From contig ONPU01000019.1 of NCBI GenBank assembly GCA_900319795.1, positions 1-55,544 of the forward strand: a stretch of 55,544 nt of DNA, read 5' to 3'. Below the pieces are notes generated by a model. It worked only from the letters and a program-made list of their open reading frames with translations, had not been told where the DNA came from and searched no databases. The position numbers and the translations under genes are program-made. Positions 1 through 55,544 of the stretch are shown here, in pieces. How positions within the stretch are numbered: the stretch's first letter is position 1; each line of letters begins with the position of its first letter. This DNA comes from an uncultured Eubacteriales bacterium. Its GTDB lineage: Bacteria; Bacillota; Clostridia; Lachnospirales; Lachnospiraceae.

Positions 1-260
1 TCCTTGATTCACGATGAAACTGACTTCTCTTACTTAAGATTCTCTCAGTTCCCCGTTTCCTTACTTACTGTTGGTTTTTCGTCTTAACGAAACTTTTTTT
101 CATGTGCTCCTTGAGGCTGTAAGTTTCCTCTGGAACACACTGAACTTTCGGGTTTTTGATCTTCCATAAATCGCTTTATTTCAGATCGTAAGTATGTGTT
201 TCACTGTTCAGTTATCAAGGTTCTTTGAGTTTTTTTGCTGCCCCATTTCCGTGAGGCAGC
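1..260 (-). other. Probable leader of an rRNA operon (rRNA itself outside window)
   Basis: This stretch has no gene. Read on the minus strand it follows a strong promoter at 267-295. It begins with a hairpin (GCTGCC at 260-255 pairing with GGCAGC at 242-237) and then an A-run. Around 200-225 it contains CCTTGATAACTGAACA, which resembles the sequence seen in rRNA leaders and spacers of Bacillota. No 16S, 23S or 5S sequence lies inside the window, so the rRNA identity is inferred from the promoter strength, the untranslated leader and this motif. Confidence 0.45.
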
Positions 261-266
261 TTAGTT

Positions 267-295
267 ATAATATCAAACCAGATTACTCGTGTCAA
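267..295 (-). promoter_or_regulatory. Strong sigma-A promoter reading toward position 1
   Basis: On the minus strand TTGACA (295-290) is separated by exactly 17 bp from TATTAT (272-267). Transcription would start near 260 and leave the window on the left. No coding sequence follows, so the product is a long untranslated RNA, probably an rRNA operon. It lies between the end of the transglutaminase-like gene (326) and the leader. Confidence 0.75.
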
Positions 296-325
296 CAACT
301 TTTTTAATTTATTTTTATTTATTTT

Positions 326-2818
326 TCAGCTGCCGTTTTTCACTTTGACTTTAATCGATTTATAGGTTCCGTCCTGGGCATACGCAAACACATAACAGGT
401 ACCGGCTGCTTTCGCTTTGATCTTCCCTTTCGAACTTACTGTTGCGATATCCGTATTGGAAGATTCATAGCAGATCTTGCGATGGATCTTGATCTTTCCG
501 CCCTTCAAGACAGCTGTCACTTTCAGCTTGAACGTCTTTCCTGTTTTCAGAGTGACGGACTTTTTATTCAGCTTGATCGATTTGTAATTGCCGTATGTTC
601 CTCCTGCCGTATAAGCGTGCACTGTTTTGGATGTTGTAAGGACAGTCCTTGCCGTACCATTTCCCTTGACAGCCATCACGATGAACTTATAGGCACATCC
701 TTTTTTCAGTTTCTTATAAGTCCATTTCCACTGAGACGCTTTTACCTCAGCGAGTTTTTTGAACTTCCGGCTCTTCCCGCATCGGTTGCCGAAAATCACA
801 TACGCGCTCGCGCCGCTCACCTTCTTCCAGCGAATGGTCACGGAATTCTTCTTTGTTTTATAGACTCTGGCCTTAAGCGGACGGAAACTGCTTCCGGCCG
901 GGCCCTCTTCTCCTCCCGAAACAATCGCGGCCGATGCTTTCTCAACCGCACTTCCCTTTGCCGCTTCTTTTTCAGGCGTCACAGGTACCTTTTTAACAAG
1001 CATCCGGATCTTCAGAGTTTTGCTGACAGTAGGACTTTCATCCGAGATTGCTTTGACAGTCAGCACGCCTTCTTTTTTCGCGGTAATCGTGTATCCGGCG
1101 GATGTTTTGTCAATCTGCGCCGAAGACTCGTCGCCGCTTATGGTCCAATGATAGTCCAGGCTTTCGGCATTTGACGGTGTTACAACCGCGGAAAGACTTA
1201 AGGCCTTATCTCCCACATAGAGTGTCGTTTCTCCCGAAACAGCCGTAGATCCGGATCGGATTTCGATTCCGGTTGCGTGCTGGAGAATCGTGACTGCGCC
1301 GACAGCCTCCATGTCCCGGTCTCTGGTTGTCACCGTCACGGTCACAATTCCTTTTTTCTTCGCTGTCAGAGTTCCATCCGAAGAAATGGAAGCGATTGAG
1401 CTGTCACTGACAGACCAGACGACATCTTTATGAGTAGCGTCTGAAGGCAAAATATTGGCCTGAAGTTTCAGTTTATCACCTGTATAGATCGTCTTGGTCC
1501 CGCTGAGACTTACAGACTCAACGTGCGTTGTATGATCCAGATAGGGATCTGCCGAAAGAAGTAGTTCTTTTTCGTAATAGGTGCTGATCGTCTCCTCATC
1601 ATAAAAGTACCTGGAGATACTGTTCAAAGCAGTATTGATTTTGTATCCCCAATAACCATCCTGATTATAGGAAACGCTTTCTTCGCTCTTTTGTCCGCCT
1701 CTTAGGAAAAGATAATTCAGATTTTTCTTTTCATCACAGTTCGTAAGGTCCACCAGATAGTTTTTACCGTCTTCCATCGTGACGATATTCCACATATGGG
1801 CCCCGCCCGAGATAAATCCGGAAACCAGAATGCTCCCTACATCGGAAAGTGAGAAACGGCTCCTGTCACAGAGGTACTGAAATGCTTTCGCATAGCCTTC
1901 GCAGACAACCTCCGTGTCCGGATCCTCGTCAAAAACCCAGATCATCTGCCACGGATTCCCGTAGGCAGTGGCGGAATCCGCGCTGTGATTATAGCTTGCC
2001 TTTTCGCAAATATAATCTCTGTACGCGGTCAGCTTTTCCAGGTCCGTTTTCCCGACATTCGCTTTCTGTACTTTTCCGGCGTTTTCTGCCGCTCTCTTTG
2101 GAAGAGAGGTTTTGGCAGCGTCCGTTCTGAGATACATGTACGCTGTTACTTTTCCGCTCTTTACCGCCTTGGCCGCACTGTCCTCGGAACGATACTCGGG
2201 AGCGACCTGCATATAGATATCGATACAGGCATCCGATTTAAAATAAAAATAGTTTCCGGAACTGTAAAGAGTTGATGTGTCAATCGGGAAGAACGCCTGA
2301 TCAAATGTTTTCTCAAACCAATAGAGTTCATATGGAATATCCACAAGAAGGGCATTGAGAATTCCCTGGATGTCCAAAGCCGTATAGATGGAATTATAAA
2401 CTTCCTTCGCACTTCCTGCGCCCGACATGGACTTGGGAACTCTTTTGACACCGAAAACCTCCTGCATCAGGGACTGCATGGGAACATGAAAGACCGTATA
2501 AGTTTCCGTTCCTGCCGCGACTTTTGAAACCCCTTCCTTCACAACGTCATAAACCACCTGACTTGCGGGAGAAAGCGCCTTTCTCATCGCCGCCTTCCTG
2601 TTGGCGGCCTTCAGCGTCGGAACATCCTTAGGAGACTCGATCACGCAGTTTTCCAGAAAGACTTCATCGAAATACCCCTGAAGCAGCTCATCCGAAGTAT
2701 TGCTCTCTTCCGATGCGGCTGCAGCCTGTAGATCGGCATCGGCAAAAACATTGGTTGCAAAGAGCAGCATTGCCGCGACCAGTAATACCGTATTTACAAA
2801 AAAGCGGATCTTCTTCAT
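326..2818 (-). CDS. Secreted transglutaminase-like protein with Ig-like (Big2) domains
   Basis: The 830-residue product starts with a signal peptide (about residues 1-26, ending VFA). A transglutaminase-like core lies at about 255-375. Its presumptive triad is Cys306 (in VVCEGYAKAF), His341 (GGAHMWN) and Asp357 (YLVDLTN), all present, so the fold may be active as a protease or transamidase. It is followed by two bacterial Ig-like Big2 repeats (about 432-610), a fibronectin-III-like stretch (about 650-735) and a last Big2 repeat at the C-terminus. There is no sortase signal or C-terminal membrane segment, so it is probably secreted or held non-covalently. It is the last gene of the pfkA-to-cvpA run, 49 bp after cvpA. 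Substrate unknown. Confidence 0.8.
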   Translation of the reverse strand: MKKIRFFVNTVLLVAAMLLFATNVFADADLQAAAASEESNTSDELLQGYFDEVFLENCVIESPKDVPTLKAANRKAAMRKALSPASQVVYDVVKEGVSKVAAGTETYTVFHVPMQSLMQEVFGVKRVPKSMSGAGSAKEVYNSIYTALDIQGILNALLVDIPYELYWFEKTFDQAFFPIDTSTLYSSGNYFYFKSDACIDIYMQVAPEYRSEDSAAKAVKSGKVTAYMYLRTDAAKTSLPKRAAENAGKVQKANVGKTDLEKLTAYRDYICEKASYNHSADSATAYGNPWQMIWVFDEDPDTEVVCEGYAKAFQYLCDRSRFSLSDVGSILVSGFISGGAHMWNIVTMEDGKNYLVDLTNCDEKKNLNYLFLRGGQKSEESVSYNQDGYWGYKINTALNSISRYFYDEETISTYYEKELLLSADPYLDHTTHVESVSLSGTKTIYTGDKLKLQANILPSDATHKDVVWSVSDSSIASISSDGTLTAKKKGIVTVTVTTRDRDMEAVGAVTILQHATGIEIRSGSTAVSGETTLYVGDKALSLSAVVTPSNAESLDYHWTISGDESSAQIDKTSAGYTITAKKEGVLTVKAISDESPTVSKTLKIRMLVKKVPVTPEKEAAKGSAVEKASAAIVSGGEEGPAGSSFRPLKARVYKTKKNSVTIRWKKVSGASAYVIFGNRCGKSRKFKKLAEVKASQWKWTYKKLKKGCAYKFIVMAVKGNGTARTVLTTSKTVHAYTAGGTYGNYKSIKLNKKSVTLKTGKTFKLKVTAVLKGGKIKIHRKICYESSNTDIATVSSKGKIKAKAAGTCYVFAYAQDGTYKSIKVKVKNGS

Positions 2819-2867
2819 ATCGTTCTCCCGGATTGGTTCATAAAAAGCAGGGCCAAAGGGGGTTCAT

Positions 2868-3566
2868 TTACAGACGGCCTGCCACGGTACTAAGAAGCAG
2901 CGGCAGGATTTTCGCAAGCGGATTCATTTCATAGATCATAAGCAGAAAGGGACTGGCCTTGATCTGGGCCAGCAGCGCGGATCCTTCGGGCGTATTCGAA
3001 AAGAGGGAAATCAGACCGTATCCGATCCAGATGATTCCAAACGCCCAAAGGCCTCCCAAAAGAAGTCCCATAAAACGGTCAATGGAGCGCATGGTCCTTC
3101 CGCTGAATATGCCGCTGATCACCATCGAAAGAAAGCTGAAAATAAGGGATGACGCTATAAATGTGACCAGAGCGGCCGTCAAAGTAATTGCAAATGATAC
3201 AATCTTCGAGGTAATGACATTCCTCATTTCCCCGGTCGCAAGCGCGGAAGCAATTAATGCCACGAGCACCTGCTGGGCATTTGCCGGATTGCCACCCGAG
3301 GAAGTCTCTTCGGCAAGAGCGCCGGACTCGGCGGCATTCATATAGCTGTCTACAACCGCTTCCGTCTTTTCCACATAGAATTCCTTTACGGCTTTGCTTT
3401 CGGACAGATATCTGCTGACAGCCGGAGTCAGGATCATAGAGCAGGCAAGCACTACGATCAGGGAAATCATCGAAAGAAGGGTTTTTGAAAAGCCTCTGTA
3501 AAAGCCCCTGACCATGCCAAGCGCCAAAACAAGCAATGTTATGATTTTAAGGCTGACAAAATCCAT
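2868..3566 (-). CDS. cvpA: CvpA family membrane protein
   Basis: The 232-residue protein has the CvpA (colicin V production) layout. An N-terminal hydrophobic segment with the GFYRGF stretch (about 9-26) is followed by a second segment (about 32-50), an extracytoplasmic region of about 75 residues rich in Glu and Ala, and two further membrane segments, one with GLLLGGLWAFGIIWIGYG. CvpA homologues are inner-membrane proteins linked to envelope integrity; the molecular function is unsettled. It lies 27 bp downstream of the DUF5711-like gene and is probably co-transcribed with it. Confidence 0.75.
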   Translation of the reverse strand: MDFVSLKIITLLVLALGMVRGFYRGFSKTLLSMISLIVVLACSMILTPAVSRYLSESKAVKEFYVEKTEAVVDSYMNAAESGALAEETSSGGNPANAQQVLVALIASALATGEMRNVITSKIVSFAITLTAALVTFIASSLIFSFLSMVISGIFSGRTMRSIDRFMGLLLGGLWAFGIIWIGYGLISLFSNTPEGSALLAQIKASPFLLMIYEMNPLAKILPLLLSTVAGRL

Positions 3567-3593
3567 CCTTTTTCCTCAGCTGATCGTTGAAGC

Positions 3594-4724
3594 TCATTGG
3601 AGGCGGATCACCTGCATCTGCTGATCCGTCACCAGCAGATAGCGGTTTCTTCCGAGTTTCAGTACATCCGTGATGCTGCCGCTTTTGACTTTCCCGGTGA
3701 AGCGGCACACTCCGTCCATCGAATAGATCGCGAAATCCGAGCTGTTGTTCATGATCACTTCATTTCCGCAGACACGGGTTCCGGTATAGGCGAAATCCAC
3801 GAAAGCGGTGGATACGTGATTGCCCGCGGCGGAATACATCTGCATCTCGAAGCGGTGAGCGGCATCTTCGCTGCGGAAGATGAAACCCATGTACTCATTG
3901 TCATGGAACGTACTGACAATGTCCTTCTGAAAGACCACGTCGTGGTTGTGTTCACTGTTTTTCAAATCTTTCGCGACGGTAAAACCATCGTCGCGAATCA
4001 CCATGCAGTGCTTTCCGTTCAGGTATTCCAGTTCAGGGACAAAGACGCCGCTGTAGCGGAGTTCTCCCTGAAGCCGGTCGCTGCCGCCGCCCCCATTTTC
4101 AAAATGATAGAAGCGGACCTCGGATCCGGTATTTCCGTCCGAGCAGGTAAGATACGAGATCGCCAGATTCATCCCGTCATTCGAAACGTCCATCGCGAAA
4201 GGATAGCCCGGATCCGACATCGAGGAAATCCCCGACGCGATCTCAGCGCCGTCCTTTGTATAATATACGAAGGATTCTTTTTCTCCGTTCCGCATGAGGA
4301 CAGCGATCGTATCTTTCGCGGATATCCTGGCAAGAAGGATCTGGTCGGCAGTTTCGAAAGAGGATACCTTTCCTTTTTCGTTGTAAATGTAGACGCCCGT
4401 TCCTCCCCTGTCATAAATGAGAATCTGATCTCCGCACGTGTCTACCTGCGGGTCTCCCATGGAATAGGTAAGACTCCAGACACTTTCCAGATTCCTGTTC
4501 AGAAGTGTGGCCCCGTCTTCCATATAGCGGACGACATAGCCGTCAAACCAGGTAAAACGGGAGACCAGAGAACTCTTATCCGCGCTTTTAACCACTTCAT
4601 AATTATGATAGGTTTTTTTATCAAAATGATTTTTCACCAGAAAAGCGGATATCACAACAAGGACCACAACTGCCGCCGTGGCCAGATATCTGACTCTTCT
4701 GTCTGAGAAAAAAGACCGTATCAT
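3594..4724 (-). CDS. DUF5711-like single-pass membrane protein
   Basis: The 376-residue protein has one N-terminal membrane anchor (about residues 12-30) after a short basic cytoplasmic tail. A long extracytoplasmic part made of short beta-strand repeats follows, suggestive of a propeller (recurring motifs such as YMEDGATLLNR, ILIYDRGGTGVYIYN, FAIYSMDGV). It resembles the DUF5711 family of Lachnospiraceae. No catalytic residues are apparent and the function is unknown. The gene starts directly after recR with no spacer, so it is probably translated from the same transcript. Confidence 0.6.
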   Translation of the reverse strand: MIRSFFSDRRVRYLATAAVVVLVVISAFLVKNHFDKKTYHNYEVVKSADKSSLVSRFTWFDGYVVRYMEDGATLLNRNLESVWSLTYSMGDPQVDTCGDQILIYDRGGTGVYIYNEKGKVSSFETADQILLARISAKDTIAVLMRNGEKESFVYYTKDGAEIASGISSMSDPGYPFAMDVSNDGMNLAISYLTCSDGNTGSEVRFYHFENGGGGSDRLQGELRYSGVFVPELEYLNGKHCMVIRDDGFTVAKDLKNSEHNHDVVFQKDIVSTFHDNEYMGFIFRSEDAAHRFEMQMYSAAGNHVSTAFVDFAYTGTRVCGNEVIMNNSSDFAIYSMDGVCRFTGKVKSGSITDVLKLGRNRYLLVTDQQMQVIRLQ

Positions 4725-5321
4725 TTATAAAACCGTCCGTCCTTCGAGAGCACGGAGCAACGTCACCTCGTCAATATTTTCAAGATCTCCGCCCACCGGA
4801 ACGCCGTTGGCGATTCTGGTGGTCTTGATTCCGACCGGACGAATCAGGCGGCTGATATACATCGCCGTGGTTTCGCCTTCCAAAGTGGAATTGGTCGCGA
4901 TGATCACCTCTTTGACGTCACCGCTGAGCCTTGTCATAAGCTCCTTTAAACGGATATCATCCGCCCCGATCCCGAGCATGGGGGAAATGGCACCGTGAAG
5001 GACGTGATAGACGCCCTCATATTTTCCGGTCCGCTCGTACGCGGCCAGATCCCGCGGCGTCTCCACCACCATAATCGTCGAATGATCCCTCTTCGGGTTG
5101 CCGCAGATCGGGCAGAGTTCCGTGTCCGTCAGTGTCTGGCATTCCTTGCAGTAGCGCACGTTTTGGCGCGTTTCCGTCAGCGTCTTCGAAAGTTTTTCCA
5201 CTTTCTCCTTCGGCATGGAAATGATATGAAATGCCAGCCTCTGGGCTGTTTTAGAGCCGATCCCGGGTAATGTCGCAAGCTGTTCGATCAGCTCCTGTAT
5301 GTGCCCGCTGAAATAGTCCAT
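4725..5321 (-). CDS. recR: Recombination mediator RecR
   Basis: The 198-residue product has the full RecR layout: an N-terminal helix-hairpin-helix (LATLPGIGSKTAQRLAF), a four-cysteine zinc finger (CKEC...CPIC, about residues 58-75), a Toprim domain (STIMVVETPRDLAAYERTG) and the C-terminal ATP-site-like segment. RecR works with RecF and RecO to load RecA at single-strand gaps. The ybaB-recR order directly after dnaX is the classical bacterial arrangement. The gap to ybaB is 21 bp. Confidence 0.97.
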   Translation of the reverse strand: MDYFSGHIQELIEQLATLPGIGSKTAQRLAFHIISMPKEKVEKLSKTLTETRQNVRYCKECQTLTDTELCPICGNPKRDHSTIMVVETPRDLAAYERTGKYEGVYHVLHGAISPMLGIGADDIRLKELMTRLSGDVKEVIIATNSTLEGETTAMYISRLIRPVGIKTTRIANGVPVGGDLENIDEVTLLRALEGRTVL

Positions 5322-5342
5322 GAGTGTTCCTCCGAACGCTTA

Positions 5343-5714
5343 TCAGAAGCTGAGGCCGCCAAGACCGCCAAGGCCGTTCATTCCGCCAAGGCCGCCGGTA
5401 AGGGCGCTCATGCCGGCGCTCTGTTCCTCTTCCACCTGTTTCAGAACATCGCGGATCGCGGCAATCAGCATATCCTGAAGCGTCTCTACGTCTTCCGGAT
5501 CAACGGCGTCCGGATCGATCTCCAGAGAAAGTACCTCGCGTTTTCCGTTCATCACAAGCTTGACGGCTCCGCCGCCCACCTGTGACACAAATTCCTTTTC
5601 TTCAAGAGCTTTCTGCTGCTCTTCCATCTGGCGCTGCATTTTCTGGGCCTGTTTCATCAGGTTGCCCATGTTGCCCGGCATTCCTCCGCCGTATCCGCCG
5701 CTTCTCTTTGCCAT
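5343..5714 (-). CDS. ybaB: YbaB/EbfC nucleoid-associated protein
   Basis: The 123-residue protein has the YbaB core: a long amphipathic helix (LMKQAQKMQRQMEEQQKAL), the segment VKLVMNGKREVLSLEID, and a helix ending in the acidic stretch before the tail. Its N-terminus is rich in Gly and Met and its C-terminus in Gly and Leu, which is usual for Clostridia. Family members bind DNA as dimers. It lies 14 bp after dnaX and 21 bp before recR, matching the conserved dnaX-ybaB-recR order. Confidence 0.95.
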   Translation of the reverse strand: MAKRSGGYGGGMPGNMGNLMKQAQKMQRQMEEQQKALEEKEFVSQVGGGAVKLVMNGKREVLSLEIDPDAVDPEDVETLQDMLIAAIRDVLKQVEEEQSAGMSALTGGLGGMNGLGGLGGLSF

Positions 5715-5728
5715 AATGATTCTCCTTT

Positions 5729-7393
5729 TTAAAATGGATCTTCCGGAAATTCCGAATCCGGTATCACTTCGACCTGCACACCCGGCATCTGCGCTTCCGC
5801 GTAGGCCTGCGTATCTATTGTCTTTAAGGAACCCGGTTTTGCGTCCTTCGCCAGATAAAATGTGACAGGTACATGTTTTCCTGTTTTTCTGGCCAGATAC
5901 TTCTCCAGCTCCTCTTTCGAGTACTCGTCTGCAGCGATCACACGGGCGGCTTCCCGGTTGAGACCTTCCCCGAGTTCGATAAACAGACGATTCTCCAGTG
6001 TTTCTTCATTATACTGAACATGCGCGTGATGCTGAAGCTGGTTTTTCAAAAGGCCCCTTCCTTTTCCGCCCGGCATGTCCGCGATCAGCCTGTCCCAGGA
6101 TGCCGCGATCGCCTTCAGATCATCGGGAGCCGCATCGGGAAGGAGCACCTTCTCTCCCTCATCCGCAGGTTCCACATCCGTTTTTTTTGCCTGATTTTCA
6201 AAGCTTCCGGCCGGCACAAAGCCGCCTGCCATGAGCTCCTCTACCTTCAGTTCGAGCTGCCTGATTCTGCCCGTCCAGGCATCTTCATGTTCATCGGATT
6301 CCGCCTTTGAAAGAAGGATCAGCGAAGTCTCCGCCAATACTCTTCTGTCAGACGCGAACCGCATTCTGTTCATGAGTTCGGACAGTACGCGAATGTATCT
6401 GGCCACCGTATCCGAATCGAGCTCGCCGGATATTTTCTTCAGATCTTCAAGCTGTTCGGACGAAACATCGATCAGCTCTTCAGCATCTTTTGAATCCGTT
6501 TCGCTCACGATGAGTACATTTCTCAGATACCAGACATAATCGGAAATGAACTGGCTGACCTCCGCTCCTTCGGAAATCTGATTCGAGAAATCCCGAATCA
6601 CGCCTGCCGTGTCTCCCCTGATCAGCTTCCGGGTCAACCCGGAAAAGACTTCATGATCCGCCTCTCCCAGAGCCTTCAGGACTTTTTCATAAGTCAGCTT
6701 TTCTCCCATATAGAACGCGATACAGCGGTCAAGGAGAGAAAGCGCGTCGCGCATCGAACCATCGGCCGCGCGGGCGATGAAATCCAGCGCCTTATCCTCA
6801 GCTTCAGTATCTTCCTTCTGAAGAAGCTCCTTCATTCTGAGCGCAATCTGGCGGCTTCCGATTCTCCGGAAATCATATCTCTGACAGCGGGACAAAATGG
6901 TGACGGGAATACGTCCCGCCTCCGTTGTCGCCAGAATGAAAATCACGTATTCCGGCGGTTCTTCCAGTGTTTTTAAAAGCGCGTTAAAAGCACCTGCCGA
7001 GAGCATGTGCACTTCGTCGATAATATAGACCTTATACCTGCCTTCGGTCGGCCTGTAACGCACTTCGTCAATAATGTCTCTAATATTATCGACGCCGTTG
7101 TTGGAAGCGGCGTCGATTTCAATGACATTCATGGAAGTTCCGTCTGTGATACTCCTGCAGACACTGCACTCACCGCAGGGGTTCCCGTTTTCGGGGTGTT
7201 CACAGTTGACCGCCCTCGCCAGGATCTTGGCCGCGGATGTCTTTCCGGTGCCCCTTGTCCCCGTAAAGAGGTAGGCGTGCTGAAGACGATCCGTTATGAC
7301 CTGATTGCGCAGGGCACGTACGATCGGATCCTGACCTTTGATCTCATCAAAAATCCGGGGCCGTGCCTTGCGATAGAGAGCGACATAGGACAT
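5729..7393 (-). CDS. dnaX: DNA polymerase III subunit gamma/tau
   Basis: The 554-residue clamp-loader ATPase shows the Walker A motif GTRGTGKT (residues 45-52), zinc-binding cysteines at 64, 73, 76 and 79, the Walker B segment VYIIDEVHML and the sensor region LSRCQRYDF. The C-terminal part (after about 380) is the less conserved tau-like region that would contact the polymerase and helicase. It begins 6 bp after pfkA and is probably expressed from the pfkA promoter at 8549-8577. Confidence 0.97.
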   Translation of the reverse strand: MSYVALYRKARPRIFDEIKGQDPIVRALRNQVITDRLQHAYLFTGTRGTGKTSAAKILARAVNCEHPENGNPCGECSVCRSITDGTSMNVIEIDAASNNGVDNIRDIIDEVRYRPTEGRYKVYIIDEVHMLSAGAFNALLKTLEEPPEYVIFILATTEAGRIPVTILSRCQRYDFRRIGSRQIALRMKELLQKEDTEAEDKALDFIARAADGSMRDALSLLDRCIAFYMGEKLTYEKVLKALGEADHEVFSGLTRKLIRGDTAGVIRDFSNQISEGAEVSQFISDYVWYLRNVLIVSETDSKDAEELIDVSSEQLEDLKKISGELDSDTVARYIRVLSELMNRMRFASDRRVLAETSLILLSKAESDEHEDAWTGRIRQLELKVEELMAGGFVPAGSFENQAKKTDVEPADEGEKVLLPDAAPDDLKAIAASWDRLIADMPGGKGRGLLKNQLQHHAHVQYNEETLENRLFIELGEGLNREAARVIAADEYSKEELEKYLARKTGKHVPVTFYLAKDAKPGSLKTIDTQAYAEAQMPGVQVEVIPDSEFPEDPF

Positions 7394-7399
7394 AAAGAA

Positions 7400-8479
7400 T
7401 TAATCTCCAAAGCTGATTCCCATAAATTTCGCCAGCTCGATCGTCTGATCGTGCGGATCGACCATCTTGAGCTTTCCGGCTGACTTTTCAAGCGGAATCT
7501 TCTTGACTTCGTTGTTGACAATACCGACCATGATGCCGTACTGCTCTTTGATGATGCACTGAGCGGCATAAACACCGAGCTTTGTGGACAGAAGTCTGTC
7601 GAACGGATCCGGAGACCCGCCGCGCTGTACGTGTCCGGGAACGGTCACGCGGACTTCGTATCCGGTCTTCTTCGTAATATCTTCCGCGAGCTTGAAGGAA
7701 ATGGTCGGATACTTGGATGTGATCTTCTCCAGTTCTTTCTTCTGCTCTTTTTTGCCGAGCTTCGCGATTTCCTTCGGAATGGCACCTTCGGCCACAGCGA
7801 GAATCGTGAATTTCTTTCCGCTCTTATGACGTTTTTCGATCGCTTCGCAGACCTTCTTGGTATCGTACGGAATCTCGGGAAGCAGGATGATATCGGCACC
7901 GGAGGAAACGCCGGCTGCCAGTGTCAGCCATCCGACCTTGTGGCCCATAACTTCCACGATGAACACGCGTCCGTGGGAAGAAGCGGTCGTATGGATCTGG
8001 TCAATCGCGGTCGTCGCAATATCGATCGCCGACTGATAGCCAAACGTCAGGTCCGTGCCCCAGATATCATTGTCGATTGTCTTCGGCAGATGGATGACAT
8101 TGAGTCCTTCTTCACGAAGCATGTTGGCGGTCTTCTGTGTGCCGTTGCCGCCGAGGATGACCAGGCAGTCCAGACGAAGCTTGTGATAGTTCTGCTTCAT
8201 GGCATCCACTTTATCAAGGCCGTTCGCGTCCGGAACGCGCATCAGCTTGAACGGCTGACGGGACGAACCGATAATCGTACCGCCGCGGGTCAGAATGCCC
8301 GAGAAATCAGCTGATGTCAGCAGGCGGAAATTCCCGTAGATGAGACCCTTATATCCTTCTTCAAAGCCGTAAATCTCCAGATCTTTAACGTTATGGCTGA
8401 GGCCTTTGACAACACCGCGCATGGTTGCGTTGAGTGCCTGGCAGTCGCCGCCGCTTGTCAGCAATCCAATCCTTTTCAT
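7400..8479 (-). CDS. pfkA: 6-phosphofructokinase with atypical phosphoryl-donor residues
   Basis: The 359-residue enzyme phosphorylates fructose 6-phosphate in glycolysis. It shows the N-terminal loop LLTSGGDCQALNA, the donor-site motif GGNGT (110-114) and the substrate motif PKTIDND (132-138). In E. coli PfkA the matching motifs are GGDGS and PGTIDND. Gly at 113 is ATP-like, Lys133 is typical of PPi-type enzymes, and Asn112 stands where Asp is usual. Whether ATP or PPi is the donor cannot be settled from sequence. A good ribosome site (GGGAGG) precedes the ATG, and a sigma-A promoter lies at 8549-8577. It heads the run pfkA-dnaX-ybaB-recR. Confidence 0.93.
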   Translation of the reverse strand: MKRIGLLTSGGDCQALNATMRGVVKGLSHNVKDLEIYGFEEGYKGLIYGNFRLLTSADFSGILTRGGTIIGSSRQPFKLMRVPDANGLDKVDAMKQNYHKLRLDCLVILGGNGTQKTANMLREEGLNVIHLPKTIDNDIWGTDLTFGYQSAIDIATTAIDQIHTTASSHGRVFIVEVMGHKVGWLTLAAGVSSGADIILLPEIPYDTKKVCEAIEKRHKSGKKFTILAVAEGAIPKEIAKLGKKEQKKELEKITSKYPTISFKLAEDITKKTGYEVRVTVPGHVQRGGSPDPFDRLLSTKLGVYAAQCIIKEQYGIMVGIVNNEVKKIPLEKSAGKLKMVDPHDQTIELAKFMGISFGD

Positions 8480-8548
8480 GCTTAGAATCCTCCCTTAAGC
8501 CTTCAGAGCGTCTTTTTTACGGTTCCCGCCCTGTGTTATTTGTGAAAT

Positions 8549-8577
8549 AGTATACTACTTGGCACTTTATTTGACAA
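8549..8577 (-). promoter_or_regulatory. Sigma-A promoter of pfkA-dnaX-ybaB-recR
   Basis: On the minus strand TTGTCA (8577-8572) and TATACT (8554-8549) are 17 bp apart. The start would be near 8541, giving a leader of about 60 nt to the pfkA ATG at 8479. Confidence 0.7.
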
Positions 8578-8594
8578 ATTGAATCGGAAAAGCC

Positions 8595-9107
8595 CTATTT
8601 GCCGGTACCGAACAGGAAACTCGCAAATCGGTTCGTTACCTCCTCATTCATCCTGCTGCCCGTACCAAAGCCGTCCCTGAAGATCCGGTCCATCGCGTCA
8701 TAGAAATCTGACAGGTTCTGTTCCTTAAACTCATCCTTCACACGTGCTTCGTCCCACTGATCGTCCAGATGATCCAGTCTGAATTCCTTATAACCGATCG
8801 TAAGAAGCTTGCTCCAGTCGGGCCCGAGCAGTTTCGCGCTGTATTCCCTGTCGAAATAATGCAGCGCCTCCGCGACCTCCTCGGGAATATCCATGTAGAA
8901 ATACTTTACAAAACTTTTTGTTTCTTCATCGTATTGTTTCAGTTCCGCAATCTTCTCATCATTCAGCGCGTCAATGTCGGCAAAGTATCTTTCAAAGAGA
9001 AGCATATATCTGGTATAGATGGCGCGCAGGATCGTTGCCTGCCCTTCTGTCTTCCATGTCTCCTTTTGCAGGATCTCCCCAATTCGTTCATAGCTTAATT
9101 CGACCAT
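8595..9107 (-). CDS. Hypothetical cytoplasmic protein, 170 residues
   Basis: The product has no signal peptide, membrane segment or motif I recognise. It looks mostly helical and acidic (for example EILQKETWKTEGQATILRAIYTRY and a region rich in Asp and Glu). The open frame extends further upstream, but AAGAAGGAG just before the two adjacent ATG codons (9110 and 9107) marks the start; 9107 has the better spacing. The longer version would run into the SRP RNA and its promoter. It stands alone between pfkA and the SRP RNA gene. Function unknown. Confidence 0.6.
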   Translation of the reverse strand: MVELSYERIGEILQKETWKTEGQATILRAIYTRYMLLFERYFADIDALNDEKIAELKQYDEETKSFVKYFYMDIPEEVAEALHYFDREYSAKLLGPDWSKLLTIGYKEFRLDHLDDQWDEARVKDEFKEQNLSDFYDAMDRIFRDGFGTGSRMNEEVTNRFASFLFGTGK

Positions 9108-9132
9108 CATTTTGCTCCTTCTTAACTGGCAA

Positions 9133-9161
9133 TTGACTTTTTTCACCAAACAGTCTATACT
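9133..9161 (+). promoter_or_regulatory. Promoter of the SRP RNA gene
   Basis: TTGACT (9133-9138) and TATACT (9156-9161) are separated by 17 bp, close to the sigma-A consensus. Transcription should start near 9168. Confidence 0.8.
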
Positions 9162-9167
9162 TTGTCC

Positions 9168-9420
9168 CATCCGTGCAGCCGGGGTTTTAGCGGGGCCCTG
9201 TAACCTGCAATCCGCTACAGCAGGGGTCATGCCGATCCGAGGATCCTCGTCTGGTGGAGCCGCCCTCTTCAAGTGGCGCTGACGTCCGGGTCCTGCGCAA
9301 TGAGAATCTGTGAACCGTGTCAGGATGGGAACATAGCAGCACTAAGCAGACCATCTCGTGTGTCGCAGGGGTGCCTGGGCCGAGTTAACTAAAGAGGTAA
9401 CGTCTGTTGGACAGAATACA
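9168..9420 (+). ncRNA. scr: Signal recognition particle RNA, large Gram-positive type
   Basis: The RNA scaffold of the signal recognition particle binds Ffh and targets membrane and secreted proteins. The signature is the domain IV hairpin GTGAACCGTGTCAGGATGGG continuing to AGCAGCAC (about 9312-9348), in which AUG-GGAA-CAU forms the GNRA-type tetraloop stem. The 5' part (AGCCGGGG...GGGGCCCTGTAACCTGC, about 9177-9212) and the 3' part (GGGGTGCCTGGGC, about 9368-9380) match the Alu-type half of Bacillota large SRP RNAs. It has its own promoter (9133-9161) and terminator (9428-9454). The exact ends are estimates; the 3' end is probably processed. Confidence 0.9.
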
Positions 9421-9427
9421 GAGTGAG

Positions 9428-9454
9428 GCGCACGGATTTTTTATGCGCTTTTTT
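9428..9454 (+). terminator. Intrinsic terminator of the SRP RNA gene
   Basis: A short stem GCGCA (9428-9432) and TGCGC (9444-9448) is followed directly by a run of six T. It overlaps the last bases of the convergent carboxypeptidase gene (stop at 9453). The stem is only 5 bp with an 11-nt loop. Confidence 0.6.
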
Positions 9455-10871
9455 ATTCACGATTCTGATTCCGGCGCCTTCTTGCCGCGCGTCTTCTTCT
9501 GCGAAGCGCGGCTCTTCTTTTCTTTTCCCGCTGAACGTACACAATCCTGAGGGCAAGAGCTCCCACAAGAACCACCAGCACAATCAGGAAAATCAGGAGG
9601 AACGTTCTTCCTACGCTTCCGCTGCCCGTGGATTCTTTCTTTGCTGCCGTTTTCTCATTCGCAGTGGTCTGTGCTGCTGCCGCATCGGATGCCTCGCCGG
9701 TAAAAGTATCGTACTCGGCTTCGGTCATGTAAGCCGTTCCGACCCTGATCCCGTTGTAGAAGAAGCGAACTTCATGAAGTGAATCCGTTCCTTCTTCACC
9801 TGAATAAGGAGTAAGTTCCGTAGTGAGCTGATCCGCGGAAACTCCGTACGGAATTGTCACATTTCCCGCTGTCACATCCACTTTTCCGAACTGATTAAAG
9901 CCGTACTCGAAAAGAGCCGCGGCATCCTTGAAATCCGTCTTGTCCGGTCCGCGCATGAGGACACAGATCAGTGTCTTTCCATCTTTCTTCGCGGCAGCGA
10001 TATAAGTTCTCCAGGCCGCGTCCGTATAACCGGTTTTTCCGGCGATACAGGGCACGTAATAATACTCGCTGTCCTTCACGACAAGCTTGTTGTGATTGAC
10101 ATACGTTCTGGATTCCCCGTTCATATTGGTCGGCGGAACGGTATATTTTTCGGTTCCGGCGATCTTCAGGAAGGTCTCATTTTTAATACATTCGCGCATG
10201 ATCAGCGCCATGTCTTCCGCCGTCGAATAGTGTTCGGAAGAAGGCATGCCCGAAGGATTCGCGAAATGCGTGTTCACACAGCCGAGCTCTGCGGCCCTGC
10301 GGTTCATCATGTCCACGAACGCGTCCATGGAACCGGAGCAGTGCTCCGCGAGCTGGTTGGCGATATCGTTTGCCGATTTGAGCAGCAGCATATAAAGACA
10401 CTGCTCCACGGTAAATGTTTCCCCGTTCTGTGTCCCCGCGTTGGTGCTTCCCGCTGCCGCCATCTGCGTCCCGGTCGAAGTCATGGTGACAGTGTCGTCC
10501 ATGGCGCAGTTTTCGATCACGAGAAGAGCGGTCAGAATCTTCGTTGTACTTGCCGGATAGCGGATCACGGAAGAGTCCTTGGAATACAGAATCGCGCCAT
10601 TTTCGGCGTCCATGAGGAATCCGGTCTCTTCATTGATGTCGCTCATCTGCGGCCAGCCTTCGATCTGATTGGTCATGACCTGTTCGCTCTGCGGAGCTGC
10701 AGCGCTTGCCTCCTGACTGCCGGCCTCAGCCGTGCTTTCCTCACTTGTGATCTCCCCGCCCGTCTCCTCCGCAAAGGCGGAAACTGCCATGGAAAATGTC
10801 AGAGTGAGCACAAGGAGGACCGCTATCAATAACCTGTTTGTTCCGTTTCTCATCATAAATGCTCTCTTCAA
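9453..10871 (-). CDS. dacA: Serine D-Ala-D-Ala carboxypeptidase (PBP5-like)
   Basis: The 472-residue enzyme trims the terminal D-Ala of peptidoglycan stem peptides outside the membrane. A signal peptide (about 1-35) precedes the three peptidase S11 motifs: SxxK as STTK at 108-111, SxN as SAN at 166-168 and KTG at 279-281. A beta-rich C-terminal domain follows. The protein ends with a membrane segment (about 430-452) and a very basic Arg-rich tail, so it is anchored by a true transmembrane helix. It is the last gene of the ACP-ligase-SGNH-MBOAT operon, 21 bp after the MBOAT gene, linking that operon to wall maturation. A second in-frame ATG at codon 6 or 7 could also be the start. Confidence 0.93.
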   Translation of the reverse strand: MKRAFMMRNGTNRLLIAVLLVLTLTFSMAVSAFAEETGGEITSEESTAEAGSQEASAAAPQSEQVMTNQIEGWPQMSDINEETGFLMDAENGAILYSKDSSVIRYPASTTKILTALLVIENCAMDDTVTMTSTGTQMAAAGSTNAGTQNGETFTVEQCLYMLLLKSANDIANQLAEHCSGSMDAFVDMMNRRAAELGCVNTHFANPSGMPSSEHYSTAEDMALIMRECIKNETFLKIAGTEKYTVPPTNMNGESRTYVNHNKLVVKDSEYYYVPCIAGKTGYTDAAWRTYIAAAKKDGKTLICVLMRGPDKTDFKDAAALFEYGFNQFGKVDVTAGNVTIPYGVSADQLTTELTPYSGEEGTDSLHEVRFFYNGIRVGTAYMTEAEYDTFTGEASDAAAAQTTANEKTAAKKESTGSGSVGRTFLLIFLIVLVVLVGALALRIVYVQREKKRRAALRRRRRAARRRRNQNRE

Positions 10872-10892
10872 ATCAATAGTCCTTACTGCCGG

Positions 10893-12470
10893 TCAGAAAA
10901 CACCATACGCGAAGTCGCTCGCCACGAACTGCGGCCCGTAGAGGCCGAAGATCAGCACGGCGATCACCAGCGCGTAGTAGACCAGCCATCGAAAGACAAG
11001 CGGCTGTTCTGCCAGTTCTTCCCGGATCTTCATCCTGGTGCTCAGGATATCGACGATCCAGATCACGCAGATCCCCGCTAAAGCCACATAGAAATCCTTC
11101 CGGTCGAGACCGTGCTCGTAGAGGGAGCCGTCGAACAGCGTCCAGAGCCGGTGCTCTCCCACCATCTGCCGGAGGATATGAATAATGCTGCCTTTAGAGC
11201 CGTCCGCCGTAAACATGCGGCCCACGGCAAAGTAGATAAACGTTCTTGCCATTTGTAAAAATTGGTATCCGAAGCTCTCCGTATTCACACCGAGCTTTTC
11301 GGGAATCTTCTTCAGTTCGGGCGCGAAAGCCGTCTCCGCGACGATCAGGATGCCCCAGTAGATTCCCCAAAGCAGATAGTTGATTCCCGTGCCGTGCCAC
11401 AGTCCGGTCAGGATCCACACGATCATCAGGGGAACCGCCGAAGAGACGATACGCGACGCACGGGCTCCGGCCTTCTTTCGGATACTTCCGGTCCATTTCA
11501 TAAAACGCGGATTCATCGCCAGCGGCATGTAGACATAGTCCTTGAACCAGGCTCCGAGCGTAATATGCCACCTTCTCCAGAACTCCGCCGCTCCCTTTGC
11601 GAAGAAAGGCTGCCGGAAATTCTCGGGAAGCTCGATTCCCATACACTCCGCGCTGCCGATTACGATATCCATACAGCCGGAAAAATCCGTATAGATAACG
11701 AGGACATTGGCGATGACGGCCAGAAGCACTTCGATGCCGAAAAACTCTCCCAGGTTTCCGAAAACCGTCGTCGTATAGGCGGCCAGCCTGTCCGAAACCA
11801 CGATCTTTTTGAAAAGGCCCCAAAAGATTCTCTGCGCGCCAAAGGAAAGCCGTTCATAGGAAAAGCCGGGCATTTCGTCAAACTGCTTCATCAGATCGTC
11901 ATAGTGAAGAATCGGCCCTTCGATGATGATCGGAAAGAATGTCAGCGCAGTGAGCACCTTCACCGGATCCTTCTCGGCTTTGGCCTTTCTCCAGTAGACG
12001 TCCGCCAGATATCCGACCGCGGAAAATGTGTAATAGGACAGTCCGACCGGCACCAGCATCGCGGTGAAGCGGATATCCCTGATATGGCCGACTTCGTCGA
12101 AATGAAGCACCCGTCCGACCTTGATATAGATGAGGAAACCGAGGATGAGCACAAGCCCGAGGGCAAGCCATTTCCGGTTCTTCTTTTTCGCTTCATTTAT
12201 AAGCGCGTTTTTCGCCTTGCGGTCCAGGTCCGCGGCCTGCTTTTCGCACTCTTCGTATCCGCGTCCCATTTTCATGGTAATGAGCCAGACGAGGATCGCA
12301 GTCGCGAAGATCACGCTCATCGGGTTGAGGCCGCCGGCAAACTTATAGAACAACATATTTCCCGCAAGAATCACAAAAAGACGCAGCCTGGGACGCGGCA
12401 TCAGGAAATAGACAATCAGAAAGACCGCCAGAAACCCGATATAAAATTCACTGTTATAACTCATTGTCAT
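10893..12470 (-). CDS. MBOAT family membrane O-acyltransferase (DltB/AlgI-like)
   Basis: The 525-residue polytopic protein moves an acyl group across or at the membrane onto an envelope acceptor. The MBOAT hallmarks are FWRRWHIT with His302 and GLWHGTG with His359, the usual catalytic His, within about ten membrane segments. It ends in FAYGVF, which fits an F-x-Y-x-x-F pattern like the C-terminal motif described for AlgI/PatA-type MBOATs and DltX. It sits 5 bp after an SGNH gene and 21 bp before dacA, in an operon with an ACP and a ligase. That gives the same logic as dltABCD: ligase charges ACP, MBOAT and SGNH protein pass the acyl group on. The acyl group and acceptor are unknown. Confidence 0.88.
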   Translation of the reverse strand: MTMSYNSEFYIGFLAVFLIVYFLMPRPRLRLFVILAGNMLFYKFAGGLNPMSVIFATAILVWLITMKMGRGYEECEKQAADLDRKAKNALINEAKKKNRKWLALGLVLILGFLIYIKVGRVLHFDEVGHIRDIRFTAMLVPVGLSYYTFSAVGYLADVYWRKAKAEKDPVKVLTALTFFPIIIEGPILHYDDLMKQFDEMPGFSYERLSFGAQRIFWGLFKKIVVSDRLAAYTTTVFGNLGEFFGIEVLLAVIANVLVIYTDFSGCMDIVIGSAECMGIELPENFRQPFFAKGAAEFWRRWHITLGAWFKDYVYMPLAMNPRFMKWTGSIRKKAGARASRIVSSAVPLMIVWILTGLWHGTGINYLLWGIYWGILIVAETAFAPELKKIPEKLGVNTESFGYQFLQMARTFIYFAVGRMFTADGSKGSIIHILRQMVGEHRLWTLFDGSLYEHGLDRKDFYVALAGICVIWIVDILSTRMKIREELAEQPLVFRWLVYYALVIAVLIFGLYGPQFVASDFAYGVF

Positions 12471-12475
12471 TGTTT

Positions 12476-13576
12476 TCAGATCTCGTCCTCTTCGGCTTCC
12501 GCTTCCGCGTCCGCTTCGGTATCTCCGAGTTTATCGTCGATATAGTCCTGGTAGATTTCATAGGCATCCTGATACGTTTTGTACCCGGGATCATCCCTGT
12601 GATCTTCCAGCGCGTAATTCTCCTTCAGATAGGAGCCGAGCCAGGATGTGAATTTGACGCCTCCCCAGTAATTCAGATGCTGTCCGTCTTTTGTGTCATG
12701 CTGGGGATCGATGCCGAGTTCGTCGTAAGAAGCGAGCAGATTGACGGCGTTGTAGCCGCGCTCGGAGGCGATCCTTTTGATTGCCTCCATCGTATTATAG
12801 CGCCTTTTGAAAGACCCGAAGGATACATATTTGGTGGCTCCCGGGATCGGCATCATGATCAGGAGCAGCTCCGTCCCTGTCTCATCGCAAAGATCCATCA
12901 GCTTCTCCAGATAGCGGCTGCTGCGGTCCGGCAGTTCAAAAGACGGATTGACTTCGACCTCGCCGAACACATCCACCTGGCTGTCGATCTTGGTGCTGAT
13001 ACGCGCTCCGCAGGTTTTGTTCTTTACGTCTTCCGTAAAATATTTCTTTGTCAGCTTCTTCCAGTTCGAATGGTACAGAGTCAGGGGCACAAAGAGTCCG
13101 ATCGTGTCCTCTGTCTTGATTTTCGCCTCTTTCGAATAGTCCGCGATCAGGGACAGGCGGTTTTGGGAAAAGAACGGCATATTGTCCGTCAGATAGTGAA
13201 TATAGCTGGTTTTCAGCGCCGTCTTTCTCATGCGGAACTGGCCGCACTCCACGATAATCAGCTTCGGATGCTGCTTCTCAATCGCTTCCTTCGCAAAGTG
13301 ATAACTCGCAATCGGAGACTGATTGCCGCTTCCGAGGTTGTAAGCGGTAATGCCGTGGTCCTTCCATAGCTCAAGCGGGAAACAGCCCTGCTGGATCATG
13401 GACGGTCCGAGCATGACCACATCGCACTGTCCGCTTTTCATGTCATAGAACCCGTTGGCGGCGCGCCCGGGACTCTTTACCCGCAGCACGTCACTCATCC
13501 CGCCAAGCATCAGGATAAGGATCAGGAAAAATATGAGCGCGCGCGCTGCTTTTTTGACTTTACTGCTGATTTTCAT
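12476..13576 (-). CDS. Membrane-anchored SGNH/DltD-like protein (first of two)
   Basis: The 366-residue protein has one N-terminal membrane anchor (about 11-28). An SGNH-like domain follows, with the Ser-containing block MLGPSMIQQG (Ser59) and the Asp/His block DTKDGQHLNYWG near residue 310. It shares HYLTDNMPFFS and the HDTxDG-HLN-WG block with the protein at 15586-16761, so the two are paralogues. The tail is strongly acidic (repeated Glu-Ala and Asp). By analogy with DltD and AlgJ/AlgX it probably acts outside the membrane in acyl transfer or removal. It lies 5 bp before the MBOAT gene and 7 bp after the ligase gene. Confidence 0.8.
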   Translation of the reverse strand: MKISSKVKKAARALIFFLILILMLGGMSDVLRVKSPGRAANGFYDMKSGQCDVVMLGPSMIQQGCFPLELWKDHGITAYNLGSGNQSPIASYHFAKEAIEKQHPKLIIVECGQFRMRKTALKTSYIHYLTDNMPFFSQNRLSLIADYSKEAKIKTEDTIGLFVPLTLYHSNWKKLTKKYFTEDVKNKTCGARISTKIDSQVDVFGEVEVNPSFELPDRSSRYLEKLMDLCDETGTELLLIMMPIPGATKYVSFGSFKRRYNTMEAIKRIASERGYNAVNLLASYDELGIDPQHDTKDGQHLNYWGGVKFTSWLGSYLKENYALEDHRDDPGYKTYQDAYEIYQDYIDDKLGDTEADAEAEAEEDEI

Positions 13577-13583
13577 TCCTTAA

Positions 13584-15095
13584 TTATTCCGCCGCCATTT
13601 TCCTCAGAACTTTTCTGTCCAGCTTCTGCATCAGGTTCCTCGGAAGAGCGTCGATGGTTCTGTACTCGACCGGCAGTTTCCAGCGTTCCATGTGTTCCGC
13701 GAGATATTTGCGTACTTCTTCTTCAGAATAGTGTTCGTCAGGCGCTACGAAAAGAAGCGGCACCTGCCCGAGAATTCCCTGCGGATCCGCTACGCCGATG
13801 CAGGCGCACTCTCTCACGCCGGGGGCCTCGCAGGCAATATTTTCAATTTCCAGAGGAGACAGTTTTTCTCCGCCGATATTCATGATATCGTCCGAACGGC
13901 CGAGCATATAGATATAGCCGTCAGCGTCCGCGTAGCACAGATCGTTGGTGATCAGCCAGCCGTCCACAAGCGTTTCCGCCGTCAGTTCCGGCATGCCCCA
14001 GTAGCCCGAGGTCGTCATCCTGCCGCGAATCGCGAGCTTGCCGGGATGGTCATGATCTGTCCCCGCATCTTTTCCGTCCTCTCCGATCATGCGCAGTTCG
14101 GCATTTGCGACCGGATAGCCCAGTGTGGAGACGCGGGCGTCATTTCCCGCCACCTCATGCACTTTCGTAAACAGGACACCGCCGGTTTCGGAAGAGCCCC
14201 AGGTATTGTTGAGGTCGGTATTCGGCAGGTTCTTCGAAAGGCGTTTTCTCTGCTCGACGCTCAGAGCACCCGCGCCGATCTCCAGATAGCGGAACCGTCC
14301 TATTATCTCATAGAAATGATCCTGCATCTGGGTCCTCAGGAGCTCCATCGAAACAGGCACTGCCACCATGCCCGTGCATCCGAACTGATCCAGATTGGAC
14401 TCAACTTCTCTGGCAAATGTAAACCCGTTCTGCAGTACGAGCGTTCCGCCCTGCCACAGAATCGCGCGCACTTCCCGAAGCGCCAGGGAATGATGCAGCG
14501 GAAGCGGAACCAGCGTCACGTCATCGGGATAGATGCCGATTCCTTCGATCGTGTTGTGCAAAATGGTATAGATCGCGCGATAGCTCAGCATGACCCCTTT
14601 GGGCTTTCCTGTCGTGCCCGAGGTGAAGATCATCTCGGACAGCGTTTCCGGCTCCGGCGAAGTATATTCCGGTAAAACGGGCTCTTTGCCCTCTTCTGCT
14701 GCCGCTCTTGCGTTTTTATAGAGGGTTTTTAAAGATGCCGTACGGACATCCGAAGGGACTTCCCCAAGCTTCAGATCGGTTAAAAAGAGGGAGGAGCCTG
14801 AATCGTGATACAGCGCAAACGCGTTCTCGGGCGTGCTGTTCTTATCCGAGAGCACGGCCGTCGCGCCCAGATATCCGAGGGCGAGATAGGCGACTACCGT
14901 TTCGGGTTTCGAAGGAGCCGTGCAGAGCACGTGGAGTTCTTTTTCCACTTTAAGTTCCGCAAGAGCGGAAGCCATGTGAAGCATGGTGTCTGCCAGTTCC
15001 CTGTAGGTGAGCCTTTCCTTTCGAAAAGCCACCGCCAATTTTTCTCCCTTAAGTTCTTTCAGTTCCAGTATTCTTTCAGCAAGTGTTGAAGCCAT
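13584..15095 (-). CDS. AMP-forming acyl-activating enzyme (ANL superfamily, DltA role)
   Basis: The 503-residue enzyme (start at the ATG preceded by AGAAGGAA) has the ANL superfamily motifs: P-loop FTSGTTGKPKG, NTWGSSETGG, the hinge region GRSDDIMNIGGEKLSPLEIE and the C-terminal catalytic Lys region LPRNLMQKLDRK. Its position next to an ACP, an MBOAT and an SGNH gene gives it the role of DltA: activating a carboxylic acid with ATP and loading it on the carrier. The hinge and C-terminus, however, read like acyl-CoA synthetases, so the substrate may be a fatty or aromatic acid instead of D-alanine. A 133-bp structured gap separates it from the ACP gene. Confidence 0.85.
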   Translation of the reverse strand: MASTLAERILELKELKGEKLAVAFRKERLTYRELADTMLHMASALAELKVEKELHVLCTAPSKPETVVAYLALGYLGATAVLSDKNSTPENAFALYHDSGSSLFLTDLKLGEVPSDVRTASLKTLYKNARAAAEEGKEPVLPEYTSPEPETLSEMIFTSGTTGKPKGVMLSYRAIYTILHNTIEGIGIYPDDVTLVPLPLHHSLALREVRAILWQGGTLVLQNGFTFAREVESNLDQFGCTGMVAVPVSMELLRTQMQDHFYEIIGRFRYLEIGAGALSVEQRKRLSKNLPNTDLNNTWGSSETGGVLFTKVHEVAGNDARVSTLGYPVANAELRMIGEDGKDAGTDHDHPGKLAIRGRMTTSGYWGMPELTAETLVDGWLITNDLCYADADGYIYMLGRSDDIMNIGGEKLSPLEIENIACEAPGVRECACIGVADPQGILGQVPLLFVAPDEHYSEEEVRKYLAEHMERWKLPVEYRTIDALPRNLMQKLDRKVLRKMAAE

Positions 15096-15125
15096 TTTCA
15101 ATTCCTTCTCTATAAATTCACCAAA

Positions 15126-15195
15126 GCACAGCCGGGTGCCTTTGGTCTTACGGAAAAATATCATTTTCCGACAAAACCCTTTCTCCCGACTGTGC
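15126..15195 (-). repeat. Two-stem RNA structure between ACP and ligase genes
   Basis: In the transcript, GCACAGTCGGG (15195-15185) can pair with CCCGGCTGTGC (15136-15126) with a single G-U pair. It encloses a second stem, CGGAAAA (15170-15164) with TTTTCCG (15157-15151). No T-run follows, so it is not an obvious terminator. It may protect or separate the ACP message from the ligase message. Confidence 0.6.
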
Positions 15196-15228
15196 TGTAC
15201 ACGAGTTTCTTCTATAAACTCAGGTTGT

Positions 15229-15453
15229 TCACTGATACTTTTCGATCAGCTCCGCCATCGCGTCAATCGAATTGAAGTTCTCCGGGATGATCTCCTCATA
15301 GGGGATCTCGACATTGAACTCATCCGAAATTGCCGAAATAACGCCGACAACCGTCAGCGAATCCAGAATTCCGTCATCCACGAGCTCATCGGACTCTTCA
15401 AAGTCGATATCGGGATATTCTTCTCTAAGAAGCGCCAGCAGTTTTTCTCTCAT
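15229..15453 (-). CDS. Acyl carrier protein (DltC-like role)
   Basis: The 74-residue carrier protein has the phosphopantetheine site DSL (Ser32) in the context DDGILDSLTVVGVI, and an acidic helical fold (VDDGI, FNVEIPYEEI, ELIEKY). The open frame extends upstream, but GAGGAG nine bases before the ATG at 15453 fixes the start. It is the first gene of the minus-strand acylation operon, expressed from the promoter at 15498-15526. It would carry the acyl group made by the downstream ligase to the MBOAT protein. Confidence 0.88.
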   Translation of the reverse strand: MREKLLALLREEYPDIDFEESDELVDDGILDSLTVVGVISAISDEFNVEIPYEEIIPENFNSIDAMAELIEKYQ

Positions 15454-15497
15454 TTCGCAATACTCCTCATTATCAGTTGGATTTGTGATTCCACAAC

Positions 15498-15526
15498 ATC
15501 TTAGCACATGCGTTCCGTAAGGGCAA
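15498..15526 (-). promoter_or_regulatory. Promoter of the acylation operon (divergent pair)
   Basis: On the minus strand TTGCCC (15526-15521) and TAAGAT (15503-15498) have 17 bp spacing. The -10 is followed by GTTG. The facing promoter at 15542-15570 uses the same layout, and CAACATCTTA (15494-15503) is the inverted copy of TAAGATGTTG (15565-15574). Confidence 0.55.
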
Positions 15527-15541
15527 GTAAACCGCAAATCC

Positions 15542-15570
15542 TTGCCTTGGATAGGGAGGCATGGTAAGAT
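15542..15570 (+). promoter_or_regulatory. Promoter of the SGNH/LTA-synthase operon (divergent pair)
   Basis: TTGCCT (15542-15547) and TAAGAT (15565-15570) have 17 bp spacing, mirroring the facing promoter at 15498-15526. The leader to the ATG at 15586 would be only about nine bases. Confidence 0.5.
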
Positions 15571-15585
15571 GTTGAAGTTAAGGAA

Positions 15586-16761
15586 ATGGGCCGGCTGGCC
15601 CCAACCCCCGTATATATGCAGGACAGAAAAAACAAGACAAACCTGAGATTTCCGGAAAAAGCCGGCACACTTTTGCGGGCGGCTTTTTTTCTTGTATTTC
15701 TTTTTTTATTTCTCGCGGCGGCTCAGAATTTTCTGATTCCCAGGACGCATGATTCCCTTTCGGAAACAGTCTATGAAGACCACGGCAAAGGCTACGATGT
15801 TCTATTTGCCGGAAATTCGCTCATCATGAACGCCGTCTATCCGATGGAAATGTGGCACAGCTCCGGGATCGTCGGCTACAATCTCGGCACAGGCGGCCAG
15901 CCTCTTACCATGACATCCGCCCTCTTAAAGGACAGCATCGAGCGCTTCCATCCGAAGCTGGTCGTTCTGGACACGACCCAGCTGATCGTCCCGGTGGCCA
16001 ACCAGAAGCCCGCTTTTCTGCACTATCTGACGGACAACATGCCGTTCTTTTCGAAAACCCGCTTTGAGATGACCGCGGATATTTCCGGGCAGATGTCCTA
16101 TTCCCTCCGGGAAACCGCCGGATTTTTCCTGCCGTTCTATGCCTACCACGACCGCTGGAAGGAACTGGATAAAGGCAGCTTTACGGGCGATCCCAAAAAG
16201 CACACTTCGGGCGCAAAAATCCAGTCGAGGGTGATCGAAAACTATAAGGATGTTCCGGACCTGACTCCGGACCCGGATACGGAACTCAATCCCTATCCGC
16301 TCTCCTATTTAAATGAAATCATCGACACCTGCGGCAAAACGGGAACCGAACTTCTTCTTATTTCAATTCCCCTTTGCGCGCCGCGCGAGGAGAACAGCTA
16401 TGTCACAAGGATCAACACCGCCTACGCGGCGGAGCGATACGCCGTTGAAAACGGAATCGCTTACTACAACCTGATTGATCGGGGAAATGAACTCGGCATC
16501 GACCCGGCCCACGACACGACGGACGGCTATCACCTGAACGTCTGGGGCGCCGAAAAATATACCGCCGCCCTGACCGGCTACCTTGTCGAACACTATGATC
16601 TGCCCGACAGGAGAAACGATCCGGACTACTCGTATTTAAACGCGAAATACAAGCGCTATCTTCTGAGGAAATACAAAGACTGCCTCGCGTCCGAAATCAG
16701 CGATGCCGACAGGGAACAGCTTCTTATGAAAGCCGAGGCGGATGGAGTGAACCTTGGATAA
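15586..16761 (+). CDS. Membrane-anchored SGNH/DltD-like protein (second of two)
   Basis: The 391-residue protein has an N-terminal anchor (about 30-50) and an SGNH-like domain with FAGNSLIMNA (Ser78), HYLTDNMPFFS and HDTTDGYHLNVWG. It is a paralogue of the protein at 12476-13576. It is divergent from the ACP-ligase-MBOAT operon and 54 bp upstream of the LTA-synthase-like gene, tying acyl transfer to that polymer. The start is uncertain. ATG 15586 has AAGGA almost touching it, and ATG 15616 has no clear ribosome site but leaves the anchor intact. Confidence 0.78.
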   Translation: MGRLAPTPVYMQDRKNKTNLRFPEKAGTLLRAAFFLVFLFLFLAAAQNFLIPRTHDSLSETVYEDHGKGYDVLFAGNSLIMNAVYPMEMWHSSGIVGYNLGTGGQPLTMTSALLKDSIERFHPKLVVLDTTQLIVPVANQKPAFLHYLTDNMPFFSKTRFEMTADISGQMSYSLRETAGFFLPFYAYHDRWKELDKGSFTGDPKKHTSGAKIQSRVIENYKDVPDLTPDPDTELNPYPLSYLNEIIDTCGKTGTELLLISIPLCAPREENSYVTRINTAYAAERYAVENGIAYYNLIDRGNELGIDPAHDTTDGYHLNVWGAEKYTAALTGYLVEHYDLPDRRNDPDYSYLNAKYKRYLLRKYKDCLASEISDADREQLLMKAEADGVNLG

Positions 16762-16815
16762 TGAGCTTTTTCGTTTGAATCATTTCAATTCCGGAAGAGA
16801 GATGAAAAGAACCAT

Positions 16816-18825
16816 ATGCAGAACCTGACCGACCGAATCAAAAAATCAATCCGCACTCCCGGAGGAATCGCCATCACCGTATTGTACGCGGTGTGGATTG
16901 TTTTTCTTGCGTTCCACTTTTCCGCGTTCGGCCCTGAAGCGAATAAAGGATCCGTAAAAGGCATTCCGATTTTCTTCGGACTGCTTGTGCTCCTGATCGC
17001 CGCGCTGCTTGGCCTTCTTTCCGGAATGTTCACAAAGCCCGGTAAGAAACCGCTTTGGCAGCTGCCCCTTTACACGGTCTTTTTCGGCGTTTTCTGGCAT
17101 TTCCAGACAGAGTACATCGTCAATACGGCATGGCGCAGAATCCGTCCCGTCCATCAGCTGATGAGTATGGCGATCAGCGCGTGCGTATTTCTGATCCTCA
17201 TTTTACTCTTCCAGTCATTGAAATGGGCTGCCCTCCTCGGAAGCCTGTTCTATTTTGCCTTCGCGCTTGCGGAATATTACACGATCGCATTCCGAAGCAT
17301 CCCGGTCATGTACAGCGACCTGACCGATGTCGGCGCGGCCGCCGCGGTGGTGGGCAATTACAATCTGAGTCCCACAAAGCAGATTCTCATGATCGCGTCC
17401 GTTCTTCTGATGATTCTTTCGGCTATTTTAGCGGGACCGGACCTGGTCCCCGGAAAGAAACTCCGGGCAAACATTGCCGGCCGCCTTCTGGCCGTAGTCA
17501 TGGCCGTAACTCTCGTTGTCGGAATCGGGCACTCCGACCGTTTCACGCAGTCCGTCGGAACCCTGTTCCGTCCGCTGAAATCATTCTATCAGTACGGTTC
17601 CCAGCTCGCTTTTATCCAGTCGATTAAAAATGCTCAGATCGACAGACCGGATGGCTATAACGCGGAGGAAATCCGTCAGCTTGCTACCTCCTACAGCCGG
17701 AAAGCGGACGAATACAATGCCTCCCTTCCGGAAAATGCGGAAAGGCCGAATATCATTGCGATTATGAATGAGTCATTTTGCGATCCGGATGTGACAGGAT
17801 CCAATGATCTGGCTAAAGACCTGATGCCGTTTTACAGTGCCATTTCCGAAAATACCGTAAAAGGAAAGGTCATGGTTTCCACCTTCGGCGGCGGAACCGG
17901 CCGCTCGGAGTTCGAGTTCAATACCGGCAGTTCCATGCACCTCTTCGACCTGAGTTCGTCTCCCTATGCCCTCTTCGGGCAGAGGATGCAGGACGCGCTG
18001 GCCTCGCAGCTGAAGGAAGACGGATATCAGACCGTCGCGATCCATCCGTATGTGGGCAGCAACTATAACCGGCCGCGTACATATGCCGCCATGGGATTCG
18101 ACACATATCTTACAAGGGATGAAATGGAAGGCGCGGAAACAGTTCGGAAATATATTTCGGACCGGGCCGTTTATGACCGGATCAATTCTTTTATTGACGA
18201 AGAGCAGGATCCCGTGTTCGCTTTCACGGTCACCATGCAGAACCACGGAGACTACAAAGTACCGGACTATCCCGCGGAGATCTCCGTATTAGACGGCCGC
18301 TATCCGGAGGCGGACCAGTTCCTGACACTCATTCACGAAAGCGACAGGGAACTCATGGAACTGATCGATCACTATTCCAAAAGCAGTGAAAAGACCATCA
18401 TCGTCCTGTTCGGAGATCATCTGCCGTCGCTCCCGGATGCCTTTTATAAAGAGTACAACGGATTTACAAAGGACAGCGGCAAACTTGAGGAACAGCTGCA
18501 GTATTACCAGACCTCCTATCTGATCTGGGCCAACTACGACATTCCCGAAGAAGAAAGGCTCACGTCTCTCAATTATCTGGGCCTCCATCTGCTGAAAATG
18601 GCGGGCAGCCGGCTGACGCCCTATCAGGTCTATCTCAATGAACTGGAGCAGAAAATTCCCGCTTTTTCCGCATACGGCTGGTTCGGAACGGACGGACAGT
18701 ACCATGCCTACGGAAGCGACGCGGAAGTGGATCAGCTGATTAACGAGTTTGATTCCATCGAATATAACCGCCTTGTCGATGTCCATCACCGGGCGCAGGA
18801 ATTCTACGAAAAAAGGAGCGATTGA
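16816..18825 (+). CDS. LTA synthase family phosphoglycerol transferase
   Basis: The 669-residue enzyme has about five to six membrane segments (residues 18-235) and an extracellular sulfatase-type domain. Visible active-site elements are Glu319 (IMNESF, metal), Thr361 in GGGTGRSEFEF (the nucleophile position), HPYVGSNYNRPRTY and LFGDHLPS (metal-binding Asp/His). Family members polymerise or transfer glycerol phosphate from phosphatidylglycerol. Whether this one makes lipoteichoic acid or decorates another polymer is open; GGGT-x-x-SEFE is also seen in OpgB-like enzymes. It follows the second SGNH gene in a two-gene operon ending in a terminator whose stem overlaps its last codons. Confidence 0.87.
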   Translation: MQNLTDRIKKSIRTPGGIAITVLYAVWIVFLAFHFSAFGPEANKGSVKGIPIFFGLLVLLIAALLGLLSGMFTKPGKKPLWQLPLYTVFFGVFWHFQTEYIVNTAWRRIRPVHQLMSMAISACVFLILILLFQSLKWAALLGSLFYFAFALAEYYTIAFRSIPVMYSDLTDVGAAAAVVGNYNLSPTKQILMIASVLLMILSAILAGPDLVPGKKLRANIAGRLLAVVMAVTLVVGIGHSDRFTQSVGTLFRPLKSFYQYGSQLAFIQSIKNAQIDRPDGYNAEEIRQLATSYSRKADEYNASLPENAERPNIIAIMNESFCDPDVTGSNDLAKDLMPFYSAISENTVKGKVMVSTFGGGTGRSEFEFNTGSSMHLFDLSSSPYALFGQRMQDALASQLKEDGYQTVAIHPYVGSNYNRPRTYAAMGFDTYLTRDEMEGAETVRKYISDRAVYDRINSFIDEEQDPVFAFTVTMQNHGDYKVPDYPAEISVLDGRYPEADQFLTLIHESDRELMELIDHYSKSSEKTIIVLFGDHLPSLPDAFYKEYNGFTKDSGKLEEQLQYYQTSYLIWANYDIPEEERLTSLNYLGLHLLKMAGSRLTPYQVYLNELEQKIPAFSAYGWFGTDGQYHAYGSDAEVDQLINEFDSIEYNRLVDVHHRAQEFYEKRSD

Positions 18826-18838
18826 CGCTCCTTTTTTT
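18809..18838. terminator. Bidirectional intrinsic terminator
   Basis: AGGAGCG (18814-18820) and CGCTCCT (18826-18832) form a 7-bp stem with a 5-nt loop. A T-run follows on the plus strand (18832-18838) and an A-run (18809-18814) precedes it, which serves the minus strand. It ends both the LTA-synthase operon and the convergent hydantoinase-ended operon. Confidence 0.85.
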
Positions 18839-18853
18839 CGTTTCGCTCTTCAT

Positions 18854-20200
18854 TTACCTTTTCACGTACCGGCCGGCATGCCGCTCCGTCGGTTCTCCGT
18901 CTTTCGCAGCGAGCTCTCCATTTACAAAAACGTAACGCGGCCTGCCCGTCACTTCAAGGCCCTCAAATGGAGTATAGTCGACGTTCTGATGCTGGTTTTT
19001 CGCCGAAATCGTCCATTTTACAGCGGGATCCCAAACCGTAACGTCCGCGTCCGATCCCTCTTTCAGGCATCCCTTGCGGGGATACATCCCGAAGACCTTC
19101 GCGGGATTCGTCGAAAGGAGCCGCATATAATCCTCGGGCTTCAACTGATCACCGAAAATCTTCATGAAGACCGCCGGACGGTGTTCGATACCCGGGGCGC
19201 CGTTCGGGATCTTTGTAAAATCATCCTTGCCCGCGCATTTCTGTGTGTCAAACCGGAAGCTGCAGTGATCCGTGGCGATTGTATCGATCTCGCCTTTAAG
19301 AACCGCTTCTTTGAGTGCCTCCACATCTTCCTGTTTCCTGAGAGGCGGGCTGCAGACATATTTCGCGCCCTCAAAATCCGGAAGGGAATAGACGCTGTCA
19401 TCAAACAGCATATACTGAGGGCAGGATTCCACGTAGATCGTCTGGCCGCTCTCCTTTGCCTTCAGAATCTCCTGAAGGCCCAGTTTCGTACTTAAGTGGA
19501 CGATGTTGATCGGCGCGTCGGCCAGTCTCCCGAGGTAGCAGAACCGGTTGACCGCCTCCGCTTCGACTTCGGCCGGACGGCTCAGGGGATGCGCGTCGGT
19601 TCCCGTATGGCCCGCTTTCAGCTGCTCTTTCTGCAGTTCCGTAACAAGTCCGCCGTTTTCGCAGTGGCAGCCCGTCACGCCTCCGAACTTTTTGACCTCC
19701 TGAAGCACCTCCAGAATCTGCGCGTCCGTAAGCGCCGTGTCATAAGCCATATATACTTTGATCGAGGTCACTCCGGCTTCTCTCAGCGCCGGCATCTGGG
19801 CTTTCGTCTCTTCATTCCAGTCGCAGACCGCCATATGGAACGCGTAATTGGCATGCGCCTTTCCCTCGGCTTTTTTCTTCCAGGTCTCAAGGGCGTTGAG
19901 AACGGTATCTCCTTTATACTGCGTCGCGAAATCCACGATCGAGGTCGTTCCGCCCGCAACGGCGCCGCGGGTTCCGCTCTCAAAGTCATCCGCCGTAACC
20001 GTCCCCGCGACCGGCAGGTCCAGATGGGTATGGCCGTCGATAAATCCCGGATAGACCAGACAGCCCTCCGCGTCCGCGACTTCATCACCTTCCGCAGCCG
20101 GGATCTCTCCGATCTTCGCGATCTTTCCCTGATCCAGCGCCAGGTCGGCCCGGATCAGTCCCTCTTCGGTTACCAGCGTTCCGTTCCTTATGATGATCAT
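18854..20200 (-). CDS. hyuA: Dihydropyrimidinase/D-hydantoinase-like amidohydrolase
   Basis: The 448-residue zinc amidohydrolase opens cyclic ureides. It has the metal motif GHTHLDLP, the bridging Lys region TSIKVYMAYD, His blocks GCHCENGG and NIVHLST and the Asp in TIATDHCSF. The start is the ATG at 20200, preceded by GGAGGAG; an upstream in-frame ATG lacks a site. It is the last gene of a cluster with carbamate kinase, YgeW, YgeY, YgfK and SsnA homologues, the set tied to anaerobic purine/urate breakdown in gut bacteria. Its exact substrate is not evident from sequence. Confidence 0.9.
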   Translation of the reverse strand: MIIIRNGTLVTEEGLIRADLALDQGKIAKIGEIPAAEGDEVADAEGCLVYPGFIDGHTHLDLPVAGTVTADDFESGTRGAVAGGTTSIVDFATQYKGDTVLNALETWKKKAEGKAHANYAFHMAVCDWNEETKAQMPALREAGVTSIKVYMAYDTALTDAQILEVLQEVKKFGGVTGCHCENGGLVTELQKEQLKAGHTGTDAHPLSRPAEVEAEAVNRFCYLGRLADAPINIVHLSTKLGLQEILKAKESGQTIYVESCPQYMLFDDSVYSLPDFEGAKYVCSPPLRKQEDVEALKEAVLKGEIDTIATDHCSFRFDTQKCAGKDDFTKIPNGAPGIEHRPAVFMKIFGDQLKPEDYMRLLSTNPAKVFGMYPRKGCLKEGSDADVTVWDPAVKWTISAKNQHQNVDYTPFEGLEVTGRPRYVFVNGELAAKDGEPTERHAGRYVKR

Positions 20201-20237
20201 CGCTTGCTCCTCCTTCGATATCAAGAGTGGGTCTGAA

Positions 20238-21176
20238 TCAAGAGTGGATCAGAGTCCCGGTCTTGCCTTCGATTCCTTCATGGGCCTTCTCAAGCAGGGT
20301 AATCAGCGACACCCGCCCCGGCCCGGACTCGACGAACTGAAGCGCCGCCTCCACCTTCGGCAGCATGGAACCGGGCGCGAACTCGCCGTCGGCGATATAT
20401 TTCCGGGTCAGTTCCGGCGTCAGTTCATCCAGCCATTCCTGATCTTCTTTTCCGAAATGAATCGCCACCTTCTCCACTGCTGTCAGGATAATCAGAACGT
20501 CCGCGTTCAGCTGTTCCGCCATTTTCTCCGCGGCAAAATCCTTGTCAATAACCGCTGCCGCCCCTTTTAAATGGTGGCCGTTTGTCTTGAATACCGGAAT
20601 ACCGCCTCCACCGCAGGCCACGACAATATGATTGGTCTCCACAAGCGAGCGGATCGTGTCAATCTCCACGATCGCCTGCGGCATCGGAGACGCCACAACA
20701 CGTCTGAAACCTCTGCCGGAATCTTCCACCACATCGTACTGTCTTTCGCGGATCAGTTTTTCCGCTTCTTCCTTCGTCATAAAGGCCCCGATCGGCTTCG
20801 TCGGATGCCGGAACGCGGGATCCTCCGGATCGACTTCGACCTGTGTCAGAACCGTGGCAACGCCCCTGTCGATTCCTCTGTCGAGCATTTCCTCGCGGAT
20901 CGCGTTTTGAAGATCGTATCCGATATAGCCCTGACTCATCGCGACACACACGGAGAGCGGGCAGTGAATATATTTGGCCGGATTGGCCCTGACCAGCTCC
21001 GTCATCGCCTTGTGGATCATACCCACCTGAGGCCCGTTGCCGTGCGCAATCACGACTTCATGGCCCTTGGCAATCAGATCGACAATGGCTTTCGCCGTCG
21101 TCTTGACTGCTTCCATCTGCTCGGGGAGATTGCTTCCCAGAGCATTGCCGCCCAGCGCGATTACTACTCTCTTCAT
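20238..21176 (-). CDS. arcC: Carbamate kinase
   Basis: The 312-residue enzyme makes ATP from carbamoyl phosphate and ADP. The family blocks are VVIALGGNALG at the N-terminus, IAHGNGPQVG, VVASPMPQAIVE, VACGGGGIPV and VIDKDFAAEKMAEQL. The chosen ATG at 21176 gives the usual family length; the longer frame runs into the palindrome at 21205. In this cluster it would take carbamoyl phosphate from YgeW, giving substrate-level phosphorylation. It is 37 bp before hyuA and 65 bp after ygeW. Confidence 0.95.
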   Translation of the reverse strand: MKRVVIALGGNALGSNLPEQMEAVKTTAKAIVDLIAKGHEVVIAHGNGPQVGMIHKAMTELVRANPAKYIHCPLSVCVAMSQGYIGYDLQNAIREEMLDRGIDRGVATVLTQVEVDPEDPAFRHPTKPIGAFMTKEEAEKLIRERQYDVVEDSGRGFRRVVASPMPQAIVEIDTIRSLVETNHIVVACGGGGIPVFKTNGHHLKGAAAVIDKDFAAEKMAEQLNADVLIILTAVEKVAIHFGKEDQEWLDELTPELTRKYIADGEFAPGSMLPKVEAALQFVESGPGRVSLITLLEKAHEGIEGKTGTLIHS

Positions 21177-21204
21177 CTTTTGTCCGTCCTTTAATTCGGT
21201 GGTC

Positions 21205-21235
21205 TGCACCACAGGTGCCTGGCACCTGTGGTGCA
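21205..21235. repeat. 31-bp perfect palindrome between ygeW and arcC
   Basis: Arms of 15 bp (21205-21219 and 21221-21235) around a single T, with the core GGTGCCTGGCACC. It lies wholly in the 65-bp gap between the ygeW stop and the arcC start. No T-run follows. It looks like an extragenic palindrome element. Confidence 0.85.
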
Positions 21236-21241
21236 CCCCTA

Positions 21242-22444
21242 TTATCTGCCGAACTGTCTCGGCGTACCTTTTTCAGCCAGAGCTTCCAGAACAGCCTGAG
21301 GATCCTTCATCTTGGCGAGGAAGATCATCGCGGCGATGATGTAGGGCTTGAAGCTGGCTTCTTTATAGAGCGGGTTACGATAGCGGTCAAATACGGAAGC
21401 CGCTACTTCTCCGTCCTTGCAGGAAACGTCGTTGATGTCGGCCGGAAGGCAATGCAGATAGAGGGCTTTGCCGTCCTTTGTCTTCGCCATCATCTCTTCC
21501 GTGCAGCACCAGTCTTTATGTTCCGCGTTCTGCTTGAGGAGTCTCTGTTCCAGAGCGTCAATTCCGTCAAAATCTCCGTTTCCGTACAGTTCGGTCCGCT
21601 CCTCCATGGCCGCGAAGCTCGCCCAGCTCTTCGGATAGACGATGTCCGCGTCGCGGAACGCTTCTTCCATGCTGTTGACCTTGGTAAAGGAGCCGCCGCT
21701 GGCCGCAGCGTTTTTCCTCGCCACCTCTTCGACCTCGGGCATGACGTCATACCCTTCCGGATGGGCAAGAACCACATCCATGCCAAAGCGGGTCATGAGG
21801 CCGATCACGCCCTGCGGAACCGAAAGCGGTTTTCCGTAACTGGGCGAATAAGCCCAGGTCATGGCGATCTTTTTGCCTTTCAGGTTTTCCACGCCGCCGA
21901 ACTCGTGAATGATGTGAAGCATATCCGCCATGCACTGTGTCGGATGATCGATATCGCACTGCAGGTTCACGAGCGTCGGTTTCTGCTCGAGGACACCGGC
22001 TTTGTGTCCTTCCGTCACAGCGTCAACCACATCGTGCATGTATTTGTTGCCCTTGCCGATGTACATGTCATCGCGGATTCCGATGACGTCCGCCATAAAG
22101 GAAATCATGTTGGCTGTTTCACGCACGGTCTCGCCATGGGCGATCTGGCTCTTCTTCTCGTCCAGATCCTGTACTTCGAGCCCGAGCAGGTTGCAGGCTG
22201 ACGCAAATGAAAACCTGGTTCTCGTGGAATTGTCACGGAACAGGCTGATCCCGAGTCCCGATTCAAAGACCTTTGTGGAAATATTCTGCTCACGCATATA
22301 GCGAAGCGCGTCCGCTACCGTAAAAACCGCTTCGATCTCGTCGTCGGTCTTCTCCCAGGTGAGGAAGAAGTCATTTTCATACATCTCCTTAAAATTCAGC
22401 TTGTTCAGCTTGTCGATATATCCTTTGAGTTTCTGATCCATCAT
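21242..22444 (-). CDS. ygeW: YgeW-type knotted carbamoyltransferase
   Basis: The protein of about 400 residues has the carbamoyl-phosphate loop FRDNSTRTRFSFAS, the middle block HPTQCMADMLHI and the C-terminal HCLPADI. It also has the YgeW-specific long insert region (KSWASFAAMEERTELYG). Family members use carbamoyl phosphate; in this cluster it is thought to release it by phosphorolysis of a carbamoylated intermediate. The frame extends to a TTG at 22468, but the adjacent ATG codons at 22444 and 22441 give a length close to E. coli YgeW. It is 27 bp after ygeY. Confidence 0.93.
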   Translation of the reverse strand: MMDQKLKGYIDKLNKLNFKEMYENDFFLTWEKTDDEIEAVFTVADALRYMREQNISTKVFESGLGISLFRDNSTRTRFSFASACNLLGLEVQDLDEKKSQIAHGETVRETANMISFMADVIGIRDDMYIGKGNKYMHDVVDAVTEGHKAGVLEQKPTLVNLQCDIDHPTQCMADMLHIIHEFGGVENLKGKKIAMTWAYSPSYGKPLSVPQGVIGLMTRFGMDVVLAHPEGYDVMPEVEEVARKNAAASGGSFTKVNSMEEAFRDADIVYPKSWASFAAMEERTELYGNGDFDGIDALEQRLLKQNAEHKDWCCTEEMMAKTKDGKALYLHCLPADINDVSCKDGEVAASVFDRYRNPLYKEASFKPYIIAAMIFLAKMKDPQAVLEALAEKGTPRQFGR

Positions 22445-22471
22445 CCCTTCATCCACCGCTTTCTTCAAAAA

Positions 22472-23848
22472 TCACTCGATATTGTTATCCGTTTTTCCTG
22501 CCCGGAACTGTGTCACGTCTCCCGTCTTCTCCTCATCGGGATAGAGCGCGATCGCCGCGGCATAGAGGGCCGCGCAGGTAACAAGATCCTGCTTGAATGT
22601 AATCTCGTTGGGCGCGTGCGCCTGGCTTTCGGCACCGGGGCCGAATCCTACGCACGGAATGCCGTAGCGTCCCTGAATGGCCACCCCGTTCGTGGAGAAT
22701 GTCCACTTGTCTGTCAGCGGACGGTCGCGAAGAACTTCCTGGCTCTTGGGTCCGATTCTCTTATCTCCGAAAAGCGCCTTGTGGGCGTCCACCAGGGCCT
22801 TTACGTGAGCTGCGCTCTCCTTATTGATCCAGGTCGGGAAATAGGCCTCCGTCTCATAGACGGTTCCCTTCCAGGACGGTCTGTCATACATATACATCGA
22901 AACCTTGACGTCTTCTCCGTATTTCTTTACGGACGGCAGGTTCCGGATTTCCTCAAGGCAGCTGTCCCAGGTTTCACCGGCCGTCATACGGCGGTCGATC
23001 GAGATCGCGCAGCTGTCCGCGACAGCGCAGCGGCTCGGCGAAGTATAGAAAATCTGTGAAACCGTGCAGGTTCCGCGTCCGAGGAAACGGGCGTCCTCAT
23101 AGTGGTCGGGATTGAACTTCGGGTCGAGCATTTTGACAAGTCCCGGGATCACGGTGCTGTCTCCGCATCCGTTGTTGTTGAGCGCGCGCACATCCGCGAT
23201 AATATCCGCCATCTTGAAAATGGCGTTGTCACCGCGTTCCGGTGCCGAACCGTGGCAGGAAACACCCTTGACGTCGACGCGGATTTCCATACGGCCGCGG
23301 TGTCCTCTGTAGATTCCTCCGTCAGTCGGCTCTGTGGAAATGACGAATTCCGGGCGAATTCCGTCCTTGTTGACAATGTACTGCCAGCAAAGTCCGTCAC
23401 AGTCTTCCTCCATCACCGATCCCACAACCATAATCCTGTAGCCTTCCGGAATCAGGCCCAGGTCAGCCATAATCCTGGTTCCGTATACAGCGGCTGCCAT
23501 GCCGCCTTCCTGATCAGATCCTCCGCGTCCGTAGATGACTTCGTCATCCTCGTATCCTTCGTAAGGATCGTGTGTCCAGTTTTCGATATTGCCGATTCCG
23601 ACGGTGTCGATGTGGGAGTCGATCGCGATAATCTTCTCGCCTTCTCCCATCCAGCCGATCACATTTCCGAGTCCGTCAAATCCGACATCCTGAAAACCGA
23701 GTTTCTCCATTTCGGCGCGAATGCATTCTGCTACGGCGCCCTCTTCACAGCTCTCGCTCGGGTAGGAAATCATTTTCCGAAGAAATGCGACCATGTCCTT
23801 CTGATAATCGCAGGCTGCGGTTTTAATTGCGTTAAAATCCGGTGTCAT
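22472..23848 (-). CDS. ygeY: YgeY-type M20 metallohydrolase
   Basis: The 458-residue M20/ArgE-like hydrolase shows the metal blocks [13 protein letters not shown] (His, Asp), [13 protein letters not shown] (Asp), [11 protein letters not shown] (catalytic and metal Glu) and [15 protein letters not shown]. The dimerisation domain begins near [13 protein letters not shown]. YgeY homologues sit in ygeW-ygfK-ssnA clusters and are thought to hydrolyse an amide or carbamoyl intermediate of purine breakdown. It lies between the threonine-synthase-like gene (33 bp) and ygeW (27 bp). Confidence 0.92.
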
Positions 23849-23881
23849 TTTCGTTCTCCTTTGCAGATGGTAATTCTCATT

Positions 23882-25117
23882 TCAAAGCCGGTCCATGATG
23901 TTCATGAGTTCTTCCATATCGGGTTTGATTTTGACCGGCTCACCCGCTGCCTTAATCGCGTTCGCGACATCCTTCAGGCCGTTTCCGGTCACAATGGTTG
24001 TAATGCTTGCGCCCTCTTCTATGAGACCTTCCGCAACAGCCTTCCGGATTCCCGCCGTTGCGGCAGCGCCCGCGGGTTCCGCGAAGACTCCGGCATATCT
24101 TCCGAGGAGCTTCATGGCGTCATAGATTTCCTCATCGGACACATTGACTGTCAGAGCGTCCGACTCGCTGATCGCCTTCAGGGCCTTTACGGGGTTGCGG
24201 GGCACGCCGACCGCGATCGAATCCGCGATTGTATTTTCCTCCTGAGGCGTCCAGTCAAAGCTGCGCTTTGCTCCCGCGGTGTTGATCGGGCAGCACCCGG
24301 ATGCCTGTACGGAAATCAGCCGTGGCAGACGGTCGATAAAACCGGCTTCATAGAGGTCCTTAAACCCCTTCCAGACACCGGCGATCGTGCATCCGTCTCC
24401 TACTGATACCGCCACATAGTCCGTCATTTTGAATCCGAGCTGTTCCGCGATCTCCAGGGACACGGTCTTCTTTCCTTCCATCAGGTAGGGATTGATGGCA
24501 GCATTGCGGTTGTACCAGCCGAAATGGTCAATCGCTTCGGCGGAAATCCGGAAGGTATCCTCATAGCTTCCGTCTACGAGAACAACATGAGCTCCGAACA
24601 TCCGAAGCTGGGCGACCTTGCCTTTCGGTGCCCTGGCCGGGACGAAGATATAGGCGGTAAGTCCTGCCACCGCGGCATTGCCGGCAAGGGAACTGGCCGC
24701 GTTGCCGGTAGAAGAGCAGGCGATTTCCGTCATTCCCGCCTCTCCCGCTTTGACGACTGCCATGGCGGATGCCCGGTCCTTCAGCGACGCTGTCGGATTC
24801 TGGCCGTCGTCTTTGATATACAGCTTTCCTTCCCCAAGCCCAAGGGCCTTTGCGAGCCGGTCCGCCTGATACAGCGGAGAAGCCCCGACACGAAGCCGCG
24901 GTTTTCCGACTTTTTCAACGGGAAGAAACTCGAGATAGCGCCACATGCTGCGTTCGTTTCTCTGCGCCAGATCCTCTTTTGTCAAATGACTGCGGATATA
25001 GTCATAGTCATACTCGATATCCATAATGCCGCCGCATTTCGGGCAGACAGTAAGGCCAGGCACTGCTTCGGCCCGGGTTCCGCAGCTTACGCATCTGGCA
25101 CCAACCACATTTCTCAT
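23882..25117 (-). CDS. Threonine-synthase-like PLP enzyme
   Basis: The 411-residue fold-type II PLP enzyme has an N-terminal four-cysteine zinc ribbon (CVSCGTR...CPKCGG) and the PLP Lys in NPTASLKDRAS. The phosphate-binding segments are SSTGNAASSLAG and VSVGDGCT. It resembles threonine synthases, yet it is embedded in the purine-degradation-type cluster, not beside homoserine genes. There it may act on an amino-acid intermediate such as diaminopropionate or serine, since no ygeX is present. That reassignment is inference. It lies 15 bp after the other PLP gene. Confidence 0.8.
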   Translation of the reverse strand: MRNVVGARCVSCGTRAEAVPGLTVCPKCGGIMDIEYDYDYIRSHLTKEDLAQRNERSMWRYLEFLPVEKVGKPRLRVGASPLYQADRLAKALGLGEGKLYIKDDGQNPTASLKDRASAMAVVKAGEAGMTEIACSSTGNAASSLAGNAAVAGLTAYIFVPARAPKGKVAQLRMFGAHVVLVDGSYEDTFRISAEAIDHFGWYNRNAAINPYLMEGKKTVSLEIAEQLGFKMTDYVAVSVGDGCTIAGVWKGFKDLYEAGFIDRLPRLISVQASGCCPINTAGAKRSFDWTPQEENTIADSIAVGVPRNPVKALKAISESDALTVNVSDEEIYDAMKLLGRYAGVFAEPAGAAATAGIRKAVAEGLIEEGASITTIVTGNGLKDVANAIKAAGEPVKIKPDMEELMNIMDRL

Positions 25118-25132
25118 AGGTGTTCCTTTCTT

Positions 25133-26602
25133 TTACAGATTCTTCAGAAGTCCTGTCTCTTCATTGAACTCGCGGATCATCTCATCCAGCTGATCGGCGG
25201 CCTTCGCGGCGGCGTCCCATGTATGCTCCTTATCATACCAGAGCGCGTTGAGTTCTTCAGAGGTCTTGCCCTGCTGTTCTACCCATGTGTAGTATTTCAG
25301 GTTGTGGATGCGCTTTCTGTCCGTATAGCGGAGTTCCAGCATGTTGTCGGTCTTTTCTCCGAGAATGGCGGCGTTGAAATCCACGGCGGCTCTTTCTCTG
25401 GTATAAGCGCCCTTTTCGTCGCGGAGCTCTTTGACGCGGGAAGCGTACATCGAAGCCGAGTCCGTCATGACGGTGGCAACCACATCCTTTTCGGTCAGTT
25501 CATAGTATTTGGCTGTCTTAATGGCAGTCAGCATATTGGCGATGCCGGAAATGCCGAAGAGGCTGAGGCTGTTCACTGTCTCTTCCGGAATACCGCAGCT
25601 CTTCAGATACGCATGTCCTTCCTCTTCATTGAAGAGACGCAGTACATTCATGCAGTCCTCATCGTCAATATCGACAACCAGATCCGTATTCTTCACGTTG
25701 TGAATCCACGGAACATGCTTGTCGCCGATTCCCTCGATCCTGTGCGCGCCGAATCCGTTGTCCAGAAGCGTCGGGCACTGGAGAGCTTCACCGACACCGA
25801 TTTTCGCGGTGGGGTAAATGTCCTTGATCCGGTCACCGGATGCCAGCGTCCCCGCGGATCCGGAAGTGAATACGCATGCCGCAAGACGGTCGCCTTCACC
25901 CGCAATCTCCTTGAAAGCTTCGGCAATCGCGTTGCCCGTGACATTGTAATGCCACATATAATTGCCCATCTGCTCGAACTGATTGAAGATCATGGTCTCG
26001 GGAAGTTCCGCCAGTTCATGCGTCTTATCAAAGATTTCCTTTACGTTGGACTCCGAACCGGGCGTCGCGATGATCTCGCTCGCGACTGACTCCAGCCACT
26101 CGAAGCGTTCGCGGCTCATGCCCTGCGGCAGGATCGCGATCGAGTAGCAGCCAAGGAGCCTGGAGTTGAATGCTCCGCCGCGGCAGTAATTGCCTGTGGA
26201 CGGCCACACAGCCTTATGCCAGGAGGAATCGAACTGGCCGGTTACGAGAGGCGGCACAAGGCAGCCGAAAGACGCTCCGACCTTGTGGCAGCCTGTCGGG
26301 AAATATTTTCCGACCATGAGGAGAATCTTTGCCTTGACTCCTGTCAGTTCCGGAGGCAGGACGATATAGTTCGGACTGCCGAAAAGGCCGCCGAATTCTT
26401 TCGGTTCGTTCTTCCAGGTGATTCTGAAGAGGTTGAGGGGATTCTCGTCCCACAGGCCGACGTTCTTCAGCTGTTCCCTGATGGCTTCCGGGATTTCTTC
26501 CGGATGCTGCATTTCCCGGATGGTCGGGATGATGATGTTCTGTTCCTTTGCGCGCGCGATGTTGTGGGCGCGGCCTTCCGCGTTGATCGTCAGATCTATC
26601 AT
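25133..26602 (-). CDS. PLP-dependent beta-family enzyme of unknown substrate
   Basis: The 489-residue protein is a fold-type II (cysteine-synthase/tryptophan-synthase-beta-like) PLP enzyme. The likely Schiff-base Lys is in TGCHKVGASFG and the phosphate-binding loop in PSTGNYCRGGAFNSRLLG. A further Gly/Ser-rich block is TSGSAGTLASGDRI. The start is the ATG at 26602, preceded by AAAGGAG. Its place in the cluster suggests it handles an amino-acid intermediate of purine breakdown, perhaps with the threonine-synthase-like neighbour. A giant hairpin repeat begins 49 bp upstream, and the unusual 681-bp gap separates it from ygfK. Confidence 0.8.
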   Translation of the reverse strand: MIDLTINAEGRAHNIARAKEQNIIIPTIREMQHPEEIPEAIREQLKNVGLWDENPLNLFRITWKNEPKEFGGLFGSPNYIVLPPELTGVKAKILLMVGKYFPTGCHKVGASFGCLVPPLVTGQFDSSWHKAVWPSTGNYCRGGAFNSRLLGCYSIAILPQGMSRERFEWLESVASEIIATPGSESNVKEIFDKTHELAELPETMIFNQFEQMGNYMWHYNVTGNAIAEAFKEIAGEGDRLAACVFTSGSAGTLASGDRIKDIYPTAKIGVGEALQCPTLLDNGFGAHRIEGIGDKHVPWIHNVKNTDLVVDIDDEDCMNVLRLFNEEEGHAYLKSCGIPEETVNSLSLFGISGIANMLTAIKTAKYYELTEKDVVATVMTDSASMYASRVKELRDEKGAYTRERAAVDFNAAILGEKTDNMLELRYTDRKRIHNLKYYTWVEQQGKTSEELNALWYDKEHTWDAAAKAADQLDEMIREFNEETGLLKNL

Positions 26603-26650
26603 AAGTATCACTCCTTTGTTTTATCGTGTGCCACCCAACAGTCTTCACTG

Positions 26651-26846
26651 AGACAATTGCATAAATAATCCAGACGGCTTCCGCGTGAAGTACTTCTAAC
26701 CTCCCCGAAAATTGCTAAAACCGTTCGAAAAAATCACAAACTCGCTTCGCTCAGACAATGATGATTTTTTCGAACAACACAATTTCCGGCGAGCTAAGAA
26801 GTACTAATCACTTGTGCAGATGTCTGTATTATTTATGCAATTGTCT
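26651..26846. repeat. Giant imperfect hairpin repeat, copy 1
   Basis: This 196-bp element folds on itself almost end to end. The outer arms 26651-26675 and 26822-26846 match at 24 of 25 positions. Inner arms include GTTCGAAAAAATCA pairing with TGATTTTTTCGAAC, and AGTACTTCT with AGAAGTACT. The loop is around CGCTTCGC. The interior (from CAGACGGCTTCC to GATGTCTG) is about 95% identical to a second copy at 38247-38448 in the same orientation. It starts 49 bp upstream of the PLP gene. Confidence 0.9.
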
Positions 26847-26864
26847 TCAGCCAGACTTCGGGTT

Positions 26865-27003
26865 AAATATTCCATTAATATAATTACTTCCAAGTACTAC
26901 TGGCCTAACATTACCATCTAAGTATTACGATCTGAGTATTTCTAACCATGTATTGCTGCGTAAGTATTGCTTATTGAGTATTTCATTCTAAGGTTTACTA
27001 CCC
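26865..27003. repeat. 14-bp tandem repeat array
   Basis: Eight consecutive 14-bp units start at 26892, 26906, 26920, 26934, 26948, 26962, 26976 and 26990. Two weaker units lie upstream (26865, and a 13-bp one at 26879). The consensus is RAGTATTNCNNNCT; the best units are AAGTATTACGATCT and GAGTATTTCTAACC. The array is AT-rich and non-coding. A similar unit, AAGTACTTCTAACC, occurs inside the giant hairpin at about 26688. Confidence 0.8.
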
Positions 27004-27008
27004 GAAGT

Positions 27009-27182
27009 CGTCCGCACAGAGTTTTCGGAAATATCTACAGCCGACACAGTTTTCTTAGGCTGACGGCTTTGACGTTGTCCGGCTTTCGAGAAACGACCCC
27101 TTGCCTATTTATTTCTCGAAAGCCGGACGCTGCCTTAGAAACCCTGCGAGGCGCAGCCGTTTCCGAAAACTCTGTGTGGACG
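27009..27182. repeat. Second giant imperfect hairpin, unrelated in sequence
   Basis: Outer arms 27009-27031 and 27160-27182 match at 22 of 23 positions (around ACAGAGTTTTCGG). Inner arms 27077-27093 and 27112-27128 are a perfect 17-bp match (around CCGGCTTTCGAG) with an 18-nt loop. The middle is partly complementary. I see no second copy in the window. Confidence 0.85.
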
Positions 27183-27283
27183 GCGACTGCGTCGCTTATA
27201 ACCTCCAGGCCCCATAACAGCGACTGCGAAGCTAACACGTTTCAAGCTTCAAGGAAATAACTGCGTCGCTATAAACCTTTGCC
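27183..27283. repeat. Three short direct repeats next to the ygfK stop
   Basis: The motif GCGACTGCGTCGCT at 27183, GCGACTGCGAAGCT at 27220 and the weaker ATAACTGCGTCGCT at 27257 recur with a 37-bp period. The first contains the small palindrome GCGAC-TGC-GTCGC. No gene is seen here; function unknown. Confidence 0.5.
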
Positions 27284-30200
27284 TTACAGAAGGTACGGGT
27301 AATCCTCATAGACCGCGAGGATCATCTTCCTCAGCGGCTCATACAGCCCGCACCCCGGATCCGTCACATCGATATCCATCACCTTCCCGCCAAAGCGAAC
27401 CCTCACGAGTTTCGAATCCGCTGTCGGAAGGAACCCCGGATTGTCCGAATCCGCAAAATCCTCATAACTGCCGAAAAGCGTAAACTTGTCTTTGAACGGC
27501 CTGCCGTTCCACGGACAGAATACCGCGCAGTTCCCGCACTCATTGCACATGCCGTCAAGATGCAGAATCTGCGGTTTTTCCATTCCATCCACCCGGATCG
27601 CGACATTGGCCCTGTTCGGACAGACATCCGTGCAGACTTCGCAGATCGTCTCGCAGCCGAGGCAGCGTGTATCGGGCACCGCTTTCGTATCCTTGCAGAG
27701 GATTCCCTTTCTCTTCAGCACTTCGTCTTCGTCGTGCCAGTCGTTGGCCGATTCGTATTTCCCGAAGAGCTTCTCTCTCGCCTCTTCCGCGTCCAGTCCG
27801 TATGCCTCCGCGACGATGGCACAAGCCGCTGCCCCCGCATCCGCAATCGCCTTGACTACGGTCGCCGGTCCTCTCCTGGCATCACCGGCCGCGTAGATAT
27901 GCGGGACGCTTGTCCGCATCTGCTCGTCCGTTACGGGCCTTCCCTTCCGGTCGAGAGCAGCGCCGGCGGCTTCATAGAGCATGCCGTCCACCTGTTCTCC
28001 GACCGCGGAGATCAGAAGATCCGCTTTGACGGAAGTGTATTCGCCGGTCGGACATGGTGAGCGTCTGCCGCTTTCATCCGGTTCGCCGAGTTTCATCACT
28101 TCGCACAGAAGTTCTCCGTCCGCAAGTTTTTCCGGTGCCAGAAGCTCCATGAACTCGACGCCGTCCTCAAGAGCCATCTTCAGTTCTTCCTCATCGGCGG
28201 GCATATAGCGTCTTGTGCGTCTGTATACCAGACGGACATGTTCGGCATTTTTCAGCCTCTTCGCGGCTCTCGCGACATCCATGGCGGTATTGCCGCCGCC
28301 GATCACCACGATTTCATGCGCGTCGCCAAAAGCATCCGGGTCCTTCTTTACCTCCGCGAGGAACTCGAGCGCGTCGACATTTTCCCCTTCTTTCAGAGGA
28401 TTCTGACCTTTAGCCCAGGCGCCTGCGGCAATGATATAATCCGTGAATCCTTCCCCTTCGAGCTCTTTAATGGAACGGATCTCCCTTCCGAACTCGAACT
28501 CGGCGCCGTAAGCGGAACAAAGGGCGACATCTTTTTCGATCGCTTCCTCCGAAATCCGGAATGAAGGGATGACATAGCGCGGGACTCCGCCGGCTTTGTC
28601 ATTTTTCTCAAATACCTTCACGGGAATTCCGGCTTTTGTAAGGAATGAGGCTGCGGTCAGGCCGGCCGGACCTGCTCCGATGATAGCGGCCTTTTTCGGT
28701 ACGGCACAATCAGCGAATCCTCTCTCTCTGCGCCATACGGAAGGATCCTCTGCCTCAATATTTCCGAATACCGTGTCCCCGGCGTTTCTTGCCGCGGCGA
28801 GCTTCATTTCACGGATATGCAGTCCTTCCTCATAGTAATTTCTCATGCAACGGTCCGCGCAGGTATGAGGACAGATGGTTCCGGTAATAAAGGGCAGCGC
28901 GTTCTTTTCCAGAATGATGCGAAGGGCCTCTTCGGACTGTCCTTTTTCCATGGCGCGAAGATAGGCCGGCACATCCTGATGGATCGGACATCCCGCCGCG
29001 CAGGGAGAAGTGAAGCAGTCGAGAACCGGAAGCGCTTCCTCGCGTTTTCTCGAAGGAAGGGGCTTGATCGGTTTTTTATAATACGCCTCTGTCTTCGAAG
29101 AAGCGGCAAGGGCGGCGACTTTCGCCGGATCCACTCCCGAAAAACGCTCCGCCTTCAGATCGTCAAACATGCCCGCGAGCTGGGAAAATCTCTGATATCC
29201 GCCCGGTTTCAGCACCGTGGTCGCCATTGTCACCGGCCAGATGCCCGCGTTCACGATCTCCCGGATATTGAAGAAATCCGCGCCGCCTGAGAAGGAAATC
29301 CGCAGCGCTCCGTCGAATTCCTCCGAAATGCGCCTGCAAAGTTCAATCGTCAGCGGGAAAAGGGAACGTCCCGACATGTACATTTCTTCGCTCGGGAGTT
29401 CTTTTGCCCGGACTTCCACCGGAAATGTATTGGTCAGCTTGACGCCGAATTCAAGTCCCCGCTCGTCGCAAAGCGCCTGAAGTCTCTTAAACATCGGCAC
29501 CGCGTCCTGCCATTGCAGATCTTCGACAAAATGGTGTTCGTCAAATGAGACATAGTCAAATCCGAGATCGTCCAGCGTCTTTCTGGCAAATTCGTATCCG
29601 AGAAGGGTCGGGTTGCATTTGATAAATGTGTTCAGACCCTTTTCCGTAATCAGATAAGTCGCGATTCGTTCGATCTCGTCCGGAGGACATCCGTGAAGAG
29701 TGGACTCCGTGATCGAATCGGAAATGCAGCCCGTTACGGACTCGATAAATGCCCTGTCCACGCGCTCGAACTGACCTTTTTCAAGGGCTGCAAGTGCCGC
29801 TTCGCGGCAGGCTTTGAAAATGGCCGTACCCGACGCGTCCTTCATGCCCTCGATATAGCGGTCGATTTTCTCTGTTTTAATGCCTTCCAGGTCGTAACCG
29901 ACGGACATGTTGAACACAAACTCGTCCGGATCGCCGAGCCCGAATTCCACCGCGATCAGCTTGCATACGAACCAGCCTTTTACATACTCTTCAAAAGCTT
30001 CTTCCACCGTCAGTTCCGTGGACCACTCGCAGTTATAGCACTCATCACCTGCCGTGATGCAGGGCTTCGGGACGCAGGCCGCAAGTTCGCGCCCGTCCAT
30101 TTTCTGCACGGTCTTCAGTTCAAAAAATCTGGCGCCCGCGGCATAGGAAGCGATGATATTCTGGGCGAGCTGGGTATTCGGCCCTGCAGCCGGTCCGAAG

Positions 30201-30355
30201 GGTGTTTCGATCTTCCCGTCAAAAACGGGCAGCGCGGCCTTTCCGGTCAGTTTTACGATTTTGGACACCCCGAAGATACTGCGTTCTTTCCGAAATTCTT
30301 CCAAAACTCTCCCGAGCAGCTTTTCGATCGGGACCGGTCTCATGATATCACCCAT
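27284..30355 (-). CDS. ygfK: YgfK-type Fe-S flavoprotein reductase
   Basis: The product of about 1,023 residues was historically named putative selenate reductase subunit YgfK. Its N-terminal ~410 residues form a dihydroorotate/dihydropyrimidine-dehydrogenase-like barrel (PFGPAAGPNTQLAQN, ELKTVQKMDG). A GltD-like region with Cys-rich Fe-S motifs follows (CFTSPCAAGCPIHQDVPAYL, CPHTCADRC). Next come two Rossmann motifs (IIGAGPAGLTAA, VVIGGGNTAMDVA), and C-terminal Cys clusters (CLGCETICEVCTDVCP, CNECGNCAVFCP). It should pass electrons from NAD(P)H through FAD and Fe-S to reduce a heterocycle in purine breakdown. The chosen ATG at 30355 sits six bases after GGAGGT. It is 32 bp after ssnA. Confidence 0.93.
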   Translation of the reverse strand: MGDIMRPVPIEKLLGRVLEEFRKERSIFGVSKIVKLTGKAALPVFDGKIETPFGPAAGPNTQLAQNIIASYAAGARFFELKTVQKMDGRELAACVPKPCITAGDECYNCEWSTELTVEEAFEEYVKGWFVCKLIAVEFGLGDPDEFVFNMSVGYDLEGIKTEKIDRYIEGMKDASGTAIFKACREAALAALEKGQFERVDRAFIESVTGCISDSITESTLHGCPPDEIERIATYLITEKGLNTFIKCNPTLLGYEFARKTLDDLGFDYVSFDEHHFVEDLQWQDAVPMFKRLQALCDERGLEFGVKLTNTFPVEVRAKELPSEEMYMSGRSLFPLTIELCRRISEEFDGALRISFSGGADFFNIREIVNAGIWPVTMATTVLKPGGYQRFSQLAGMFDDLKAERFSGVDPAKVAALAASSKTEAYYKKPIKPLPSRKREEALPVLDCFTSPCAAGCPIHQDVPAYLRAMEKGQSEEALRIILEKNALPFITGTICPHTCADRCMRNYYEEGLHIREMKLAAARNAGDTVFGNIEAEDPSVWRRERGFADCAVPKKAAIIGAGPAGLTAASFLTKAGIPVKVFEKNDKAGGVPRYVIPSFRISEEAIEKDVALCSAYGAEFEFGREIRSIKELEGEGFTDYIIAAGAWAKGQNPLKEGENVDALEFLAEVKKDPDAFGDAHEIVVIGGGNTAMDVARAAKRLKNAEHVRLVYRRTRRYMPADEEELKMALEDGVEFMELLAPEKLADGELLCEVMKLGEPDESGRRSPCPTGEYTSVKADLLISAVGEQVDGMLYEAAGAALDRKGRPVTDEQMRTSVPHIYAAGDARRGPATVVKAIADAGAAACAIVAEAYGLDAEEAREKLFGKYESANDWHDEDEVLKRKGILCKDTKAVPDTRCLGCETICEVCTDVCPNRANVAIRVDGMEKPQILHLDGMCNECGNCAVFCPWNGRPFKDKFTLFGSYEDFADSDNPGFLPTADSKLVRVRFGGKVMDIDVTDPGCGLYEPLRKMILAVYEDYPYLL

Positions 30356-30387
30356 TCTCATACCTCCTTTTTCAAAGTGTGAGCGGT

Positions 30388-31728
30388 TTAATACTGGCGG
30401 TGATTCAGCTCACCCCAGAGCTTTTTGGACTCTCCCATGATCTGCGCACTGACTGCGTCCTCATCAATTTCCGTAAACTCGCGGTCTTTATATAATACTT
30501 TGCCGTTGATAATCGTCGTCCGGCAGCACCTGCCCATCATGCCGAAGAGCATATGGCCATTGATATTTTCATCGGAAAATGGAGTGAACGGCTTGTAATC
30601 CATGACGATGACATCGGCCGCGGCTCCTTTTTTCAGAACTCCCAGAGGCCGCTTGAAATATTTCGCGGCGATACGCGCATTATTTTCAAACAGCATGGTC
30701 ATGTCTTCCATAAACCCGACGTCCGGATCACAGGCATGGTGTCTTTGAATAATCAGGAATACCTTCAGGGATTCCAGCATATCGTGGGTATACGCGTCAG
30801 TTCCCATACCGACCGTAATGCCCTTCGCCATCATCTGAAGAACCGGCGAGCATCCGACCGCATTTCCCATATTGGATTCCGGATTGTTTACGACCATGGT
30901 GCCCGTCTCCTTGATGATATCCATCTCCGCCGGATTGACATGAATGCAGTGTCCGAGGAGCGTCTTTTCGCCGAGAATCCCGTTATTCAGGAGGCGGTTG
31001 ATCGGGCGCGTCCCGTAATTGCGCAGTGAGTCATAGACATCGTTCATCCCCTCCGCCACATGGATATGGAACCCGGTCATGCCGTTGTTGGCCTCAACCA
31101 TTTTGGCAAATGTTTCATCCGAAATCGTAAACAGCGCATGCCCGCCGAACATCGCTTTGATCATATCGTCGTCTTCGTCGCGGGCCCATTTCGCAAATTC
31201 CGCGTTTTCGCGAATGCTCTCTTCGCACTTCTCCTTCCCGTCACGCTCGGATACTTCATAACAGAGACAGGATCTGATGCCGAGTTCCTTCGCCACATCC
31301 TTGATCGCGAAAAGCGATCCGGGAATTTCACAGAAAGAAGCGTGATGGTCAAAGATGGTCGTCACGCCGTTCCGGATGCATTCGAGGATCGTGGCATACG
31401 CGGATGCTTTCGTGCCTTCAATGGTCAGGTGGCGGTCGATATTCCACCACATTCCATCGAGAATTTCATAGAAATTCGTCGGATGGAACCCGTCTATGGC
31501 GAGTCCTCTCGCAAGGCCCGAATAGATATGGGTATGCGCGTTGATGAGTCCCGGCATAATAATGCCGCCATGAGCGTCTACGTATGAGGCGTCCGGATAG
31601 GTTCTCTTCAGTTCCTCTTCCTCGCCGACGGCAAGGATCTCCTCTCCCACAATGGCTACGGCGCCATTGGCAAGATAGGGCATATCGGGGTCCCTTGTGA
31701 TCAGTTGTCCGTTTCCCAATAGCAGCAT
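30388..31728 (-). CDS. ssnA: SsnA-type amidohydrolase
   Basis: The 446-residue protein belongs to the metal-dependent deaminase/aminohydrolase group. It shows the metal motif PGLINAHTHIYSGLARG, a His block GHCIHVNP and the Asp region VGMGTDAYTHD. SsnA accompanies YgfK, YgeW and YgeY in purine/urate gene clusters, where it probably deaminates or opens a ring intermediate. The start is the ATG at 31728, which has GGAGGAACGCG before it. It begins only 40 bp after mgtE with no visible terminator, so it may be read from the mgtE promoter. Confidence 0.92.
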   Translation of the reverse strand: MLLLGNGQLITRDPDMPYLANGAVAIVGEEILAVGEEEELKRTYPDASYVDAHGGIIMPGLINAHTHIYSGLARGLAIDGFHPTNFYEILDGMWWNIDRHLTIEGTKASAYATILECIRNGVTTIFDHHASFCEIPGSLFAIKDVAKELGIRSCLCYEVSERDGKEKCEESIRENAEFAKWARDEDDDMIKAMFGGHALFTISDETFAKMVEANNGMTGFHIHVAEGMNDVYDSLRNYGTRPINRLLNNGILGEKTLLGHCIHVNPAEMDIIKETGTMVVNNPESNMGNAVGCSPVLQMMAKGITVGMGTDAYTHDMLESLKVFLIIQRHHACDPDVGFMEDMTMLFENNARIAAKYFKRPLGVLKKGAAADVIVMDYKPFTPFSDENINGHMLFGMMGRCCRTTIINGKVLYKDREFTEIDEDAVSAQIMGESKKLWGELNHRQY

Positions 31729-31768
31729 CGCGTTCCTCCTTCTTTTCAAAAACCGGTTTAACAGGAAA

Positions 31769-33280
31769 CTACGCCGTCAAATGAGCAGCGATCTGAGACG
31801 CAAAAACGATCTCCGCGATATGGAAATAAATAATCAGTGAGCATGCGTCGACAATGGTCGTAATAAACGGTGTCGCCATAATCGCCGGGTCCGCGCCGAT
31901 CAGCTGGGCTAAAAGAGGAAGTACCGAGCCGACAAATTTGCTGAGCACGATCGCCGCGAAAAGCGCGATACTGACAACAAGCGCATAGCGGAAGCTGTTG
32001 GGATCCGGAGTTTTCCCGGTCAATGACGGAATCACCTGATACATGATCAGAATCCGGAGCCCGTTTACGACACCCAGAATGGATCCGACGATTGCGGCAA
32101 CCCTGAATTCCTTCCAGATCACGCGAAGGAAGTCCTGAACAGTCACTTCACCAAGGGCAAGTCCGCGAACCATCAGCGTACAGGCCTGGTTTCCGCAGTT
32201 GCCCGGTGTATCCATGAGCATCGGCATAAACGCGACCAGCAGAGGCAGCGCGTTAAATGCTGTTTCATAGCGGGTCGTGACCATACCGGTCAGCGTCGCC
32301 GAAAGCATCAGGATGAGGAGCCAGGGGATCCTCTGCTTCGCGTGCTTCCATACGGAAGTACCGAAATAGCTGGCCGCCTGCTCGTCAGGCAAAATCGCGG
32401 CCATCTTCTGCATATCTTCTGTGGACTCGTCTGTCAGGACGTCGACCGCGTCGTCGATCGTAACGATACCGACCAGCATGCCTTCTTCGTCGACGACAGG
32501 CATGGCCGTAAAGTCGTATTTCGCCAGCTGACGGGCCACAAATTCCTGGTCGTCCGTCACTTTCACGGTGACCACATGGTCATCCATGATCTCTTCAAGA
32601 GGAACCTCCGGTTCGCTTAAGAGCAGATCCCTCGTGGATACCACACCCAGAAGGCGGTTGTGCTCTACAACATATCCGGAGTACACGGTTTCAGCTTCGG
32701 GCCCCTGTTTCCGGATTTCGTTCAGCGCATCCTTCACATCCATTTCCTTGCGAAAACGAATGTATTCAGGCGTCATGATACTGCCCGCGCTGTATTCCGG
32801 ATAGTGGAGCAGCTTATTCAGTGATTCCCGGGTCTTCGCGCTTGACTTCGCGAGAACACGTTTCACGACGCTTGCCGGCATATCCTCCAGCATGTCCGCG
32901 GCGTCATCCAGACCGATTTCTTCGATCGTATTTACGATTTCCGCGTCGGAGAAGCCTTCCACAAGTTCCGCCCTGGCATCATCCGACATGAACGTAAAAG
33001 CGTCCGTCGCGGTATCTTTTCGGAGGAGCCGGAATACGACAAGCCGGTTGTTCTCGTCCAGATCCTCCAGAACCGCCGCCAGGTCCGCAGGGTGCAGGTC
33101 GCTGGTTTCATCGCGAAGCTTCCTGTAGTCCTTCTCGTTCAGATAGTTCAGAATTTCTTCCTTCAGTCTCTTCGTCCTGTCACGGTCTTCAGACTGGTGC
33201 TCATGCTCGTTATCCCCGTCGGGACGTTCAAACTCTTCATTGGTGTCCTTCAAATTCAGCATGTTCTCTTTATCATCCAA
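31769..33280 (-). CDS. mgtE: Magnesium transporter MgtE
   Basis: The 503-residue protein has the MgtE layout. A charged N-terminal domain of helical repeats (about 40-165, with DLHPADLAAVLEDLDENNR) is followed by two CBS domains (about 165-285) that sense Mg2+, then five membrane helices (about 315-500) containing the pore-type GNCGNQ stretch. It carries Mg2+ into the cell. The start is a TTG at 33280, preceded by GGGAGGG at seven bases; the next ATG has no ribosome site. A promoter at 33628-33656 and a leader of about 340 nt with a terminator precede it. Confidence 0.93.
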   Translation of the reverse strand: MDDKENMLNLKDTNEEFERPDGDNEHEHQSEDRDRTKRLKEEILNYLNEKDYRKLRDETSDLHPADLAAVLEDLDENNRLVVFRLLRKDTATDAFTFMSDDARAELVEGFSDAEIVNTIEEIGLDDAADMLEDMPASVVKRVLAKSSAKTRESLNKLLHYPEYSAGSIMTPEYIRFRKEMDVKDALNEIRKQGPEAETVYSGYVVEHNRLLGVVSTRDLLLSEPEVPLEEIMDDHVVTVKVTDDQEFVARQLAKYDFTAMPVVDEEGMLVGIVTIDDAVDVLTDESTEDMQKMAAILPDEQAASYFGTSVWKHAKQRIPWLLILMLSATLTGMVTTRYETAFNALPLLVAFMPMLMDTPGNCGNQACTLMVRGLALGEVTVQDFLRVIWKEFRVAAIVGSILGVVNGLRILIMYQVIPSLTGKTPDPNSFRYALVVSIALFAAIVLSKFVGSVLPLLAQLIGADPAIMATPFITTIVDACSLIIYFHIAEIVFASQIAAHLTA

Positions 33281-33621
33281 AGGTATTCCCTCCCCTTAAA
33301 CAACCGAATCCGTAAGCAATGTCTTACATGAATCAGCGCGTAAAAAAATACAGCTTCAGCAACAAATGATGCATCCGCTGTATTGAAACCCGTCTGATCC
33401 GGTTAAAACCGGGGAATACGGAAACTGCCTTGTCTTAAGAGTGTACCGGAAACAGCTTCAGCTGAAATCGCTGAGGATCAGTTCTTAAAAGCAGGCAGGT
33501 ATACAGCGGATGAACGGTTCGTCGTATATGGTCATCCATAGCTGTATCTCACCTCTCTCTCACGCTTCAGTAAGCTATGTCCGGCAAAGGTCTCTCATAT
33601 GAAAATCTTCGCCTGCATACA
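33281..33621 (-). promoter_or_regulatory. Structured leader of mgtE (candidate Mg2+ riboswitch)
   Basis: From the predicted start near 33621 the leader holds three main parts. Hairpin one is ATACAGC (33547-33541) with GCTGTAT (33507-33501), enclosing GGATGA with TCATCC. Hairpin two is CTGCCTGCTTTTAAGA (33498-33483) with TCTTAAGACAAGGCAG (33440-33425), largely paired. The third is a terminator using AATACAGC and GCTGTATT again. The repeated ATACAGC/GCTGTAT arms allow mutually exclusive pairings. The 5' GAGGTGAG and 3' GCTGAAGCT recall the M-box, but the match is only partial. Confidence 0.55.
33342..33384 (-). terminator. Attenuator-like terminator in the mgtE leader
   Basis: On the minus strand AATACAGC (33384-33377) pairs with GCTGTATT (33354-33347). 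The T-rich run at 33348-33342 closes the stem and follows it. It lies about 60 bp before the mgtE start, inside its leader, so it would control read-through into mgtE. Confidence 0.65.
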
Positions 33622-33627
33622 TTATTA

Positions 33628-33656
33628 ATTATAAGCGGATGCATGCTTAAGGTCAA
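33628..33656 (-). promoter_or_regulatory. Sigma-A promoter of mgtE
   Basis: On the minus strand TTGACC (33656-33651) and TATAAT (33633-33628) are 17 bp apart, an almost consensus promoter. The start is near 33621, giving a leader of about 340 nt. Confidence 0.8.
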
Positions 33657-33699
33657 GAATTCCCCCCGTAATGGAGCAGTTACTTTTGGCTGATTCAGC

Positions 33700-33728
33700 T
33701 GGACAGTTTCAGACAAATGATTTATATT
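33700..33728 (+). promoter_or_regulatory. Promoter of the PTS-like permease gene
   Basis: TGGACA (33700-33705) and TATATT (33723-33728) are 17 bp apart. It lies back to back with the mgtE promoter and about 50 bp before the permease start. Confidence 0.6.
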
Positions 33729-33776
33729 ATTCGCGATGCTTTTTCCAATAAAACAGCACACGGAAGGAACATTTAT

Positions 33777-34868
33777 ATGGAAGCGTTCAAATCATTTTTA
33801 AAAAGAAAAGATATTGAAATTTCCCTGAAGAGATACGGGATTGACGCGCTTGGAGCCATGGCTCAGGGTCTCTTCTGTTCCCTGCTTATCGGGACCATCA
33901 TCAACACGATCGGAACACAGTTCCACATCGCGACATTGACGAATCCCGTGGCAACCATAGCCGGTACGGAATACACGGTCGGCGGTCTGGCATCCGCCAT
34001 GAGCGGTCCCGCGATGGCCGTAGCGATCGGATATGCCCTGAAATGCCCGCCGCTCGTCCTGTTTTCCCTGATTACAGTCGGCTTCGCGTCAAATGCTCTG
34101 GGCGGTGCCGGAGGACCTCTGGCAGTTCTCTTTGTGGCCATCCTTTCCGCTGAAATCGGAAAAGCGGTGTCCAAGGAGACCAAAGTTGATATCCTTGTTA
34201 CACCGCTTGTTACAATCGGAGCCGGAGTGTTCCTCTCCGCGTTAATCGCACCCGCCTTGGGAGCAGCTGCCATGAAATTGGGCGCCCTCATCATGTGGGC
34301 TACGGAACTGCAGCCGTTCCTGATGGGCATCCTCGTCTCCGTCACTGTCGGAATCGCGCTCACGCTGCCGATCTCCTCAGCCGCGATCTGCGCTGCTTTA
34401 GGACTGACCGGTCTGGCCGGCGGCGCGGCCGTAGCGGGCTGCTGTGCCCAGATGGTCGGCTTTGCCGTGATGTCCTTCCCGGAAAACAAATGGGGAGGCC
34501 TCATTTCCCAGGGCATCGGAACTTCCATGCTTCAGATGGGAAATATCGTGAAAAACCCCAGAATCTGGATCGGCCCGACTCTGGCATCCGCGATCACCGG
34601 CCCGCTGGCGACCTGCGTCTTCCGTCTCCAGATGAACGGAGCGGCCGTTTCCTCGGGAATGGGTACCTGCGGCCTGGTCGGTCAGATCGGCGTCTATACC
34701 GGATGGGTCAACGATGTAGCCGCCGGAACCAAAGCCGGAATCACCGCGTTTGACTGGATCGGACTCATCCTCATTTCCTTCGTTCTCCCGGCCATACTCG
34801 CCACTGCCATCAACATGTTCTTAAAGAAAATCGGCTGGGTGAAGGACGGCGATCTGAAGCTCAGCTAA
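33777..34868 (+). CDS. PTS EIIC-type membrane permease (PF13303-like)
   Basis: The 363-residue polytopic membrane protein has about eight to ten hydrophobic segments and several Gly/Ala-rich stretches (GPAMAVAIGYALKCPPLV, GLTGLAGGAAVAGCCAQ). The N-terminal LKRYGIDALGAMAQGLF fits the stand-alone EIIC family without fused EIIA or EIIB domains. No other PTS gene is nearby, so transport by phosphotransfer is uncertain. The ATG at 33777 follows GGAAGGAAC; an upstream in-frame ATG at 33717 lies in the promoter region and is rejected. Confidence 0.75.
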   Translation: MEAFKSFLKRKDIEISLKRYGIDALGAMAQGLFCSLLIGTIINTIGTQFHIATLTNPVATIAGTEYTVGGLASAMSGPAMAVAIGYALKCPPLVLFSLITVGFASNALGGAGGPLAVLFVAILSAEIGKAVSKETKVDILVTPLVTIGAGVFLSALIAPALGAAAMKLGALIMWATELQPFLMGILVSVTVGIALTLPISSAAICAALGLTGLAGGAAVAGCCAQMVGFAVMSFPENKWGGLISQGIGTSMLQMGNIVKNPRIWIGPTLASAITGPLATCVFRLQMNGAAVSSGMGTCGLVGQIGVYTGWVNDVAAGTKAGITAFDWIGLILISFVLPAILATAINMFLKKIGWVKDGDLKLS

Positions 34869-34876
34869 GACCGTTT

Positions 34877-35080
34877 TTATCCGCGCATGACCAGCATCAC
34901 CGCTGTAGCGCTGACAATCAGAATACCGAGAAAAGCAAGTATCCATCTGCCAACCGTGCGGGTGGATACTTTTGGATTGGAGCTGATCAGGGTATAGACG
35001 AGCACCACTTCGGACACACAGATTCCGACTATGCCGACGATCACCCCCAGCATAAAAACAGTAAAGAAAAACTGCTGCAT
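34877..35080 (-). CDS. Small two-helix membrane protein, 67 residues
   Basis: Two hydrophobic segments (about 5-30 and 45-64) flank a short polar loop (SSNPKVSTRTVGR). AGGAGGA ten bases before the ATG supports translation. I recognise no family. It ends 8 bp from the convergent permease gene and starts 18 bp after the Nudix-Maf gene, so it is probably the last gene of that transcript. Confidence 0.6.
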   Translation of the reverse strand: MQQFFFTVFMLGVIVGIVGICVSEVVLVYTLISSNPKVSTRTVGRWILAFLGILIVSATAVMLVMRG

Positions 35081-35098
35081 CTTTCTCTTTCTTCCTCC

Positions 35099-36133
35099 TT
35101 ACAGAAAATCGCGCAGCTCATGCCACACGCGGCCGACCGGAAGCCCTACGACATTGCTGTAATCTCCGGAAATGCCCTTGATAAATGCCGCGAAGCTGCC
35201 CTGAATCCCATAAGCTCCCGCTTTGTCCATCGGTTCGTCACTTTCGGTGTACAGAAGAATCTCCTCCTCCGTCATCGGATACACGGTGACTTCCGTTCTT
35301 ACGGCAAATGACTTCTTCACCCTGTCCTCCGGACCCCCGCACCGGATCAGCGTCACTCCGCTTAAAACCTCATGCGTCCTGCCCTGAAGGCGGCGGATCA
35401 TCTCCGCGGCCTCTTCATGCGTGTGCGGCTTCCCGAGAATCTCTCCGTCCACTACCACAATCGTATCGGCTCCCAAGACGACTTCACCGTTGGAAAAGGC
35501 ATAGGTCTCAGCCACATCCTCCGCCTTCATGGCAGAGAGATTCTTCACCAGTTCCTCCGGCCCCTCCCCGTGACGCTTCTCTTCCTTTTCGGAAGGAAGA
35601 ACAACAGGCATAAGGCCGATCTGAGTAAGGAGCTCATAGCGCCGCGGCGACTGTGAAGCCAGGATCAGTTTGGGAAGCTGCTCGGCTCCGACAAGACGAT
35701 CCTCCGCGTCATACCGCAGTTCCAGATGGAAAAAAGGCTCGTCCGAGAGCAGGTAATTGAGAAATACCTTGTCCCCCTCCCAAAGAGGAAGATCAAAGAT
35801 CTGCTCCTTCGGGATCCAGCGCAGTTCGCCTTCGGAGCATTCCGTGAGTTCGCCCTCGAACTTAGGGCAGGTATAGACATACATATGCTCGTCTTCCCAG
35901 CGTTCGCTCCTGAATTCCACCACGCCCCGCAGCTTTGGATGATGCAGAGTAAGGCCGGTCTCCTCGTAAGCCTCCCGCTTCATACATGCAGCCGGCGTCT
36001 CTCCCGCCTCGACATGGCCTCCGATGCCAATCCACTTTCCCTCGTTCAGGTCATTTTTCTTTTTATTGCGGAGCAGCATCAGATAGGCTCCGTCCCGCTC
36101 TATATGTCCCAGAGTCGTGCTGACCATAGACAT
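35099..36133 (-). CDS. Nudix hydrolase fused to Maf nucleotide pyrophosphatase
   Basis: Two house-cleaning domains lie in one 344-residue chain. Residues 1-140 are a Nudix hydrolase of the 8-oxo-dGTPase type, with the Nudix box GGHVEAGETPAACMKREAYE and EETGL after it. Residues about 152-344 are a Maf domain beginning KLILASQSPRRYELL, with the conserved GADTIVVVDGEILGKP and QGSFAAFIKGISGDYSNVVG blocks. Both remove damaged or modified nucleotides. The frame is continuous across the joint, so this looks like a true fusion. AAGGAACACT precedes the ATG. A terminator lies just upstream. Confidence 0.92.
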   Translation of the reverse strand: MSMVSTTLGHIERDGAYLMLLRNKKKNDLNEGKWIGIGGHVEAGETPAACMKREAYEETGLTLHHPKLRGVVEFRSERWEDEHMYVYTCPKFEGELTECSEGELRWIPKEQIFDLPLWEGDKVFLNYLLSDEPFFHLELRYDAEDRLVGAEQLPKLILASQSPRRYELLTQIGLMPVVLPSEKEEKRHGEGPEELVKNLSAMKAEDVAETYAFSNGEVVLGADTIVVVDGEILGKPHTHEEAAEMIRRLQGRTHEVLSGVTLIRCGGPEDRVKKSFAVRTEVTVYPMTEEEILLYTESDEPMDKAGAYGIQGSFAAFIKGISGDYSNVVGLPVGRVWHELRDFL

Positions 36134-36162
36134 AGTGTTCCTTTCTGTTTTATTTTCGGTCG

Positions 36163-36207
36163 AAAAAACAGCCGAACGCAGTTATCGGTGAAAGCTGCGC
36201 CGGCTGT
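36163..36207 (-). terminator. Intrinsic terminator after the SH3/GNAT pair
   Basis: On the minus strand ACAGCCG (36208-36202 region) pairs with CGGCTGT (36174-36168), with an inner GCAG/CTGC pairing. A T-run (36168-36163) follows. It ends transcription of the GNAT gene before the Nudix-Maf gene. Confidence 0.75.
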
Positions 36208-36216
36208 CTCATAAAT

Positions 36217-36474
36217 TCAGATGATATGCCGTTCTTTCAGGTATTTTGACGCAAACGGACACTCGGCTTCAATCTGTCCGTGCTGTGCGCGGATGGATTC
36301 CACGGCCATTTCCACAAGCTGTCCCGGTACTTCAGAGCCTATATATTCGTCGGCCACATACGTGCTTTGAATATTGAATACTCCCTGTTCTTTTTCCGGG
36401 AAGCGGATCTCGGCCAGAATTCTCCCGTGTTCATTCTTGCTGTAAATACTGTGCGGCAGTTTAATGAACTCCAT
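36217..36474 (-). CDS. Small GNAT-like N-acetyltransferase (YjdJ type)
   Basis: The 85-residue protein fits the short Gcn5-related family. Its beta-strand block ILAEIRFPEKEQGVFNIQSTYVADEY leads to the acetyl-CoA loop region (GSEVPGQLVEMAVESIRAQ), and the C-terminal CPFASKYLKER is typical of this group. Members are single-domain and of unknown substrate. Its ATG overlaps the stop of the SH3 gene (TAATG), so the two are translationally coupled. A terminator follows. Confidence 0.75.
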   Translation of the reverse strand: MEFIKLPHSIYSKNEHGRILAEIRFPEKEQGVFNIQSTYVADEYIGSEVPGQLVEMAVESIRAQHGQIEAECPFASKYLKERHII

Positions 36475-37577
36475 TAGCGGAAATATCCTGACTTCATATA
36501 GCCGGTTACGCCCTTGTACTTGACCTTGTACCAGCCGCTGTTGTAGGCAGCTACAATCGTCACTTCCGTATTCTTCGGGACCACCGTGATCGGATCGGAG
36601 GAAAGGCTTCTGTCCTCACGAAGGTTGACATTTGCGGTCGTAATGCCGGTTGACTGACTGGAAGCACTGTCGGACTTGAAGTTGCCGGCTTTGATATAGC
36701 CAGTGGTTCCGTCGGATGCTCTGACATAGAGCCAGCTTGAATTGTACTCGCTGAGAATGGTGACCTTCTCGCCTTCATCCAGCGTACGGATCTTTGTCGA
36801 AGATGTAACCTTCGGCTGTGAACGAAGGTTGACGGCTGTGCTCAGGGTTTCCTTGGTGTAGGACGTAGATTCGGATTCGTTCGATCCTTCACCGACAGTC
36901 ACATAATTGCTCTTGATGTAACCCTTGACGCCTTTGTACTTGATGTGGAACCATGTGCCGGATTCAGAGAGGATCTGAACTTTCGCGTCGTCCGGAAGCA
37001 CCGTGATGACGTTGTTGGCGATCTTCTTCTTTGAGCGCATGTTCACTTTGGCGGTCGTAACCTTGTAAACAGCCCCGTTCTCCTTGTCGGATACGAAAAG
37101 TCCGGCCTGGATATAACCGGTCTTGCTGCCGTACTTGACCTTGTACCAGTTGTTGTTGTACTTCTTCTGTACGGTCACTTTCTTGTTCTTCTTGATCGTG
37201 GTGACCTTGTTGGAAGTAGACACTTTCGCGCTTGAACGAAGAACAACCTGAACGGCAGTCGTCTGTTTGGTGCCGGAAGTGTCAGAGCTGGAGCCGCTGG
37301 ACTTCTTCAGATACTTCGCGGAAACCCAACCGTAAACGCCTTTATACTTGGTACGGAACCAGGTGCTGGCATTGTTGCGGTTATAGAGTGTCAGAGTAGT
37401 GTTCTTCGGAATCGTTACGATTCGATCGTAGGTAGTTCCGGGACCTTCTCTTAAGTTCAGATTCGCTGTCGTGACCCTCTTTATGGTTGTGGCCGCTGAT
37501 ACGCTTACGGTGGAAATCATCACCATTGCTGCCACAGCAAGCATTAATAATACTTTTCTCACATTCTTCTTGTTCAT
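36474..37577 (-). CDS. Secreted protein with five bacterial SH3 domains
   Basis: The 367-residue protein has a signal peptide (about 1-28, ending VSA). It is built of five SH3b repeats that share the pattern NLRE/NMRS...TVVPKNTEVTI...W-KVKYKGV-GY-KS (for example at about 35-92, 105-165, 170-228, 240-300 and 310-367). SH3b domains bind peptidoglycan, so it is likely a wall-associated binding protein. No catalytic domain is attached. It has its own promoter at 37669-37696 and a hairpin in the 5' leader, and overlaps the GNAT gene by the TAATG. Confidence 0.85.
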   Translation of the reverse strand: MNKKNVRKVLLMLAVAAMVMISTVSVSAATTIKRVTTANLNLREGPGTTYDRIVTIPKNTTLTLYNRNNASTWFRTKYKGVYGWVSAKYLKKSSGSSSDTSGTKQTTAVQVVLRSSAKVSTSNKVTTIKKNKKVTVQKKYNNNWYKVKYGSKTGYIQAGLFVSDKENGAVYKVTTAKVNMRSKKKIANNVITVLPDDAKVQILSESGTWFHIKYKGVKGYIKSNYVTVGEGSNESESTSYTKETLSTAVNLRSQPKVTSSTKIRTLDEGEKVTILSEYNSSWLYVRASDGTTGYIKAGNFKSDSASSQSTGITTANVNLREDRSLSSDPITVVPKNTEVTIVAAYNSGWYKVKYKGVTGYMKSGYFR

Positions 37578-37612
37578 ATTGCCCCCTATGCCTGTACTAG
37601 TAAACCATCTCA

Positions 37613-37643
37613 GACTGTATGTGCAGGCACTATGTATACAGTC
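37613..37643 (-). repeat. Hairpin in the 5' leader of the SH3 gene
   Basis: GACTGTAT (37613-37620) and ATACAGTC (37636-37643) are 8-bp perfect arms with a 15-nt loop, placed between the promoter and the start codon of the SH3 gene. No T-run follows. Confidence 0.6.
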
Positions 37644-37668
37644 TTAAAACATACCGATACAATTCATA

Positions 37669-37696
37669 ATTATATCACAGTTTTGTCACATTTCAA
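37669..37696 (-). promoter_or_regulatory. Promoter of the SH3-GNAT operon
   Basis: On the minus strand TTGAAA (37696-37691) and TATAAT (37674-37669) are 16 bp apart. Between them lies TGTGAC-N5-TGTGAT, a direct repeat. The -35 lies 3 bp from the greA stop. Confidence 0.7.
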
Positions 37697-37698
37697 GG

Positions 37699-38199
37699 TC
37701 AGAAGGCCCGAATCGTATCATTTTCCTCACTATCCGCTTCGGAGACACTCAGAATCTCAACTTCATAGCTTCCGCCCCCGGCTTTTACCTCCACTTTGTC
37801 GCCCGCTTTATGGTGTAGAAGGGCTTTCCCAAGCGGAGAATCAATGGAAATCAGGCCTTTCAGTGAGTTGCCCCTGATGGATGTCACGATCCGATAGGTT
37901 TCTTTCTCGTCGTCCTCGGGAATATATACTTCCACGGTCGTATTGAGCGCGACTTCGCCCTCTTTGGCGTTATCCGTCACAATCGTGGCAAACTTGAGCA
38001 TCCTCTCGAGATAGCCGATCCGGCTTTCGTTCTGGTTCTTCTCCCTTTTCGCCGCGTAATATTCGAAGTTCTCCGACAGGTCGCCCTGGGCCCTGGCCTC
38101 TTTTACGGCCTCGATCAGCTTCGGCCTAAGGACGAGCTTCCGCTCTTCGATCTCCCGCTCGATCTTCTCCACGTCTCCCTTTGTCAGTCTCTCTCCCAT
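37699..38199 (-). CDS. greA: Transcription elongation factor GreA
   Basis: The 166-residue protein has the two GreA domains. An N-terminal coiled coil carries the tip acidic residues (ARAQGDLSENFEYYAAKREK). The C-terminal FKBP-like domain follows (VEVYIPEDDEKETYRIV, SIDSPLGKALLHHKAGDKVEVKAGGG). It rescues backtracked RNA polymerase by stimulating transcript cleavage. GGAAGG precedes the ATG. A giant hairpin repeat begins 48 bp upstream of the start codon. Confidence 0.96.
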   Translation of the reverse strand: MGERLTKGDVEKIEREIEERKLVLRPKLIEAVKEARAQGDLSENFEYYAAKREKNQNESRIGYLERMLKFATIVTDNAKEGEVALNTTVEVYIPEDDEKETYRIVTSIRGNSLKGLISIDSPLGKALLHHKAGDKVEVKAGGGSYEVEILSVSEADSEENDTIRAF

Positions 38200-38246
38200 G
38201 TATATACCTTCCTGTTTACGTAAATGTTATAGTCTCGAATACGCCG

Positions 38247-38448
38247 CTGAGATCATTGGATCAACACTTCAGACGGCTTCCGCGCGAAGAACTTCTAACC
38301 TCCCCGAAAATTGCTAAAACCGTTCGAAAAAATCCCAAACTCGCTGCGCTCAGACAGTGTGATTTTTTCGAACAACACAATTTCCGGCGAGCTAAGAAGT
38401 ACTAATCACTTGTGCAGATGTCTGAACTGTTGATCCAATGATCTTCAG
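38247..38448. repeat. Giant imperfect hairpin repeat, copy 2
   Basis: This second copy of the element at 26651-26846 has the same orientation and about 95% identity in the interior. The outer arms (38247-38274 and 38420-38448) differ in sequence from copy 1 (here GATCATTGGATCAACA, there GACAATTGCATAAATAAT) but are again complementary to each other, with one mismatch and one indel. It lies between tcdA (stop 38474) and greA (start 38199), 48 bp before greA. Confidence 0.9.
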
Positions 38449-38473
38449 CTCGCCTTTCGATATGGAAATCATT

Positions 38474-39202
38474 TTATGATAAACCCGTGAGGTCCCGCAC
38501 AACAACCGAAGCGATCAGCAGCCCGGCTGCCGCCGGCACAAAAACCATGCTCCCGGGCACGTCCTTCCTTCGGTCCCCCTCAGGCGCGGCATTCCGCGGC
38601 CTCCTCGGCTCCTCCTCGGAGTAGACGACCTTCAGCTCCGTCACGCCGCGTTTCTTCAGCTCTCTCCGCATGACCCTCGCGAGCGGGCACACCTTCGTAT
38701 CAAACAGATCCGCCGCGCACAGGGCTGACGGATCCAGCTTATTCCCCGTTCCCATCGAGCTGATCACAGGAGTGCCGGCCTCCCGGCAGCGCATGACAAT
38801 TTCAATCTTTGCCGTGATGGTGTCGACTGCATCGACCACATAGTCGTAATCCTCAAAGCGGAATTCCGACGCGTTTTCCGGAAGAAAAAAGCACTGGCGG
38901 GTTCGGACATCCGCGTCCGGGTTAATCGAAAGAATCCGCTCGCGCATCAGTTCGGCCTTTGGCCGGCCGAGTGTCTCCTCCGTCGCGATCAGCTGACGGT
39001 TCAGATTGCTGAGATCCACCGTATCCTTATCGATGAGTTCCAGATGCCCGACTCCGCTCCTTGCAAGAGCCTCTGAGACATAACCGCCGACTCCCCCGAT
39101 CCCGAAGACCGCGACAGTCGAAGCCGACAGGGTGTTCAGCGCTTCTTCCCCGATCAGCATTTCCGATCTGATAAATCTGCCGTCCGATATACTCGTTCCC
39201 AC
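38474..39202 (-). CDS. tcdA: tRNA threonylcarbamoyladenosine dehydratase (ThiF/E1-like)
   Basis: The 242-residue E1-like enzyme has the nucleotide loop VAVFGIGGVGGYVSEALARSG, the block DKDTVDLSNLNRQ and DYVVDAVDTITAK. It also has the motif around GTGNKLDPS and the C-terminal PGSMVFVPAAAGLLIAS. The TcdA/CsdL group uses ATP to form cyclic t6A at tRNA position 37. It is 4 bp after the DUF975 gene. Confidence 0.9.
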   Translation of the reverse strand: MGTSISDGRFIRSEMLIGEEALNTLSASTVAVFGIGGVGGYVSEALARSGVGHLELIDKDTVDLSNLNRQLIATEETLGRPKAELMRERILSINPDADVRTRQCFFLPENASEFRFEDYDYVVDAVDTITAKIEIVMRCREAGTPVISSMGTGNKLDPSALCAADLFDTKVCPLARVMRRELKKRGVTELKVVYSEEEPRRPRNAAPEGDRRKDVPGSMVFVPAAAGLLIASVVVRDLTGLS

Positions 39203-39206
39203 GTGC

Positions 39207-39950
39207 TTACTCCTTTACCGCTTCAACATAGAACTCCGAAATGCTGGTCTCAACATACGGAATCAGCCAGATGAGTCCGATAAACAGGGAGCATGCCGCA
39301 AGAAGCAGCAGCGGTACAAATGAAAGCAGCATTTTCAGAAGCGGAATGATCCTGCCGCGCGTATAGCGGATACTCTTGGTAATCGCCGCGCTTGCGGAGA
39401 GGTTTTCATTTTCAAAGAGAATCCGGGTCGCGAAGATGATGTGCAGATACAGATACACATAGATGAGGAGCCCGATGATACACCAGATGATGGTCAGCGG
39501 CCTGCTGAAAATGAGCACCCTGAGCGGCAGAAAACAAATCCATTCCATCGCTGTCAGGATGATGCTGATCACGAGAAAACGGTCCGGCCCCAATCGAAAT
39601 GCCGCTCCCAGATCTGACAGCAGGGGTATTCCGGCCGTACTGCCCACAGCTTCCGTGTTCATCGAGTGCTCATTTCGGATCAGTTTCAGAAAATAAAACT
39701 GCAGGCCGTAAAAAACAAGGCTCAGTATGAGCCCGAGAATCACATTGATGCCGATCGGGATCACGTACTGCCCTATGACTCCTGCCGCTCCGCCCGCATT
39801 TGAAAATGCGGCGCTTTCCGCAAAATATCTTCCCAGCTCCCCGGTCAGGACATAAGCCGCGAATACAATTAATGACACGAGCGCGTACCGGTTCCACCCG
39901 TTGAGCAGAACTTCCCGTGCCTTCTGTCTGATCTGCGCGTTGCTGTTCAT
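39207..39950 (-). CDS. DUF975 family membrane protein
   Basis: The 247-residue protein begins with the DUF975 motif (IRQKAREVLLNGWNRYALVSLIVF). It has about five to six membrane segments, with a polar loop before the long RYTRGRIIPLLKM stretch. The function of the family is unknown. Its start overlaps the stop of the upstream gene by one base (ATGA), so the two are coupled. Confidence 0.78.
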   Translation of the reverse strand: MNSNAQIRQKAREVLLNGWNRYALVSLIVFAAYVLTGELGRYFAESAAFSNAGGAAGVIGQYVIPIGINVILGLILSLVFYGLQFYFLKLIRNEHSMNTEAVGSTAGIPLLSDLGAAFRLGPDRFLVISIILTAMEWICFLPLRVLIFSRPLTIIWCIIGLLIYVYLYLHIIFATRILFENENLSASAAITKSIRYTRGRIIPLLKMLLSFVPLLLLAACSLFIGLIWLIPYVETSISEFYVEAVKE

Positions 39951-40570
39951 CAGATCGTTCCCTCCTTTCCGGAACTCTCCGCCCAGCCGGTCACGGAATC
40001 CTTTGCCGCGTTCACTTCGCCGCTGTCAATAGTAAGACCCATGCGGTTCACCAGCTCGTCAAGGATTTCCTGCTGTAACTCGGCGGCCGCGTTCGGATCA
40101 TTGACGTCCATCCCCCGGATCTTCTCCATCATGAAGTCCCAGGTCCCGGTCGACACAAGCAGTGCGGTCGAGATCAGGAACATGATCGCGAAGGAAACCA
40201 TCCCGACGGAACACATCACAATCGCGGTCTTCGCCTGGCGGCAGAGCTTTTTCCTTTTGGAGAGCAGCGCGAAAAGAATCCCGAGAGCGCCCACTACAAA
40301 AGAGGCTCCCGGAAAGAGTACGCTTAAGAAAATGCAGATCACGGAAATCACACCGCAGGTAAATGCCGTCCTCGACATCGGATTCGACTCGTATTCCTCC
40401 GGAATCGGGCCGTAATCGGGATCTCCGGTTTTCCGCATCCCGTAGTCCGTAAACCCGTTCCAGTACTGCTGGTTCGGGTCCTCCTGCGGTTTTTCCTTAC
40501 CGTATAAATGCTCTTTCCACCAGTCGGCGCCGCTTAATTCTTCGTCCTTTTTCTTATCTTCGTCATTCAT
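39950..40570 (-). CDS. Membrane protein with cytoplasmic acidic N-terminus (DUF4190-like)
   Basis: The 206-residue protein starts with a Lys/Asp/Glu-rich region of about 65 residues. Two or three membrane segments (about 70-155, with FTCGVISVICIFLSVLFPGASFVVGALG) follow, and then an outside tail rich in Ala and Glu. The central part resembles small DUF4190-type membrane proteins. Function unknown. It is followed directly by the DUF975 gene. Confidence 0.65.
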   Translation of the reverse strand: MNDEDKKKDEELSGADWWKEHLYGKEKPQEDPNQQYWNGFTDYGMRKTGDPDYGPIPEEYESNPMSRTAFTCGVISVICIFLSVLFPGASFVVGALGILFALLSKRKKLCRQAKTAIVMCSVGMVSFAIMFLISTALLVSTGTWDFMMEKIRGMDVNDPNAAAELQQEILDELVNRMGLTIDSGEVNAAKDSVTGWAESSGKEGTI

Positions 40571-40634
40571 AGCAATACCTCTTAAGTCCCCTATTCTATC
40601 ACGAAATTCTCTTCGGCGCGAGTCTTTCGGATCT

Positions 40635-41621
40635 TTACAGGAGACCGCCTTCCCCGAGCGCGTAAAGCTCTTCCGCCTTGACGCGGTCGTCGGCCAGAAG
40701 CCTCGGAAGAACCAGGTCGAAAATGGTCTTTTTCGCGTACATCACACAGCCCGGCAGCCCGATCACCGGGATGATGGCTCCGTCCTTATTTTCCAGATAC
40801 GCGAGCATCATCATCGCTCCGGGCAGAACCGGCGCTCCGTATGTGACCACTTCGGCCCCGGTATTTCTGATCGCAAGCGGCGTGCGGTCATCCGGATCCA
40901 CGCTCATTCCCCCGGTGACGCATACAAGCTCCGCCCCTCGATCGACGGCTTCCCGGATGGCTGCCGTCGTCATTAGTGCCTTATCGTCAAGGATCTTTTT
41001 GAAAATGACCTCCGCGCCGAATTCCTTCAGCTTCTCCTCCACCACGGGCGTAAAGCTGTCCGGAATCCTGCCTTTGAAGATTTCGCTTCCCGTCGCCAGA
41101 ATGGCGGCCTTCTTCGTCTTAATCGGAAGGAGGCTTAAAATCGGCTCGCTGCCGGCGACTTCCCGCGCTTTTTCCATCTTCTCCTTTTCGATGACAAGCG
41201 GAATGACACGCATGCCGGCAAAGACCTGTCCCTTTTTCACCGGAAGGTCTCCCCGTTTTGTCGCGATCATCATTTCCCCGAGAGAATTGATCTGAAGAAG
41301 CTTATCGCGGCGGATCTTCAGAACCGCGTCGCATTTGGCGATCAGGTTGATTTTCCCCTCCTTCGGAGCGGAAGCTTCCATATATTCATTCTGGCAGATG
41401 CTTCGAAGGACGTCTGCCGCTTCATTTTCATGAAGCATGCCCTCTGCCATTTCCCACACATAGAGGTGTTCCTTGCCGATGCTTAAGAGCACCGGAATAT
41501 CCTCTTTCGTCACCACGTGCCCCTTGCGGAATCTGGCGTCTTTGGACACTCCTTTGATGATCTGGGTCAGATCGTGGCAGAGCACATGACCGACCGCGTC
41601 TTCCGTTCTGATCAGTTTCAT
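40635..41621 (-). CDS. Molybdopterin-binding protein (MoeA/MogA-like domain)
   Basis: The 328-residue protein has an N-terminal MoeA-like part (KLIRTEDAVGHVLCHDLT, ARFRKGHVVTKEDI). The C-terminal molybdopterin-binding domain carries AILATGSEIFKGRIPDS, VTGGMSVDPDDRTPLAI and VIGLPGCVMYAKKTIFD. It probably acts in molybdenum cofactor maturation or senses the cofactor. It is 28 bp after modC and ends the modA-modB-modC operon, consistent with a molybdenum role. It is shorter than full MoeA (about 400). Confidence 0.85.
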   Translation of the reverse strand: MKLIRTEDAVGHVLCHDLTQIIKGVSKDARFRKGHVVTKEDIPVLLSIGKEHLYVWEMAEGMLHENEAADVLRSICQNEYMEASAPKEGKINLIAKCDAVLKIRRDKLLQINSLGEMMIATKRGDLPVKKGQVFAGMRVIPLVIEKEKMEKAREVAGSEPILSLLPIKTKKAAILATGSEIFKGRIPDSFTPVVEEKLKEFGAEVIFKKILDDKALMTTAAIREAVDRGAELVCVTGGMSVDPDDRTPLAIRNTGAEVVTYGAPVLPGAMMMLAYLENKDGAIIPVIGLPGCVMYAKKTIFDLVLPRLLADDRVKAEELYALGEGGLL

Positions 41622-41648
41622 GACAATCCCCTTTTCTTTAACAGGCGG

Positions 41649-42722
41649 TTATTTTCGCAAAAACATAATGTCTTCATCGCGTACATAGAGGTACCGGGGA
41701 ATCTCCGGCGGGACACCGTTCCTCTTCGGAAGTTTCCACCGGATCATCTGTCCTTCCGGCGCCGCGCGGAACGATACCGTCCATTCGAACGGATCTTCCG
41801 TGACATGGCTTTCAAGGATCTCAAATTCATGTTCCCCGTCCTTTGGGTCCATTGAAAAATAATGCGCCCTGATCCCGATAAAGTCAAATTGTTCCGGAAT
41901 CCTTTCCCGGAAATGAAGCGTCACACCCCAGTCCGCGGCATACACTTCTCCCGGTCCTTTTCTTTCCGCTTTGGAAATGTTCTTGCATCCGGAAAGGAGC
42001 GCCGCCGTCCTCGTGCCCGGATTCTCGAAAAATGCCTTCTTATCGAGAATCACTTCCGCCTGACCGTCCTTTATGGCACAGACCCGGTCCGCCAGGTGGA
42101 ACACCTCGTCCCTGCTGTGCGTGACGAAGATCACCGGCTTTCCCATCGAGGCGAGGATGGTCCTCATCTCCGTTTCCATCTGCCATCTGAGATGGCTGTC
42201 AAGCGCCGAGAACGGCTCGTCCAGAAGTACCGCCTCCGGTTCCTGCGCCACGATCCTCGCCATCGCGCAGCGCTGCTTCTGGCCTCCGGACAGTTCGGAC
42301 GGATATTTTCCGGAAAGCTCCGAAATCTGAAAGCGCGTAAGGAGATCATTTGCCTTTTCTATATATTCCGTTCGGAAGCCGCGCCCCGGTCCGCGGCGCC
42401 TTGCCGCTTCATTTCCGGAAAAACCGCACAAAACATTTTCCAGAACCGTCATGTTCGGGAAAAGCGCGTAGTCCTGAAACATGTACCCGACGCGCCTTTG
42501 CTGCGGGGAAAGGTTGATCTTCCGCTCCGAGTCATAGAGCACGCGGCCGTTCAGAACGATGCGGCCTTCGTCGGGAGTCATGATCCCGGCGATGCACTTG
42601 CAGGTCAGGCTTTTCCCGCTCCCCGACGCTCCCAGAAAGGCGAAAACACCGTCCTCGGCGGTAAATTCCATATGAAGTTGAAAACCATCGAACGTCTTTC
42701 GAATGTTGACTTCCAGAGGCAT
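41649..42722 (-). CDS. modC: Molybdate ABC transporter, ATP-binding protein
   Basis: The 357-residue ATPase has Walker A GASGSGKS (31-38), signature LSGGQKQR, Walker B AVLLDEPFSALD and the switch His in VTHSRDE. A C-terminal TOBE-like region follows (about 245-357). It powers molybdate uptake with ModB and ModA. The gap to modB (82 bp) is filled by a perfect palindrome; AGGTG before the ATG is the likely ribosome site. Confidence 0.9.
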   Translation of the reverse strand: MPLEVNIRKTFDGFQLHMEFTAEDGVFAFLGASGSGKSLTCKCIAGIMTPDEGRIVLNGRVLYDSERKINLSPQQRRVGYMFQDYALFPNMTVLENVLCGFSGNEAARRRGPGRGFRTEYIEKANDLLTRFQISELSGKYPSELSGGQKQRCAMARIVAQEPEAVLLDEPFSALDSHLRWQMETEMRTILASMGKPVIFVTHSRDEVFHLADRVCAIKDGQAEVILDKKAFFENPGTRTAALLSGCKNISKAERKGPGEVYAADWGVTLHFRERIPEQFDFIGIRAHYFSMDPKDGEHEFEILESHVTEDPFEWTVSFRAAPEGQMIRWKLPKRNGVPPEIPRYLYVRDEDIMFLRK

Positions 42723-42740
42723 TTCTTTGCACCTACCATT

Positions 42741-42806
42741 GATAAGACAGTGGGGACAGTCCCTGGTGTCTTATAAGACACCAGGGACTGTCCCCACTGT
42801 CTTATC
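42741..42806. repeat. 66-bp perfect palindrome between modB and modC
   Basis: Two 33-bp arms meet with no spacer at 42773/42774. The core includes GGGGACAGTCCC and GGTGTCTTATAAGACACC. It covers most of the 82-bp modB-modC gap and its end overlaps the modB stop codon by two bases. No T-run follows. Confidence 0.95.
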
Positions 42807-43482
42807 ACCTTCCGGATGTACCCAGGTTCATGATCACTACTATGACAAAAGCGATGACAATAATCACTGCCGTCCAGAAACCCGCAGTCGCATAGTCCCC
42901 GTTCTGGATCACCATCGCGATTTTCTGGGCGATCGTCCCGGTCTTTCCGGGAATATTGCCGGCCAGCATCGACGTCGCGCCGTATTCACCGAGAGCACGC
43001 GCGAAAGTCAGCACCGTCCCGGATACGATTCCCGGCTTCGCGGCAGGCATCAGAACCCGCCGGAAGATTTCCCATTCGGACATTCCGAGCGTCCGGGCTG
43101 CGTGGATCAGGTTCTCGTCCACCTGCTCGAACGCCGCCCGCGCGTTCCGGTACATGAGCGGAAACGCGATGACGGATGCCGCGATGACGCACCCGAGCCA
43201 GGTCTGAACCGCTTTGATTCCGAAATGTGTGTACAGCGCATTCCCGAAAGGCCTCTTCAGGCTGAAAATAAGAAGCAGGAAAAAGCCCGCAACAGTAGGC
43301 GGAAGCACCAGCGGCATCGTCAGAAGTCCGTCAAGCAGAGCCTTTGTTTTCGGCCCCGCCCTGTAGATCCGCGACGCGGCAAAAATGCCCAGGAAAAAGC
43401 AGATGACCGTCGCCGCTATTCCGGTTTTTAAGGAAATAAAAAGCGGACTGAAGTCCGCCTTTTCCAAAAACTCCATCATCAT
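42805..43482 (-). CDS. modB: Molybdate ABC transporter, permease
   Basis: The 225-residue protein has five to six membrane segments. The cytoplasmic EAA-type loop (AARTLGMSEWEIFRRVLMPAAKPGI) contacts ModC. It opens with MPLVLPPTVAGFFLL, typical of ModB/CysT-like permeases. It is 27 bp after modA. Its stop codon touches the palindrome. Confidence 0.92.
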   Translation of the reverse strand: MMMEFLEKADFSPLFISLKTGIAATVICFFLGIFAASRIYRAGPKTKALLDGLLTMPLVLPPTVAGFFLLLIFSLKRPFGNALYTHFGIKAVQTWLGCVIAASVIAFPLMYRNARAAFEQVDENLIHAARTLGMSEWEIFRRVLMPAAKPGIVSGTVLTFARALGEYGATSMLAGNIPGKTGTIAQKIAMVIQNGDYATAGFWTAVIIVIAFVIVVIMNLGTSGR

Positions 43483-43509
43483 ATCCGTTCATACCTCTCC
43501 CGGAATTCT

Positions 43510-44385
43510 TTAAACATCTGTATCAAATAAATACTTTTCGAAGACAGCCTTTGCCTCATCCGTTGTCAGATATTCCGCAAATGCTTTCGCCGCGGCCGCC
43601 TCCGCTTCATCCGCTTCCGGATTCACGATCTGGGCGACGGGATAGATCACATTTCCGGTCAGATCATAAGGCACGATTTCCAGAATCTCCAGTTCTTTTT
43701 CATGCCCGTAAAGATCCGAGCGGTAGACCGTCCCAACCTCGTTGGAGCCTTCCGCCACAGCTGCCGTCACTGCCCCTACGTTGGCGCATTCGTTGATTTC
43801 GATTCCGCCGAGCGCTTCAGAGACCTCTTCGGTCGTAATCAGGGACGCGTCGATGTCTTCCTTCTTCACGCCCTCTTTCTCTTTGGCGGCCACGTAATCC
43901 GGCAGAAGATCCGCATTAACCAGCGCCTGGCGTGTATATTTCCCAACCGGCACCGAACCGTCCGCAAGCGCCAGATTCGCCGCTTTCGCGATGTCCTTCA
44001 AGCCCGTCACGGAAGTTCCGCTGTTTTTATATGTTACAACACAAACCTGGTTATTGACCACATCGGCCCGGGTTCCATCCACGACAAACCCCTTTTCTTC
44101 CAGCTCATTCATCTGCTTCTGCGCTGCCGAAAAAAAGAGATCCGCTGCGGCGCCTTCTTCGATCTGCTGCATCAGCGTCCCAGAGCTGTCATAACTCCCG
44201 ACGATCTTTACCCCGGGATGTGTTTTCTCATAAGCCGGAATCAGTTCCTCCATCACGCTGTTGAGGCTCTTCGCCGCAAACAGGGTCACTGTCACCGGCT
44301 TCCCGGCGCTGGCCCATGCGCTTCCGCTCAGTGAAAAAAGCGTCATTACGCTGACTGCGATTGCAAGCACTGATTTTCTGAACAT
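43510..44385 (-). CDS. modA: Molybdate-binding protein of the ABC transporter
   Basis: The 291-residue periplasmic-type binding protein has a signal peptide (about 1-27). The ModA blocks are VTLFAAKSLNSVMEELIPAYEK, FSAAQKQMNELEEKG and the C-terminal YPVAQIVNPEADEAEAAAAKAFAEYL. No lipobox Cys is visible, unusual for a Bacillota binding protein, so anchoring is unclear. It lies 23 bp after the GH13 gene and heads modABC plus the molybdopterin-binding gene. Confidence 0.88.
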   Translation of the reverse strand: MFRKSVLAIAVSVMTLFSLSGSAWASAGKPVTVTLFAAKSLNSVMEELIPAYEKTHPGVKIVGSYDSSGTLMQQIEEGAAADLFFSAAQKQMNELEEKGFVVDGTRADVVNNQVCVVTYKNSGTSVTGLKDIAKAANLALADGSVPVGKYTRQALVNADLLPDYVAAKEKEGVKKEDIDASLITTEEVSEALGGIEINECANVGAVTAAVAEGSNEVGTVYRSDLYGHEKELEILEIVPYDLTGNVIYPVAQIVNPEADEAEAAAAKAFAEYLTTDEAKAVFEKYLFDTDV

Positions 44386-44408
44386 CTTTTCTCCTTTTTC
44401 CGTTTAAC

Positions 44409-46508
44409 TCACGCTTTCAGCACCACGGCCTCGTGCGCGGAAAGCTCGATTGTCAGAATCCCGGCTGTTACATCATGCGCCGTCAGCCTGGAAGCGTATC
44501 CCTGCTCGTTCGTCCGAAGCAGTTCCCGCATGAGCGTATTGCGGTTCCTCGGGACTCCCGTCTCCCATACCGGGATTTCCGCGATGATGCTTTCCGTGGA
44601 AGAGTTGACGACTACAACGATCTGCTCCCGATTCGTAAAACGTCCGTAAGCCACCAGATTCTGGCCGCTGCCCAGATCCTTGTAGGAACCTTCGCGCAGC
44701 GCGCGCGATCCCTTGTGCATCCTGATCGCCGTCTTATAGAATTTGATCAGATCCTTCTTCTCGCGGCCCCAGGGATAGGTCCGCCTGTTGTCCGGATCCG
44801 TGAACCCGACCACGCCGGCTTCGTCGCCGTAGTAGATCGTCGGAGCTCCGGGAAATGTCATCTGAATGAGCACAGCCTCCCGAAGGACAGGATAGGAAAT
44901 GTCCTCTCCCGCCGCCTCCGCTCCGAGGAACGAAACCCGACCGACCCTGTGATTGGTCCTGGTCAGGAAACGGGAATGATCATGATTGTCCAGCTCATTC
45001 ATGGCGCATAACAGGGACGGCCCCATAAAACTCGCCATATGATAATTGACCGCGTCCTTGAAGGAAGTGCCGTTTCCGAGCAGATCGGTCCGGAACTGAT
45101 CGCTGTGCTTCTCCATTCCGGTCAGGAACCAGGTCACGGGCTCCATGAACGCGTCGTAGTTCATCACGGTATCCCATTCATCGCCCTTCAGCCAGTCAAA
45201 GGTCTCCCCGTAGTGCTCCGCCAGAATGAGGGCGTCCGGATTCGCTTCCTTGACCGCTTTACGGAATTTTTTCCAGAAAATGTGGTTGTACTCAGCCGAA
45301 TGACCGAGATCCGCGGCGACGTCGAGACGCCAGCCGTCACAGTTGAACGGAGGAGAAACCCATTTCCTGCCGATATTCAAAATATACTCCTCGAGTTTTT
45401 TGCTGTCCTCATAATTCAGCTTCGGAAGCGTCGCATGGCCCCACCAGCCGTCGTAGAATTCGTTATACGGCCAGGCGTGCTCGTTGTTGAACTTGAAGAA
45501 ATCGCGGTACGGGCTCCGGTTGCTGACATAGGCTCCGGGCTCAAAACCGGGACGACCTTCATAAATCCGCTCCCGATCCATCCACTTGTTGAAACTCCCG
45601 CAGTGATTGAATACCCCGTCCAGGATGACCTTCATGCCGCGGGCGTGAACCTTCTCCACAAAGGACACGAAATAAGCATCCGAGGCGGCCAGATTTTCCG
45701 TATCCGTCACCCTTTTGATATAGCGTCCGGCGTGCTGATTGTCCATGTCTCCGGGCGCGAGAAGATCTCCACCGTCGTGGATCATTTTTGAAAAATGAGG
45801 ATCGACGTGGTCGTAGTCCTGTATATCGTATTTGTGGTTGGAAGGGGATACAAAAATGGGGTTCAGATAGAGAACTTCCACGCCGAGGTCCTCCAGGTAA
45901 TCCAGCTTCTGCTCGATCCCTTCAATATCCCCGCCGTAGAAATTGCGGACGTCAAAATCTTCCGGTACCGCGTACCAGTCATCGATATGGCGGGAATGCC
46001 CTTCCAGATAGGCATACTCGTCGGTAAGGACGTCATTGGCCGGGTCTCCGTTCGCGAAACGGTCCGTATAGATCTGATACATGACCGTCCCGCGCGCCCA
46101 TTCGGGAGTCGAAAAGCCGGGATGAATACGGAAAGCATGTCGTTCGGTCAGGTCTCTCGTCACGCCGATCTTATTATAGTAATAGACAATATTTCCGCTC
46201 TTCAGCTCAAAATAGTAAATGATCGGATCCTCTCCGCAGGTAATGGAAATCTCATAGTAGTCGAAGCACTCCCGTGTCTCCTTCTTCTCCATCTGACTGC
46301 GCAGGGCACCGCTGATGAACCAGACTTCATCCACGTTGTTCTTATAGGTTCTGATCCGGATCCGGACTAAGTCCCCGGGTTTCGGTTCAAACGGAGAGCG
46401 GTAAAAGGACGTCTCGTCGCTGTAAACCGCTCTTTTACGAAATACGGCTCTCATGGAGGCCACGTAATTCCGCAGCCTCTGGTCCTCCCTTTTGAGATAT
46501 CCGCTCAT
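44409..46508 (-). CDS. GH13 alpha-glucan hydrolase (neopullulanase/cyclomaltodextrinase type)
   Basis: The 699-residue cytoplasmic enzyme (no signal peptide) has an N-terminal beta domain (about 1-130) and a GH13 barrel. Catalytic residues are in GWRLD (Asp396, nucleophile), LAEHYGE (Glu431, acid/base) and NELDNHDHSRF (Asp510). A calcium-type region (YQIYTDRFANGDPAND) is also present. It should cleave alpha-1,4 (and perhaps alpha-1,6) glucan oligosaccharides. The start overlaps the ftsH stop (TAATG), an odd pairing of a sugar enzyme with a protease. Confidence 0.88.
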   Translation of the reverse strand: MSGYLKREDQRLRNYVASMRAVFRKRAVYSDETSFYRSPFEPKPGDLVRIRIRTYKNNVDEVWFISGALRSQMEKKETRECFDYYEISITCGEDPIIYYFELKSGNIVYYYNKIGVTRDLTERHAFRIHPGFSTPEWARGTVMYQIYTDRFANGDPANDVLTDEYAYLEGHSRHIDDWYAVPEDFDVRNFYGGDIEGIEQKLDYLEDLGVEVLYLNPIFVSPSNHKYDIQDYDHVDPHFSKMIHDGGDLLAPGDMDNQHAGRYIKRVTDTENLAASDAYFVSFVEKVHARGMKVILDGVFNHCGSFNKWMDRERIYEGRPGFEPGAYVSNRSPYRDFFKFNNEHAWPYNEFYDGWWGHATLPKLNYEDSKKLEEYILNIGRKWVSPPFNCDGWRLDVAADLGHSAEYNHIFWKKFRKAVKEANPDALILAEHYGETFDWLKGDEWDTVMNYDAFMEPVTWFLTGMEKHSDQFRTDLLGNGTSFKDAVNYHMASFMGPSLLCAMNELDNHDHSRFLTRTNHRVGRVSFLGAEAAGEDISYPVLREAVLIQMTFPGAPTIYYGDEAGVVGFTDPDNRRTYPWGREKKDLIKFYKTAIRMHKGSRALREGSYKDLGSGQNLVAYGRFTNREQIVVVVNSSTESIIAEIPVWETGVPRNRNTLMRELLRTNEQGYASRLTAHDVTAGILTIELSAHEAVVLKA

Positions 46509-48364
46509 TACGCCTCCCCCTCTTCGAAAATGGTTTCATTTTCAAACAGAGCCTCAAATTCCGCTCTTCCGATCTTTTCCTTTTCGAGCAGAAGCTGCGC
46601 GCATTTCTCAAGCACATCCCTGTGTTTCATCACAATGCGTTTCGCTTCGGCATAGCACTTTTCGATGATGTCGCGTACTTCCGCGTCGATTTCGGAGGCG
46701 GTACGCTCGCTGTAATTCTGTGTCTTCTCAAAGTCTCTTCCGATGAAGACCTCATTTTCGGTATCATAGGAAACCGGGCCGATCTTCGCGGAAAAGCCGT
46801 ATTTCGTAACCATCGCTTTCGCGGTTGCCGTAGCGGCTTTCAGGTCCTGAGACGCGCCGGTGGTAATGTCGTCGAAAACCAGTTCCTCGGCCACTCTGCC
46901 GCCCAGGTCCACGATGATGTCCTGCAGCATGCGCCCGCGGGTATTGAACAGTTCGTCCTTCTCCGGCAGAGGCATCGTGTAGCCGGCAGCTCCCATCCCG
47001 GTCGGAATGATGGATACCGAGTAGACGGGCCCGACATCCGGCAGGACGTGGAACAGAATCGCGTGCCCCGCCTCATGATAAGCCGTAATTTTCTTATCTT
47101 TTTCGGAAATGACTTTGCTCTTCTTCTCCGCTCCGATGCCCACCTTGATAAATGCGGACTGGATATCCGACTGTTTCAGATAGCCCCGTCCCTCTTTCGC
47201 GGCACCGATCGCGGCTTCGTTCATCAGGTTTTCAAGATCCGCACCCGAGAAACCGGCTGTCGTCTGCGCGATCTGCTTAAGATCCACGTCTTCCGCCAGC
47301 GGCTTACCTTCCGCATGTACTTTCAGGATCTGTTCCCTGCCCTTTACATCCGGCATTCCGACGGAAATCTTTCTGTCAAAACGTCCCGGACGAAGGATCG
47401 CGGGATCCAGAATATCCACACGGTTCGTGGCCGCCATGACGATGATGCCCTCATTGACTCCGAATCCGTCCATCTCGACAAGCAGCTGGTTCAGAGTCTG
47501 TTCTCTCTCGTCGTGTCCGCCGCCAAGTCCCGCGCCTCTTCTTCTCGCGACGGCGTCGATCTCGTCAATAAAGACAATACACGGTCTGTTCTTCTTCGCG
47601 TCTTCAAAGAGATCCCGGACACGGGACGCGCCCACGCCGACGAACATCTCCACGAAATCCGATCCGGAAATGGAGAAGAACGGAACGCCCGCTTCTCCGG
47701 CAACCGCCTTCGCGATCAGCGTCTTTCCCGTTCCGGGAGGTCCCACGAGAATGACACCCTTCGGGATTCTGGCGCCCACGCGCACGTATTTCTGCGGATT
47801 TTTCAGGAAATCCACGATCTCTTCGAGATCGCCTTTTTCTTCCTCAAGTCCGGCAACATCCTTAAAGCCCTTGCTGCGCTCGTCATCAGAACTGATCATC
47901 TGCGCGCGGGACTTGCCGAAGTTCATCATCTGTCCGTTGGATCCTCCGCCCATCTGTCTCATGATGAATCCCATAAAAAGAACCATCAGGAGCACCATCA
48001 TGAGCGTAGGCAAAAGAGAGGCGAAAAGCCCCGTCTCCTGGCGGACATTTTCAACGCCCACAAGGACATTCGGATACTGTTCGTCCAGCATCTTCTGGAT
48101 CGCGCGGACATCCGTGTCATAAAACCTGGCAATGCTGTCATCCTGAAAACGGATCACCACCTGGCCCGTCGGGACCTGGGTATTCGGGCGGATGGAAACC
48201 TCCGCCACCTTTCCGTCTTCAAGAGCGTTGACGAATTGCCTGTATGTATATTCTTCTCCGGAAGCCGGTCTTCTGCCCATCAGGAACCAGTAGACTCCGA
48301 ATACCGCGAGCAATATGATCAGGTAGAGAGTCAGGCTCCTTGGAGGCCTTCTGTTTGCATCCAA
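46508..48364 (-). CDS. ftsH: ATP-dependent zinc metalloprotease FtsH
   Basis: The 618-residue membrane protease has two membrane helices (about 11-29 and 113-133), an AAA+ domain with Walker A GPPGTGKT (208-215) and Walker B IVFIDEID (263-270). The second region of homology reads [20 protein letters not shown], and the zinc motif is HEAGH (430-434). It degrades membrane and short-lived cytosolic proteins. Position after hpt and tilS is the usual order in Bacillota. A 23-bp-arm hairpin lies upstream (48408-48478). Confidence 0.97.
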
Positions 48365-48407
48365 AATTTTACTTCATCCTTTCGATAAAGAATTGGCCCT
48401 TCACTTC

Positions 48408-48478
48408 GATTAGTATTAAGAACATCTTTTTCCTCGACGTAAACTTAACCTCGTCAAAAGATGTTCTTAATACTAATC
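48408..48478. repeat. Inverted repeat between hpt and ftsH
   Basis: Arms of 23 bp (48408-48430 and 48456-48478) are perfectly complementary, with a 25-nt loop. The core is GTATTAAGAACATC / GATGTTCTTAATAC. It fills much of the 137-bp gap between the hpt stop and the ftsH start. No T-run follows. Confidence 0.9.
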
Positions 48479-48501
48479 TTTGAGGATGAACCATAGAATT
48501 C

Positions 48502-49026
48502 TTACAGTTCCACAATTCCCACATAGGGAAGGTTCCTGTATTTCTGCTTATAGTCCAGCCCGCAGCCAACCACGAACTGATCCTCAATTTCAAATCCCAC
48601 ATAGTCGACGTCGACGTCTTTGACACGTCTTGAGGGTTTGTCCAGAAGTGTGCAGAGCTTCAGCGACGCGGGATGCCGTTCCTGAAGGATTCTGAGCAGA
48701 TAGGACAGTGTCCGGCCGGAATCAATAATGTCTTCCACAACCAGAACATCCTTTCCCTCAATGCTCTCATCAAGGTCCTTGATGATTCTCACGATTCCGC
48801 TGGATGTCAGGTCGTCTCCGTAGCTGGAAACCGACATGAAGTCCATTGTCACGGGAACATCCTTCCCGATTCTGCTGGAAAGCTGTGTCATGAAATAGAC
48901 GCCGCCCTTCATTACGCAGATCATATGAATCACTTTTCCCTGGTAATCTCTTGTGATTACGTCTCCCAGTTCGGCCACCCTCTTCGCAACCTGCTCCTCA
49001 GAAATCATCACGCTGATCTTTTCCAT
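48502..49026 (-). CDS. hpt: Hypoxanthine phosphoribosyltransferase
   Basis: The 174-residue enzyme makes IMP or GMP from the base and PRPP. It has the PRPP-binding motif VLVVEDIIDSGRTLSYLL, the flexible loop region MDFMSVSSYGDD, and the base-binding end region VVGCGLDYKQKYRNLPYVG. It is 21 bp after tilS. The salvage link to purine metabolism is notable beside the purine-degradation-type cluster elsewhere in the window, though the order tilS-hpt-ftsH is general. Confidence 0.95.
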   Translation of the reverse strand: MEKISVMISEEQVAKRVAELGDVITRDYQGKVIHMICVMKGGVYFMTQLSSRIGKDVPVTMDFMSVSSYGDDLTSSGIVRIIKDLDESIEGKDVLVVEDIIDSGRTLSYLLRILQERHPASLKLCTLLDKPSRRVKDVDVDYVGFEIEDQFVVGCGLDYKQKYRNLPYVGIVEL

Positions 49027-49047
49027 TCTTGTCCTCCTAAGTTCCGG

Positions 49048-50397
49048 TCAGATCCAAACCTGTACTTTCAATACCTGTTTCGTCCCGGCATCGACGTAAA
49101 ACCGCCGGGAAATCCGATAGCCGACGATCCAAAGCACCTCATGTCCGATCGCGAGTACCGGAATCCGGTCGCGTTCCGCATGCGGCAGCTTCAGATCCGT
49201 AAAATAATCCGACAGACTCTTTCGATGTCCCTCTTCATCAATCACGATGAAATCGCCGTTTAATCGATATCGAAAAACGGGCATATGATTTGACATTTTA
49301 TCATAGTCGAGCCATTTCGTATAGCGCTTTTGCGGTACCGGAAACGGCGCCTTACCGCAGATTTCCATCTGAATTTCGGGAAGGAACGCCTCCTCAAAAT
49401 CCCTGTTTTTAAAAATGACAACCCCGTCGCCCGTCTTCTCCGCCCGGAGGCACGAAGGGAGGTCGATCCGCTTTCCGGCCCCTTTTTGGAATAGGCTGTC
49501 AACCTCTTCGATATGGACCGCGGCATAATCTTTCATCGAGGGATGAAGGTATTCCAGAGCCCTTCTGATGAGTTCCGTTCTCAACACGGGATGCTCGGGG
49601 CGGAGCTTCTCATTAAGAAGCACTTTCCCGGATTCTTCCTCCACCTTCAGGAACTGACCCTCTCTCCTTAAAACCTCCTCCCGGATAAAATCATCCGCAA
49701 GGGCGGCCTGTTCCGCGAGAAAAGCCAGATGCTCACTGCTTCCGGCGTTGATCTCCCTGTTCAGGAATGGAAGAATATGATGCCGGATCCTGTTCCTCAC
49801 CGCTTCATCCTCATCGTTGGTGGTATCGTCACAGTAAGAAATCCCGCCGAGCTTGAGTTCCTTCAGAATCTCCTCTTTCGTAAGGCACAGTAAGGGCCTG
49901 ATCACCCTGCCTTCAACCGGCCTGATTCCGGCAAGCCCGCGGATCCCCGTCCCCCGGGCGATCCTGAAGAGAACTGTCTCCGCCTGGTCATCGCGATGGT
50001 GGGCAAGCGCGATCCTGACCGGCCCGTCTTTCTCATACTTCGCCGCTTCTTCTTTGAAAATGTCCCGGCGGGCCGCCCTTCCCGCTTCCTCCAGGGACAT
50101 TCCCGACCGAGCGGCTTCCATAGGAATATCCCTGTGATAAATGCTGCACGGCACCTCAAGTTTCCCGCAGAGCTGCTCCACAAAGCGGGCATCCCTGTCC
50201 GCTTCTTCTCCGCGGATCCCGTGATGCACATGCACTGCCCTGATCTTCAAATGCAGGCCACTCAATTTCGTTTTCAAAAACAGCAAAAGAAAAACCGAGT
50301 CGGCTCCCCCGGAAACACCTGTAATCACAAGGTCTCCGGATGAAAGCATCCCGGTTTTTTCAATGTAAGCTTTCAGCTTTTGTTCCGTATCATTCAT
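49048..50397 (-). CDS. tilS: tRNA(Ile)-lysidine synthase
   Basis: The 449-residue enzyme has the PP-loop ITGVSGGADSVFLLLFL (SGGxDS at 29-34). The signature block HVHHGIRGEEADRDARFVEQLC and ALAHHRDDQAETVLFRIARGTG follow, as does the C-terminal TilS substrate-binding domain. It converts C34 of the isoleucine CAU tRNA to lysidine. Its ATG overlaps the divIC stop by 4 bp, so the two are coupled. Confidence 0.95.
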   Translation of the reverse strand: MNDTEQKLKAYIEKTGMLSSGDLVITGVSGGADSVFLLLFLKTKLSGLHLKIRAVHVHHGIRGEEADRDARFVEQLCGKLEVPCSIYHRDIPMEAARSGMSLEEAGRAARRDIFKEEAAKYEKDGPVRIALAHHRDDQAETVLFRIARGTGIRGLAGIRPVEGRVIRPLLCLTKEEILKELKLGGISYCDDTTNDEDEAVRNRIRHHILPFLNREINAGSSEHLAFLAEQAALADDFIREEVLRREGQFLKVEEESGKVLLNEKLRPEHPVLRTELIRRALEYLHPSMKDYAAVHIEEVDSLFQKGAGKRIDLPSCLRAEKTGDGVVIFKNRDFEEAFLPEIQMEICGKAPFPVPQKRYTKWLDYDKMSNHMPVFRYRLNGDFIVIDEEGHRKSLSDYFTDLKLPHAERDRIPVLAIGHEVLWIVGYRISRRFYVDAGTKQVLKVQVWI

Positions 50398-50723
50398 TCC
50401 GCAGCTTTGAATATGATTTCTTCCTCGTCTACAAGACCCAGCCGCTCTTTCGCCTTTTCGCGGATGAACTCGTCCGATTCCATATAGTCACGCATTTTGA
50501 GGATCGTATCGGTTCTTGCCCGTTCCTCTTCGATCTCCGCTTCAAGGGCTGCCCTTCTCAGCATATTGGCTTCGATCCTCTTATTCAGCTGGTAATCTTT
50601 GTAAGCGAGAACCACAAAAAGCAGACAGACCACAGCAGTGATCAGAATCATCGCTGCCCTGTTCCCGCCGGGACGCCTGGCCCGTCTGCGTTTTCGAATT
50701 GTTTTCCCCTTTTTTCCGCGCAT
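50394..50723 (-). CDS. divIC: DivIC/FtsB-type septum formation initiator
   Basis: The 109-residue protein has a basic N-terminal tail (KKGKTIRKRRRARRPG), one membrane helix (about 22-42), then a coiled coil (LNKRIEANMLRRAALEAEIEEE). The C-terminal part ends KERLGLVDEEEIIF, the conserved FtsB/DivIC block. It helps assemble the division machinery. The order divIC-tilS-hpt-ftsH is classical. It starts 32 bp after the surface-protein gene. Confidence 0.9.
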   Translation of the reverse strand: MRGKKGKTIRKRRRARRPGGNRAAMILITAVVCLLFVVLAYKDYQLNKRIEANMLRRAALEAEIEEERARTDTILKMRDYMESDEFIREKAKERLGLVDEEEIIFKAAE

Positions 50724-50755
50724 AGCGGATCCCCCCTCAATGACGCCCTGCAGTC

Positions 50756-53374
50756 TTATTTCTTCTTTTTACGAAGAACTAAGAAGATCACTGCCGCCGC
50801 CGCGACCATGGCTACGGCAAGAGGAATAATCGGGCTGGCATCATTGGTTTTGGCACTGGCTGTCCTGTTGGACGCTTTGGCAGATGTGCTGGTGCCTGTC
50901 CGGCCGGTGGTGCCGGTCGTTCCGGTCTTTCTGGTGGTCGTGCTGGTTCTCGCAGTAGCTGTCTTCTTGGAAACAACCGTAACCGTCTGTTCATACTGCG
51001 TGTTTTTCACGTCTTTCTTCGCCACCGTGAAGGTCACCGGGCTCGCCTGTGTATAGCCCACCAGGCGGTTGGTCTGTTTCACCGTATATTTTCTTCCTGC
51101 CACAAGATAGTCCACCTCATGGGCAGAACCTTCGGATTTCCAGCTGTCTACCACATCTCCTGTGGTGTTGTCCGTCAGTGTCAGTCGGGCATTGGTCAGA
51201 AGAGCTCCTGTGGAGGATCTCATGTAAATGAGAACCGTCGTCGGAAGCTGCGGCCAGATAATGGCGCCCGAATCGTCCGTATAGACAGTCTCATCGCCGC
51301 TGTCGATCACTTCATAGGTCAGCTTCTTGCCGGAAGAAGCGGTCTTGATCACGATCGCGTTCGCGGATTTCTGATAGCCCGAAGCGGCTCCAACTTCTTC
51401 CACGGCATAGTAGGTATCGGCGGAGAGCTTCGTGAAGCTGACGACACCATCGGCGGAATCCACTGTCTTGAGCTTCTTCAGCTGGGATTTCTTGATCGTT
51501 CCCTTCTTCAGGTTGTTCTGAGCCTTCTTATAATCGTTGGTTCCCTTCGCCGCCTTGATCCCGTAGATCGTATAGCTGGCGCCTGTGATGGCCGTATCGT
51601 CTCCGCTGTCTCTGACATGGATCTTAACGGTACCTGTGACAGGCTTCGGTGTCGGAGTCGGAGTCGGCTTCTTCGTCGGCGTTGTCGGCTCTTTATACAC
51701 GTTTGTGAAAATAACGGATTTTTTCGCCGCGCCATTCAGCGTAATCGACTCGGATACGTTGAAGCCGCCCTTTCCGTTATCGCTCACCACATAGGTCACG
51801 TAATAGACGGAAGTATCGTATGTATAGTTGGAGTTGCTTCCCTTATCTTCCTTGATGTAGTAATAGTACTTGCCGGTCTGGCTGAATGTTCTGGAGAACG
51901 TTTCCGTGCCTTCGCCCTTGATCGAACGGACCACCGGTTTGTTCGTGGAAGAAGCGGATCTGGAAGCCATCGTAAAGCTGAAGGTCTCATCTGTCGAAGG
52001 ATTGCCGCTGATCGCTTTTGTGATCTCGATCGTCTTGGTGATCTTTCCGGATGCCTTATAGCTATTCGTAAATTCAGCGCCTGTGACATCGACCTTCCAG
52101 TAAGCCAGATTATTGACAACAAACTTCTGATCCGATGTTCCCTCGCCCTCCACCGTAGTGTATTTGATGCCTTTCAGTTCCAGAACGGCAAGCGGATAGA
52201 CGCTCTCGCTGTCCGCGATCACCGCATATTTGGTCGTATCGGGAGCGATGCCTCCGACCTTCGTGCTGTACTTGTAAGTGCCTGCTCCGTCTGCTTCGAG
52301 ACCGGAGTCCTTCTTAATTTCAGCGGAAGGAGCGGCAGCTGTATTCAGCTTTCCGTCATCCGTCACAAGATCCGCTTTGCTGTCTGCTACATAAACCCGA
52401 TAGATTTTGCTGTTAAACTCCGTCTCAGTCAGCTGGATCTTGTCCGCGGTTATGGTTACGGAAGCAGGATCCTCGTCCGTGCCGGGCTCAGCGCTGATCG
52501 CCAGATCGCCTGTACGCAGTTTTCCGGATGTCGCCTTGATGCTTTCCGCCACGAGAAAGTCCTGGGACCCGGTCATGTTTTCCCCTTCATAGATACCACC
52601 GGTAACTTTGCCGACTTTGACGCCGATCTTGTACTCCGCGGAATCAATCGTCCAGCCCTCCGGAGTCGTGAGAGGCTTTTCGATCACGGTATAGTTGATG
52701 GTATTTCCGGCATCGGTATCCGTAAACTGGGTATCGGTTTCAGAGAAGGCCCATTTTACTCCGTCCTTCTGTGTAATGGTTCCGCTTGTGCTGGTCTCTT
52801 CGATCCCGTTGACTCCTTCTCTGGTAAGCTGGAAAATGAACTGCTTGTCCGTAGAAGTCCTGCCGGTGATCTTTTTCAAGCCTCCGAACAGGAACGCAGG
52901 TGTCTCTCCCGCTTTCTTCGGCTTTGCGGAAGCGGCTTTCAGCTTCGCCAGAGCGTCGTCCGGCGTCGGCGTCACTGTGGGCGTCGGTGTCTCTGTCGGG
53001 GTCTCTGTAGGAGCAGCGACAGGTTCTTCCTGAGGAGTCTCCACAGGCTGCGCCTCGGATGACTGTTCCTCATACTGTTCTTCCTGAACCGCTTCCGTAG
53101 GCTCCGCCTCTTCTTCATAAGAAGTCGGTTCCGGCTCCGAAGTAGGCACATACGTCGGCTCCTCTGTCGGTTCCAGCGTAGGTTCCTCGGTCGGCTCTGC
53201 TGTCGGTTCCGCTGTCGGCTCCGGTGTTGTCACGATCTCTTCCGATTCTTCCTCGGAAAGGATCTCCTCACTGGAACCGGACTCGTCCGACGCCCCCACC
53301 GGGAACGCGAAACCGGCGATCAGTACCACTACGGTAAGCAAAGCTATTACTCGTTTCAGTAAACCCTTTTTCAT
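50756..53374 (-). CDS. Pilin-like surface protein with isopeptide-type and SpaA-like domains
   Basis: The 872-residue protein (start at the ATG preceded by GGAGGACACCAAG; the frame opens further upstream without a site) has a signal peptide (about 1-30) and a Pro/Thr/Glu-rich repeat region. Two FctA/Spy0128-like domains follow (about 150-290 and 430-570, the second with TKTIEITKAISGNPSTDETF), then a SpaA-like part and a Thr/Gly-rich stalk. It ends in a membrane segment and a KKKK tail. Before that segment stands AKTNDASPI, where related proteins have a PKTGD-like sorting motif, so sortase anchoring is doubtful. No sortase gene is nearby. Confidence 0.82.
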   Translation of the reverse strand: MKKGLLKRVIALLTVVVLIAGFAFPVGASDESGSSEEILSEEESEEIVTTPEPTAEPTAEPTEEPTLEPTEEPTYVPTSEPEPTSYEEEAEPTEAVQEEQYEEQSSEAQPVETPQEEPVAAPTETPTETPTPTVTPTPDDALAKLKAASAKPKKAGETPAFLFGGLKKITGRTSTDKQFIFQLTREGVNGIEETSTSGTITQKDGVKWAFSETDTQFTDTDAGNTINYTVIEKPLTTPEGWTIDSAEYKIGVKVGKVTGGIYEGENMTGSQDFLVAESIKATSGKLRTGDLAISAEPGTDEDPASVTITADKIQLTETEFNSKIYRVYVADSKADLVTDDGKLNTAAAPSAEIKKDSGLEADGAGTYKYSTKVGGIAPDTTKYAVIADSESVYPLAVLELKGIKYTTVEGEGTSDQKFVVNNLAYWKVDVTGAEFTNSYKASGKITKTIEITKAISGNPSTDETFSFTMASRSASSTNKPVVRSIKGEGTETFSRTFSQTGKYYYYIKEDKGSNSNYTYDTSVYYVTYVVSDNGKGGFNVSESITLNGAAKKSVIFTNVYKEPTTPTKKPTPTPTPKPVTGTVKIHVRDSGDDTAITGASYTIYGIKAAKGTNDYKKAQNNLKKGTIKKSQLKKLKTVDSADGVVSFTKLSADTYYAVEEVGAASGYQKSANAIVIKTASSGKKLTYEVIDSGDETVYTDDSGAIIWPQLPTTVLIYMRSSTGALLTNARLTLTDNTTGDVVDSWKSEGSAHEVDYLVAGRKYTVKQTNRLVGYTQASPVTFTVAKKDVKNTQYEQTVTVVSKKTATARTSTTTRKTGTTGTTGRTGTSTSAKASNRTASAKTNDASPIIPLAVAMVAAAAVIFLVLRKKKK

Positions 53375-53480
53375 CTTGGTGTCCTCCCCGCTCCGGATTT
53401 CCCCTTTTCCCGGAGCATTGTATTTCCGGCAGTGATCTGCCGGGTTATTGTGAATGCAGCATGAAAGCCTGCTGCGGGTT
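53375..53480 (-). promoter_or_regulatory. Hairpin-rich leader before the surface-protein gene
   Basis: The 106-bp gap between the 68-residue gene and the surface protein carries three hairpins on the transcript: GCAGCA/TGCTGC (53475-53456 region), CCGGCAG/CTGCCGG (53443-53426) and GCTCCGG/CCGGAGC (53416-53390). The last is a few bases before the ribosome site GGAGGAC. No T-run is present. Confidence 0.5.
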
Positions 53481-53687
53481 TTAAACATATGTCAGGAGTA
53501 AAGAATCCTCTTCCTCGTCAGCCTCCGCCTCCTGCCCTTCGGCAACGGCCGAGCTGATCAGCTGCATGAGTTCCAATGCGCTGCGAAAATTTTCTGTCCG
53601 TTCCTTGTTCGCCCAGTAAATCCTGCCCTGCCAGGTATGATTTCTGGTGTCCAGAACCTCCACTACAAATGATGCTGTCTTACTCAT
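53481..53687 (-). CDS. 68-residue protein: free-standing copy of a domain of the next gene's product
   Basis: The small protein opens SKTASFVVEVLDTRNHTWQG, continues with RIYWANKERTENFRSALELM and ends in an acidic tail. Its pattern (N-x-TWQG-x-x-Y...F-x-S-x-LEL...I) matches the C-terminus of the regulator encoded next to it, and in weaker form a second stretch of that protein. I know no named family. It sits between the regulator (10 bp) and the surface-protein gene (106 bp), so the three are probably one transcript. A role as an accessory or partner of the regulator is inference. Confidence 0.6.
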   Translation of the reverse strand: MSKTASFVVEVLDTRNHTWQGRIYWANKERTENFRSALELMQLISSAVAEGQEAEADEEEDSLLLTYV

Positions 53688-53697
53688 ACGCGAACAA

Positions 53698-55368
53698 TTA
53701 CCTTTCCGGATCGTCAGATCCCATGCAAATCATATTCACGAGTTCAAGTTCGCTGGCAAAAGCGGCCGGTGCGTCGTCACTCTCCGCATTATAGCACAAT
53801 CCCTGCCAGGTATTATAGCTTCTGGACCTGAATTCCGCGTTCCACGTTCCCACTTTTCCGAAGAGCTTCATGACTTCCCCGACATCGCGTACGATTTCCG
53901 GAGCCGGATTGTAAGAGAGAATGCTCTCATTTCCCGAGAAATTCCTCGGTATTCTTCCCGGCTGAGGTTTGCCGATCGTATTGAGGAGCCTCTCGATCAA
54001 AAGCAGGAATTCCGCGGAACTGCCAAAGGAATATTCCTCTTCGAGAGCTATGCCCGCGATTCTTCCGCTGATACCCTTCTGCTCTTCTTCGATCCTGTCA
54101 ATCATGATCCGCAGTGTGGAAGGCTGTGCCACGGGATTGCCGTGGGAACCTCTGTCGTTCTGGTCCATTTCCTTCAGCGCGTACTGGATATGCACTCTGG
54201 CATGGCGCCGAACCTTCTCGTAATTCCGGAGGATGCGTTCCATAACCATCTTCGCGTTTTCATACGGACAGGCCGGGAGCATGATCAGGTACTGGTTCGC
54301 GCTGTAACGCGTGAAAACATCTCCGAGTCTTAACGAATCCATCACCGTGTCATAGAGCTGGATCATGGCCTTTTCGACTCTCGCACGGTCCTTATCGTTC
54401 TGTTCCTCAGCCCGTTTCGACGTATAAACCGTGATGAGGGACAGGTAGATCGTCATCCCCATACGTGCCACACGGCGCGCTTCCAGTTCGTAGACCTTCT
54501 TGAAAAAGCCGTATTCGCAGAAATACGCCCCTTTCGGATGCGTTGCCTCGTGAAGCTCCTGCTGGATGACCGCCAGATCCGTCTCCTGCTTGTGCTCCTG
54601 CTCCATGACGCTTTCCAGAAGCCCCTGCAGTTCCTTCGACGGCCCTATTCCGAGGCTGTCGTACAGGATTCGCGTCGTGGCGCGGTAATGATCTTCCGCC
54701 TCGTTCGGCTTGTTCTGCCCGATATACGAACGAATGAGGGCCATATGGAGCTTTTCATCATACGGCTCGATCTCTAGGGCATCGATGGCCACTTTTTCCA
54801 TCTCCTGGAAATTGCCCTTCTCCCCGAGAAGCCTTGTGAGCTCCCGGGCAGCCGACAGATAATTGCTCTCAAATGACACGGCCTTCGTGATTACCCAGCG
54901 GTCATCGCTGAGGCTCATCATGAAGCGGCCCTTATAAATATCAAAAGCCTTGCGGAAATGAACGATCTTCCGGTCCGGATCCGTTTCATGTTCCGCCTTC
55001 TGGTATTCTGCCGCAAAAATATCCGCATCGGTGACCACGGGAAGGCTCGGGTTCCAGCGATAGCTTCCCCTTCCCGTTTTAATTATTTCAATATCAGGCC
55101 ACTCTTTTTTCAGGACCGTCCGCAGTCTGTATGTAAGATTCTTCAGTGCCCCGATGGGGTTGACGCTTTCGTCATCCGGCCAGAGGGCATCCGCCAGTTC
55201 CTCGGAACTGCAGTTCTTACCGTGATTCAGGATCAGGTAAGCGAACAGTCTTACAACCATGTCCGACCGTATGGTATCTTCGTCGATCATGTTTGTTCCG
55301 TCGGAAACCGTAAGCCGCGGAAGCATTGTCACCTGAAAGTGAGGGCTTATGTTCGTCTTTTCATTCAT
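53698..55368 (-). CDS. SARP-type regulator with BTAD and GGDEF-like regions
   Basis: The 556-residue cytoplasmic protein has four parts. An OmpR-type winged-helix domain (about 10-105, with LAYLILNHGKNCSSEELADALWP-like core) is followed by a BTAD/TPR region (about 110-260) and a GGDEF-like region (about 283-400). In the last, RYSANQYLIMLP stands where the GGDEF box would be, so it is probably catalytically dead. Then two copies of a short domain occur (about 435-464 with GRIAGIALEEEYSFGSS, and the C-terminus with NTWQGLCYNA). An earlier ATG exists, but GGAG eight bases before 55368 favours this start. It probably controls the surface-protein gene. Confidence 0.85.
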   Translation of the reverse strand: MNEKTNISPHFQVTMLPRLTVSDGTNMIDEDTIRSDMVVRLFAYLILNHGKNCSSEELADALWPDDESVNPIGALKNLTYRLRTVLKKEWPDIEIIKTGRGSYRWNPSLPVVTDADIFAAEYQKAEHETDPDRKIVHFRKAFDIYKGRFMMSLSDDRWVITKAVSFESNYLSAARELTRLLGEKGNFQEMEKVAIDALEIEPYDEKLHMALIRSYIGQNKPNEAEDHYRATTRILYDSLGIGPSKELQGLLESVMEQEHKQETDLAVIQQELHEATHPKGAYFCEYGFFKKVYELEARRVARMGMTIYLSLITVYTSKRAEEQNDKDRARVEKAMIQLYDTVMDSLRLGDVFTRYSANQYLIMLPACPYENAKMVMERILRNYEKVRRHARVHIQYALKEMDQNDRGSHGNPVAQPSTLRIMIDRIEEEQKGISGRIAGIALEEEYSFGSSAEFLLLIERLLNTIGKPQPGRIPRNFSGNESILSYNPAPEIVRDVGEVMKLFGKVGTWNAEFRSRSYNTWQGLCYNAESDDAPAAFASELELVNMICMGSDDPER

Positions 55369-55446
55369 GAAAGGGTCTCCGTAATCCCCGATAATTTCTT
55401 TCATCCCGGAACCAGGCCGCTATTTTGACGAAAGATATACAGATAT

Positions 55447-55475
55447 ACTATAACAATTATTTTCAAAAAGGGCAA
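55447..55475 (-). promoter_or_regulatory. Promoter of the regulator / surface-protein operon
   Basis: On the minus strand TTGCCC (55475-55470) and TATAGT (55452-55447) are 17 bp apart. The region around it is AT-rich. A direct repeat of GATATAC lies just downstream (about 55436-55448), and the leader to 55368 is about 75 nt. Nothing else was recognised between 55476 and 55544. Confidence 0.55.
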
Positions 55476-55544
55476 ACATATTCTTTAACAGACTTTTTCC
55501 CGCGCGCCCGTACCAGAAATACTCGCACGTTGATCATGAAAGTG

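Follow-up and report, generated by a model that had tools for sequence, protein, structure and literature searches.

The two long hairpins of the window, the whole stretch of 55,544 nucleotides analysed here from an uncultured Lachnospiraceae bacterium, belong to a family of non-autonomous, MITE-like mobile elements. It is probable (about 0.7) that these gene-less elements need, or benefit from, the folding of just one of their two strands into a hairpin when they propagate. The usual view of dispersed bacterial repeats is that of DNA palindromes which transposases mobilise. Here, one family combines target duplications with strand-specific covariation, and therefore either its spread involves a folded molecule (RNA or a single DNA strand), or an RNA function resides in the many copies of a mobile element.

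Structure of the window copies

Both elements were located where a preliminary description of the window had placed them, in identical orientation and about 196 nt long from the outer end of one arm to that of the other. Its account of near-identical interiors between divergent but self-complementary arms was confirmed: the interiors are 96% identical (142 of 148 aligned columns), and the left arms agree at 17 of 24 columns while self-pairing over 25 nt is kept in each copy. The spacing to the next minus-strand start codon, described as 48–49 bp, is 48 nt for copy 1 (taking the ATG at 26602 as our choice of start; the open reading frame list has a GTG at 26611) and 50 nt for copy 2 counted from 38250. 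The features, all assigned to the minus strand, are as follows.

26651–26675, minus: copy 1, outer arm lying 3′ in the minus-strand fold, 25 nt, complementary to 26822–26846 at 96%
26676–26685, minus: copy 1, side of the conserved internal loop, GGCTTCCGCG on plus, near-invariant in 37 aligned copies
26689–26714, minus: copy 1, inner stem, one side, 85% complementary to 26780–26805, covarying helices
26723–26735, minus: copy 1, apical stem, one side, GTTCGAAAAAATC on plus, pairs with 26763–26775 in both folds
26736–26762, minus: copy 1, apical loop region with CTGAGCGAAGCGAG (minus strand), conserved in the aligned copies
26763–26775, minus: copy 1, apical stem, other side, pairs with 26723–26735 in both folds
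26780–26805, minus: copy 1, inner stem, other side, 85% complementary to 26689–26714
26812–26821, minus: copy 1, side of the conserved internal loop, TTGTGCAGAT on plus and ATCTGCACAA on minus, near-invariant in 37 aligned copies
26822–26846, minus: copy 1, outer arm lying 5′ in the minus-strand fold, 25 nt, complementary to 26651–26675 at 96%
26670–26828, minus: copy 1, match to covariance model R1, 148 bits on minus and 29 on plus, the copy being included in the model
38250–38274, minus: copy 2, outer arm, 25 nt, 96% complementary to 38420–38444
38420–38444, minus: copy 2, outer arm, 25 nt, 96% complementary to 38250–38274
38269–38426, minus: copy 2, match to covariance model R1, 151.4 bits on minus and 28 on plus, the copy being included in the model

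The minus strand provides the better and the conserved fold of the window elements. For the region 26630–26870, folding energies of −114.1 kcal/mol (minus, z −13.4) and −90.6 kcal/mol (plus, z −11.1) were obtained, which none of 200 shuffles equalled on either strand. At the Rfam gathering score the element had no match (three chance-level hits, E up to 5), and searches of Rfam and the literature returned no such family. The sole Rfam match of the window is an SRP RNA that lies elsewhere than the elements.

Dispersal, ends and insertion sites

The family is not confined to the two copies first described. In this genome it is dispersed over 23 places by BLAST (35 matches grouped by hand) and has 27 covariance-model matches, in both orientations. 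Within the genus, 12 of 42 genomes carry it, and the other 30 are without a covariance-model match at E 0.001; other genera of the order hold traces. Carriers were found among Lachnospirales and other named gut assemblies. Viral contigs yielded one match, and no homologue of the element was detected on plasmids. Some copies are arranged as inverted pairs. Copies without fully paired arms, which the preliminary description had named as evidence against its reading, do exist, but those examined are halves or internally deleted derivatives.

Full copies measure about 250 bp between inverted tips (AGGCNNTTGCGAAA) and are non-coding, as is typical of MITEs. In the sister lineage with TTGCGAAA tips, 32 of 78 copies are flanked by direct repeats of 8–15 bp (0.065 expected), which amount to target duplications of about 10 bp (range 9–15) with varied sequence. 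It is in this lineage only that target duplications are clear; in the window's own CAAAAG-tip lineage, a 7-bp repeat was observed at 1 of 12 copies. The window lineage probably moves in the same way as its sister. Four alignments of occupied and empty sites were made, of which the clean case is L033/L125 in the sister lineage, and there the arms are absent from the empty site. The proposal that the arm complementarity was a pre-existing symmetry of the target thus fails at this site, and it is further opposed by the arms being common to copies that are flanked by target duplications. Because of the direct repeats and the empty site without arms, the arms can be assigned to the element itself. 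The arms of the UBA2860 copies are very different, yet by eye they are still mutually related, and descent is therefore likelier than borrowing from host sequence. For the greA copy, an empty site was sought in the loci of 29 relatives; the window's upstream gene had no match in them, so the site is not syntenic. In one genome (G035) two tips that stand 2.6 kb apart enclose ordinary host genes.

Strand-specific covariation and the origin of the paired arms

Among 36 distinct copies, 94.6% of the cells are paired, compared with 81.2% after shuffling and at most 51.2% with slid partners, and double changes occur in 24 of 43 pairs. Close relatives were compared in 27 disjoint nearest-neighbour pairs drawn from 73 full copies. 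Here, 79 compensatory double changes were counted, and among the other changes in the window-minus-strand fold G-U outnumbers A-C by 97 to 42 (p 3.5e-6). The excess appears for changes from GC pairs (45:16) and from AU pairs (47:23), and unpaired sites have no matching bias (C/T 25 versus A/G 29). With the complement folded, the ratio of G-U to A-C was 95:38, and in the nine pairs with at least 90% identity it was 32:2. Pooled alignments gave a weaker asymmetry (42:22, p 0.017; another 29:17, p 0.10; singletons 23:16, p 0.34), and a crude count over 37 more distant copies had no strand signal (71:71). The close-pair count of G-U versus A-C is simple and can be used on other structured repeats, where it separates selection for a folded strand from arm copying.

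The preliminary description had left the choice between a folded molecule and a copying mechanism that rebuilds symmetry. From arm copying alone, one would expect neither more G-U than A-C nor conservation of the unpaired motifs. As it leaves the strand-biased G-U excess unexplained, the data favour selection on one folded strand, most likely RNA, with a single DNA strand as the alternative and copying as a possible added contribution, together with a mobility that in the sister lineage leaves target duplications.

In the proposed mechanism, the window elements represent a gene-less mobile element, non-autonomous and about 200–250 bp long. In one sister lineage it inserts into intergenic positions and duplicates about 10 bp of target, and its propagation would depend on, or gain from, the hairpin of one strand only, the minus strand of the window. 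Persisting lineages would keep this single strand folded, with a conserved internal loop and apical loop, and the arms would drift in sequence yet stay paired because lineages with a folded single strand persist. Selection presumably acts within the propagation cycle. More tentatively, the element might be a bacterial counterpart of SINEs. In this rather unlikely reading, an enzyme borrowed from elsewhere would copy the element's own folded RNA back into DNA, and insertion would produce variable-length target duplications, which would explain the target duplications and the one-strand fold selection together. Reverse transcriptase genes (RVT_1) occur in 11 of 15 carriers, with G000, G005, G063 and G012 lacking them, and in 7 of 14 non-carriers, which is not decisive for such an enzyme as a correlate of carriage, and the covariance model had no match at 30 RVT_1 loci. 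Over all Y1, DDE_Tnp_1, DDE_Tnp_1_6 and RVT_1 loci searched, no transposase or reverse transcriptase could be linked to the element.

Among the rival explanations, an ordinary MITE survives best, although it is unlikely. Here, a DDE transposase would act on double-stranded ends, replication template switching would keep the palindrome by copying one arm onto the other, and the folded strand would have no role. Inverted ends and duplications of about 10 bp are as expected, and two genomes hold a copy at one shared position but in opposite orientations; template switching is documented to make arms alike and to invert spacers (PMC8794818, PMC8604942). The G-U excess on one strand speaks against this explanation, as do the asymmetric loops, which are conserved and in none of 37 aligned copies have become perfectly paired. 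Neighbouring double changes are enriched relative to a full shuffle (9 versus 3.3, 4 of 500 as high) but not significantly among changed sites (9 versus 6.2, 62 of 500 as high). Furthermore, no element with the same ends was found around 21 DDE_Tnp_1 and 14 DDE_Tnp_1_6 loci in these incomplete assemblies, and at these loci neither transposase type could be tied to the family. The ends of an IS1182-like element (L320 = L335) contain GTCAAAAGC, a loose resemblance only.

Quite unlikely is a structured RNA that serves the host wherever it is located, such as a 5′ leader or intergenic mRNA hairpin for processing or stability, and that spread incidentally. Many copies, both window copies among them, are only tens of bases away from a gene start, and bcr repeats are often part of mRNAs (PMC3446304). 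Two copies that occupy one and the same intergenic region in two genomes differ at 6 of 240 positions, with flanks 85–89% identical; this locus-specific pair, however, is inverted. Of 85 copies, 26 have the folded strand in sense to both neighbouring genes and 36 in antisense to both, and this lack of preference for sense placement in host transcripts points to the element's own cycle. The absence of a match at E 0.001 from 30 of the 42 genus genomes also speaks against a host function.

A REP-like element mobilised by a Y1/HUH enzyme on a folded single DNA strand is very improbable. In its favour, enzymes of this type act on folds of single strands, inverted pairs are seen among some copies, 13 of 14 carrier genomes tested have Y1 matches, and by eye some copies from other genera have CGTC-like bases at their ends (compare PMC3733652). 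Against it, the chemistry of these enzymes is not generally expected to yield target duplications, the palindrome that flanks the window genome's own RAYT is another one, the covariance model found no element at 19 Y1 loci (14 and five more), an IS605 interrupts a copy at L219, and G063, with 14 copies, has no Y1 match at 82% completeness. RAYT and IS605 were rejected as partners.

Comparison with known repeat families

The element resembles the MITEs of DDE insertion sequences in being short and non-coding with inverted ends and, in the sister lineage though not clearly in that of the window, target duplications. It differs from them in its strand-specific covarying fold with conserved loops, and no parent element was found at the DDE loci searched. 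The bcr1 repeat makes a 5-nt TTTAT duplication, whereas the sister-lineage duplications are 9–15 bp of varied sequence, which sets the present family apart from bcr1. The repeats bcr1–bcr18 of the Bacillus cereus group are intergenic, non-autonomous, partly MITE-like and of conserved secondary structure (PMC3446304, PMC2267715); these traits are shared by the present element, which has another sequence and another host group. REP/RAYT systems and CGTC-tagged REPs, the latter having no known transposase (PMC3733652), are likewise dispersed palindromes that at times form inverted pairs. REPs, however, are 20–40 bp long, whereas the present element reaches 200–250 bp, contains inner loops and in one lineage is flanked by target duplications; nor was a RAYT gene found to be flanked by it at the loci searched. 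With eukaryotic SINEs, a non-autonomous structured RNA (here predicted) and target duplications of variable length would be common features, from which the inverted ends of the present element distinguish it.

Window copies and the repeat family

Hairpin-forming features of the window include the following.

26651-26846, folded on the minus strand: copy 1 of the giant-hairpin repeat
38250-38444, folded on the minus strand: copy 2 of the repeat
27009-27182: second giant hairpin, in the intergenic space shared with copy 1, with 23-nt arms that are 96% complementary (CACAGAGTTTTCGGAAA)
42740-42807; L242: perfect palindrome of 34+34 nt with GACAGTGGGGACAGTCCC, identical to the repeat flanking the RAYT gene on contig C18 of the window genome

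The preliminary description had proposed two hairpin elements with near-identical interiors whose outer arms differ yet pair within each copy, and this holds. Both elements are present, the interiors of copies 1 and 2 are the same at 142 of 148 aligned columns, the left arms agree at only 17 of 24 positions, and in each copy the arms self-pair over 25 nt at 96% complementarity. Copy 1 folds at -90.6 kcal/mol (z -11.1) on the plus and -114.1 kcal/mol (z -13.4) on the minus strand, with 0 of 200 shuffles folding equally well for either strand; for copy 2 the values are -92.0 and -112.2 kcal/mol, respectively. Downstream of the window copies lie a PLP-dependent enzyme gene and greA, whose starts are within tens of bases.

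In the window genome (G000; an assembly of 2.0 Mb in 23 contigs, 82% complete), BLAST with copy 1 gave 35 matches, which were grouped into 23 places in both orientations (two pieces at 111.5-111.9 kb of contig C8 being taken as one), and a covariance model of the repeat (model R1), built from 37 copies, gave 27. The second hairpin at 27009-27182 has no match to this model and no further copy in the sequences searched. Shortened copies and copies without one half exist in the family, and the G000 copies L018, L020, L022, L024, and L029 contain all or part of an additional hairpin segment in their interior (AAATCCTTTCAGGATTT...CCCCGATCnnAGATCGGGG). Searching with an 18-base pattern from the arms, 3 mismatches being allowed, yielded 51 matches vs 0 for the reversed control.

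Within the genus, 12 of 42 genomes carry the repeat (model, E <= 0.001), with 62 matches in G035, 27 in G000, 16 in G023, 15 in G033, 14 in G063, 11 in G005, 9 in G012, 4 in G026, 2 in G017, and 1 each in G025, G031, and G024. Carriers make up 18 of 295 genomes in a sample of the order, including the window's own, and belong to 13 of 130 genera; in both searches, which used strict filters, the best candidates alone were scored, and the weakest of the matches are doubtful. The conserved DNA pattern matches in at least 112 stretches. Most of the 80 pattern matches listed are Lachnospiraceae or Clostridia assemblies (e.g., RUG006, UBA2860, RUG13128, and RGIG5770), and several unrelated organisms among these 80 probably represent chance. 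The viral sequence search returned one contig match and the plasmid search none, and in the Rfam search the element matches no family.

Described on the window minus strand, the aligned copies have in common an internal loop that is asymmetric (in most, ATCTGCACAAGCC faces GGCGCGGAAGCC), a short conserved helix in which ACTTCT pairs with AGAAGT, stems that vary in sequence with pairing kept, and an apical loop carrying CTGAGCGAAGCGAG or close variants. Covariation, for which the preliminary description had proposed a test on the arms, was found as an excess of pairing and double changes over shuffles. Among 36 distinct sequences, 94.6% of cells are paired vs 81.2% after shuffling and no more than 51.2% when the partners are shifted by 1-3 columns, a control that leans towards the structure because the latter was derived from the same alignment. 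Double changes occur at 24 of 43 pairs, where shuffles average 17.7, and covariation scores 0.372 vs 0.151. Further pair types (52 vs 48.0, with 24 of 500 shuffles equally high) are less telling. The outer arms show the same behaviour: in UBA2860 they are strongly different among copies, yet match inside each copy.

Folded strand

From 104 candidate copies, 94 were retained; the 10 excluded consisted mainly of false pairings and included L092, truncated by a contig end, as well as L065 and L016, which are real copies with differing arm ends. The minus-type strand (matching the window minus-strand fold) folds lower in 89 of the 94. Since this is partly due to G-U pairs that are fixed and common to all copies by descent, changes were counted between close relatives. 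The 73 full copies were matched into 27 disjoint pairs of nearest neighbours with 82-99.2% identity (19 copies stayed unpaired), and base pairs were set by folding with G-U forbidden, so that both strands were treated alike.

Across the 27 copy pairs, double changes number 79, changes to G-U 97, changes to A-C 42, and others 124 (p 3.5e-6). G-U exceeds A-C by either route (GC to GU 45 vs GC to AC 16; AU to GU 47 vs AU to AC 23), and mutation bias does not explain the excess because unpaired sites show similar numbers of C/T (25) and A/G (29) differences. The G-U:A-C ratio is 95:38 when the complement is folded instead, 89:37 for pairs on which both folds agree, and 32:2 in the nine copy pairs that are at least 90% identical, the remaining pairs giving 65:40. 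The excess is weaker in pooled group alignments, which gave 42:22 (p 0.017) with a strand-neutral structure, 29:17 (p 0.10) with another selection, and 23:16 (p 0.34) for singletons. For more distant copies (37 of 39 copies, ten groups, three of which, G063, G026, and G012, are of the same genus), a crude half-against-half count was 71:71, although in 31 of these 37 the lower fold is that of the model strand. The strand signal is strong for recent changes inside the genus and unproven outside it.

Judged from sequence comparison, the preponderance of G-U over A-C indicates that a folded single strand is under selection, with RNA as the simplest option for this strand. Single-stranded DNA would also fit, as a single DNA strand would tolerate G-T as well. 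Template switching (PMC8794818) may add to the symmetry of the arms; adjacent double changes are more frequent than in a full shuffle (9 vs 3.3, 4 of 500 as high), but not significantly more frequent than in a shuffle among changed sites (9 vs 6.2, 62 of 500).

A home-made gene caller placed genes on both sides of 85 of the 94 copies. Among these, 26 have the minus-type strand in the sense direction of the two neighbours and 36 in the antisense direction of the two, while 15 lie between divergent and 8 between convergent genes. This lack of sense preference argues against the fold being selected, site by site, as a piece of host mRNA. Many copies have a gene start no more than tens of bases away. 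G017 and G025 (L031, L032) have a copy in the same intergenic space in inverted orientation; compared in one orientation, the copies differ at 6 of 240 positions (3 G-U changes, 1 double, and 1 unpaired in the close-pair test), and the matched flanks are 88.9% and 84.7% identical. Either the copy was flipped in place and conserved, or closely related copies were inserted independently nearby.

Insertion and target duplications

The sequences searched contain 78 distinct stretches with both tips of the sister lineage (CAGGCNNTTGCGAAA-tip). Direct repeats of at least 8 bp (<=3 nt off the ends) occur in 32 of these, against an expectation of 0.065 when left flanks are combined with non-matching right flanks. 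In 23 cases the repeats, of 9-15 bp, directly adjoin the two tips, and 11 of these have a length of 10 bp. The direct repeats are 73% A+T. In the CAAAAG-tip lineage, which includes the window, a 7-bp repeat was found at 1 of 12 copies, these copies being either older or delimited by true ends that were not recognised. In G035 the tips match 217 times vs 0 for the reversed control, and a common breakpoint and an N gap suggest that some of its internal deletions are assembly faults.

That the arms reflect pre-existing target symmetry, as the preliminary description had considered, is contradicted by one of two sites compared by eye: G033 reads through an empty site at which the G035 element has the same 6-bp sequence on either side. 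At the second site the G033 counterpart keeps the outer hairpin without the interior. The arms thus belong to the element. The target duplications show a DNA insertion step. Because copies with still intact duplications already differ by compensated changes, we infer that the selection probably operates along the line of source copies, i.e., during propagation.

Mobilising partner and known systems

Y1 (RAYT/IS605-type) transposases are present in 13 of 14 carriers tested, and a model search of 19 Y1 loci found no element. The RAYT of the window genome was rejected as partner, its gene being flanked by its own, different palindrome. At L219 ~1340-3580 (G310), an IS605-type tnpA-tnpB unit is inserted inside a copy, splitting the hairpin. 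PF01609 (DDE_Tnp_1) is absent from G000 and G005, with no plausible end pair at 21 loci, and PF13751 (DDE_Tnp_1_6) is absent from G000, with none at 14 loci. An IS1182-like element (DUF772, DDE_Tnp_1_6) at L320 1247-3100 (G033), also found as L335, has inverted ends GATGTCGGGGTCAAAAG, whose CAAAAG part recalls the window-lineage tips. Reverse transcriptases were found in 11 of 15 carriers vs 7 of 14 non-carriers, and no element lies at 30 of their loci. No partner enzyme was linked among these four groups, each negative being limited by incomplete assemblies.

The element is rated as a structured MITE-like repeat, which may spread by way of RNA. Among the papers listed in searches by motif or descriptive terms, in a coverage mostly outside subscription journals, none was seen to describe the family. 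The described repeats that come closest are the B. cereus group repeats bcr1-bcr18 (PMC3446304, PMC2267715) and the tagged REPs (PMC3733652). Closely spaced inverted pairs of copies (L212 of G231 at 4687/4902, 12561/12763, and 17058/17313; L251 at 12688/12928) resemble the dimers of REP elements.
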